41,137 nt of DNA, taken from an uncultured Porphyromonadaceae bacterium. Lineage in GTDB: Bacteria; Bacteroidota; Bacteroidia; Bacteroidales; Muribaculaceae. Shown in pieces: positions 1-41,137 of the stretch (its first letter is position 1; every line of letters begins with the position of its first letter). The DNA lies in assembly GCA_947177405.1 (NCBI GenBank), contig CAMWUJ010000024.1:1-41137 (forward strand), in the 5' to 3' direction. The position numbers were made by a program, and so were the translations under genes. The notes beneath the pieces are model-generated. The model was not told the DNA's origin, did not search any database, and saw only the letters and a program-made list of their open reading frames with translations.

Positions 1-66
1 TTTGAAGATCAATATATTTAAAATTTTTTAATCGTGCAAATGTACGACTTCAATGCTAAAATTTTA

Positions 67-2112
67 TCAATATCTGTATCCGGCATTGGTGTTATTGTTG
101 CGGCGCTTCTTTTTGTTGGGGTCGAAGGGATTGGCGGTAGGATCGAAGTAGTCATCATCTTCCTCTTCTTCCTCAGTCTGATTGCGTTTGTTGTTACGCT
201 TGTCGGCGGCCGGCTTGTTCTTCTTGATCACGTTCGGCTTCATCTGGTCGATGGGGGTGGAGAATACATTCCAGGATTCTTCCTTGTCCCAGTTCTTCTT
301 TATATTGAAAGCTTTGGGATAGTAATAAGCTAAGTCGGGCTGTAACAATTGATCATAGTCACCGGTGTCGAAGAGACCGTTGCCGTTATAGTCCTCTATA
401 AGACGTGCATAGTATTTTCCAGGGGCAAGCCAACGGAACCAGACACTATTGTTGACCACCGGCTCCGTGCGTATCACGGCATCACTGCTGTTGAGCAGTT
501 CCACAAATGTAGGTATTCCGGGATCAAGACCGGAAAGATTGATTTTCAAGGAGCAATATTCATCCTTTTTCTTCACGGTGAATTCATGGGTGAAGGGGCC
601 TGTGACCTGCCCGTAGATTCCGGTGGCCGCAAGGCTATCTGCCGTGATACGATATTTCTCGCCCAATTTCCATTCATAATTTATCAGGAAATCACGTGGT
701 GAGAGCGAATCCATCCTCTCTACTACCGGTTGATTCCCTACCCGTCGCCACACTGTATCGACCATTGTCTCGAGATGGAATGCATCGGTGTTTAATTGTC
801 TTAGGGGGGTGGCAAATTGAAGATGAACCGGTTGATACACCTCATGGGATGATGAGGTCACTGCCGAGAGATCGAGTCTGAGCGCTTTTATGGAATCCTG
901 CATAGCTTGTTCTATCTCCTTCTTATTCTTTTTTGCCGACTCTTTTTTTGCAGCGCCTCTCTTTGGAGCGGGATAAAAGTTCAGGGTGTCGGTGCGTGAG
1001 GAAAGGTTGCCTGTGGAGTCGGTACGAAGATACACAGCCTCCACACGTATTGAATCAAGACTCACCAGCGGACGGGGGAGCCAATATACGAGGGAGTCAT
1101 TTTTGGCATTTCGTTCGAGAATAGCCTCCATCATAAGGCCCGGATAACCGATCACATCTATCTGAGGGAGCGATGCGGCCTCTGTGTTCATCTTGAAAAA
1201 CAGGCGGGTGGAATCAATGCGTTCATACTTGTCGAGGTATTGAGACCGTTTCTGCGAATTGAAGCTGCGAAGGAGTATATCGTTAGGAAGATAGCGGGTG
1301 CGTGTACGATTGATGATCGAGTCGATCTCACCTGTCTTGGAATTGCGGATCGTATCCATAGCGCCTACTCTTTCCGAAGAAGGGGCGACCGTGAAATCGT
1401 AGAACGCGATATCCTCTTCGGGATTGGCATATTTATAGTCGTTGTCCTTATCTCCCAAAGCATAGACGCGATATTCCCCCTCCTTCAGACCCCGTATGGT
1501 GAAACGTCCTCGGTCGTCGGTCTTGGCCACACGCAGTAGAGGAAGTTTGGTAAAAGCAGAATCAGCAAGATTCCTGGTCACCCCCACAATCATCTCTTGC
1601 TGAGGCTCCATAGTCAAGGCATCCAGCACCATTCCTGAGATTCGAAGAGAATCCAGCTCGGGGCCCGTGGAGAAGGTATATGCAAAACCCTGCAGCTTGT
1701 TTGACTCGTTATTGTCTTCAATGGCATCAGCGAAATCCACGGTGTAGGTGGTGTTGGCTTCAAGAGAGTCGAAAGTCACCGTCACCTTCCGGCCCAACGA
1801 CATCACCTTGGGTACACTCTTTCCCACAGGGGAGACCACCACCTTTGAGAATGCGTCCTTCACATTTACAAGCTCATTAAAAGTAAGAGTCATCCTGTTT
1901 TTTGAAATATTGACAGATCCGGGAAGCGGGTCGGCGGTGACAAATATCGGAGGATCCTCATCTCGCGGACCTCCCGAAGGATTGCCGATGTTGGCGCAAC
2001 TGTAAAGCAGGAACGGGAGGAGGAGAAGGATGCAGAGAGGAAAGAAACGGAGACCTTCCGCGGCACGGCCCCGGGAGAAAATCACGCTGACGATATTAGA
2101 GAAGGATGTCAT
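67..2112 (-). CDS. Ig-like (Big_5) domain lipoprotein
   Basis: This is a 681-aa envelope protein. An N-terminal hydrophobic segment ends in a lipobox (LLYSC, Cys39), so it should be a lipoprotein. Residues about 52-150 match the bacterial Ig-like Big_5 pattern found in many Bacteroidota surface proteins (an opening about 'DPP..FVTADPLPGS', then LTFNE and a closing YTFSTG). The middle is beta-rich. The tail after about residue 630 is low complexity, with runs of Lys, Asn, Glu and Asp. It is divergent from secDF. The exact role is unknown; proteins of this type are usually annotated only as Ig-like domain-containing. The start at 2112 gives a plausible long signal sequence, although a later start is possible. 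Confidence 0.8.
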   Translation of the reverse strand: MTSFSNIVSVIFSRGRAAEGLRFFPLCILLLLPFLLYSCANIGNPSGGPRDEDPPIFVTADPLPGSVNISKNRMTLTFNELVNVKDAFSKVVVSPVGKSVPKVMSLGRKVTVTFDSLEANTTYTVDFADAIEDNNESNKLQGFAYTFSTGPELDSLRISGMVLDALTMEPQQEMIVGVTRNLADSAFTKLPLLRVAKTDDRGRFTIRGLKEGEYRVYALGDKDNDYKYANPEEDIAFYDFTVAPSSERVGAMDTIRNSKTGEIDSIINRTRTRYLPNDILLRSFNSQKRSQYLDKYERIDSTRLFFKMNTEAASLPQIDVIGYPGLMMEAILERNAKNDSLVYWLPRPLVSLDSIRVEAVYLRTDSTGNLSSRTDTLNFYPAPKRGAAKKESAKKNKKEIEQAMQDSIKALRLDLSAVTSSSHEVYQPVHLQFATPLRQLNTDAFHLETMVDTVWRRVGNQPVVERMDSLSPRDFLINYEWKLGEKYRITADSLAATGIYGQVTGPFTHEFTVKKKDEYCSLKINLSGLDPGIPTFVELLNSSDAVIRTEPVVNNSVWFRWLAPGKYYARLIEDYNGNGLFDTGDYDQLLQPDLAYYYPKAFNIKKNWDKEESWNVFSTPIDQMKPNVIKKNKPAADKRNNKRNQTEEEEEDDDYFDPTANPFDPNKKKRRNNNTNAGYRY

Positions 2113-2261
2113 TCCGAAAAAATGCTAATTAAAACTAAAGAATATGAAAAAAATATCCCTGAAATTAAATTTAATGCCAAAAATAAGGAAAAATATTGAG
2201 AAGTTTAGCCAAAATAGGGAATTTTGTAATAATTAATGCTAAAAACCTCAAAAAAAAGGAG

Positions 2262-2269
2262 TATATTTG
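2262..2269 (+). promoter_or_regulatory. -7 element of the secDF promoter
   Basis: TATATTTG fits the Bacteroidota -7 consensus TAnnTTTG and lies about 42 bases before the secDF start, in an A+T-rich divergent region. No convincing -33 box was seen. Confidence 0.6.
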
Positions 2270-2310
2270 CAAGCTGAAAATAATTTAAACAACAACAAAT
2301 AACAACAAAC

Positions 2311-5277
2311 ATGCAAAACAAAGGGTTTATCAGCACCATTGCAATCCTCTTGGTTTTGATTTGCGGCTTTTATATCTCCTTCTCTTTCGTGACAAGTCAT
2401 TACGAGAAGAAGGCGAAGGAATATGCGGCAGCGATGGCCAAAACCACTGATGAGACCAATGATGTTTACAAACAGAGTCTGAAGCAATTCAACGACTCGA
2501 TCGACAAAGAGAAAGTCTATCTTGGCTACACCTACAACCAGGTGCGCAAGATGGAGGTGGGTCTTGGTCTTGACCTCAAGGGTGGTATGAACGTCGTTCT
2601 GGAAATATCCGTACCCGATATTCTCCGTCAGTATGCTTCAGGCGACAGCCAGCTAAAAGAAATCAACGCAGCCATCAAGAAAGCACAGGATAGCGGCGCG
2701 AAGGGAAGTGACAAAGACTTCATCTCAAAGTTTGCCGCTCAGATTCAGCCCGGAAAGATGTCGGGGCTTTTTGTGCGCGAAGGTGAATACCTGGGCAACC
2801 TGAAATCGGGGGCATCCAATCAGGAAGTGGTTGCGGCTCTCGAACAGCAGGTCAACAGTCAGGTGGATGCTGCTTTCAATATTTTCCGCACCCGTATCGA
2901 CCAGTTTGGTGTGGTGGCTCCCAATATCCAGAAACTCCAGGATAAGAATGGTCAGATCCTTCTTGAGCTTCCGGGTGTGAAAGAACCCGAGCGTGTGACA
3001 GAGCTTCTGAAATCAAGCGCCAACCTCGAATTCTTCGAAGTCTATAACTATAACGAGATCTCCAACGAGCTTAACCGTTTCGCAGAGGCATACGCCGCTC
3101 AGGATTCAACAAAGCAGGCATCCCAAGTGCTTTCTCTTATCGGAGGCCGTCAGGGCAGCCCGGTAATAGCCCAGGTGCCTACAAATCAGCGTGCGCTTGT
3201 AGATTCGATATTCGCATCTCCTCTTGCAAAGCAGATGCTTCCCAACGACCTTACACTCCTCTGGACAGTAAAGGCTGTGGAATATCCAAGACCTGACGGC
3301 AAAGGCGGTGTGGCCAAGAAAGCCAACGGTGAGGATCTTACCGACAGCTACTGGCAGCTTGTGGCCCTCAAGGGTGATGCAGTGCTCGAGGGCGATGCAG
3401 TGACTTCAGCATCCTCCGAATATGACAACATGCAGGGAAATATGGTCAACATGAAGATGAGCGACCGCGGTGCGCAGGAATGGGCAACCATTACCCGTAA
3501 CAACATCGGACGATCCATCGCCATCGTGCTTGACGAAAACGTGTATTCATTCCCCAACGTAAACAATGAGATCACCGGCGGAAGCTCGCAAATCACCGGT
3601 GGCTTCTCTCCCGAAGAGGCCAACGACCTTGCCAATGTGCTCAAGTCGGGTAAGATGTCGGCAAAGGTTGATGTGGTCAGCAACAACGTTATCGGTCCGA
3701 GCCTCGGAGCCGAAGCTATTCAGATGGGTTTCATCTCCTTCATCGTTGCCATCGCATTGCTGATGATTCTGATGGTGGCATATTATGGATGGATTCCCGG
3801 TCTTGTGGCTAACGTAGGTCTGATCCTTAACCTCTATTTCACTCTCGGTATCCTTGCATCTCTTCAGGCAGTGCTTACACTTTCCGGTATCGCCGGTATC
3901 GTGCTTGCACTCGGTATGGCGGTGGATGCCAACGTGCTTATATTCGAGCGTACCAAAGAGGAGCTTAAGAACGGCAAGAAGCTCCGTCAGGCAATTTCTG
4001 AGGGTTACAGCAACGCCTTCTCAGCAATCTTCGACTCAAACCTCACTTCGGTGATCACCGGTGTGATTCTTCTGATATTCGGTTCAGGTCCGATCAAGGG
4101 TTTTGCAACAACTCTTATCATCGGTCTTGTCTGCTCATTCTTCACAGCAGTGTTCCTGACCCGTATCGCTTTCGACCTTATCACCAAGAACGGCCGTTGC
4201 GCCAACATGACATTCTCCACAGCGCTTAGCCGCAACTTCCTCACCAATCCCAAGGTCAACTTCCTCGGCCAGTGGAAGGTGGCTGCTTCTGTGTGGGTAT
4301 TCCTCATCGTGGTGGGTATCGCATCGCTCGCGATCCGAGGCATGAACCAGGGTATCGACTTCTCGGGAGGTCGCAACTATGTGGTGCAGTTTGAGAAAGA
4401 TGTCGATCGTCAGGCTGTGCAGGATAACCTCACACAGCTTCTTCAGAATGAAGCCAACGACAAGACTGTCTCAGTATCTGTGATCAACATCGACAATCCT
4501 TCAAAACTTCGTATCTCCACCAACTACAAGATCGCCGACGAGAGCGAGAATGTGGAAAACGAAATTGCCGATCTCCTTTACAAGGGCCTCAAGAATGAGC
4601 TTACAGTTAACGGCAAGACAATGGATGAGAATGCCTTCGCCGTAGCTGACGAGGCACATGGTATCATCTCGATCCAGAAGGTGGGTCCTTCGGTGGCCGA
4701 CGACATGAAGCGTGACGCGGCATGGGCTGTGGGTATCGCACTTGTGTGTATGTTCCTTTACATCCTTCTCCGATTCCGCAACATCGCCTTCTCGGTTGGT
4801 GCGCTTTGCGCCGTAATGCTGACTGCATTCCTTATCATCGGATTCTACTCCGTATGCTGGGGCTTCCTTCCCTTCTCTATGGAGATCGACCAGTCGTTCA
4901 TTGCCGCCGTGCTTACTATCATCGGTTATCAGATCAACGATACCGTGGTAGTGTTCGACCGTATCCGTGAGATGATGCATGTATATCCCAAAGAGGACAG
5001 ATACAAGACCTTCAACAAATCGCTCAACCAGACCTTGAGCCGTACGGTGATGACTTCGTTCTCCACTCTGCTTGTGCTTCTCTGTATCTTCTTCCTTGGT
5101 GGCGACACTATCCGTTCGTTCACATTCGCGATGATCTTCGGTGTGATCGTGGGTACATTCTGCTCGCTCTATTGCGCCGCTCCTGTGGCCTACAGCATCA
5201 TGCGCCGCAAGATAGAGAAGAATATGGCCGACAACGATGGCAAGCCCATGCTTCAGGGTAACCGTAGATTCAAGTAA
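2311..5277 (+). CDS. secDF: Protein translocase subunit SecDF (fused)
   Basis: The 988-aa product fuses SecD and SecF, the usual Bacteroidota arrangement. It sits in the inner membrane and uses the proton gradient to help SecYEG pull proteins across. The N-terminal membrane helix is followed by the SecD signature (LDLKGGMNVVLE, about residue 90), a periplasmic domain, and a helix bundle containing the AVDANVLIFER motif. The SecF half begins near residue 690 with GIDFSGGRNYVVQF and has its own helix bundle with QINDTVVVFDRIRE. Length and domain order are normal. A strong terminator follows. Confidence 0.97.
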   Translation: MQNKGFISTIAILLVLICGFYISFSFVTSHYEKKAKEYAAAMAKTTDETNDVYKQSLKQFNDSIDKEKVYLGYTYNQVRKMEVGLGLDLKGGMNVVLEISVPDILRQYASGDSQLKEINAAIKKAQDSGAKGSDKDFISKFAAQIQPGKMSGLFVREGEYLGNLKSGASNQEVVAALEQQVNSQVDAAFNIFRTRIDQFGVVAPNIQKLQDKNGQILLELPGVKEPERVTELLKSSANLEFFEVYNYNEISNELNRFAEAYAAQDSTKQASQVLSLIGGRQGSPVIAQVPTNQRALVDSIFASPLAKQMLPNDLTLLWTVKAVEYPRPDGKGGVAKKANGEDLTDSYWQLVALKGDAVLEGDAVTSASSEYDNMQGNMVNMKMSDRGAQEWATITRNNIGRSIAIVLDENVYSFPNVNNEITGGSSQITGGFSPEEANDLANVLKSGKMSAKVDVVSNNVIGPSLGAEAIQMGFISFIVAIALLMILMVAYYGWIPGLVANVGLILNLYFTLGILASLQAVLTLSGIAGIVLALGMAVDANVLIFERTKEELKNGKKLRQAISEGYSNAFSAIFDSNLTSVITGVILLIFGSGPIKGFATTLIIGLVCSFFTAVFLTRIAFDLITKNGRCANMTFSTALSRNFLTNPKVNFLGQWKVAASVWVFLIVVGIASLAIRGMNQGIDFSGGRNYVVQFEKDVDRQAVQDNLTQLLQNEANDKTVSVSVINIDNPSKLRISTNYKIADESENVENEIADLLYKGLKNELTVNGKTMDENAFAVADEAHGIISIQKVGPSVADDMKRDAAWAVGIALVCMFLYILLRFRNIAFSVGALCAVMLTAFLIIGFYSVCWGFLPFSMEIDQSFIAAVLTIIGYQINDTVVVFDRIREMMHVYPKEDRYKTFNKSLNQTLSRTVMTSFSTLLVLLCIFFLGGDTIRSFTFAMIFGVIVGTFCSLYCAAPVAYSIMRRKIEKNMADNDGKPMLQGNRRFK

Positions 5278-5321
5278 AACTACATAAATTGTTTCATATT
5301 AAATTTTATGAGGTTAGAGTG

Positions 5322-5352
5322 GCCGGCGCAGTGATGCGACGGCTATTTTTTT
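5322..5352 (+). terminator. Rho-independent terminator of secDF
   Basis: Arms GCCGGCGCA (5322-5330) and TGCGACGGC (5335-5343) form a 9-bp stem with one mismatch and a GTGA loop. A seven-T run (5346-5352) follows. Confidence 0.85.
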
Positions 5353-5409
5353 AACATCCGACTGATAATAAATATCTATATTTCGAGTTATCTAAACAGG
5401 ATCTCTCAG

Positions 5410-5456
5410 GCCGGAAATCACGGAGCTTCCTTGATTGCCGGCTTTATTTCTTTTCT
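5410..5456 (+). promoter_or_regulatory. Leader hairpin with T-rich tail before the PNGase-like gene
   Basis: GCCGGAAATCA (5410-5420) pairs with TGATTGCCGGC (5432-5442) apart from one internal mismatch. The hairpin is followed by a pyrimidine-rich tract. It lies between the secDF terminator and the next start codon, so it could be an attenuator in the 5' leader or a second terminator. The T tract is interrupted, so the role is uncertain. Confidence 0.5.
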
Positions 5457-5512
5457 TCCATTCCGAAGTGAAAATGAAGAGGAGGAACATGTTAAACCTA
5501 AAACTTATCTTC

Positions 5513-6889
5513 ATGAAGAAATTTTTACTTTTAGCGTTAGCTTCATTAAGTATTCTCCCGGTCTGGGCTCAGACCGGAAAAGAGGAATCAAATGTAATCA
5601 AAGTTTATGACAGCGTGGTGTTCTATGACGGATACCGTCTGGCCGATAATCCCGACAGCCTTCTTCAGGATGGGGTGAAACGACACTCGTGCTCGCTCTA
5701 TTCCAGAAAGCTTACCGACGAACAGCTTGATGCAATCGGGGAGAACCTGAATCTGAATGTATATGTCGAGGCTTTATGCGACAATTATGACCGAATAGGA
5801 AACATCAACATCGCCTTTGTGGAAAAGGGATCTGAAAGCTATGTTCCGGGCGAGACCGACAGAATAGAGATAGGTCGATTCATCACTCCTTTCATGAATA
5901 AGAACAAGGACCCCAAGGTGGTGCCTTACAGCTATGAGGTGAGCTATCTCAGCAACCTTCTTCGCGATGAGGACCTGAGAGAAAAATATGACCTTTGGCT
6001 TGAATTCGAGCTGTTCGGAGTCCCTTATGCCGCCAACCAGCAGATAAGGGGGTGTGCCGACCGAAGCGATGTATTTGCCGGCACATTGGAGTTTGTCACC
6101 GGATCACCGGCTCCGGCCTCAAAAGGGAATGTTCTCGTGCCAATAGTGATAAAGAAGCCCGAATATATAGGAGCAAACCTTAACAACTATAAGAGAGAGG
6201 CCACTGATACGATCACCAAGACAGTCAAGACCTACACATATACGGTTCCTGAGAATGTGGCTGATGCGCAATTGGTGCTTATCACTTCCAATCACGGCGC
6301 CAATGACGGGGGTGAGGAGTATAACCGCAGAAAGCATTTCGTCTATGTTGACGGCGATCTTGTGCTGACTTATATTCCCGGAAGAGACAGCTGCGAGCCA
6401 TTTAGGAAATATAACACACAGCCAAACGGCATCTATGGCTTTTCCCCTATGTCGGATGAGGAATGGCAGTCGTTCAGCAACTGGTGTCCGGGGGATGTGA
6501 TCGATAACCGGATCATCAGTCTCGGAGCATACAAGGCCGGAGAGCATAAGGTCATGATTCGTGTTCCGGATGCTAAATTCAGGGGGAAGCAGGGAGATAT
6601 TCCGGTGTCCCTTTATTTCCACGGCCTGAAAGAAGGATCATTTGAGGCAGGAGTCTCTGAGGTGGCCCCCACTAAGGGAAGTGTGGAAGTGGTGAAGAGA
6701 GGAAATCTTCTGTATGTCGATACTGAGATGGATGTACGTTCTGTAGAAGTTTATAGCCAAGCTGCCGAGCTGCTTCATCGCCAGTGGAATAACAACCCGA
6801 TATCTCTTGAATCGTATGTGCCCGGAGTATATGTGGTATGCGTGGAGCTCACGGATGGTATAATGATAGCGAAAAAGGTGATATTCTAA
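5513..6889 (+). CDS. PNGase F-like secreted glycoamidase with T9SS-type C-terminus
   Basis: I start this gene at the ATG at 5513, which directly opens a clean signal peptide (MKKFLLLALASLSILPVWAQ). An upstream in-frame ATG would bury that signal. The mature protein resembles peptide-N-glycosidase F, which removes N-glycans from asparagine: note GRFITPFMNK (about residue 121) and the block WLEFELFGVPYAANQQ with a following IRGC (about 160-180). The last ~50 residues (an 'SLESYVPGVYVV...AKKVIF' ending) look like a type IX secretion C-terminal domain, implying export to the cell surface or medium. The family call rests on remembered motifs. The catalytic Asp and Glu residues were not mapped individually. 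Confidence 0.6.
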   Translation: MKKFLLLALASLSILPVWAQTGKEESNVIKVYDSVVFYDGYRLADNPDSLLQDGVKRHSCSLYSRKLTDEQLDAIGENLNLNVYVEALCDNYDRIGNINIAFVEKGSESYVPGETDRIEIGRFITPFMNKNKDPKVVPYSYEVSYLSNLLRDEDLREKYDLWLEFELFGVPYAANQQIRGCADRSDVFAGTLEFVTGSPAPASKGNVLVPIVIKKPEYIGANLNNYKREATDTITKTVKTYTYTVPENVADAQLVLITSNHGANDGGEEYNRRKHFVYVDGDLVLTYIPGRDSCEPFRKYNTQPNGIYGFSPMSDEEWQSFSNWCPGDVIDNRIISLGAYKAGEHKVMIRVPDAKFRGKQGDIPVSLYFHGLKEGSFEAGVSEVAPTKGSVEVVKRGNLLYVDTEMDVRSVEVYSQAAELLHRQWNNNPISLESYVPGVYVVCVELTDGIMIAKKVIF

Positions 6890-6925
6890 TATATCAGATA
6901 TATCACCGAAACTTTAAAAGATATG

Positions 6926-6961
6926 AACGGCCGCTTTATCCCCTGCGACAAAGCGGCCGTT
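6926..6961 (+). terminator. Perfect 12-bp stem hairpin after the PNGase-like gene
   Basis: AACGGCCGCTTT (6926-6937) and AAAGCGGCCGTT (6950-6961) are perfect complements around a 12-base loop, 36 bases after the stop codon. Only a weak T-rich tail follows, so termination is likely but not certain. Confidence 0.7.
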
Positions 6962-7048
6962 ATTATCCGGAAGAGGGTGGTGGGATTATTTTTCTCAAAA
7001 AGATGGATTTTAACATTTCAGTATTAAACAAAGAGGGGAGCAGCGGGG

Positions 7049-7062
7049 TTATGTTAACATAA
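7049..7062. promoter_or_regulatory. Perfect 14-bp palindrome before the gene at 7101
   Basis: TTATGTTAACATAA is an uninterrupted palindrome lying 38 bases before the start codon at 7101. Its position suits an operator for a dimeric regulator. The regulator is unknown. Confidence 0.4.
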
Positions 7063-7100
7063 TCTATAACGAAAACCAAACGAAACCAAATTCAGATACT

Positions 7101-7781
7101 ATGAGCACAACGATATTGAAATCCGTTCTCTTTTCCGTCTCCCTTCTTGGAGCAGCTTCACTTACCGCAGGAAATTCCCCATCCTTGTCTGAAATGACAT
7201 CAGCAGAAATCATATCCATGATTCCGGAAAGCGTGTCGGTGATCTCAAGCAATGCCGATTCTAATTCCAATGCCATTGTGGTGAGCGGAGAGGATCTTCT
7301 GACCAAAGCTTACGGCGCATTGCCCGCAGTGAATAGTTTTGAAGAGACTATGAATCTCGCCGAAGATGTGCTGAATATGACTCCCACCCGTGAAGACGGC
7401 TATCTGTGGCTTGACTCCGCCGACGGATACAATATCAATTATAAAGGGATGACCCCTGATGTTTCCGCATTGGTGCGTCTGGAGAATGATTCCATATCAG
7501 ATTACGGATTCTTCTTCCTCTTCCCTTATTCAGAGATTTCAAAAGGAGATCTCGATTCCAAGACACGTTTCAGCTCGATGATGCTCGAGGATTTCGAGAA
7601 TATAGGGGTGGATATGGGTGCCAACAGCTATACCTCCGACCTATTTGAGGTGAACGGTGACTATTCAGATAATTTTATGGCGATGCGACTCATAGATGAC
7701 AAGGAAGGGGAGCGTTATATTCTTCTTCTGAGCGTAGAGCCTAATGCGATCACACCCGCAGACAAAGTTTTGGCAGAATGA
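7101..7781 (+). CDS. Secreted protein of unknown function
   Basis: I do not recognise this 226-aa protein. Residues 1 to about 24 look like a Sec signal peptide (hydrophobic run LFSVSLLGAASLTAG). The mature part is acidic, with alternating Ser- and Asp-rich segments and no obvious metal or catalytic motif. Codon use matches the core genes around it. It is flanked by a terminator hairpin and a palindrome upstream and by its own gap downstream, so it is probably monocistronic. Confidence 0.65.
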   Translation: MSTTILKSVLFSVSLLGAASLTAGNSPSLSEMTSAEIISMIPESVSVISSNADSNSNAIVVSGEDLLTKAYGALPAVNSFEETMNLAEDVLNMTPTREDGYLWLDSADGYNINYKGMTPDVSALVRLENDSISDYGFFFLFPYSEISKGDLDSKTRFSSMMLEDFENIGVDMGANSYTSDLFEVNGDYSDNFMAMRLIDDKEGERYILLLSVEPNAITPADKVLAE

Positions 7782-7925
7782 TTTACACGCGCAGACAAAG
7801 CTTTGAAGAATAAATTTAGAGATAAATTAGGTTAAATAAAGTTAAAAATAGTAAAATAATGGTTTAAATAAAGCTTTTTGTGATTTTGAGCAGAATCAAA
7901 ATAAATAAAAGCGGCAAAAAATTAT

Positions 7926-7933
7926 TATCTTTG
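7926..7933 (+). promoter_or_regulatory. -7 element of the rimP-nusA-infB promoter
   Basis: TATCTTTG matches TAnnTTTG. The A+T-rich stretch before it contains poly-A tracts. Transcription should begin near 7940, just ahead of the leader hairpin. Confidence 0.7.
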
Positions 7934-7944
7934 CAAAAGAATTC

Positions 7945-7976
7945 CGGAGGGGACGCAAGTCTCCTCCGCGTTTTTT
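7945..7976 (+). promoter_or_regulatory. Leader hairpin plus U6 run, putative attenuator of rimP-nusA-infB
   Basis: The arms at 7945-7954 and 7959-7968 give a 10-bp stem (one G-U pair) closed by a GCAA tetraloop. After CG comes TTTTTT (7971-7976). A second small GAAA-loop hairpin lies at 7985-8000. The first hairpin has intrinsic-terminator form but lies within a few bases of the expected transcript start. It may tune expression of the transcription and translation factors downstream. Control of nusA operons by leader termination is known in Escherichia coli; here it is inferred. Confidence 0.6.
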
Positions 7977-8029
7977 AGAATGGCTTTCCCGAAAGGGAAA
8001 CGCAAAAAAGAAAAGAGAGGATAACTTCA

Positions 8030-8494
8030 ATGATAGATAAAGAGAAGCTTAAAACCTTCATAGAGCAGGAGCTTGAAGGATCAGAATATTTCCTTGTGGA
8101 TCTGAAAATCAGCACAGACAATGAAATCATGGTTGAGATTGACTCGGATGAGAGTGTGGATATCGACTATTGCATCGCATTGACCCGAAAGATAGAGGAA
8201 GCCTTCCCGCGCGACGAGGAAGATTATGATCTTGAGGTAGGATCAAGCGGTCTGACCACTCCATTCAAGGTGATACGTCAATATGAGAAGCATATCGGCG
8301 ACGAAGTGGAGGTGCTTGAGAAAGGAGGCAAGAAGCTTCAGGGGATTCTGAAGAGCGCTGATCCGGAAAAATTTGTGGTGACCGTAACCGAGAAGGTGAG
8401 ACCGGAAGGTGCCAAGCGCCCTGTGATGCAGGAGCGCGACGTCGAGTATGGTTACGCGGATGTGAAGCAGGTGACCTATCTTTTGAAATTCTGA
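8030..8494 (+). CDS. rimP: Ribosome maturation factor RimP
   Basis: The 154-aa protein has the RimP N-terminal domain (acidic, with 'EGSEYFLVDLKIS' and 'EIDSDESVDIDYC') followed by the 'DYDLEVGSSGLTTPFK' block and a small C-terminal Sm-like barrel that begins near 'GDEVEVL'. RimP helps assemble the 30S subunit. Its place directly before nusA and infB is the classical order and supports the call. Confidence 0.95.
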   Translation: MIDKEKLKTFIEQELEGSEYFLVDLKISTDNEIMVEIDSDESVDIDYCIALTRKIEEAFPRDEEDYDLEVGSSGLTTPFKVIRQYEKHIGDEVEVLEKGGKKLQGILKSADPEKFVVTVTEKVRPEGAKRPVMQERDVEYGYADVKQVTYLLKF

Positions 8495-8555
8495 CCCACT
8501 TAACCGCGGATTTAACCGCGATATTCAATAAAGAAAAAACTACAAAATCGCAATA

Positions 8556-9803
8556 ATGGCAAAGAAAGCAGAGACAGTGAATATGGTCGATCAGTTTCAG
8601 GAGTTCAAGGAACTGAAGAATATTGATAAGACCACTATGATATCAGTGCTTGAGGAGAGTTTCCGCAATGTACTGGCAAAGATGTTCGGCACTGACGAGA
8701 ACTTCGATGTTATCATGAATCCCGACAAGGGAGACTGTGAGATATATCAGAATCTCGAGGTTGTGCCTGATGGAGAGGTGGAAAACAAGGATATGCAGAT
8801 CGGCCTGACCGAGGCCCGCGAGATAGACCCCGAGTGTGAGATCGGCGAAGATGTGACACGCCGCATCTTCTTTGAGAAATTCGGACGTCGCGCTATCCTT
8901 ACTCTTCGCCAGACACTACAGTCGAAGATCCTCGATCTTCAGAAAGATGCCATATATTCGAAGTTCAAGGAGCTTGAGGGCGAGGTGGTCGCAGCTGAGG
9001 TGCATCAGATATGGAAACGCGAGATGCTCCTTATTGATGAGGACCAGAACGAGCTCATCATGCCCAAGGACGAGCAGATTCCCGGAGACTTCTTCCACAA
9101 GGGAGATGTGGTGAAGGCAATCGTGAAGCGTGTGGATAATCCCAATAACAATCCAAAGGTGATTGTGAGCCGCACCGATGAGCGATTCCTCCGTCGTCTT
9201 TTCGAACAGGAGGTGCCTGAGATTCATGACGGTCTTATCACGATTCGCGATGTAGCCCGTATTCCGGGTGAGCGTGCCAAGATTGCAGTGGAGAGTTATG
9301 ACGACCGCATTGATCCTGTGGGAGCATGTGTGGGTATCAAGGGAAGCCGCATCCACGGTATAGTGCGGGAGCTCCGCAATGAAAACATCGACGTGATCTC
9401 ATATACGGCCAATCCGTCGCTTTATATCCAGCGTGCGCTCAGCCCCGCCAAGATTTCATCTATCCGTCTCAATGAGGAGGAGAAGAAAGCGGAGGTGTTC
9501 CTACATCCGGATGAGGTGTCGCTCGCTATCGGAAAGGGCGGCATGAACATTCGTCTGGCTACAATGCTGACCGGATATTCCATCGATGTATATCGCGATA
9601 TCGAGGAGGGAGAGGAAGATATCTATCTCGATGAATTCAGCGATGAAATCGACGGATGGGTGATCGAGGCCCTCAAGAACCTTGGACTTGGCACAGCGAA
9701 GGCCGTGCTTAACGCAAGCAAGGAGCTTCTCGACCAGGCCGATCTTGAAGACGATACGCTGGAGCATGTGATGGAAGTGCTCCGGGCCGAGTTTGACGAT
9801 TGA
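8556..9803 (+). CDS. nusA: Transcription termination/antitermination factor NusA
   Basis: The 415-aa protein binds RNA polymerase and controls pausing, termination and antitermination. It has the N-terminal polymerase-binding domain (1 to about 130), an S1 domain (about 140-205), and two KH domains marked by GIKGSRIHG (about 260) and IGKGGMNIRLA (about 325). The acidic tail (about 350-415) ends in EFDD. Length is close to other Bacteroidota NusA proteins, which lack the long C-terminal repeats seen in enterobacteria. It sits 61 bases after rimP. Confidence 0.96.
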   Translation: MAKKAETVNMVDQFQEFKELKNIDKTTMISVLEESFRNVLAKMFGTDENFDVIMNPDKGDCEIYQNLEVVPDGEVENKDMQIGLTEAREIDPECEIGEDVTRRIFFEKFGRRAILTLRQTLQSKILDLQKDAIYSKFKELEGEVVAAEVHQIWKREMLLIDEDQNELIMPKDEQIPGDFFHKGDVVKAIVKRVDNPNNNPKVIVSRTDERFLRRLFEQEVPEIHDGLITIRDVARIPGERAKIAVESYDDRIDPVGACVGIKGSRIHGIVRELRNENIDVISYTANPSLYIQRALSPAKISSIRLNEEEKKAEVFLHPDEVSLAIGKGGMNIRLATMLTGYSIDVYRDIEEGEEDIYLDEFSDEIDGWVIEALKNLGLGTAKAVLNASKELLDQADLEDDTLEHVMEVLRAEFDD

Positions 9804-9879
9804 TCGTGAGACCGTACACCGACCCCCGACGTCACACCCCCGGGTGGCGCCCGGTAACAATATCAGGGATTGGATAGAG

Positions 9880-9897
9880 GAACGCCCCGGGGCGTTC
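9880..9897 (+). promoter_or_regulatory. Perfect 18-bp GC palindrome between nusA and infB
   Basis: GAACGCCCCGGGGCGTTC reads identically on both strands. It lies 36 bases before infB in a GC-rich spacer that also contains GGGTGGCGCCCGG (9842-9854). There is no T run, so it is more likely an RNA-stability or pausing hairpin than a terminator. Confidence 0.4.
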
Positions 9898-9933
9898 GTC
9901 CCGGGGAAATCCTTCAGTATCTAAAACCGTTTT

Positions 9934-12900
9934 ATGCGTACAAAAATAAGCAAAATAGTAAAAGACCTTAACGTCGGACTCAGCACCGCTGTGGAGTTTC
10001 TCCGTAAACACAATATCGAAGTTGAGGAGAATAATCCCAATGCACGGATTGACTCCCACGCTGTGGAGATGCTCACAAAGGAATTCAGCACCGACAAGGA
10101 TGTGAAGAAAAGAAGCATCGATATCATCAACACCAAGAAAGAGAAGAAGAACGACAGGGTACAGACCAAGGAGGTAAAGACTGAGATTCCCCAGCCCAAG
10201 ATACTCGGGAAGATCGATCTTTCAAGCGCAGGCAAGCCGCAGACTCCGCAGCCTAAAAAGGAGGAGAAAAAGGAAAAGAAGGCCGAGATGAAAGAGGCTG
10301 CTCCTTCGAATACAGTAAAGGCGGCACCGGCTCCCAAGCCGGTGGAGAAGCCGGTGGAGAAAAAAGAACCGGCTCAGGAAAAGAAGCCGGCTCCTGAGCC
10401 CGCACGTGATTCCTCTGCCAAGCAAGCCTCGGCCGCCGGGGAGAAGCCGGCTAAGGAAACACCCAAGATTACCGAAGCTCCTGTCGTAGCCCAGACTCCT
10501 GCCGCTACGGAGAAGAAAGCCCCGGCAAAGGAGCCTCAGACAAAGAATGAGTCAACTACAAAAGATAATTCAGTGAACAATAACCAACATCCTGAGAAGA
10601 AGGAGAAATCCGCAACCCCCCGGACCGAATCACAGAATACGTCCCAGCAGCCGGAAAGCAAGGTGTTCCGCCTGTCGGCTCCGGCACAGGGTCCGGAATT
10701 GAAAGTCGTAGGCAAGATCGACCTCGCATCGCTTAACCAAGCCACCCGTCCGCGCAAGAAAAGCAAGGCGGAGAGAGCACGTGCCGCCCAGGGCAATGAC
10801 TCCGACCGCAAGAAGCGCAAGAGAATAGGGAAGGAGAAGGTAGATATCGAAAAAGCCGCAGCACAGCCCGGCTTCGGGTCCGACGGGCGCAAGAAAGACC
10901 GCGGAGGAAATCAGGGCGGAGGCAATAACCAGGGCGGCCGCAATAACGCCGGGCATGGTGGCCAGCGCAACGAAAACAAGGGAGGAGGACGCAACCGCGG
11001 ACGCAACCGTGATGATCGTCGTCAGAACAAGCCCGAGGTTAACGCCGAAGATGTGCAGAAGCAGGTGAAGGAAACCCTTGCCCGTCTCACCAACAAGACC
11101 ACAAAGAAGAGCGTGAAATGGCGTAAGGAGAAACGTGAGGAGATGCACAACCGTGAGCTCGAGAACCAGCAGCGTGAGGCTGCCGAGAGCCGCGTGATCA
11201 AAATCACGGAGTTTGTCACCGCCAACGACCTCGCCAACATGATGGATGTGCCCATCAACAATGTAATCGCGACCTGCATGAATCTGGGTGTGATGGTCTC
11301 TATTAACCAGCGACTCGACGCCGAGACAATCAATATCGTGGCTGAGGAATTCGGATTCACCACTGAATTTGTGAGTGCCGATGTGACAGAGGCTATCGAG
11401 ACCGTAGAAGATAACGAGGAGGATCTCGAGGAGCGTCCACCTATTGTGACCGTGATGGGTCATGTGGACCACGGTAAGACTTCACTGCTCGACTATATAC
11501 GCAAATCCAATGTGATCGCCGGAGAGGCCGGAGGTATAACCCAGCATATCGGAGCATACAATGTCAAGCTCTCCGACGGACGCCGAATCACATTCCTGGA
11601 TACTCCCGGTCATGAGGCATTCACCGCTATGCGTGCGCGTGGAGCCAAGGTGACCGACCTTGCAATCATCATCGTGGCTGCCGACGACGACGTGATGCCC
11701 CAGACAATCGAGGCGATCAACCATGCTTCTGCCGCCGGTGTGCCGATGGTATTTGCTATCAACAAGATAGATAAGCCAGCCGCAAACCCTGACAAAATCA
11801 AGGAGGAACTTGCCAACATGAATTATCTCGTCGAGGAATGGGGTGGTAAATATCAGAGTCAGGATATCTCTGCCAAGAAAGGTCTTGGTGTGGAGGAACT
11901 TATGGAGAAGGTGCTTCTTGAAGCCGAGCTCCTCGAACTCAAGGCCAATCCTAACCGTAACGCCATCGGATCAGTGATCGAATCCTCGCTGGATAAGGGT
12001 CGTGGTTATGTGGCTACGGTGCTCGTGCAGAACGGTACGCTCCATGTGGGCGACGTAATCCTTGCCGGAACACATTTCGGAAAGGTGAAAGCGATGTTCA
12101 ATGAGCGTAACCAGCGTGTCACCGAGGCCGGTCCTTCCACTCCGGTCCTTATCCTCGGACTCAACGGTGCTCCCACCGCGGGCGACACCTTCAATGTGCT
12201 CGACACTGAGCAGGAAGCACGCGAGATCGCCGGAAAACGCGAACAGCTACAACGTGAGCTTGGCCTCCGCACCAAGAAGCGTGTTGGACTTGAGGAGCTG
12301 GGCCGTCGTAGGGCTCTCAACGACTTCCATGAGCTAAACCTTGTGGTGAAGGGAGATGTGGACGGATCAATCGAGGCACTTTCAGATGCTCTGCTAAAGC
12401 TGTCCACTCCCGAGGTGCAGGTCAATGTGCTCCACAAAGGTGTGGGAGCTATCTCCGAATCTGATGTGACTTTGGCAGCCGCTTCCGACGCTATCATAAT
12501 CGGCTTCCAGGTTCGTCCTTCAGCAGCCGCTAAACGAGAGGCCGAGAAAGAGGGAGTCGAGATTCGTCTATATTCGGTGATCTATAAAGCCATCGAGGAG
12601 GTGAAAGATGCTATGGAGGGTCTCCTTTCTCCCGAAATCAAGGAAGAGATCACCGGTACGGCTGAAGTGCTCCAGACCTACCATATATCCAAGGTCGGCA
12701 CTATTGCCGGTGCTATTGTGCGTGATGGTAAGATCAAACGTCAGTCGAAAGTGCGCGTGATCCGCGACGGCATCGTTATCTATAGCGGTGAGCTCGGTTC
12801 GCTCAAGCGCTTCAAGGATGATGTCAAGGAAGTGGTATCGGGTTACGACTGCGGTCTTTCCGTGCAGGGTTACAACGATATCCGCGAAGGCGATATGATC

Positions 12901-12939
12901 GAGGGCTTCGAGGAAGTGGAAGTGAAGAAGACTCTCTGA
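9934..12939 (+). CDS. infB: Translation initiation factor IF-2
   Basis: This 1001-aa GTPase delivers initiator tRNA to the 30S subunit. Residues 1-50 form an IF2_N module. About 70-400 is a long low-complexity linker, first rich in Lys, Pro, Ala and Glu, then in Gly, Asn and Arg. A second IF2_N module occupies about 420-480. The G domain has GHVDHGKT (about 509), DTPGHEAF (about 556) and NKID (about 610), followed by the two beta-barrel domains and the C-terminal tRNA-binding domain. The long linker is common in Bacteroidota. The start is ATG, and folK follows after 12 bases. Confidence 0.97.
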
Positions 12940-12951
12940 TAAAGACAGGGA

Positions 12952-13368
12952 ATGAAATATTATATAAATATCGGCACCAATCTCGGCAATCGCCGGCTCA
13001 ATCTGAGCCGGGCGGTGGCAGCCGTGGAGAGGAGGTTTGGATATTTTGAGATATCTAAAGTGGTGGAATCGGAGCCCTGGGGCTTCGACTCCACCAATCT
13101 GTTTCTGAATGTGGCTATGATGTTTGAAAGCGATATGGAGCCCATAGATGTGCTTCATGCTCTTCAGGAGATAGAGAAAGCTATTTCTCCGGAAGCGCAT
13201 CGCAATCCTGACGGGTCTTATCGCGACCGCCTGATTGATATCGATATCATGGCCATCGAGAATGTCACAGTCGATACCGAGGAGCTAAAGGTGCCTCATC
13301 CCCATCTCTTCGACCGTCCCTTCTTTATAAATCCTCTCAAGGAATTGCTTGGAAAGGATCCGGATTAA
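12952..13368 (+). CDS. folK: HPPK, folate pathway pyrophosphokinase
   Basis: The enzyme transfers pyrophosphate from ATP to 6-hydroxymethyl-7,8-dihydropterin in folate synthesis. The family marks are an N-terminal 'INIGTNLGNRRLNL', then 'SEPWGF' and 'FLNVA', and the catalytic block DRLIDIDIMAIE (about 95-106) ending with 'VPHPHLFDRPFFINPL'. At 138 aa it is slightly shorter than the usual 150-170 but has every core motif. It is probably cotranscribed with infB (12-base gap). Confidence 0.92.
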   Translation: MKYYINIGTNLGNRRLNLSRAVAAVERRFGYFEISKVVESEPWGFDSTNLFLNVAMMFESDMEPIDVLHALQEIEKAISPEAHRNPDGSYRDRLIDIDIMAIENVTVDTEELKVPHPHLFDRPFFINPLKELLGKDPD

Positions 13369-13388
13369 ATTGGTGGAGAGACAGATAA

Positions 13389-13431
13389 TAAAAAAGATGC
13401 GGGAATCAATTGATTTCCGCATCTATATTTT
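13389..13431. terminator. Bidirectional terminator between folK and dnaX
   Basis: AGATGCGG (13395-13402) to CCGCATCT (13417-13424) encloses a further AATCAATTGATT palindrome, giving a nearly unbroken 30-base hairpin. A-rich sequence lies on its left and T-rich sequence on its right, so it can end transcription from both sides. The dnaX stop codon (13406-13408) lies inside the hairpin. Confidence 0.8.
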
Positions 13432-15175
13432 TAAGGAATTCCCCTAAACCCGGATTGGCGGCGATAGCCTTAGCCACAAATTCAGCGGGAGGGAGTGCCT
13501 TCACAATCTCCACCGTAGGGTCAAGCTCGGCGCGAATTGAGATGAAATCGTTCTGAAGCGAATCCCGCAGGAAGGTTACGAGTTTGGTGGACGATTCGAA
13601 CGCCTGTTTCTGTGCCGGATGCTCCACGAGAATCAGGAATTCGTTCTCTCCGGCAACCTCAACCTTAGCCTTTCTCATGGCGGAGGTAAGGATACGCTCG
13701 TCGGGATTGTTCTGAATGAAAATATTCCATGCATTGATAAACCGATCTATGTTCACCGGTGTCTTTCTGCGCTCCAGAGAGGAAGTGGTGTGGCCGGATG
13801 ATCCTGAGATGCTGAATGTCTGGGGAGCCGCCATAGGTCGGTGTGGCATATCGGGTCGGGGTGCGGGAGAGGATTGGCGCTGAGCGGTCGTCTGTGGGGT
13901 TGCCGCTGCGGGTTGCCGCTGAGCGACCGTCTGTGGGTTTGCCGCAACAGAGTGCTGCGTTGCCGGCTGCCGGGGAGGGGCTGCGGTGGCCGGTGCTGCT
14001 TTACCAGGCGCAATGGCCGGATTCCCTAAGGGAGGATTCTTGTAGGTTCCGGAAAAGGGAGGATCCGCCGGGGAGAGAAGTTGGCAGAGACGAATGAGAG
14101 TCACCTCTACAAGAAGCTGTTTGTTAGAGGCCGTGCGATAGTTGAAGTCGCAGTCGTTGAGAATCTTCATTGCCGCATAATACCATTGCAGGGGGAGCGA
14201 TCCTGCCTGTTGTCTGAAACGCGCCGCCGTGTCCTCGGGCAATTCGAGCAGAGGAAGAGTGCGTGCGTCGGCAGCCACCATGAGGTCGCGCACATGGGAG
14301 GCGAGGCCGTTGATGAAGAAAAGAGAATCGAACCCTTTGTCGCGCACCTCCTTATAGATTACCAGCGATTCCGGGATGTCTGATTTTGCAAAGGCATCTG
14401 TAAGACGGAAATAATATTCATAGTCGAGCACATTAAGCGTCTCGATTGTGGATTCATAAGTCACGTTTCCACGGCAAGAGGCAGCCACCTGGTCGAAGAT
14501 CGACAAAGCATCACGCATAGCTCCGTCGGCTTTGCGGGCAATCACACTGAGGGCACGACGTTCGGCAACAACACCTTCATTCTGAGCCACATATTCCAGA
14601 TGATCCACCGTGTCATCGATAGTGATACGCTTGAAATCATATATCTGACAACGCGAGAGGATAGTGGGTATCACCTTGTGCTTCTCGGTAGTGGCAAGGA
14701 TGAATATAACATAGGATGGTGGTTCTTCCAAAGTTTTAAGGAAGGCATTGAAGGCAGCGGAGGATAGCATGTGTACCTCATCGACAATGAAAACCCTGTA
14801 TTTCCCGACCTGAGGAGGAATATTGACCTGCTCGGTAAGGGCGCGGATATCATCGACGCTGTTATTGGAGGCGGCATCGAGCTCGATGAGGTTATATGAA
14901 TTGCCCTGTTCGATAGCCTTGCAGGAATCACATTCACCGCAGGCCTCCCCGTCGGGAGTAGGATTGAGACAGTTGATAGTCTTGGCGAATATACGCGCGC
15001 AGGATGTTTTTCCGACACCACGAGGCCCGCAGAAGAGATAGGCTTGTGCGAGGCGACCCGAGGTGATGGCATTTTTAAGGGTAGAGGTAAGGGTTTTCTG
15101 ACCCACCACTGTCTTGAAAGTAGCGGGACGGTATTTTCGGGCGCTGACTATATATTTAGGGTTGTTTTCAGACAT
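13406..15175 (-). CDS. dnaX: DNA polymerase III subunit gamma/tau
   Basis: This is the clamp-loader ATPase. I place the start at 15175, where MSENNPKYIVSARKYRPATF begins; 17 further codons upstream are open but look non-native. Walker A is GPRGVGKTS (about 47), a four-Cys zinc module follows (CLNPTPDGEACGECDSC), and the DEVHMLS Walker B comes next with the sensor 'ILATTEKHKVIPTILSRCQ'. After about residue 370 there is a Pro/Ala/Gln/Thr-rich linker and then a C-terminal domain. The length of 589 aa is normal. Confidence 0.95.
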   Translation of the reverse strand: MSENNPKYIVSARKYRPATFKTVVGQKTLTSTLKNAITSGRLAQAYLFCGPRGVGKTSCARIFAKTINCLNPTPDGEACGECDSCKAIEQGNSYNLIELDAASNNSVDDIRALTEQVNIPPQVGKYRVFIVDEVHMLSSAAFNAFLKTLEEPPSYVIFILATTEKHKVIPTILSRCQIYDFKRITIDDTVDHLEYVAQNEGVVAERRALSVIARKADGAMRDALSIFDQVAASCRGNVTYESTIETLNVLDYEYYFRLTDAFAKSDIPESLVIYKEVRDKGFDSLFFINGLASHVRDLMVAADARTLPLLELPEDTAARFRQQAGSLPLQWYYAAMKILNDCDFNYRTASNKQLLVEVTLIRLCQLLSPADPPFSGTYKNPPLGNPAIAPGKAAPATAAPPRQPATQHSVAANPQTVAQRQPAAATPQTTAQRQSSPAPRPDMPHRPMAAPQTFSISGSSGHTTSSLERRKTPVNIDRFINAWNIFIQNNPDERILTSAMRKAKVEVAGENEFLILVEHPAQKQAFESSTKLVTFLRDSLQNDFISIRAELDPTVEIVKALPPAEFVAKAIAANPGLGEFLKNIDAEIN

Positions 15176-15346
15176 TTGAGTGATAGTTGTGGTGAACCAT
15201 CCCGGGAAGATCCGGAATGATGGCACAAATAAAAAGAAATAATTACAAATCTAATAAAAAAAAACGATAGCATAAAGAGAAATATGCAACAATCCGGCCT
15301 ATGAGGCGTTACAATTTTAAGAATAACCGAAATTTAACAATTAAAT

Positions 15347-15907
15347 ATGAAGAGTTCTTTATACACTCGCACCGGCGACGACGGCACTACATCGCTCGTA
15401 GGAGGTGCCCGCGCAAAAAAGAACTGTGCGCGACTCGAGGCCTATGGGGCGATTGATGAATTATCCTCTTATCTTGGAGCCATAGCATCCGATATCCGCT
15501 GCGAGAGCGAGTTGCAGGGACAGGTACGGGCCGTTCAGAACGAGTTGTTCAACGTAGGTGCCTATCTTGCCACCCGTCCCACAGTAGGGGAGGAGCAAGG
15601 GTGCGCGAGTCTGACTCCGGAGAAGATGAGCCAGCTTGAAGGCTGGATCGATGCCCTTGATGAGCAGACACCCAAGATAAATGCGTTCATACTTCCCGGG
15701 GGAAGCGAATTGGCTTCAAAGGCACATCTTGCAAGGGTGATATGCCGCAGGGCGGAGCGTCGGATAATTGACCTTTCCGATGAGGAATATGTTGATCCGA
15801 ATGTGATAGCTTATATCAACCGCCTATCCGACTATCTCTTTATCGCAGCCCGTTATATCAATTTCATGAGAGGAGTGAATGAGGTGGTGTGGCAACAGAA
15901 CAAATAA
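15347..15907 (+). CDS. Corrinoid adenosyltransferase, PduO type
   Basis: This 186-aa enzyme adenosylates cob(I)alamin with ATP to form coenzyme B12. It carries the ATP-binding N-terminus 'YTRTGDDGTTSLVGG' and the helical-bundle blocks 'YGAIDELSSYLG', 'FILPGGSELASKAHLARVI', 'CRRAERR' and 'NRLSDYLFIAARY'. It is divergent from dnaX and is followed after about 90 bases by the DUF2795 gene. Confidence 0.93.
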   Translation: MKSSLYTRTGDDGTTSLVGGARAKKNCARLEAYGAIDELSSYLGAIASDIRCESELQGQVRAVQNELFNVGAYLATRPTVGEEQGCASLTPEKMSQLEGWIDALDEQTPKINAFILPGGSELASKAHLARVICRRAERRIIDLSDEEYVDPNVIAYINRLSDYLFIAARYINFMRGVNEVVWQQNK

Positions 15908-15999
15908 TAAATCGGGGCACATGCCTGAAAATTAACTTGGATAAAACAGTCAACGGCCAAGGCCGGTGATAATTATAGAAAACAAAAAAACAGAAAGAT

Positions 16000-16221
16000 A
16001 TGTATTGGACATTAGAACTTGCGTCAAAGCTTGAGGACGCACCCTGGCCTGCAACCAAGGAAGAACTTATTGACTTCGCCATGCGCAGCGGCGCGCCGAT
16101 GGAGGTGATAGAGAATCTCCACGAGATAGAAGATGAGGGAGAAATTTATGAAAGTATAGAAGACATCTGGCCCGACTATCCCTCCAAAGACGACTTCTTC
16201 TTCAACGAAGAGGAATATTAA
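16000..16221 (+). CDS. DUF2795 domain protein
   Basis: The 73-aa acidic protein begins MYWTLELASKLEDAPWPATK and contains ELIDFAMRSGAP and an acidic, aromatic tail. This pattern is strongly conserved in Bacteroidota DUF2795 proteins, whose function is not known. It is the last core gene before the integrase, so the element junction probably lies just behind it. Confidence 0.85.
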   Translation: MYWTLELASKLEDAPWPATKEELIDFAMRSGAPMEVIENLHEIEDEGEIYESIEDIWPDYPSKDDFFFNEEEY

Positions 16222-16247
16222 AGAGAAATTTTTAGTTAAGCATCTGA

Positions 16248-16293
16248 AAATCAATGGCTAAACAAAAATTAGTTTGTTTGGCCATTGGTTTTT
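16248..16293 (+). terminator. 19-bp stem terminator of the DUF2795 gene
   Basis: Left arm 16248-16266 and right arm 16273-16291 pair along 19 positions, with two G-U wobbles and a six-base loop. T residues continue to 16293. The right arm contains the first copy of the AGTTTGTTTGGC repeat, so terminator and repeat array overlap. Confidence 0.8.
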
Positions 16294-16364
16294 AATGGTC
16301 TTAAATGGTGTAGTTTGTTTGGCTAAAATACGTTATTTTGGAGGAAAATCCGAGTTTGTTTGGC
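16271..16364 (+). repeat. Three direct repeats at 41-bp steps before the integrase
   Basis: AGTTTGTTTGGC occurs at 16271-16282, 16312-16323 and 16353-16364, each exactly 41 bases from the last. Copies two and three extend to AGTTTGTTTGGCTAAAAT. The spacing is about four helical turns, which suits same-face binding by a recombinase or a regulator. The third copy ends 11 bases before a -7 box (TACCTTTG, 16375-16382) for the integrase. Confidence 0.75.
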
Positions 16365-16374
16365 TAAAATTCAT

Positions 16375-16382
16375 TACCTTTG
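16375..16382 (+). promoter_or_regulatory. -7 element of the integrase promoter
   Basis: TACCTTTG matches TAnnTTTG and lies 58 bases before the integrase start, immediately after the third direct repeat. The promoter could therefore be repressed or activated by whatever binds the repeats. Confidence 0.6.
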
Positions 16383-16440
16383 CACTGGTTTGTGAGTATT
16401 GCATTAAACCCGATTATTAACCTCAAAACAGACTATTAGA

Positions 16441-17799
16441 ATGGGAAGACCTAAACGACTCTATCCACTTGGAAAATATCGCCTCCGTATCCGAGGTTCT
16501 ATAGACTCAAGCAAGGCTTATCTTGTCGAACTTGAATATACATGGAATCGTCAGATTGTAAGAAAGGGTATGAATATTTTCGTTAAAGTTGGAGACTGGA
16601 ATGAAAAACTGAATAAGGGCCGCGGGGGTGTGAAGAACAGTTACGGACCGGAAGCAAATCGCATCAACGCATTGCTTCTTGGCCGAGTAGATAAGATAGA
16701 TGGGCTTCTTGCTGAATACTCCCAGCGAAACCCGAATCAAATAACAGCACAGCTGATTAATGATTTTCTATCTGACAAACCTTTGATTCGACAGGACAAG
16801 GGTAAGGATTTTATTGAGTTTGCTACTGAGCGACTGGACTCGGATTATTCTCGTAATCGTATTGGAAGGAGTCGTTACATGAATGGTAAGAGCGGATTGA
16901 ATATTTTCCAGACATTCCTACGTGCTACTAAGAAAGGGACATATAAGACTGATAGCATTTATGTAGGAGAAGTATCTGTTGAGCTTATCGATGAATACAT
17001 CAGTTGGAGGAGGGATGTGAAGTTGAATTGTGATGCTACTATCAATCATTCGTTAACTCCAATACTTAAGGCATGTGCGTATGCTGCTGAGTTGAGGCTG
17101 ATAGAGCCCTCAATAAACGCCCGCCTTCAGGATATGAGAATTGCTCCTAAGATTGCCTTATCAATCGATGAAAGTGAGTTTGATGGAAAAAGCCTTAGTC
17201 AAGAAGAGTTTGGTAAGTTGGTGGAATTTTACAGTTGCGATAAAGAGACTCGTCGTAAGGAATTTATTGAGATGTTTCTTTTCGCTTTCCATGCCTGTGG
17301 ATTAAGGGTAGTGGATGTGATGACTCTTCAATGGGGTCATATTGACTTTGAGAAGAAAGAACTCCGTAAGGTGATGGTCAAAACCAATAAGAGGCATGTC
17401 ATTCCTCTTAGTGAACCGGCTATAGATATTTTGAAGAAATGGAAGGAAAAGAGACCTGATGCGAAGTATGTTTTTGATTTGGTAAAGGATGAACTTGATA
17501 TAGACAATGACGAAAGCCTTTACCGGGCAAGAAACAGTGCAACCAAGTGTATAAATCAATCCCTAAATGTTGTTGGGGAAAAGTTAGGGCTTAAATTTAG
17601 TTTAACTATGCATGTAGCGCGCCATACCTTTGCAGTCTTAGCTCTCAACAATGGATTATCAATGACTGTCGTCAGTCGGCTTCTTGGTCATGCAAGTACC
17701 GATATTACCGAAAAGGTCTATGCCAAGTTTCTTCCTGAGACACTTTCGGTAGAAATGGCTCGAATTAATTCCGAATTAGAAAAGTATCGGTTATTTTAA
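16441..17799 (+). CDS. Tyrosine recombinase (site-specific integrase)
   Basis: The 452-aa protein has an N-terminal arm-binding part (1 to about 110), a SAM-like core-binding domain (about 120-230) and a catalytic domain. The active-site set is visible: Arg289 (ACGLRVVDV), His391 and Arg394 (HVARHTF), His417 (GHAS) and Tyr427 (KVYAKF). It resembles integrases of Bacteroidota conjugative and mobilizable elements. It is the first gene after the core genome, and the following genes are A+T-rich cargo, so it probably catalyses integration of this island. No tRNA gene lies beside it; the attachment site is probably in 16222-16440. Confidence 0.92.
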   Translation: MGRPKRLYPLGKYRLRIRGSIDSSKAYLVELEYTWNRQIVRKGMNIFVKVGDWNEKLNKGRGGVKNSYGPEANRINALLLGRVDKIDGLLAEYSQRNPNQITAQLINDFLSDKPLIRQDKGKDFIEFATERLDSDYSRNRIGRSRYMNGKSGLNIFQTFLRATKKGTYKTDSIYVGEVSVELIDEYISWRRDVKLNCDATINHSLTPILKACAYAAELRLIEPSINARLQDMRIAPKIALSIDESEFDGKSLSQEEFGKLVEFYSCDKETRRKEFIEMFLFAFHACGLRVVDVMTLQWGHIDFEKKELRKVMVKTNKRHVIPLSEPAIDILKKWKEKRPDAKYVFDLVKDELDIDNDESLYRARNSATKCINQSLNVVGEKLGLKFSLTMHVARHTFAVLALNNGLSMTVVSRLLGHASTDITEKVYAKFLPETLSVEMARINSELEKYRLF

Positions 17800-17951
17800 A
17801 ATCAAAATGGGTATAAAAGAGTCTTAGGAGAATCCCATAGTATTAAACGTAAACAAAACTGAGAATTTTAATCATTCCATTGTGTTGGAATATATGGACT
17901 CCAATGGTAATGGAATAGTTAAAACCCATTTTGCAGCGACTATGAGAGAAA

Positions 17952-17996
17952 TACACTTTTGTGTTAGGCATAAGCAGATTAGTTCTATTATCTTTG
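17952..17996 (+). promoter_or_regulatory. Palindromic operator plus promoter of the ThiF-like gene
   Basis: The operator TACACTTTTGTGTT (17952-17965) is followed, exactly 28 bases after its TTTT centre, by the -7 box TATCTTTG (17989-17996). The operator centre then falls near -41 from the expected start, the usual site of class II activators. The same layout recurs at 18841, 19595 and 25176. Confidence 0.75.
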
Positions 17997-18019
17997 CATG
18001 TATTTTAATATAGATATAC

Positions 18020-18775
18020 ATGAACAGATATAATAGAAATCGAATATATGTGGGCGAAGAAGAGCAAGAAAAAGTGCGTGAGACAAAGATCTTGCTAGGC
18101 GGAGCAGGTATTGGAAGCATTATCGCTGAATGTGCCCTGCGCTTCGGCTTTGAAGATATTGTGATTGTTGATGGTGACAAGGTTGAATTGACAAACCTTA
18201 ATCGACAAAATTATGAAAACCGAGATATAGGGAAATATAAAGCAGAATGCCTTGCGAAACGGTTAAAACGCATAAATCCCAAGGCAAATATTCAGTTCCA
18301 CAACGCTTACATTGATAAAGATAATGTAAGGGAATTGCTTAATGGTGTCAAAATAGCAATCAATGCCCTTGATTTCAAAAGTGAAATTCCTTTTGTATTC
18401 GATGAATTATGTTCGGAGCGAAAAATACCGGTTCTACATCCCTATAATTTTGGTTGGGGAGCCTTTCTTACAATTGTTAAGCCGGGAAGTTATCAACTTA
18501 AAGAACTATCCGAAGAATGGTCGGGATTTGAGTTAAAAATGGCAGAATTTGTGGCTCGTTACTGTATGTTTTGGAATATACCTAATAGATGGCTTGATGA
18601 AGTAATTGATGCTTATAAGAGAGAGTCGGAGGGGCTTCCTCCTCCTCAACTTTCTATTGCTTCATGGGTCGTGGCAGGACACTGTGTAAATGCAATTTTT
18701 GACATTATAACCGGAAAAGAGGTGAAATATTTCCCAAAATTTTATTTCTCATCCTTAAGGTGCGATATAACATAA
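18020..18775 (+). CDS. E1-like ThiF/MoeB/HesA family adenylyltransferase
   Basis: The 251-aa protein has the E1 nucleotide-binding fold: ILLGGAGIGS (residues 25-33), acidic Asp51/Asp53, the LTNLNRQ motif with Arg62 for ATP, and INALD (114-118). Members activate a C-terminal carboxylate with ATP, as in ThiS or MoaD activation or in peptide modification. There is no neighbouring ubiquitin-like carrier protein and no obvious CxxC zinc pair. It is driven by its own operator-promoter and sits just before the acyltransferase gene, so a shared small-molecule pathway is likely. The substrate is unknown. Confidence 0.82.
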   Translation: MNRYNRNRIYVGEEEQEKVRETKILLGGAGIGSIIAECALRFGFEDIVIVDGDKVELTNLNRQNYENRDIGKYKAECLAKRLKRINPKANIQFHNAYIDKDNVRELLNGVKIAINALDFKSEIPFVFDELCSERKIPVLHPYNFGWGAFLTIVKPGSYQLKELSEEWSGFELKMAEFVARYCMFWNIPNRWLDEVIDAYKRESEGLPPPQLSIASWVVAGHCVNAIFDIITGKEVKYFPKFYFSSLRCDIT

Positions 18776-18809
18776 TATTATATCAACCTTTCAATAGACG
18801 ACAAAAATA

Positions 18810-18825
18810 CTACACAAAAGTGTAG
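18810..18825. promoter_or_regulatory. Upstream palindromic operator of the acyltransferase gene
   Basis: CTACACAAAAGTGTAG is a 6-bp-arm palindrome around AAAA. Its centre is 39 bases upstream of the second operator at 18841-18872, giving the gene tandem sites. Confidence 0.7.
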
Positions 18826-18840
18826 ATTTTTGCTTTATAA

Positions 18841-18894
18841 TAGCGGTATTACACAAAAGTGTAATACCGCTACTTCTATTTGGGTATAATTTTG
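18841..18894 (+). promoter_or_regulatory. Extended palindromic operator and promoter of the acyltransferase gene
   Basis: Perfect 14-bp arms TAGCGGTATTACAC and GTGTAATACCGCTA flank AAAA (18841-18872). The -7 box TAATTTTG (18887-18894) begins exactly 28 bases after the AAAA centre. The gene starts 20 bases later, so the leader is very short. Confidence 0.75.
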
Positions 18895-18913
18895 CAGAAA
18901 AATTGCAAAATTT

Positions 18914-19540
18914 ATGGAGTCAAAAATTTGGACATGTGATAAGTATGCTATTTTTCAAGTTGGCAATGACCGAATTCATGAAATAGTTGAATTTGTAGTA
19001 ACTCAAAACTATGGTCACCATACATCACATTCACTTCCTATTATAGCTAAAAGTGAGATTGAAGACATTTGCAAAGAGGAAATCTCCTATTCAAAAGATT
19101 CAACATATTTTATTGTCCGGGATAAAGTTGGGAAATTGATCGGGAGCATAAGGGTCTTCCGATGGGACAAGCAGACGCCAATGCCTATGCAGAAGATATT
19201 CCACATTTCCCCATTAGAGATGGTGGAGGATACACCAGCTACTTCCTTCTGGCATATTGGACGATTTGCTATTGATTCAACCTCCGACTTCTCTACCATC
19301 ATATTGTTCAAGCAGCTCATGGCACTCGCTGTTTCTCTGATACTGGGGGAGGATGACAGTTATATGATTGCAGAAACCGACAAACATCTTCTACGGGTAA
19401 TGAACGCCCTCGGCATCGAGACGCATCAGATAGGCAATCCGCTCATTTACCTTGCATCCGAGACAATCCCTGTGTATTCAAGTAAAAAAGGACTAACCAA
19501 GTTCTACCAAAGTTGTTATCCCCTTCTTGACGTATCATAG
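18914..19540 (+). CDS. LuxI/FeeM-like N-acyltransferase
   Basis: This 208-aa protein looks like the GNAT-fold family that includes acyl-homoserine lactone synthases and N-acyl amino acid synthases. Supporting features are KVGKLIGSIRVFRWD (71-85, like the G-x-x-RL strand of LuxI), SFWHIGRFAID (111-121, like E-x-SRFAV) and MIAETDKHLLRVMNALGIET followed by HQIG (151-174, like the LuxI 'LLRRAGW...RLG' helix). The Glu of E-x-SRF is replaced by His114, so the amine substrate may differ from homoserine lactone. Two palindromic operators precede it. A decayed duplicate exists at 24669-25121. Family-level call only; the product is unknown. Confidence 0.65.
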   Translation: MESKIWTCDKYAIFQVGNDRIHEIVEFVVTQNYGHHTSHSLPIIAKSEIEDICKEEISYSKDSTYFIVRDKVGKLIGSIRVFRWDKQTPMPMQKIFHISPLEMVEDTPATSFWHIGRFAIDSTSDFSTIILFKQLMALAVSLILGEDDSYMIAETDKHLLRVMNALGIETHQIGNPLIYLASETIPVYSSKKGLTKFYQSCYPLLDVS

Positions 19541-19556
19541 AAGACATCAATCATAC

Positions 19557-19639
19557 TACACAAAAGTGTATAAATGATTTAAAAATCAAGGAAATACCCT
19601 TTTGTGTACCATACATGTATGGAGTTCTGATTAATTTTG
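19557..19639 (+). promoter_or_regulatory. Tandem palindromic operators and promoter of the split lipoprotein gene
   Basis: TACACAAAAGTGTA (19557-19570) and TACCCTTTTGTGTA (19595-19608) have centres 38 bases apart. The -7 box TAATTTTG (19632-19639) begins exactly 28 bases after the second TTTT. The second operator has one deviant half-site base (C for A). Confidence 0.75.
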
Positions 19640-19692
19640 CACAGTAATAAATGAGATGAAGTCGACAACATCGAAATCAAAAAACAGAAAAA

Positions 19693-20663
19693 ATGAAATT
19701 AATAACTAAGCCAATCAAAGCAATGGCATATATATTGGCCATATGCTCTCTTGCATCTTGTAACAATGAAGATGCGCCCACCTCAGTTTCTCAAGCAGAA
19801 CAGAATCCTGACGAATTCCTTAACATAACCTATGAGGGGGAACTGTATAGGAATATCCCTACCACCTATGACAAGAATGGTGAATTCGTGTTTCTTGACG
19901 ATGAGTTCGCAAAGATATATGAAGAGAACCTGAAAGGTTCCACCACTCTCTCGATTCATCTAATCGATGAATCATCCATCGAGATGTTCAAAACACTTGA
20001 GGACAATCTTCTCGCACATGGAATCGACCCTATCACTATTCCTGTTGAGGAGGGTGCCTCTACTAGAACAGGAGTGTCATCAGAAGAGAATTTCCTCGGT
20101 ACGGTAGATCTTTGGGATGATAAAGGATTTAAGGATACTCATTGGCAGTTTGGTATACTGACTGCCTCTAACCCTAAATGGTTCTAGTGGTCGGTTAAGA
20201 ATATTAGAAGTATTATAGGTAATTTTTTGCTTTAATAGTATAGATATTTTGTGCTAATTATAATATTATACATCCTTTTTCTTGTCAAAAAAGCAACCAT
20301 TCTTATGACTACAATAACCGTTTTTTCGTTTTCCGACCACTAGAACCTAAATGGGTAGAGAATCTCAAATCACCGTATAAGTTTAACGATAAATGCTCTT
20401 CGCTAATATTGACCAATTATCTCCCTAATGACGCATCAAAAGATCTGAATATGGGATCCTACACACTTAAATACTCAGAGGCAACGTTGGTATTTATTGG
20501 GTATGATGATCGAGGATATACGGATCGAACCTTCACAGCTTTAGCTAACCCAGGTGAAACTAAACAATGGCGAGAACTCAAGAATTTCAATGATAAGATG
20601 AGTTCATTGAAGCTTTTCTTTGCTAAGACTGGTGTCTTTACGACCGAAGGAGCCTCTAAATAA
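19693..20663 (+). pseudogene. Lipoprotein gene split by a MITE
   Basis: The 5' part encodes a lipoprotein (lipobox LASC after a hydrophobic run) and stops at 20185-20187 inside the inserted element. The 3' part resumes in a shifted frame at about 20346 (PKWVENLKSPYKF...). Removing the 164-bp insert plus the 9-bp target duplication (173 bases) restores one reading frame of about 265 aa. The last ~100 residues contain YDDRGYTDRTF and FNDKMSSLKLF, reminiscent of a beta/gamma-crystallin-like motif; that is tentative. It may still make a 164-aa truncated lipoprotein. It is transcribed from the operator-promoter at 19557-19639. Confidence 0.85.
20182..20345. mobile_element. 164-bp MITE with 13-15 bp terminal inverted repeats
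   Basis: The ends are TTCTAGTGGTCGG and CCGACCACTAGAA. The direct repeat CCTAAATGG flanks the element (20173-20181 and 20346-20354). An alternative reading is 15-bp ends starting GG with a 5-bp TAAAT duplication. The inside is A+T-rich and has no ORF, so it must be mobilised by a transposase encoded elsewhere. It interrupts the lipoprotein gene. Confidence 0.88.
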
Positions 20664-20676
20664 ACCATGCAAGAGG

Positions 20677-20773
20677 GAGAATGTTGTTAAGTCTTATTCA
20701 TATCTAACAGTATGTATTAAGCTTATAGTTAGGACTGAGATAACAACATTCTCTCTGTTTAGACTCATTTTTT
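20677..20773 (+). terminator. Large inverted repeat after the split lipoprotein gene
   Basis: GAGAATGTTGTTAAGTCTTA (20677-20696) pairs with 20730-20753 (TAGGACT, a 4-base bulge, then TAACAACATTCTC). A six-T run follows at 20768-20773. The loop is long (about 33 bases), and the T run is offset, so it is an imperfect terminator. Confidence 0.55.
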
Positions 20774-20790
20774 ATAATACAAAATCTATT

Positions 20791-21216
20791 ATGCGTACAG
20801 TATATTCTTTCCTATCATTCATAATTCTCTTAATTATGTCATCATGCAGCAATCAGGATGAACCCTCTCCTGACAATGAAGGTAGTCCACGTGATTGGAC
20901 TTATGGAAAAAATCAAGTGCAATTCTACATCGACAATGTGGAGCAGACATCCGTTTCAGAAATCACCGTTAGGTCATTGCAGCTGGAAGGCTCTGGTGAC
21001 AACGATGTATTCCCTTGGTATGATGCAACCCTTAAAGTCAAGGGCCTACTACCCAAAGGTAAGGTTTTCAATATTCAGGTAATGGCTGATGTGGAAAGAT
21101 TTGAAGGTTCCACCGTTTACGATGGAGTTGAATACAATGTTACGGGGGAATATACGGGTAATCCTTTTGAACACTATAAAGATATGGGTATAATCATATA
21201 TCTTGTGAAAAAATAA
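20791..21216 (+). CDS. Small lipoprotein of unknown function
   Basis: I start this gene at the ATG at 20791, which opens a lipoprotein signal (MRTVYSFLSFIILLIMSSC). Sequence further upstream lies in the terminator hairpin. The 141-aa product is predicted to be beta-rich, with no recognised domain. It ends 7 bases before the TonB-type receptor gene, so it is probably the first gene of a three-gene operon with it and the DUF4249 gene. It could be a surface partner of the receptor. Confidence 0.7.
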   Translation: MRTVYSFLSFIILLIMSSCSNQDEPSPDNEGSPRDWTYGKNQVQFYIDNVEQTSVSEITVRSLQLEGSGDNDVFPWYDATLKVKGLLPKGKVFNIQVMADVERFEGSTVYDGVEYNVTGEYTGNPFEHYKDMGIIIYLVKK

Positions 21217-21223
21217 TACGGGT

Positions 21224-23485
21224 ATGGCACGTTGGGCTATAACAATATCTTTTGCTTTGGCTTTTACCTGCTCGTATGCGCAATCTCCGGCCGACACTTT
21301 ACCGAATCAGACTCTCGATGAGGTGATAGTGTCGGCTACCGGTGCACACCGTAACCTACGAGCAGCCGAGATGGGGAGACATGTATTGGGCAAGGATGCA
21401 ATTATGAAACTACCTGTTCTTTTCGGAGAACCCGACGTGGTAAAGGCCTTACAGACTCTTCCAGGTGTATCTCAAGGTGTGGAGGGATTTACGGGGCTAT
21501 ATGTGCATGGTGGTGACAATGATCAGAATCTTTTTTTATATAATGGCTTACCACTTTACCATGTAAGTCACTTGGGAGGGATTTTCTCATCCTTCAACGT
21601 CTCGACAATCCGTAATGTGGATTTCTTCAAGTCTGCTTTTCCGGCAAGGTTCGGAGGCCGCATATCAAGTATCACAAACATAAACATGAGCTCTCCGGAC
21701 TTTGAAAAATACACAGGCAAGTTCACCATCGGTCTATTAGCGGCAAACGGTTATATCTCGGGACCAATAGTCAGAGATAAAGTAGCGTTCAGCGCAGCCG
21801 TAAGACGTTCATGGATTGATGTAGTCGGTTTACCGGCTTTGGCCATTGTCAATGCCATACAGAAAAAGAACGGAAAGAAGACTATCGCTGCCTATAACTT
21901 CACGGACTTCAATGCACGTATTGACTGGAAACTTGGAGAAGGAAAGCTTTATGCAATAGGCTACTACGGTCATGATTATCTCAAAATAGGAGACAGGGAA
22001 TTTGAGTCAACCGACAAGACAATGATTGTCAATCCTGATGGTTCAATTGGTTCTGCAACTCCGGATGAAGACCAGACCCGGTTTTTCGATGAGAATACGA
22101 ACAGACTCTCCTGGGGAAACTGGGGAGTATCTCTCAACGCGGACTACCGTGTTGGACAAGGCAACCTCAATACAGTGGCTTACTATACAAACTATGCGTC
22201 TCATTACAGCCAGAAAAGCGAGCATCAGACTGATCTTTCAGACGATACCACTTACGGTTATACCTTCAACAGCACACGTAACTCCATCGCAGATATAGGT
22301 ATCAATACCCAGTATATTCAACAGTTTGAGGAGCTATATCTACTTAAAACCGGGATTGGCTACGTACATCACAATTATCACCCTGAAGGCTTACAGAATG
22401 AATATGCCGATGCAGAAAGAAATTGGAATGACAATAATGACAACCCGTCGGTCAGATCAAATGAAGTTTTCGCCTATATCGACAATCTGTTTAATTTCGG
22501 AAGTCGGGCATCACTTGACGTAGGCCTGAGGTTTGTAAACCATCAAATTCAGGGCAAATCCTTCCCTCGCCTTGAACCGAGGGCATCCTTAAGGGTAAAT
22601 GTAAGCGACGATTATAGTATAAAGGCATCATACGCATGTATCAACCAATTCGTACAGCAGGTTTCAAGCAACTATATAAATCTACCCACAGATCTTTGGC
22701 AACCCGTCGGAAAAGGAGCACAGCCGTTGGGTAGCGATCAGTATTCTTTAGGTTTCTACGGCAATCTCCCCAAGGGAATGTATTTCTCTGTGGAAGGATG
22801 GTATAAGACAATGCGCAATCTTGTTGAATACCGAGAAGGTATATCATCACTCAATCCGGGCCTTGACTGGGATGAGAAAACCACCACCGGCAAAGGCTGG
22901 GCTTATGGCGTGGATCTCAGCGTGACAAAGGAAGTCGGCAGAGTCACAGGCACGGTTAGCTACGGACTTATGTGGAACTGGCGTAAGTTCGCGGCACTTA
23001 ACGATGGTATGAGATTCCCTGCAAAGTTTGATAACCGTAATAAGATCAATATCAATGCTACCTACAAGCTTAATGACAGGATGGAGTTCAATGCAGGTTG
23101 GACTTATATGACAGGCAACCGGCTGACATTATCGCTCTATAACTATGACGAACCAGGTGATAATTTTCCGGACGCTCCTTCGACAGGTGTTGGCACATCA
23201 GGTTTCGACTGGGAACAGGCTTCCGGCTTGGATTACTATTCGGAAAGGAATAACGTCCGCTTCCCGGCATACCACAGGCTTGACATAGGCATGAGCATAT
23301 ACAAGCGTCTTAAAAACGGAAGAAGGACAATATGGAACTTCAGCCTATATAATACCTATTGCCGCATGAACACCATGACCATACGAAAAGATGACTTTGT
23401 GGGGTTCGGTGATGAAAGCCGGTCATTCCAGAAGTTTGCGCTTATTCCGGTAGTGCCATCCGTTTCCTACACATACGAATTTTGA
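21224..23485 (+). CDS. TonB-dependent receptor-like outer-membrane protein
   Basis: The 753-aa protein has a signal peptide (ends CSYAQ), a TonB-box-like 'TLDEVIVSATG' (about 30) and a plug domain ('VVKALQTLPGVSQGVEGF', 'YVHGGDNDQNLFLYNGLPLY', 'FFKSAFPARFGGRISSI'). A long beta-barrel ends in the C-terminal aromatic strand VSYTYEF. It lacks the usual N-terminal carboxypeptidase-like domain. Pairing with a DUF4249 lipoprotein downstream is a common Bacteroidota arrangement, usually for uptake of an unknown ligand. Here it may import a molecule linked to the acyltransferase module, which is inference. Confidence 0.88.
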   Translation: MARWAITISFALAFTCSYAQSPADTLPNQTLDEVIVSATGAHRNLRAAEMGRHVLGKDAIMKLPVLFGEPDVVKALQTLPGVSQGVEGFTGLYVHGGDNDQNLFLYNGLPLYHVSHLGGIFSSFNVSTIRNVDFFKSAFPARFGGRISSITNINMSSPDFEKYTGKFTIGLLAANGYISGPIVRDKVAFSAAVRRSWIDVVGLPALAIVNAIQKKNGKKTIAAYNFTDFNARIDWKLGEGKLYAIGYYGHDYLKIGDREFESTDKTMIVNPDGSIGSATPDEDQTRFFDENTNRLSWGNWGVSLNADYRVGQGNLNTVAYYTNYASHYSQKSEHQTDLSDDTTYGYTFNSTRNSIADIGINTQYIQQFEELYLLKTGIGYVHHNYHPEGLQNEYADAERNWNDNNDNPSVRSNEVFAYIDNLFNFGSRASLDVGLRFVNHQIQGKSFPRLEPRASLRVNVSDDYSIKASYACINQFVQQVSSNYINLPTDLWQPVGKGAQPLGSDQYSLGFYGNLPKGMYFSVEGWYKTMRNLVEYREGISSLNPGLDWDEKTTTGKGWAYGVDLSVTKEVGRVTGTVSYGLMWNWRKFAALNDGMRFPAKFDNRNKININATYKLNDRMEFNAGWTYMTGNRLTLSLYNYDEPGDNFPDAPSTGVGTSGFDWEQASGLDYYSERNNVRFPAYHRLDIGMSIYKRLKNGRRTIWNFSLYNTYCRMNTMTIRKDDFVGFGDESRSFQKFALIPVVPSVSYTYEF

Positions 23486-23490
23486 ACGAA

Positions 23491-24483
23491 ATGAAAAAGT
23501 CAGCATACAGTATTTCAATTTTTCTTGTATCCGGTTTCTCAGTATTGTCTACCGGATGCTATCAGGATATTGACCTTGATAGATACAAGGGGCAGAACGG
23601 AGAGCATCTGTTGACACTGAACTCCATCGTTAATCCGGATTCCACCATAGCAGTAGCTGCAACCAGAACATATTTCTTTTCCGATATACATAATGAAAGG
23701 AACTATGTAAAGGATCTTGACATACGGCTTATGATAAATGGAGAATACCGAGGTTCACTTGAGTTTGATCCAAACAGCAACCTTTACCGATCTCATATCA
23801 AGCCAAATATAAACGACGTTGTGACACTTAACACACAGTATGGTGATTCAATTATATCGTGTAAGGATATTATACCCGAAACTGTAAGGATTGAGTCGAT
23901 CGAGGTAAGTAGGAAAGGTCCGCTTTCCGTATATACTGACAGGGACTATATTCTCACATACGAGATAACTTTCATTGACCCCACCGGAAAGGACAACTAT
24001 TATTTCCTGCACTACGACACGTCCGATTTTCGCAAAGGCGTGCCTATGGGCGAACGCGATTATACATATGAGTATGTATTCCAGCAACTCGCCAATCGTG
24101 TAAACGCAAATATCCCGGGTTGGGAACCGTATTCACCTTATGGGTTGCCATTCACCGATTACGGTATAGATGGAATAACACATACCTTGACCGTAAGGGA
24201 GATTGTTCAGGGAGGTAACGGCCGGGATCTCACTAAATACTCCACTATGAACCGAAAGTTCAAGTTATTCTCAATTTCCAAAGACTATTACCAATATCTG
24301 CTCAGTGTCCTTTACAATGACAAAGAATCAGAAGGTCTCCACGGAGGTATGATAGATCTCGGCATATCGGAACCAATTAAATATTTCTCCAACATAAAAG
24401 GAGGTGTCGGTATTTTTGCAGCTTATTCTCTTGATGAAGCAGAGACAGATATAATGTCAATTACTGGGAAATTTCCCAAATAA
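23491..24483 (+). CDS. DUF4249 family lipoprotein
   Basis: I choose the ATG at 23491; the in-frame TTG at 23482 overlaps the previous gene's stop. The lipobox is STGC (Cys23). The 330-aa protein shows the DUF4249 layout: an early 'LTLNSIVNPDSTIAVAATRTYFFSD' strand pair, 'VKDLDIRLMING', 'YRSHIKPNINDVVTLN' and a C-terminal beta domain ending 'GIFAAYSLDEAETDI'. DUF4249 proteins accompany TonB-type receptors and are probably surface partners. Five bases separate it from the receptor gene. Confidence 0.85.
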   Translation: MKKSAYSISIFLVSGFSVLSTGCYQDIDLDRYKGQNGEHLLTLNSIVNPDSTIAVAATRTYFFSDIHNERNYVKDLDIRLMINGEYRGSLEFDPNSNLYRSHIKPNINDVVTLNTQYGDSIISCKDIIPETVRIESIEVSRKGPLSVYTDRDYILTYEITFIDPTGKDNYYFLHYDTSDFRKGVPMGERDYTYEYVFQQLANRVNANIPGWEPYSPYGLPFTDYGIDGITHTLTVREIVQGGNGRDLTKYSTMNRKFKLFSISKDYYQYLLSVLYNDKESEGLHGGMIDLGISEPIKYFSNIKGGVGIFAAYSLDEAETDIMSITGKFPK

Positions 24484-24668
24484 CCGTATCTATGGAGATT
24501 CCGAAATTGAGAATAAAGCCTTAATGTAAAAATCAAAAGTAAACCTATGGCTTATATGATGACGTTCTCAAGGTTTGAATTAAGAGATTATGTGTTATTA
24601 TAGAATTTATATACCGATATTGTACGATTATCACTGCATCTGATTCCTATCCTAAAAAGAGTCTTCCT

Positions 24669-25121
24669 TTTCAAAAAATTCGACATATTTATTTGTCCGT
24701 AATAAAGTGGGATAATTGATTGGGTACGTATGAGTAGTCAGATGGGACAAACGGACCCCTACCCCCATGCAGAAGATTTTTCACATATCTCCGCTGAAGA
24801 AAGTCGGTTTTACCCCGGCAACCTCCTTCTGGCACATCGGACGATTCGCCATTGATTCCGCCTCTGGCTTCTCCGCCGTAACATTGTTCAAACAACTCAT
24901 GACCCCTTGCTGTGGAACCCATATTGCGGGAAGATGACATTTATATGATAGCGGAGACAGATAGCCATCTTCTTAGGGTTGTGAACACACTTGGTATCGA
25001 GACCAGAAAGATAGGCAATCCGCTTATCTACCTTGCATCCGAGACAATTCCGGTGTGTTCAAGTAAAAAGGGGCTAACCAAGTCCTACCAAAGGTGTTAT
25101 CCCCTTCTTGCCGCATCGTAG
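24669..25121 (+). pseudogene. Decayed second copy of the LuxI/FeeM-like acyltransferase
   Basis: From 24669 the DNA follows the intact acyltransferase gene from its residue about 60 onward, but with frameshifts. The last part reads in frame from about 24942 (DIYMIAETDSHLLRVVNTLG, then ETRKIGNPLIYLASETIPV). The first 58 codons are missing. The similarity continues through the stop into the tandem operators and promoter, so the duplicated unit is acyltransferase 3' part plus regulatory region. Bases 24484-24668 show nothing recognisable. Confidence 0.85.
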
Positions 25122-25137
25122 CCCACATCGGACATAC

Positions 25138-25220
25138 TACACAAAAGTGTATAAATTGCTTTACAGTCAAAGAAATACACTTTTGTGTTAGTCTACTTTT
25201 GAGTCCTAATATTAATTTTG
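25138..25220 (+). promoter_or_regulatory. Tandem palindromic operators and promoter of the outer-membrane protein gene
   Basis: TACACAAAAGTGTA (25138-25151) and TACACTTTTGTGTT (25176-25189) have centres 38 bases apart. The -7 box TAATTTTG (25213-25220) starts exactly 28 bases after the second TTTT. The geometry is identical to 19557-19639. Confidence 0.78.
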
Positions 25221-25241
25221 CATCAAAAATATAAAATAAAT

Positions 25242-27542
25242 ATGAGATATTCTTTATTCGTATTAATTTCTCTCTCTACCGTAATCTCAAGTATAGCGCA
25301 GTCTATCACAGGTAAGGTCTTGGGTGAAAACAATTCTCCTCTTGATTATGTCAATGTCGTGTTGCTGAAAGCTGACTCAACCTATGTGGCTGGAACGATA
25401 ACAGACGAGAATGGGTTATTTCTGTTTGAAAATACACCAGACATTCCTAAGTTTGTCAAACTATCATCAATTGGTTATACCGAAAAAATATTTAACATCC
25501 CTTCATCCGGAAATATCGGCACAGTGTATCTTGAACCAACTACAGTGATGCTCGGAGAAGTAGTTGTAAGATCAAACCGTCCCGTTACCGCTATCAAAGG
25601 CGATGCACTTGTCACCAGTGTGGCAGGCACACAACTTGAACATGCCGGAACAGCCGAGGATGTACTGGTTCAAGTCCCGATGGTTGTCGGGCGCGATGGG
25701 TCATTTGAGGTTTTCGGCAAGGGTTCTCCAGCAATATATATCAACGGTCGTCTCGTGCGAGATTCCAACGAACTCATGCAGATAAGTTCAGCTGATATAA
25801 AAAACGTTGAAGTCGTGACAAATCCCGGGGCCAGATATGACGCTTCTGTCAATTCTGTGATTCGCATAACAACGAAACGACCGCAGGGAGATGGCTTTAG
25901 CGGCTTGCTTCGTAGTGTACTCAGGGAGAATAAATATGTCTCTAGTGTGAATCAGGCGAATTTCAAATATCGAGTAGGCGGACTGGAGGTATTCGCCAAT
26001 TTCGGTGGGGCGATAGCGAAGTTCCAAAGCAACCAATATGGAATATCCACCTCCTCTCTGTCGTGGAGGGAAGAGATAACTCAGCAGGGCTACGGAAACG
26101 TGAAGGATTTCTTCGGAAAGGCGGGGTTCTCGTATATGTTTAATGAGCGACATTCGATAGGAGCCTATTACAGCAATGGGATCACAAATGACAAAATGCA
26201 TCACTCTCATGCGACTGAGTTGTCGGTCGACGGAGAAATATTAGACGTAGCCACAAGTCTGCGCTCAGGCGAAACAAAAAAACTCCCACGGCATTATGCC
26301 AATATGTATTATAACGGCAAAGTAGGGGAACTTGGCATTGATCTGAATGCTGATTATTTATGGAATAAGTCCCGATCCAATGTTGTGGTGGATGGGGGCA
26401 GCCTGACAGATGGAAAATCGTTGATACACTCTCTCGGTAGCAACCGAGGTCGAATGTTTGCGGAGAAACTGGTTTTAAGCTATCCAGTGTGGAACGGCAC
26501 AATTGAGGCCGGAGAAGAATTCGTATCTTCTCGCTTCTCATCGGATTATCTGACAGACGCAGAAATCATAGATGATGCCAATACACGGGTTGACGAAAAA
26601 AATATTGCCGGATTTTTGGATTTTCGACAGACATTCGGACGCTTCAATTTCGGTGCCGGATTAAGGTATGAGCACGTGAATTTCGACTATTTGGAAAACG
26701 GGCAGAAGAAAGAAGATCAGAGTAAGACATATAATAATCTTTTCCCGTCTTTCTTTATGTCGACAACAATCGACAAAGTCCAACTTTCAATAAACTATAC
26801 CGGCAAGACAAAACGCCCAAACTATAGCGACCTTGATGGCACTATCGACTATATCAACCGCTATACACTTCAAGGCGGGAATCCATATCTTAAGCCAGAG
26901 AAGATACATTCTGTAGAACTTACCGGGGCCTGGAGACGATTCTTTGCACAATTGTCGTATACCTATAAAAAGGATCCCATCATATCTACAACCGTACCAT
27001 ACGGAGGAAGCGGCGATGTGAAGCTTATGACTTTGGATAATTTTCCTGAAATACATTCCATCCGCGCGTTCATTGGCACGAGTTTCAATATCGGCATTTG
27101 GGAACCGCGCATAAATCTTGGCATAACGAAGCAGTGGTTTGCAATCGACACTTGGCAAGGGCGTAGACATTTGAATAATCCCCAGGGGATGGTCCAGTGG
27201 CAGAACGCCATACATCTTCCCTATGACGTCTGGTTAAACGTGGATATCGCATGGGAGAGCGCCGGCAACGACAGAAACCTCTATCGCAAATCTTGCTCTT
27301 ACGCAAATGCCAAACTATACAAAGCGTTTTTTAACAACAGCTTCAGTGTCTCAGTCGAGGCAAACGACATCTTCAATCAGCGCAATTATGGCGTCACGTC
27401 ATTCAGCAGGGATATTACCCGCTATGTCTGTGTTACTGATTTAAGCCGTTCGTTCTACTTAACACTGCAGTATACATTCAACTCAAGTCGCGACCGTTAC
27501 AAAGGTCGCGGTGCAGGCGCAAATGAAAAGAATCGATTCTAA
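25242..27542 (+). CDS. TonB-type outer-membrane beta-barrel protein with CarboxypepD-like domain
   Basis: The start is the ATG at 25242 (MRYSLFVLISLSTVISSIAQ, a signal peptide); earlier codons overlap the promoter -7 box and cannot be translated. Of 766 aa, about 21-105 form a carboxypeptidase-regulatory-like domain (SITGKVLGENNSPLDYVNVV). A plug-like domain follows (about 115-225, 'AGTAEDVLVQVPMV', 'SPAIYINGRLVRD', 'NPGARYDASVNSVIRITTK'). The rest is an outer-membrane barrel of the OMP_b-brl_3 type. The operator-promoter ties it to the acyltransferase regulon. The RiPP precursor begins 63 bases after it, so it could take part in peptide release or uptake. Confidence 0.87.
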   Translation: MRYSLFVLISLSTVISSIAQSITGKVLGENNSPLDYVNVVLLKADSTYVAGTITDENGLFLFENTPDIPKFVKLSSIGYTEKIFNIPSSGNIGTVYLEPTTVMLGEVVVRSNRPVTAIKGDALVTSVAGTQLEHAGTAEDVLVQVPMVVGRDGSFEVFGKGSPAIYINGRLVRDSNELMQISSADIKNVEVVTNPGARYDASVNSVIRITTKRPQGDGFSGLLRSVLRENKYVSSVNQANFKYRVGGLEVFANFGGAIAKFQSNQYGISTSSLSWREEITQQGYGNVKDFFGKAGFSYMFNERHSIGAYYSNGITNDKMHHSHATELSVDGEILDVATSLRSGETKKLPRHYANMYYNGKVGELGIDLNADYLWNKSRSNVVVDGGSLTDGKSLIHSLGSNRGRMFAEKLVLSYPVWNGTIEAGEEFVSSRFSSDYLTDAEIIDDANTRVDEKNIAGFLDFRQTFGRFNFGAGLRYEHVNFDYLENGQKKEDQSKTYNNLFPSFFMSTTIDKVQLSINYTGKTKRPNYSDLDGTIDYINRYTLQGGNPYLKPEKIHSVELTGAWRRFFAQLSYTYKKDPIISTTVPYGGSGDVKLMTLDNFPEIHSIRAFIGTSFNIGIWEPRINLGITKQWFAIDTWQGRRHLNNPQGMVQWQNAIHLPYDVWLNVDIAWESAGNDRNLYRKSCSYANAKLYKAFFNNSFSVSVEANDIFNQRNYGVTSFSRDITRYVCVTDLSRSFYLTLQYTFNSSRDRYKGRGAGANEKNRF

Positions 27543-27605
27543 ATAAGAGGTATCCGAAAATCTTTAATAGAGTAGGAATAAACTATTTCTTTATACTTTT
27601 TCGTT

Positions 27606-27767
27606 ATGGGAAACAAAAGTCTGGAGAACCTTGCCAAGGGATTAAATCCTCAACCCTTGCAAGATGAATGTTTCGTTTTGAACGACGAACAGGCGGAGGA
27701 TATATATGGTGGAGACAACACGTATAATAACTGTTCCTTCACATATAACAATTGTAACCCCGCATAA
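27606..27767 (+). CDS. RiPP precursor peptide, GG-Bacteroidales type
   Basis: The 53-aa peptide is easy to miss because of its size. The leader runs MGNKSLENLAKGLNPQPL and on to FVLNDEQAEDIYGG, ending in a double glycine (residues 35-36), the standard cut site of C39 peptidases. The predicted core is DNTYNNCSFTYNNCNPA (17 residues) with two copies of TYNNC. It is immediately followed by a radical SAM/SPASM maturase, glycosyltransferase-like genes and a C39 ABC exporter, which is the expected context for natural-product precursors of this type. The two Cys and the Tyr/Asn/Thr residues are likely modification targets. Confidence 0.85.
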   Translation: MGNKSLENLAKGLNPQPLQDECFVLNDEQAEDIYGGDNTYNNCSFTYNNCNPA

Positions 27768-27815
27768 TAACAAGTGCGGAAAAAGGAGGAAGTAATATTC
27801 CTGTAACTACTGATG

Positions 27816-27860
27816 CATCAGCTATCTGTAATGGGAGTGCTACATTGCTTATAGCTGATG
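27816..27860 (+). promoter_or_regulatory. Hairpin between precursor and maturase genes
   Basis: CATCAGCTAT (27816-27825) and ATAGCTGATG (27851-27860) are perfect complements. An inner AATG/CATT pair (27830-27833 and 27843-27846) can extend the stem. It has no T run. Such a hairpin could stabilise the precursor transcript or partly stop transcription, keeping precursor levels above maturase levels. Confidence 0.6.
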
Positions 27861-27887
27861 TTATCAGTTCCCTAATCTAAAGAAATC

Positions 27888-29237
27888 ATGAATTTGAAAA
27901 AATCTAAATATCTTTTCTACTCTAAAAGATTGGTTGGTGAAAAACAGTGGGTTTATTTACTTTTTTCTGGCCGGTCAGCAAAAAATATAATGGTATCTAA
28001 GGAGGTATATGAAAAAGTACTCAATAATGAAATTGAGTCGCTTTCAGTTTCAACAAAAGAACTATTCATAGAGAATAAGATTTTGGTCGAACAAATGGAA
28101 GATGAGTATGCAGAGGTTAATAGGGAAAACAGGAATTTATTGAATAATATTAATAGAGGAGACCTATATATATCTATTCAACCCACTGCCGTATGTCAAC
28201 TTGCATGTGATTATTGTGGGCAGGCACATTCTAAGAAATTTCTTAACGACAAGCATATTGATGCTATCGTTAATCGTGTTAGTGAAAAATTGAGCTCAGT
28301 AGAATTCGACAGTTTGCAAATTGGATGGTTTGGGGGAGAACCACTATGTGCTCTCAAAAATATGCTCAATCTGAATAAACAGTTAAAAGCCATTGCCTAT
28401 TCTCATAACATTCAATATGGCGGGCAACTAACAACAAATGGATACGCTTTATCTCCTGCCTTATATTTGAGAATGAAAAATGAGTTTAACATGCGCAAAA
28501 TTGAAATAACACTGGATGGTTCTAAGGAGTTTCATAATCAACGTCGATTCAAAAGTAATGGCGAGGGATCCTTCGATAGGATTTTTCAAAATATTATATC
28601 AATAGTATCGTCTCCGGCATACGATTTTAAAGTTTGTCCTATCAGTATAAGATGTAATGTTGATGAACGAAATGTCAACGGGGTAATGCCGTTGCTCAAA
28701 CTTCTTGTTGATCATCAATTGCAGAACAAGGTCAACTTCTATACAGCTCCTGTTGTATCTTGGTCTAATAATGGAGCCGGCAGCAAGAGTGGACAATCTT
28801 TACTAGGACTATATTCAACAGAATTCATCGCTTTTATGATTGAATATGGATTCAATGTTGCTGTTCTTCCAAAAAGATCTGCTCCTTATAGATGTATTGG
28901 AACGGACGAACATGCTGAAATGTACGATGCAGAGGGATACATTTTTGACTGCTCCGAGACATCTTATTCTGATTATTATGCTGAACAAGGTTACATACTT
29001 GGCAATGTCATGTATGAACACAATATAGATAATAAGGGAAGCAAAATTAGAGCAGTGCCCGAAAAACTACTAAATGGGGAAATTGTAGAGTGTCGTAATT
29101 GTAAATTCTACCCACTCTGCGGTGGCATGTGTCCTTTGGCTCTGATAGAGGGAACACCACGCTGTCCTTCCTTTATCTATAATATCGAAGATCGGATGTT
29201 TTTGGATTATATTGAAAGAAATAGAAGACATAAATAA
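27888..29237 (+). CDS. Radical SAM/SPASM peptide maturase
   Basis: The 449-aa enzyme should modify the adjacent precursor. The [4Fe-4S] motif is C103-x3-C107-x2-C110 (VCQLACDYCG), followed by the SAM-binding GWFGGEPL block. The C-terminal SPASM domain carries further Cys residues, including CRNCKFYPLCGGMC and a following CPS, for auxiliary clusters. The first ~90 residues (YLLFSGRSAKNIMVSKEVYE...) resemble a small PqqD-like recognition module. The order of precursor first and maturase next matches the GG-Bacteroidales system. Likely chemistry is thioether or carbon-carbon cross-linking in the TYNNC repeats, which is inferred. Confidence 0.9.
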   Translation: MNLKKSKYLFYSKRLVGEKQWVYLLFSGRSAKNIMVSKEVYEKVLNNEIESLSVSTKELFIENKILVEQMEDEYAEVNRENRNLLNNINRGDLYISIQPTAVCQLACDYCGQAHSKKFLNDKHIDAIVNRVSEKLSSVEFDSLQIGWFGGEPLCALKNMLNLNKQLKAIAYSHNIQYGGQLTTNGYALSPALYLRMKNEFNMRKIEITLDGSKEFHNQRRFKSNGEGSFDRIFQNIISIVSSPAYDFKVCPISIRCNVDERNVNGVMPLLKLLVDHQLQNKVNFYTAPVVSWSNNGAGSKSGQSLLGLYSTEFIAFMIEYGFNVAVLPKRSAPYRCIGTDEHAEMYDAEGYIFDCSETSYSDYYAEQGYILGNVMYEHNIDNKGSKIRAVPEKLLNGEIVECRNCKFYPLCGGMCPLALIEGTPRCPSFIYNIEDRMFLDYIERNRRHK

Positions 29238-29248
29238 GAAGATTCTGT

Positions 29249-30694
29249 ATGAACCTCATACAATCATATTTCAATAAAACAATCACCTGTAATAATATGA
29301 ATTATTCAGGAGGATACATGTCAGCTACTATAAACTGGTTATCCATGGCATATAGTTGCTTACTCCTCAAAAAATATCATCCAACTGATAATTTAATATT
29401 TTATGGAAATGAGGATATGGTTAGGATATTAGGAGATCTTTTTCAATTGCCATATGACGATTATAAAATAATTGAGGCAAATGATGAGTTTTCTACTTGG
29501 TTTTATTGTTGGCCCAAGATCTTAACTTATGAGGCTCAGCAAAATCCATTCATACATGTAGATATTGATATATTTATGTGGGGTACTCTTCCGTCATCAT
29601 TAATGGAAGCTCCCTTAATTGCTCAACATTTGGAGAATGATTCAACTTTTTATTTGAATGTATACAACCAGATGAAGGAAGATAACATATGCTTTCCTGG
29701 CTTCATGGAGGTTTGTTATGATAATAATGTTATCAACTCATATAATGCCGGATTATTAGGTGGTCATGATTTGGCATTTTTTCAAGAGTATGTTTGGGAA
29801 ATTCGAAAATTTTTAGAATTAAACAAGTCTCAGATAGCCATATCTGATCGAAAATTTTTATATAATGTGGTTTTTGAACAATGGCTATTCTACGGCTTGA
29901 CGAGAAAATATAATAAGTCGGTCTGCACATTTTATAAAAAGCCTATTAAGAATTTTAATATGGAAGAGGCCCATGTGCCACTTCAGATACTATCCTTAAA
30001 AAAGCTTGCTTATTTGCATGTAATGGAATATAAAAGAAATATTGCATGCAATCGCTTCATTGTTTATAAGATGCGCTCGGAATTCCCAGACGTATATGAT
30101 CGAATTTTATCCATCTGCAATCATAAGGGAATTAAGAGTAGTCTATATTATAACTCCCCTGCGAGTATTAATAGTTTCTTTGATTCAAATGCGAAAAATG
30201 AGTACTCTAGCAACTCTAAAAGTTTATCAGAAATAGATGAACTTGAATATAAAAAAAACGAAGCCGAAGATCTTGAAATCTTAGAAACCCATAGCGAAAA
30301 ACGTAATGAATTGATTAAGTTGCAAGACAATCATAATATATTAATAACTGATATAAGGAATGGAAACTTACGAAACCCCAGTCCTATGCTATCATTAAAC
30401 CCACTATTGCAAGTTTCAGAAATATCCGATTTGTTATTAAGAAAGTTTCTTAATAACAGAGAAAATGAATTGGCATCAGATTGGATACTTCTAAAACTAT
30501 ATAATCCACTGTTCAATACCATTGACAAGTTTTTGTGGACTAAACAAAAGTATGAACTTTTACTTTCTTTGCTCAAGGAAGAGAATATCGGTGAAATACT
30601 TACATATAAGCCCTCGCTATCTAAGCCGCTTAAGGAAGTAAGAGGCTTTATTACTCAAAGCATATTCGATGGAATTATAACAATAAGATTATGA
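29249..30694 (+). CDS. Glycosyltransferase-like protein (DUF6734-like), first copy
   Basis: The 481-aa protein is A+T-rich and lies 11 bases after the maturase. Residues about 20-200 look like a GT-A fold: a sugar-nucleotide-binding start (SATINWLSMAYSCLLLKKY), a DxD motif in FIHVDIDIFMW (about 100-110), and 'NAGLLGGHDLAFFQEYV' near 170. After about residue 300 comes a long charged helical linker and a C-terminal part of unknown role. It is paralogous to the next gene. I infer glycosylation of the peptide or of another substrate; the family name is from memory. Confidence 0.65.
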   Translation: MNLIQSYFNKTITCNNMNYSGGYMSATINWLSMAYSCLLLKKYHPTDNLIFYGNEDMVRILGDLFQLPYDDYKIIEANDEFSTWFYCWPKILTYEAQQNPFIHVDIDIFMWGTLPSSLMEAPLIAQHLENDSTFYLNVYNQMKEDNICFPGFMEVCYDNNVINSYNAGLLGGHDLAFFQEYVWEIRKFLELNKSQIAISDRKFLYNVVFEQWLFYGLTRKYNKSVCTFYKKPIKNFNMEEAHVPLQILSLKKLAYLHVMEYKRNIACNRFIVYKMRSEFPDVYDRILSICNHKGIKSSLYYNSPASINSFFDSNAKNEYSSNSKSLSEIDELEYKKNEAEDLEILETHSEKRNELIKLQDNHNILITDIRNGNLRNPSPMLSLNPLLQVSEISDLLLRKFLNNRENELASDWILLKLYNPLFNTIDKFLWTKQKYELLLSLLKEENIGEILTYKPSLSKPLKEVRGFITQSIFDGIITIRL

Positions 30695-32163
30695 AGATAG
30701 TACAGACATTTTATAGCTATGCCGATGAAACTGGGGTTCTTGGAGATTCCGCTGGATTTCTCACCCCGGATATGAATTGGAAGAGTATGGCATTAAGTTG
30801 CCTATTACTAAAACAACATTTTGGAAGTGTCACATTATATTGTAATGAGAGAGTTTCAAAAGTTGTGTCGGAGATTTTAAAGATTCCATATGATAATATT
30901 GTCATCATTCCTGATTTTATGGAAATTTATGAAGGTTGCAATTTATGGGCTCTCCCCAAAGTATATACATATTCCAAGCAGACCGAGCCATTTCTACATG
31001 TGGATTGCGATTGGTTTATGTTTGAGAAACCAACAGAAAAAATATTAAATGCGGATGTGATTGGACAAAATATCGAGTATGATGATCAGATGTACAACAG
31101 ACGTACACTTGAAAAATTCATATTGAATGGATGTCTTTTTCCTGATTGGGTTTTGAAAGACTATCATACTCATCCTATTTTGCGAGTAATAAATGCTGGT
31201 ATCCTAGGTGGTAATGATATTGAGTTTATCCAGACTTATGTAAAAGAGATAAACGACTTTATTGATAAGAATTTGACTATTCTTAGAAAGACGAATGACG
31301 GTTTTATCAATTCGATTTATGAACAACTGTTCTTCTATTTAATGGTCAAAGAAAATGGGAGATCAACCGGATTCTGTACTGAAGGTGATAAGCTTAGTAC
31401 AAAATTTGATTGGTTGCCTGTAAATTTGTCATACACCCCAAAATCTGGGTATATGCATTTACTTGCTGATGTAAAAAGACGTTTTAGTACATACGTTTTT
31501 GTAAGTCGATACTTACATGCTCTATCTCCTGAGCTCTCCTATAGAATAACTCGGATATGCTCTGACAATGGTATTCATCCGCTAATTAACTATCCACATT
31601 GGGATATTTACAGTTCCAAATTTATTCATCATCCGAATGTAATGGAGAATGACCTAAATACAGAAGGACGTCCATTAAAAGGGTTTGACCATTCGCTTTG
31701 TCATTTAGGAAAGCATCTACTTGACAATGCAAAAATTATTTCGTCCAATATACAGTCTGTAGTTTCATTGCTCTATACAATTCCTAATCTGAAGGAGTAT
31801 AAATTTGATCTTGCGAAAAATATCAGAATATCTGAAACATCAAAAGAACAGACTCTTAATTATCTAGAAAATAAATTAGGAGAAAAGGTTTCAGAATTTA
31901 ATGATAAAATCTACGTGATATCAATACCAGATAGCATGTTGATGAAAGTTCTGAATCTAATGATTGTTGGAATCAGAGTAAATATTATTGATTGCATAAT
32001 ATCAAATGGGATCCAAAATATTGAACAGATAGCAGCTTATATAACAGACGTAAATCCCTCTATAGGTGCATCTGAGTGGTTAATGCCACGACTTGACAAC
32101 ATCATTAGAGGAATGCTTGTAAGTGGAATCTTAGAAATCAAACCATGCAACAATTCCCAATAG
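30691..32163 (+). CDS. Glycosyltransferase-like protein (DUF6734-like), second copy
   Basis: The 490-aa paralogue overlaps the previous stop by 4 bases (ATGA), so the two are translationally coupled. It shares the DxD (FLHVDCDWFMF, about 109), 'NAGILGGNDIEFIQTYV' and a similar N-terminus. The last ~90 residues (VNIIDCIISNGIQNIEQIAA ... IIRGMLVSGILEI) have the look of a winged-helix or PqqD-like RiPP recognition element, a tentative reading. Two copies could add two sugars in sequence or act on two sites such as the two TYNNC repeats. Confidence 0.65.
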   Translation: MKIVQTFYSYADETGVLGDSAGFLTPDMNWKSMALSCLLLKQHFGSVTLYCNERVSKVVSEILKIPYDNIVIIPDFMEIYEGCNLWALPKVYTYSKQTEPFLHVDCDWFMFEKPTEKILNADVIGQNIEYDDQMYNRRTLEKFILNGCLFPDWVLKDYHTHPILRVINAGILGGNDIEFIQTYVKEINDFIDKNLTILRKTNDGFINSIYEQLFFYLMVKENGRSTGFCTEGDKLSTKFDWLPVNLSYTPKSGYMHLLADVKRRFSTYVFVSRYLHALSPELSYRITRICSDNGIHPLINYPHWDIYSSKFIHHPNVMENDLNTEGRPLKGFDHSLCHLGKHLLDNAKIISSNIQSVVSLLYTIPNLKEYKFDLAKNIRISETSKEQTLNYLENKLGEKVSEFNDKIYVISIPDSMLMKVLNLMIVGIRVNIIDCIISNGIQNIEQIAAYITDVNPSIGASEWLMPRLDNIIRGMLVSGILEIKPCNNSQ

Positions 32164-34337
32164 TACGACAACGAGATGCCATTCAATGTGGTGTCGCCTG
32201 CCTTCAGATGATATGTCAGCATTATGGCAAAAATATCACCTTTGAAGTGCTAGAGAGTATGTGTGTACCTACGGTTGAGGGAGTATCTTTATTAGGCCTA
32301 ACAGACGCTGCTAAATCATTAGGCTTTAAGGCACTTCCCATGCAGATGTCTTTAGCCTTTTTAAAAAGACAAAAATACCCATGTATTCTTCATTGGGATC
32401 ATAAGCACTTTGTAGTACTGTATAGATACCATAACAATAAATTTTTTGTTGCTGATCCTGGAATTGGGAGAATGGAATACACAGAGGACGATTTTATAAA
32501 ACATTGGAGTGTAAACTCTCAATCAGACAAGGCTGGGATCGGTTTGGTGATGGAACCGACAGACGACTTTTATAGTAATATAAGTTGCGATTCTAGAAAA
32601 CAAGGTTTTTCTTTCAGTGTATTGTTTAAGTATCTTAAACAATACAAGAAGCATATGTTCGTAGTTGCTGGTACCCTATTAATTGCTAGTATTTTGGAAT
32701 TGATATTGCCATTCCTTACTCAGTCAATTGTGGATATAGGTATCAAAAATGCAGCGATAAAATTAATCTGGCTGATTCTTTTGGGAGAAATGATGATTGT
32801 ATTTGGTCGGACAGCAATTGATTTTATCCGCCGCTGGATGTTAATGCATATCTCCATTCGATTAAATCTTTCATTAGTTAGCGACTTTTTTATTAAGTTG
32901 CTACGTTTGCCTATGACGTTCTTTGAGTCCAAAATGGTAGGAGATTTTCTTCAAAGAATGGAGGATCACAATAGAGTACAGAATTTTCTTACTAATCAAG
33001 TATTGAGTTTGCTGTTTTCCGGAATTAGCTTTTTAATTCTCGGTTCTGTGTTGTGCTTTTATAATTTATTGATCTTAGGTATTTTTGTACTGGGTAGTAT
33101 AATCTATGGTTTCTGGATTTCGTTGTTTTTACACAAACGAAAAGTAATTGATTATAAACTATTTGGATATTATGCTCAAAATCATGAGAAAACATTTCAG
33201 TTTATAACTAATATTCAGGAGATTAAACTGCAGGGATGTGAAAGACGAAGAAGATGGGAATGGGAGGATAATCAGGCTGAACTTTTTACTGAACAGTTAA
33301 AATCGCTTCGGTTACAACAAACACAAGAAGCCGGTTCAATATTTATTAATGAAGTAAAGAATATACTGATAACTGTCATCTCTGCCACTTCTGTAATTAA
33401 TGGGATAATGACTTTAGGAGAAATGTTGGCTGTACAATATATTATAGGACAATTAAATTCTCCTATTGAACAACTTATGGCATTTATAAATTCTTACCAG
33501 GATGTTAGATTGTCGTTAGAGCGAATTAATGAAATTCATAGTGTAAGAGAAGAAGAGGAAACACCGGAACAACTAACCCATTTCCCAGAAGAAGCAGATA
33601 AAGACCTACAATTAAAAAATGTATATTTTAAATATAATCATCATTCGCGTAGATTTATCTTAGAGGATATAAATATCATCATACCCTATGGAAAAATTAC
33701 AGCTATTGTCGGTTGTTCAGGCAGTGGTAAAACGACTCTATTAAAACTCCTATTAGGTTTCTTCCCATCTTTAAAAGGAACAATTTCGTTATGTGGAAAG
33801 AATATCAATGAATATAACCCTCGATGGTGGAGATCTCATTGTGGAGTAGTAATGCAGGAAGGAGTGATTTTTTCCGAGTCGATTGCACGGAATATTGCAG
33901 TGGGCGATGCAGACATAGACTACGAGAAACTCGAAGAAGCTGCAAAAATAGCAAAAATTCATGATCACATAATGAATTTACCATTAAAATATAGCACTTT
34001 AGTCGGACGAAACGGAATGGGCTTAAGCCAAGGGCAAAAGCAACGTATACTTATAGCTAGGGCTGTATACAAGGATCCAGACTTCATTTTCCTTGACGAA
34101 GCAACAAACGCTCTGGATGCAAAAAATGAGCGAGCTATTGTTGAAAATCTCGACAAGTTTTACAAAGGACGTACAGTTGTGGTAGTGGCTCACCGACTTT
34201 CTACGGTCAAGAATGCAGATCAAATAATCGTCCTCGATGGGGGAAAAGTTGTTGAAATCGGGAACCATGTCTCTCTCATAGAGAAGAAAGGAGCATACTA
34301 TAACCTTGTTAAAAATCAACTTGAACTCGGAAACTAA
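32145..34337 (+). CDS. C39 peptidase-containing ABC exporter
   Basis: The 730-aa protein both cuts off the leader and exports the peptide. The N-terminal C39 domain has the catalytic Cys15 (DAIQCGVACLQM) and His/Asp further on (HWDHKHFVVLY, ADPG). The transmembrane part follows (about 165-450). The ATPase domain has Walker A GCSGSGKTT, the signature LSQGQKQR, Walker B FIFLDEA and the H-loop AHRLST. The start overlaps the previous gene by 19 bases. It fits the double-glycine leader at 27606. No TolC-like gene accompanies it here. Confidence 0.93.
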   Translation: MQQFPIVRQRDAIQCGVACLQMICQHYGKNITFEVLESMCVPTVEGVSLLGLTDAAKSLGFKALPMQMSLAFLKRQKYPCILHWDHKHFVVLYRYHNNKFFVADPGIGRMEYTEDDFIKHWSVNSQSDKAGIGLVMEPTDDFYSNISCDSRKQGFSFSVLFKYLKQYKKHMFVVAGTLLIASILELILPFLTQSIVDIGIKNAAIKLIWLILLGEMMIVFGRTAIDFIRRWMLMHISIRLNLSLVSDFFIKLLRLPMTFFESKMVGDFLQRMEDHNRVQNFLTNQVLSLLFSGISFLILGSVLCFYNLLILGIFVLGSIIYGFWISLFLHKRKVIDYKLFGYYAQNHEKTFQFITNIQEIKLQGCERRRRWEWEDNQAELFTEQLKSLRLQQTQEAGSIFINEVKNILITVISATSVINGIMTLGEMLAVQYIIGQLNSPIEQLMAFINSYQDVRLSLERINEIHSVREEEETPEQLTHFPEEADKDLQLKNVYFKYNHHSRRFILEDINIIIPYGKITAIVGCSGSGKTTLLKLLLGFFPSLKGTISLCGKNINEYNPRWWRSHCGVVMQEGVIFSESIARNIAVGDADIDYEKLEEAAKIAKIHDHIMNLPLKYSTLVGRNGMGLSQGQKQRILIARAVYKDPDFIFLDEATNALDAKNERAIVENLDKFYKGRTVVVVAHRLSTVKNADQIIVLDGGKVVEIGNHVSLIEKKGAYYNLVKNQLELGN

Positions 34338-34339
34338 AT

Positions 34340-34540
34340 ATGCATGCATCAAATAATAATCACCAGAGCGAGCTTCGGTCAGAAAAAGTCCGTAAGCTCA
34401 TTGGAGAGATTCCCTCATCTTTAGTAATATGGGGTACTATTATAATCATAATTATTTTTCTTGGGTTATTGGCAGCCGTTTGGTTCTTGCCATATCCATA
34501 TTCGAATGGGGAATCAATTTTTGAACATTTCTTGACCTAA
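34340..34540 (+). CDS. Short HlyD-like membrane protein, possibly truncated
   Basis: The 66-aa protein starts 2 bases after the exporter stop. It has a charged N-terminus, a single membrane segment (VIWGTIIIIIIFLGLLAAVW, about 30-49) and PYPYSNGESI. This is close to the first residues of HlyD-type periplasmic adaptor proteins, which normally run to 350 aa or more. It ends cleanly at a stop. It is either the remnant of a lost adaptor or a purpose-built small exporter partner; the sequence alone cannot decide. Confidence 0.6.
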   Translation: MHASNNNHQSELRSEKVRKLIGEIPSSLVIWGTIIIIIIFLGLLAAVWFLPYPYSNGESIFEHFLT

Positions 34541-34544
34541 GGAC

Positions 34545-34580
34545 TTCGCGACCCAATATCAGAAACGATTAGATCGCGAA
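34545..34580. terminator. Possible shared terminator hairpin between convergent operons
   Basis: TTCGCGA (34545-34551) and TCGCGAA (34574-34580) are perfect complements around a 22-base loop, between the RiPP operon (+) and the SIR2 gene (-). The stem is short, and the T tract after it is weak. Confidence 0.35.
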
Positions 34581-34619
34581 ACTATTTTAATAAGCTTGTT
34601 ATGATTTAGATTTTACACT

Positions 34620-35537
34620 TCATCTAACATCAAGAAGATTAACGTAGATATCTTCATAATTGTCAAGCTGGATAAGTTCAAAGCCAATTCTTTCAAGGAA
34701 AAACTTCTTACCTTCTGTCATCTCGGTTTTGAGACCAACATACCATCCTTTTCTCTTTCTATCCGGGAATCGTCGGAAATACTTCATTCTTTCGATAAGA
34801 AGCCACCTTAGAAACGTCTCCTGTTCATCTAGACCTAAGCCCAGAATGAAAAGATCACAGTTAAATATAATATGGAGCCATGTATTCAGACCTTTCCAAT
34901 GACTTTGATTCTTTCCATCAAAATCATCATCATAGGTTTTAACATGTAAATAATCCAGTGCTCTTTTCCCTTGTCGAGTGTATGAGGTTAGACTAAGTTT
35001 AAGACTTCGTGGATAATTGATAGATCCATTTATATGCCAGATACCAAAATTATAAATATTATGTATCGAGAATTTCGAATCAGGACTATACACAACGTTC
35101 CATGGATAATAATAAGTAAATCCTTTCCCAAAAGTAGGATGATCAAGAATTAATTTTTTCATGTTCTCCCCTTCCAGATACATATCGAAGTTCGTGGTAA
35201 GTACAGGCTTATCTAATCTGACCAGTGCATCCCGTAATGACTGGTGGTAATCTGTAGGACCCCACTCTTCAATGGAATCTATAATAGATTGAGTTATTTT
35301 CTTAGGATCTGATTCAAATTCAAGAAGGTCATAAAACTCTGTGAATGTGATTCCCTCATCAATGCTGGTTTTAGTAGAAAACGAGGCTCCATCCCAAGCA
35401 TCCAGTAGCAACCTACTCCAAGAAGGGTCAACATTATCCTTATAGGCAAAACGATTTATACCGTTTCCAATAATAAAAGCCAACCTATGAGAAGGGTTAC
35501 CGATAATCTTTTTTGCATTTCCTATATCCTTAATCAT
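34620..35537 (-). CDS. SIR2-like domain protein, third gene of the ATPase-HNH operon
   Basis: The 305-aa protein has SIR2-family marks: FIIGNGINR (21-29), TTNFD (114-118, with catalytic-type Asn116) and IWHINGSINYPRSLKLSLTS (166-185, with His168). The C-terminal LFILGLGLDEQE is typical of the closing strand. SIR2-like proteins in phage defence often deplete NAD+ once triggered. Its start overlaps the HNH gene by 8 bases, so the two are coupled. An AbiH-like relative is an alternative reading, but the TTNFD and HINGS motifs favour SIR2. Confidence 0.78.
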   Translation of the reverse strand: MIKDIGNAKKIIGNPSHRLAFIIGNGINRFAYKDNVDPSWSRLLLDAWDGASFSTKTSIDEGITFTEFYDLLEFESDPKKITQSIIDSIEEWGPTDYHQSLRDALVRLDKPVLTTNFDMYLEGENMKKLILDHPTFGKGFTYYYPWNVVYSPDSKFSIHNIYNFGIWHINGSINYPRSLKLSLTSYTRQGKRALDYLHVKTYDDDFDGKNQSHWKGLNTWLHIIFNCDLFILGLGLDEQETFLRWLLIERMKYFRRFPDRKRKGWYVGLKTEMTEGKKFFLERIGFELIQLDNYEDIYVNLLDVR

Positions 35538-36600
35538 TTTGTGTGAAATCTTTTCGTATTAGAGTATATAAGTCTTTGTTAAACTTATAATAGGCATAAA
35601 TTCTAGAGTTCCTTTCTTCAAAAACATAACCTAGTACTGAAGTATTACTTATAAGATCATCAATTTCAGCATTAGGCAACAATACTTTTGCAAATTTTAG
35701 TCTTGAATTATTGAGATTTCTCATTTGTGTCCAAAGTGCATGAAGCTCCTTATTCATCTTTTTATAGATGGGTTCCACTGCGGTAATTTCATTGTATCCC
35801 TTTTCAAGATGAATATTATTTAAATAGTCTATCCCAACTTTAAAATTTGTACTATCTAAATCTCCAGCCCCATTATAAGAATATGTAAATATAAAAGAAC
35901 CTTCATCAAAAGAATAAGGATTCATTAAATGAAGTAATCTTTTATCAGATGAAAGCGGATCCCTATCCCCTTTATTCGGTTCCATATTACATTCAGGACA
36001 AGCAGGAATTAAGTTGTAAAAACTCAACGCAAGAAATGGATATATACTTTTAGGAAGGAAATGGTCAATATGAGGCTTTATAACCCTCTTGTCGGTTCTT
36101 TTAGTAACTTCAATATTACTAATGCCACAATAAGGACATATCCTCAAACCACGATCCTCAATAAATTGAGTTTTATTGAAAACACCAGTGTTCTCATATA
36201 TATCGCTGACAAATATCTCCTTGACAATAGTATAGAAATCTTCTAAAATATCTCCTTCCTGATACTTCATACTGGATAATCTTTTTTTTGTGAGATTCCC
36301 TAAGTATATATCGGGTAAAAGATAAACTTTTCTTACTATTCCCATCAAAACATTTATGTCTCCCAACAATAAATTCTTAAGATTGCGGTCATCCAATAAA
36401 TCATTTAAAAATTCATATACAAAGGATGTGGAATCGGGGTTGATTCCAACAGTACAAGTAATTATATGTTTACTGCCGAGGCGAACAGGTATAGTACGGC
36501 CATGTTCAAGGAAATCAACTATCTTTGATTGAATTATTGGAGCATAATTGGTGTAGTATTCATTTAAAACTCTTTCTGAAGGGGGACTCATCCTATACAT
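35530..36600 (-). CDS. HNH endonuclease, middle gene of the ATPase-HNH-SIR2 operon
   Basis: The 356-aa protein contains a complete HNH fold: CPYC (155-158), HIDHFLPKS (177-185) and CPECN (201-205), so both metal-binding Cys pairs and the His-Asp-His core are present. N- and C-terminal parts have no recognised domain. It begins 1 base from the ATPase stop. The pairing recalls PtuB of Septu. The nuclease probably cuts DNA or RNA on phage infection, which is inferred. Confidence 0.85.
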   Translation of the reverse strand: MYRMSPPSERVLNEYYTNYAPIIQSKIVDFLEHGRTIPVRLGSKHIITCTVGINPDSTSFVYEFLNDLLDDRNLKNLLLGDINVLMGIVRKVYLLPDIYLGNLTKKRLSSMKYQEGDILEDFYTIVKEIFVSDIYENTGVFNKTQFIEDRGLRICPYCGISNIEVTKRTDKRVIKPHIDHFLPKSIYPFLALSFYNLIPACPECNMEPNKGDRDPLSSDKRLLHLMNPYSFDEGSFIFTYSYNGAGDLDSTNFKVGIDYLNNIHLEKGYNEITAVEPIYKKMNKELHALWTQMRNLNNSRLKFAKVLLPNAEIDDLISNTSVLGYVFEERNSRIYAYYKFNKDLYTLIRKDFTQND

Positions 36601-36601
36601 A

Positions 36602-38539
36602 TTATTCAGATATATGATTTTTGATATAACCTTTAATCATTTGATCTCCTACATACTCCAGTAGATTATGCACTTGCTTCTTTTTAGTATTTTCTGTTAA
36701 TTCCTTAATAAAATTAGTAGAAACCTCTCCCACTGCAGATTTACTGAAAAAGAAACTGTTATTTAGAAGATCGTAGTAATTTGCACCAAAAGTCTCTTCA
36801 GATACCTTCACTGCATTACCATCTCTTAGATAGAGGGTATTGTGTGTAAATATATCTGTTAGAATGAAAGGAGAATGCGTAACAAGTATGATTTGCATGG
36901 ATTTGATTGCTCGATTGCTGATGTTACACCATGATAAGGCTTCCAGTAACATTTTTACAAAACGTCTTTGAAAATCCGGATGAAAATACAATTCAATCTC
37001 ATCAAATACCAAACAGATATGTTTATATTTCACTCGTTCCTTATCTGTTTTTATACTTTCAATGTTCTTAATGTGGTAGAGGACATAACTCAAACAGGTC
37101 AGAAGATGACGTTCTCCACTACTCATTTGAGATAGACGCATGGAGGTCTGCGTCTGATTGAAAGAGATCCAACTAGACTCAGATGGATTTTTCACCTTCA
37201 CAAATTCCAACTGGGTGTCAAAAAATGCAGGTGGCATCAACCTGAAAATATCACAATACCGCTTAATTTTCTTATTAAGAAATGTCTTTACTTCTATTTC
37301 AACTCGATTTTTCCATTTAAAGTTTTTATTCTCAAAATAGTAGTTCAAATAATCTAAGACCTGTTCAATCTTAAGAACAAGATGATTATGCTCATTATCT
37401 TGTTCCTCTAGATCTTTTAGAATCTTAGCAATTATACAATCTATTTTTGTATCCAGATATTGAGGATTCATATCTTGTCCATTGTCTTTAAGCAATGACC
37501 TCAATTCATTGTCAAGGCCAAGAACATTCCTGTAATCGAGATAATTTAGGCAAAGTTTAATAGACTTATACGCTAAATAGAAGATGCTATATTTGAATTG
37601 TTTAGAAGCAATAGGCATTTTCCTATTTGGATACTTTGACTTGATTTGTAGTAGCCAACGCTCTTTAAAGTGTTCTAATAACATCGAGCAATCTAAATAA
37701 CAATTCTTTTCTTCAGCAATGAATTTAAGAGCCTTAATCTTTTCCTCAATAAAATCATGACGAATAGAAATAAGCAGTTTTGATGGAATATAATTATCCA
37801 AGAATGCTTTCCCTTTTGCAGCAGCTAATAAAGAAAGCATATTGATTCTTTGCTCGGCCAAATAAGACTCTGTCTCAATATTAATGGTACCATGAGAACG
37901 ATATGGGGTAATAACTATAGGGGTATAGTAACCGTCATTTTTATGAAAAAGTCCATCTAACCATTGTCCGTAAATACTATTGGATGTTTGTTGTCTATGT
38001 TGAGACTCCCTGGATTCGTTTGTATTATATGCATAAAGACTATAATTAGTTATTATCGTATAAAATAAGGTTTCTAAATTCACATTACATTCGCTTTCAT
38101 ATATTGGGAAAGGTTTAAATCGACCATTTTTCCCGATGTATAGATTAACATTAAGATCTCGACCACAAATTCTATATTGAACATTTTCAATAATAAAATA
38201 TAGATCTGCATATACTCCGGAAGCATGACTTAACTGACGGCTATAATTATTCGTTTTTTTAGCTCCCAATATTTTAATAACTAAATTATTAATTAAAGCA
38301 AAAACCAACTCCAGTAGAGTTGACTTACCCGCCCCATTTTGACCTACAATAGCATTGATAGAAATCTTAGGTTCGCCTTTTGAAGAATAGATATCTCGAA
38401 TCATCTCATGAATCCTTGGAATAATCAAAACTTCATCACCGCATGGTTTGGGATAATTTCCAAATGGAAACCAACCTGATTTAAGAACCTTTGATATTCT
38501 TTTAGATTCTGGATATATGTATACGCCTAAGATTTGCAT
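36602..38539 (-). CDS. AAA/ABC-type ATPase, first gene of the defence-like operon
   Basis: The 645-aa protein is a RecF/SMC-like ATPase. Walker A GQNGAGKST is at 66-74. A long helical middle part (about 250-450) separates it from the signature QMSSGERHLL, the Walker B CLVFDEIELYFHP and the H-loop VTHSPFI near the C-terminus. This is the architecture of PtuA-type and OLD-like defence ATPases. It is transcribed first in the operon and probably senses infection or holds the nuclease in check. Which defence family it joins cannot be settled without a search. Confidence 0.82.
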   Translation of the reverse strand: MQILGVYIYPESKRISKVLKSGWFPFGNYPKPCGDEVLIIPRIHEMIRDIYSSKGEPKISINAIVGQNGAGKSTLLELVFALINNLVIKILGAKKTNNYSRQLSHASGVYADLYFIIENVQYRICGRDLNVNLYIGKNGRFKPFPIYESECNVNLETLFYTIITNYSLYAYNTNESRESQHRQQTSNSIYGQWLDGLFHKNDGYYTPIVITPYRSHGTINIETESYLAEQRINMLSLLAAAKGKAFLDNYIPSKLLISIRHDFIEEKIKALKFIAEEKNCYLDCSMLLEHFKERWLLQIKSKYPNRKMPIASKQFKYSIFYLAYKSIKLCLNYLDYRNVLGLDNELRSLLKDNGQDMNPQYLDTKIDCIIAKILKDLEEQDNEHNHLVLKIEQVLDYLNYYFENKNFKWKNRVEIEVKTFLNKKIKRYCDIFRLMPPAFFDTQLEFVKVKNPSESSWISFNQTQTSMRLSQMSSGERHLLTCLSYVLYHIKNIESIKTDKERVKYKHICLVFDEIELYFHPDFQRRFVKMLLEALSWCNISNRAIKSMQIILVTHSPFILTDIFTHNTLYLRDGNAVKVSEETFGANYYDLLNNSFFFSKSAVGEVSTNFIKELTENTKKKQVHNLLEYVGDQMIKGYIKNHISE

Positions 38540-38616
38540 GATAAATTGTGCATTGATTAGATGACTATTTGTAGTTAAAATTAACTATTGTCAAGATACG
38601 ATCTTTCATAGATTGA

Positions 38617-39381
38617 TTATATTAATCTATGATTTTGAGCGTAGGTGAGGGCTTCTGCGATATTCTTTACATTCATTTTTTGGAAGATACTTCTTTTTGA
38701 AGCTTTGACCGTATCCACAGATTTACATACAATGGAGGCTATGTCATTCATTGTATATCCTTGAGTTGATAGTGACAAAACCTCTCTCTCTGTATCACTG
38801 AGTTTAATTTCATCCATCTTCATCCATTCGTGATTATACAGAGAATACTCAAAGAAAGTAGTAGCTCCTTCCTTCTTCATAATGATATTTCCCACCTCAT
38901 TTCCTGCGGCCAAGGAAATGGTACAGAGTGCCAACCAGATTCTTCCCTCTTTTGATAAGAGAATGGGAGTCAATTTATGATTAACTAGTCTTTTCCTAAG
39001 TCCACTCTTGATATGAAAGTTATATGAGATAGTGTATTCTGTTCTTTCGTTTAATGGTAACGAATTAAAAAGCTCAAAGCCCTTATTGTTTACCTCCAAT
39101 AACATCTTTAAATCGGTCTCAGGAACATAGTCTATATAGAATTTGTAGCCGAAATCTTTGATTCGTTCAGCATCACTTCCACAAAGTCTTGCTATGTTAT
39201 TAGAGACGTAGAGAAAACCTTTTTTGAAGTAGTCTATTATGTAAATACATTGATATGTACACCGCTCAAAGGCCTGAGCGGCCTCAATAAGCCTTCCCAA
39301 GTCTTTATAATCAGCTTCGTTTATATTCTCAACAGAGTTCCTTAATGAAAAGAAGTCTCCGATATGTACTATGTTATTCAT
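38617..39381 (-). CDS. PAS and LuxR-type HTH transcriptional regulator
   Basis: I use the ATG at 39381; a TTG start at 39408 would add 9 residues. The 254-aa protein has a PAS-like sensor domain (about 40-160, IIDYFKKGFLYVSNNIARLCG ...) and a LuxR-family HTH at the C-terminus (about 190-254; LSDTEREVLSLSTQGYTMND, then IASIVCKSVDTVKASKRSIF). The HTH residues expected for DNA binding are present. It is the only LuxR-type factor in the island and a candidate activator of the palindromic operators. It is not in the same operon as its presumed targets. Confidence 0.82.
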   Translation of the reverse strand: MNNIVHIGDFFSLRNSVENINEADYKDLGRLIEAAQAFERCTYQCIYIIDYFKKGFLYVSNNIARLCGSDAERIKDFGYKFYIDYVPETDLKMLLEVNNKGFELFNSLPLNERTEYTISYNFHIKSGLRKRLVNHKLTPILLSKEGRIWLALCTISLAAGNEVGNIIMKKEGATTFFEYSLYNHEWMKMDEIKLSDTEREVLSLSTQGYTMNDIASIVCKSVDTVKASKRSIFQKMNVKNIAEALTYAQNHRLI

Positions 39382-39433
39382 ATCTTTTGAGTATGATTTT
39401 GTCAGCAAATTTAATAAAATATCTTTATATTAC

Positions 39434-39461
39434 CAAATTTACATACGATTTATAATGTAAA
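39434..39461 (-). promoter_or_regulatory. Promoter and inverted repeat of the PAS-LuxR gene
   Basis: On the minus strand TAAATTTG (39441-39434) is a -7 box about 53 bases before the start. It overlaps one arm of TTTACAT-N10-ATGTAAA (39438-39461). The half-site is similar to that of the TACAC operators, but the spacing differs, so autoregulation is only a possibility. Confidence 0.45.
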
Positions 39462-39654
39462 AGAAGTAGGAATATTTCCTCTACTCTTGTCTCTGAAAAT
39501 CACAAAGACTATGATATAATTAAAATTCAAGATTATATAGAAAATTTTACCAAGAAATTGCAATCTATAAAATCGAGAAATATAGAAAACTTCGAGAAGC
39601 ACATCGGCTAAGACTTGGATATCGTAAGCGAACACTGTGAGTGGAGTTGATGCA

Positions 39655-40196
39655 GTCTGCGGTGTTTGGAAAAAATCATGTTCTACCGCAGACCACTTCG
39701 GCAAAAATGAGAAAGAGAGTGCTGAACACCGAGTGACAGACGGTCTTTGTAGGATACTCCGCCGTACCTGCCTATGCCTCCCAATCACTCCGTGTTCTTA
39801 CCACCCTCTCAAAACTATTATTTTCAGTGCCGTTGCGCCACTCTCTGTTTGTCAGAAGTCTAAGAGGCGAGACAGTGATAAGCAGCCTTCGTTCCTTGTC
39901 GGCTTATCACAGACTCGCCTTTCCGGGACTGTCCATTCTTTATTCTTTAAAACCTTCAGTAGCCAATATGTTGATGTTCGTTTTCACCGGCACGGAATCT
40001 ACGCTCCAATTTATTGCTGTACCATCAACTAAGGAAGCATTGCTTGCTCGTAATTGAAAAACGTGCGGAGCAGGGCTATTCTTTTGCCTTTCAACTGAAA
40101 AATCTCCAGACCTCCCGTTAGTCAGCTTGTATTTTTCAGCCGAAGGCGAACAGCCCTTTCTTGCCTCCGCACGCCATACTTTCAACGAGCAAGCAA
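39655..40196. other. ORF-poor region of large nested inverted repeats (structured RNA or DNA)
   Basis: At least four large hairpins occur in a row: 39655-39693 (9-bp arms, perfect); 39724-39797 (13-bp arms, one mismatch); 39865-39920 (19-base arms with two mismatches); 40040-40196, a five-level nest: 12 bp (TTGCTTGCTCGT), 9 bp (CGTGCGGAG), 6 bp (AGGGCT), 5 bp (GCCTT) and 9 bp (CTGAAAAAT), each perfectly complementary to its partner in reverse order. A 7-bp GTTGATG/CATCAAC pair (39970, 40023) bridges the last two. Reading frames on both strands cross it but show no protein features. It could be a structured RNA, an oriT/origin or a protein-binding region of the element. Confidence 0.6.
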
Positions 40197-40237
40197 AACT
40201 TCGATAGTCGATAGACGCATAAAAAAAATGTCGCACG

Positions 40238-40453
40238 ATGAAAACGAACAACAACATATCAGTTAGACGAGGCAAAGCTTCCATCTCCAGTCTCAACCGC
40301 ATAAAAAGGGTTGCAAAGTGGATAGCGGTTATATTTGGCTCAATCATAGGATTGGTGTTGTGGGCGTTCATCAGACCGATATTCCGAGGCGTGGGTTGGG
40401 TAATCTCAATCGTAACCGTCCTATTAATAATCTATTGGTTAATAACTTTCTAA
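40238..40453 (+). CDS. Small membrane protein of conjugative-element type
   Basis: The 71-aa protein has a basic N-terminus and two hydrophobic helices (IAVIFGSIIGLVLWAFI and GWVISIVTVLLIIYWLITF). Similar small proteins occur before PcfK genes in Bacteroidota conjugative elements, which is recalled rather than checked. It is followed 11 bases later by the PcfK-like gene. Confidence 0.6.
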   Translation: MKTNNNISVRRGKASISSLNRIKRVAKWIAVIFGSIIGLVLWAFIRPIFRGVGWVISIVTVLLIIYWLITF

Positions 40454-40464
40454 AAATTACGACT

Positions 40465-40917
40465 ATGGCTACTATGAAATCAAACGACTCTGCACTCGCA
40501 GTAATGCAACAGATGTTACAGGAGCGGTGCATCGCAGAACCCTCATTCGCTATCAAAATGGCGAACCCCTCAAAGAGTATGGAAGGAGCGGTCAACTATC
40601 TTTGCTCTCAGATACAGAAGAGCGGTCTATGCGTGGTGGACGACCAAGAGGTAATGAACATATTGGTGCATTACTTTGACGAGAACGAGATTGAAGACTG
40701 CGGAAATGTAAACTGCAACATCGTGGTATCAAAGCCCGAACTATCCGAGGAGGATAAGGAGATACTCAAAGAGCAGGCTATGGAGGAATACAAGAAAGAG
40801 CAACTACAACAAATCCGCAGAGATAATGCTCAAAAGGCTACTTCCAAGCCAACCGCCACCGCCCCGAAGAAAGGCGCAGAGATAGATACAATCCCCAACT
40901 TATTTGATGACCTCTAA
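40465..40917 (+). CDS. PcfK-like protein
   Basis: The start is the ATG at 40465 (MATMKSNDSALAVMQQM); earlier codons lie in the preceding gene. The 150-aa acidic protein has the PcfK-like opening (SKSMEGAVNYLCSQIQKSG ... VMNILVHYFDEN), a charged helical middle and a C-terminal NLFDDL motif, as in PcfK proteins of Bacteroidota mobile elements. Its role is unknown; it is normally paired with PcfJ. Confidence 0.8.
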   Translation: MATMKSNDSALAVMQQMLQERCIAEPSFAIKMANPSKSMEGAVNYLCSQIQKSGLCVVDDQEVMNILVHYFDENEIEDCGNVNCNIVVSKPELSEEDKEILKEQAMEEYKKEQLQQIRRDNAQKATSKPTATAPKKGAEIDTIPNLFDDL

Positions 40918-40929
40918 AAACACACGACT

Positions 40930-41121
40930 ATGAAACCGAGAAATAGAAAGCAGCAAGAGATAATGAAACTGAGTGGGCAACTCCGCCCACTCACCCCCAA
41001 CCAAAAACAATGGGCACTCGGCAACACAATCAGCCACTATGGTTTCCGTCTGAAATCCGGAATGTGTACGTGTATGAAATGCGGTGTAATAAGCAAATTT
41101 AAAACCACCAAATTTTGGTAA
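40930..41121 (+). pseudogene. PcfJ-like protein, N-terminal fragment
   Basis: The 63-aa frame has the PcfJ N-terminus (MKPRNRKQQEIMKLSGQL ... WALGNTISHYGF) and its first zinc-ribbon-type motif (CTCMKCG). PcfJ proteins usually run to several hundred residues, but this one stops after KFW. It starts 12 bases after pcfK, the normal order. Either the gene is truncated here or a frameshift or insertion lies at the stop. The window ends 16 bases later, so what follows cannot be seen. Confidence 0.6.
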
Positions 41122-41137
41122 AATTCAATCACCAGTT

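Follow-up and report, generated by a model that had tools for sequence, protein, structure and literature searches.

An operator at fixed spacing and its probable PAS-LuxR activator in a putative N-acyl-cyclolysine-type signalling locus of Bacteroidota

Four promoters with one operator spacing

The window, by which we mean the whole stretch of 41,137 nucleotides analysed here, contains four forward-strand promoters in which a palindrome, TACAC-N4-GTGTA with at most one mismatch, is followed at exactly 28 nt from its 4-nt centre by a TAnnTTTG box, as the sequence-only reading had claimed. The first (17952–17996) comprises operator TACACTTTTGTGTT (17952–17965, one mismatch) and box TATCTTTG (17989–17996) and precedes the gene of a 251-aa ThiF/E1-like enzyme (18020–18775, +), while the second (18850–18894), with an exact palindrome (18850–18863) and box TAATTTTG (18887–18894), precedes an N-acyltransferase gene (18914–19540, +). 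At the third (19595–19639), operator TACCCTTTTGTGTA (19595–19608, one mismatch, TACCC) and box TAATTTTG (19632–19639) stand before a predicted operon that opens with the 5' part of a lipoprotein gene (19693–20187) and continues with genes for a TonB-dependent receptor plug protein (21224–23485) and a DUF4249 protein (23491–24483; all +). The fourth (25176–25220), with TACACTTTTGTGTT at 25176–25189 (one mismatch) and TAATTTTG at 25213–25220, leads into a predicted operon for an outer-membrane beta-barrel protein (PF14905; 25242–27542), a 53-aa ORF with a double-glycine leader and a two-Cys core that is likely a RiPP precursor (27606–27767), a radical SAM enzyme (27888–29237), two DUF6734 proteins (29249–32163), and a C39-peptidase ABC exporter (32145–34337; all +). 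The 53-aa ORF matches no family and has a counterpart in the related locus L032; for the radical SAM enzyme, NCBIfam ranks peptide maturases first, though none of them reaches its cut-off, and the exporter scores above the Pfam cut-off and below those of the NCBIfam peptide-export models.

Three of the four operators are preceded by a further exact palindrome, the second at a distance of 39 nt (18811–18824, +) and the third and fourth at 38 nt (19557–19570 and 25138–25151, both +); the first has no such partner, again as claimed. The further suggestion of a regulon copied as a unit is correct for promoters three and four, each part of a 524-column cassette; the two cassettes are 77% identical, and the second of them carries a broken second acyltransferase copy (24647–25115, +). 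The first and second promoters instead match the arrangement in relatives.

Because the palindrome alone at up to two mismatches is little above chance (19 in the window versus 10.3 in dinucleotide shuffles, a modest excess equalled by 1 of 100), we used exact, one-mismatch, and composite patterns instead. At one mismatch, the palindrome occurs seven times (shuffle mean 0.44, largest shuffle 4), and the composite of operator, 28 nt, and TAnnTTTG occurs four times versus none in 100 shuffles. The 3.27-Mb genome (91.6% complete, 142 contigs) contains four exact palindromes, all in the window. At up to two mismatches, the composite is found in it at six places, namely the four window promoters and a divergent pair, CACAC-N4-GTGTG, that adjoins the genome's second, close copy of the regulator gene discussed below; a reversed control pattern gives two matches.

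Conservation of the spacing and promoter class

A search of relatives for the operator at this distance, the check proposed with the sequence-only reading, bore the spacing out. An offset of 28 nt was found in 23 of 26 acyltransferase loci from Muribaculaceae, Prevotella, and Parabacteroides, in 31 of 40 regulator loci lacking the acyltransferase, hand-picked for genus spread from the listed regulator matches and including some genomes already positive for the composite pattern, and in 11 of 18 phylum-wide loci, for which 21 other genomes had matched and the three with the weakest E-values were left out. Other offsets occur in at most five, three, and two loci of the respective sets, with the exception of offset 35 (12/26), so that 28 is dominant in the first set and unrivalled in the other two. 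Counted per regulator, the locus of 61 out of 66 includes an operator spaced at exactly 28 nt; under the same rule other offsets reach at most 12 (offset 35) or 8 (offset 36), with a median of 1, and for the remaining five regulators no operator was found in the locus by the rule YAC-N8-GTR at 28 nt. Distant groups retain this spacing although their spacer sequences differ. Exceptions are L028, with 27 nt before the ThiF-like gene, and L024, whose third operator has no TAnnTTTG at 28 nt. The loci lacking the acyltransferase show a further peak at offset 33, which in 15 of its 25 matches is due to a real operator at 28 joined to an A-rich flank. In the 18 phylum-wide loci, symmetry alone does not single out offset 28 (10 loci at 28, 11 at 24); the YAC-N8-GTR arms do, these having been picked after the operators were seen.

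In Bacteroides, TAnnTTTG is by convention centred at −7, and on this numbering the operator centre would presumably fall near −41. Of 87 promoters, 9 have TTG at the −33 position, whereas shuffled spacers would give 11.6, so there is no excess. In all three locus sets the operator keeps a fixed place by the −33 region without a strong −33 element, and the class II activator position proposed earlier fits this single, strictly kept offset, as far as sequence can indicate. YAC-N8-GTR, 28 nt from the 4-nt centre to TAnnTTTG, provides a rule for finding regulon members by computer, to be used with caution, as a one-mismatch search of 397 genomes finds the reversed control in 19 as well.

The candidate activator and the signalling circuit

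The PAS-LuxR protein suspected in the sequence-only reading (38617–39381, −) very probably is the activator of the four promoters, and would be of AclR type, judged by linkage and by domain and fold matches. In 22 of 25 related loci its gene is flanked by the ThiF-like gene on one side and the acyltransferase gene on the other; it is placed elsewhere in L023, L122, L047/L048, and the window, where it is about 19 kb from this usual place. Moreover, the operator arms vary together with a single residue position of the recognition helix: an A-bearing arm accompanies 12 of 12 Q-type and 4 of 14 K-type regulators (Fisher P 2e-4, three regulators without an operator left out and phylogeny ignored by the statistic). 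Other pairings of helix and arm have exceptions at L185, L192, and L122. The GerE helix-turn-helix is the sole Pfam family above cut-off in the protein, and Pfam detects no autoinducer-binding domain such as the N-terminal part of AHL-binding LuxR proteins. In a fold search with the regulator model, 3clo ranked best and VqmA next (14–16% identity, whole-chain TM-scores 0.31–0.34); the N-terminal part matches mostly PAS domains, and RhlR, SdiA, and TraR appear only as weaker whole-chain matches.

Both putative signal biosynthesis genes have an operator in front. The ThiF-like protein, a probable AclA-type cyclase, has intact adenylation motifs and full-length homology to PDB entries 9egb, 9egc, and 9egd (E about 1e-91), which we take to be AclA. 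The acyltransferase, a probable acyl-lysine synthase, has a GNAT fold nearest the LuxI-type synthases. Its best profile matches among PDB sequences were designed repeat proteins, which we took as spurious, so that a fold search of the model was needed; LasI, TofI, and BjaI ranked 1–3, with other GNAT enzymes close behind and FeeM at rank 13. We found no relatives of the acyltransferase in viral contigs; the L044 acyltransferase, interrupted by an internal stop, was excluded from the protein set.

An N-acyl-cyclolysine (ACL) signalling system of Bacteroidota has reportedly been described by Linares-Otoya et al. (Nature 2025), and is said to comprise the cyclase AclA, a lysine N-acyltransferase, the LuxR-type AclR, autoinduction, and co-localised operons for secreted molecules. 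A review places ACLs in Bacteroidota, with wide distribution in gut and oral samples. The window circuit very probably is such a system and drives the cluster of double-glycine-leader peptide, radical SAM enzyme, and C39 exporter; it is not of an unknown kind, for it fits the ACL system as reported. In common are the ThiF-like enzyme, the N-acyltransferase, and the LuxR-type regulator, which is linked in most related loci and VqmA-like in its model, all beside secreted-peptide genes in gut and oral Bacteroidota, while the displaced regulator and the broken second acyltransferase copy set the window apart. The LuxI/LuxR (AHL) systems share the synthase fold, the GerE-type regulator, and the operators before the synthase gene; we nevertheless reject an AHL identity because of the PAS-like sensor domain and the extra ThiF-like enzyme, and the 14-bp operator differs too. 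VqmA, the DPO receptor of Vibrio, is a PAS-LuxR quorum-sensing receptor and, after 3clo, the best-matching architecture, but identity and TM-scores are low and it is not known to have a linked LuxI-like synthase. The N-acyl amino acid synthase FeeM shares the GNAT fold and a weak sequence match, but only 14–15% identity over the aligned fold, with a Pfam score below cut-off.

We consider it highly probable that a cell-density signalling circuit of N-acyl-cyclolysine type uses the four sites as class II activator operators. The shared switch sequence would most likely allow a protein that senses the signal to switch on signal synthesis together with a peptide-secretion cluster. In our model, the LuxI/FeeM-like enzyme would acylate an amino acid (reportedly lysine in the ACL system), and the ThiF/E1-like enzyme would activate the carboxylate with ATP and cyclise the product. 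The PAS-LuxR protein would bind the cyclised product and then, as a dimer, the 14-bp palindrome, from where, centred near −41, it could contact RNA polymerase at promoters with a TAnnTTTG −7 box and no enriched −33 element; the second operator 38–39 nt upstream probably takes a second dimer. Its targets would be the two signal-making genes, giving autoinduction, the lipoprotein/TonB operon, and the operon of the outer-membrane protein, peptide, radical SAM enzyme, and exporter.

The alternative that survives best, which we nonetheless regard as unlikely, is that the regulator is a repressor, or responds to some ligand that the neighbouring enzymes do not make, in which case there would be no quorum-sensing circuit. 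The family's regulators mostly have no acyltransferase nearby: the regulator occurs in 132 of 397 family genomes (15-row profile, E ≤ 1e-30) and the acyltransferase in 12 of 397 (single sequence, E ≤ 1e-10, a search whose reach differs from that of the profile), with no acyltransferase in any of the 40 fetched regulator loci at E ≤ 1e-4, and the adenylation half is missing from the short ThiF-like partners. However, a site near −41 and no enriched −33 element are in keeping with activation, the synthase genes themselves bear operators, and the ACL system as reported speaks for quorum sensing. That another host regulator binds the palindrome, with the PAS-LuxR gene a mere neighbour, is less probable still. 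Many dimeric regulators could use a palindrome of 14 bp, and the PAS-LuxR gene is about 19 kb away in the window; against this reading, that gene adjoins the operators in 22 of 25 related loci, one helix position co-varies with the arms, and the divergent composite pair stands beside the other regulator copy. Chance repetition, or the copying of a single mobile repeat as the duplicated cassette might suggest, is contradicted by the empty shuffles and by a spacing kept across differing spacers, and we give it practically no weight. The ACL-type circuit with the PAS-LuxR protein as its activator thus provides a probable activator and operator for a recently described signalling system of gut and oral Bacteroidota.

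Regulators without a nearby synthase

In the sampled family, a regulator seems far more often to lack a neighbouring synthase than to belong to a complete circuit, which raises the question of listening without sending. Tentatively, we envisage one fixed promoter geometry and a partly readable operator code, with most sampled Muribaculaceae-type members lacking a synthase and often having a shortened ThiF-like partner; these might listen to neighbours' signals, or the dead enzyme might act on the regulator as a ligand-binding adaptor or antagonist. The operator rule and the abundance of such circuits are possibly new. Our literature searches found no paper related to the operator letters, and none joining FeeM, ThiF, and LuxR with Bacteroidetes or AclR with Bacteroidota, or citing 9egb–9egd.

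At up to one mismatch, the composite pattern occurs in 73 of the 397 family genomes, only 9 of which are among the 12 with the acyltransferase; some of the 73 are short-ThiF circuits and some are chance matches. The short ThiF-like genes are under purifying selection (median dN/dS 0.18, 22 pairs). Unlike the short-ThiF circuits, three of the 40 loci (L157, L179, and L191) look like modules of the complete type minus the acyltransferase.

Operators and their fixed spacing

We found the palindrome TACAC-N4-GTGTA seven times in the window at up to one mismatch (shuffles: mean 0.44, largest 4); four of these copies are exact, and the genome (3.27 Mb, 91.6% complete) has no exact copy besides them. 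Four of the seven lie exactly 28 nt, counted from the four-base centre, before TAnnTTTG, upstream of the genes for a ThiF-like protein (site at 17952-17996), an acyltransferase (18850-18894), a lipoprotein (19595-19639), and an outer-membrane protein (25176-25220); the second, third, and fourth sites each have one of the remaining three palindromes further upstream, at 39, 38, and 38 nt, respectively. The composite pattern of operator, 28-nt offset, and box did not occur in 100 shuffles. This recount of palindromes and spacing reproduces the coordinates and counts of the sequence-only reading, and the arrangement in the window is real.

A scan of genome contigs with the acyltransferase gave 25 loci from Muribaculaceae, Prevotella and its relatives, Parabacteroides, and others, and with the window counted in, the 26 loci hold 39 distinct 45-nt sites; locus counts are not independent because several loci are near-identical or of one genome (e.g., L032-L034; L025 and L026). 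In most of the 26, the operator precedes both the ThiF-like gene and the acyltransferase gene, and it also follows the latter wherever the sequence extends far enough. With arms taken as YAC-N8-GTR and the distance left free over 5 to 65, offset 28 occurs in 23 of the 26 loci, and the runners-up are 35 (12/26), 36 (5), and 46 and 16 (4 each). Offset 35 stems from 12 Prevotella-group loci (L029, L032-L041, and L045), where the box is on the opposite strand and faces the regulator gene on its strand; there, 35 nt is a second fixed spacing. The loci without such arms at offset 28 are L024, L028, and L031, the first two of which carry other-armed operators at 28 nt. Exceptions are L028, with 27 nt rather than 28 before the ThiF-like gene, and L024, whose third operator has no TAnnTTTG at 28 nt; the distant loci L043 and L044 have CACAC/CACCC arms, again at 28 nt. 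Neighbouring operators (up to one mismatch; 37 pairs, 30 loci) are 39 nt apart in 24 pairs, 38 in 12, and 37 in one.

At up to one mismatch, the composite pattern is present in all 12 genomes reached through named loci, with 37 of its 51 matches inside fetched acyltransferase loci; a reversed control pattern matched once across these genomes. The Parabacteroides genome has two matches, neither of them in its module, where the sites differ from the pattern by two mismatches.

The PAS-LuxR protein as candidate activator

In 22 of the 25 loci, the ThiF-like and acyltransferase genes flank a minus-strand PAS-LuxR gene that is divergent from the acyltransferase gene; of the other three, L023 has the regulator elsewhere, and contig ends truncate L031 and L042. 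The regulator is also placed elsewhere in L122 and L047/L048, and it stands at the far end of the island both in the window (38617-39381, minus strand) and in L023, from genome G177 of another genus. We inspected 69 loci, three of which lack a full regulator; of the 66 regulators in the others, 61 are accompanied in their own locus by an operator at exactly 28 nt. With any other offset, the count is no higher than 12 (offset 35), with a median of 1. The recognition-helix position after KKYR co-varies with the arm, an A-bearing arm accompanying Q in 12/12 cases and K in 4/14 (Fisher P 2e-4, kinship ignored; three more regulators had no operator). Further trends, SRRR/SARR with outer base C and TYKR with TACAC/GTGTA, both have exceptions, namely L185 (TARR, outer T), L192 (TYKR, outer C), and ACKR regulators with TACCC or TACAC arms. 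Linkage, spacing, and co-variation support the earlier suspicion that this protein is the activator, and make it a well-supported candidate for that role at the operators. TTG occupies the -33 slot in 9 of 87 promoters versus 11.6 expected from shuffled spacers, and a -33 element is therefore not enriched. The regulator model (pLDDT 89.5) matches 3clo (Bacteroides), then VqmA.

Probable relation to N-acyl-cyclolysine signalling, and synthase-less loci

The window's ThiF-like protein (18020-18775, plus strand) keeps the GxGxxG and NLNRQ adenylation motifs. Along its entire length it matches PDB 9egb, 9egc, and 9egd, entries that we infer to be AclA structures. The acyltransferase (18914-19540, plus strand) scores weakly and below cut-off against FeeM (E 2.8e-4, Pfam) and the exosortase acyltransferase family; its model (pLDDT 90.8) ranks LasI, TofI, and BjaI first to third, other GNAT enzymes from fourth, and FeeM 13th. 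In N-acyl-cyclolysine (ACL) signalling, lysine is reportedly acylated and then cyclised by AclA in an ATP-dependent step, and the product is said to be sensed by AclR, which controls co-localised operons for secreted molecules. The window's module fits each of these points that is visible in sequence. Very probably, the system is of this published kind. A 2026 review (citing Linares-Otoya et al., Nature 2025) places N-acyl-cyclolysines in Bacteroidota and describes them as widespread in gut and oral samples. Literature searches, which did not reach Linares-Otoya et al., Nature 2025, found neither the operator rule nor synthase-less circuits.

The regulator profile matches 132 of 397 sampled genomes of the family (E <= 1e-30) and the single acyltransferase sequence 12 of 397 (E <= 1e-10); profile and single-sequence searches differ in reach, the latter still reaching relatives of 33-36% identity. 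None of 40 fetched regulator loci (~2.5 kb each side, some ended by the contig) has an acyltransferase at E <= 1e-4, 25 have a ThiF-like match, and 31 carry YAC-N8-GTR arms at offset 28 versus at most three at any other. Phylum-wide, such arms occur at offset 28 in 11 of 18 loci, drawn from 21 other genomes matched, versus at most two at other offsets; many of these 18 do carry an acyltransferase. We extracted 23 ThiF-like neighbours, a single full-length one (251 aa) and 22 of 123-192 aa, two of these with internal stops; all 20 short proteins aligned lack the adenylation half. With a median dN/dS of 0.18 (range 0.12-0.26; 22 pairs, dS 0.1-1.2), the short proteins are likely dead enzymes retained for another role.

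The window's own genome holds a second circuit (L118, G000:C96, 8560-10045) with a 45%-identical PAS-LuxR regulator, a divergent CACAC-N4-GTGTG pair alongside, both operators at 28 nt, and a ThiF-like protein of 192 aa that lacks the adenylation half.

Output genes, duplicated cassette, and island

The fourth promoter derives from a duplication, 24665-25188 being a 77%-identical copy of 19085-19607 that holds a broken acyltransferase (24647-25115) with stops inside. L022, a related locus, has two open acyltransferase genes at 6660-10695 with an operator pair after each, and the cassette has therefore been duplicated elsewhere too. Downstream of the fourth promoter follow the outer-membrane protein, a 53-aa ORF (27606-27767) with a double-glycine leader and a two-Cys core, a radical SAM enzyme, two DUF6734 proteins, and a C39-peptidase ABC exporter. 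The 53-aa ORF has no family match, and all NCBIfam matches of the output genes are below cut-off; in L032 (Prevotella), the operator is followed by a counterpart in which the genes are ordered similarly and a separate GG peptide is encoded. The output resembles a secreted peptide that is modified, and it may be a bacteriocin. A short likeness, seen by eye, links 34340-34540 to the start of the HlyD-like partner after the exporter in L029 and L032.

Window DNA at 15999-19576, which includes a tyrosine recombinase (protein 98% identical), is 89.7% identical to that of G177; such identity with another genus, together with the recombinase, suggests a mobile island. No tRNA genes were found in the window. 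An AAA ATPase and HNH pair (35530-38539, minus strand) has its best PADLOC matches to PDC-M62A/B and weaker ones to Septu PtuA/PtuB; the island of G177 lacks this pair between the genes that flank it here. Where the lipoprotein ORF (19693-20187) reaches its 3' end, there is a short element (20182-20345) whose termini are 13-bp inverted repeats (TTCTAGTGGTCGG) and which is bounded by a 9-bp direct repeat (20173-20181, 20346-20354).
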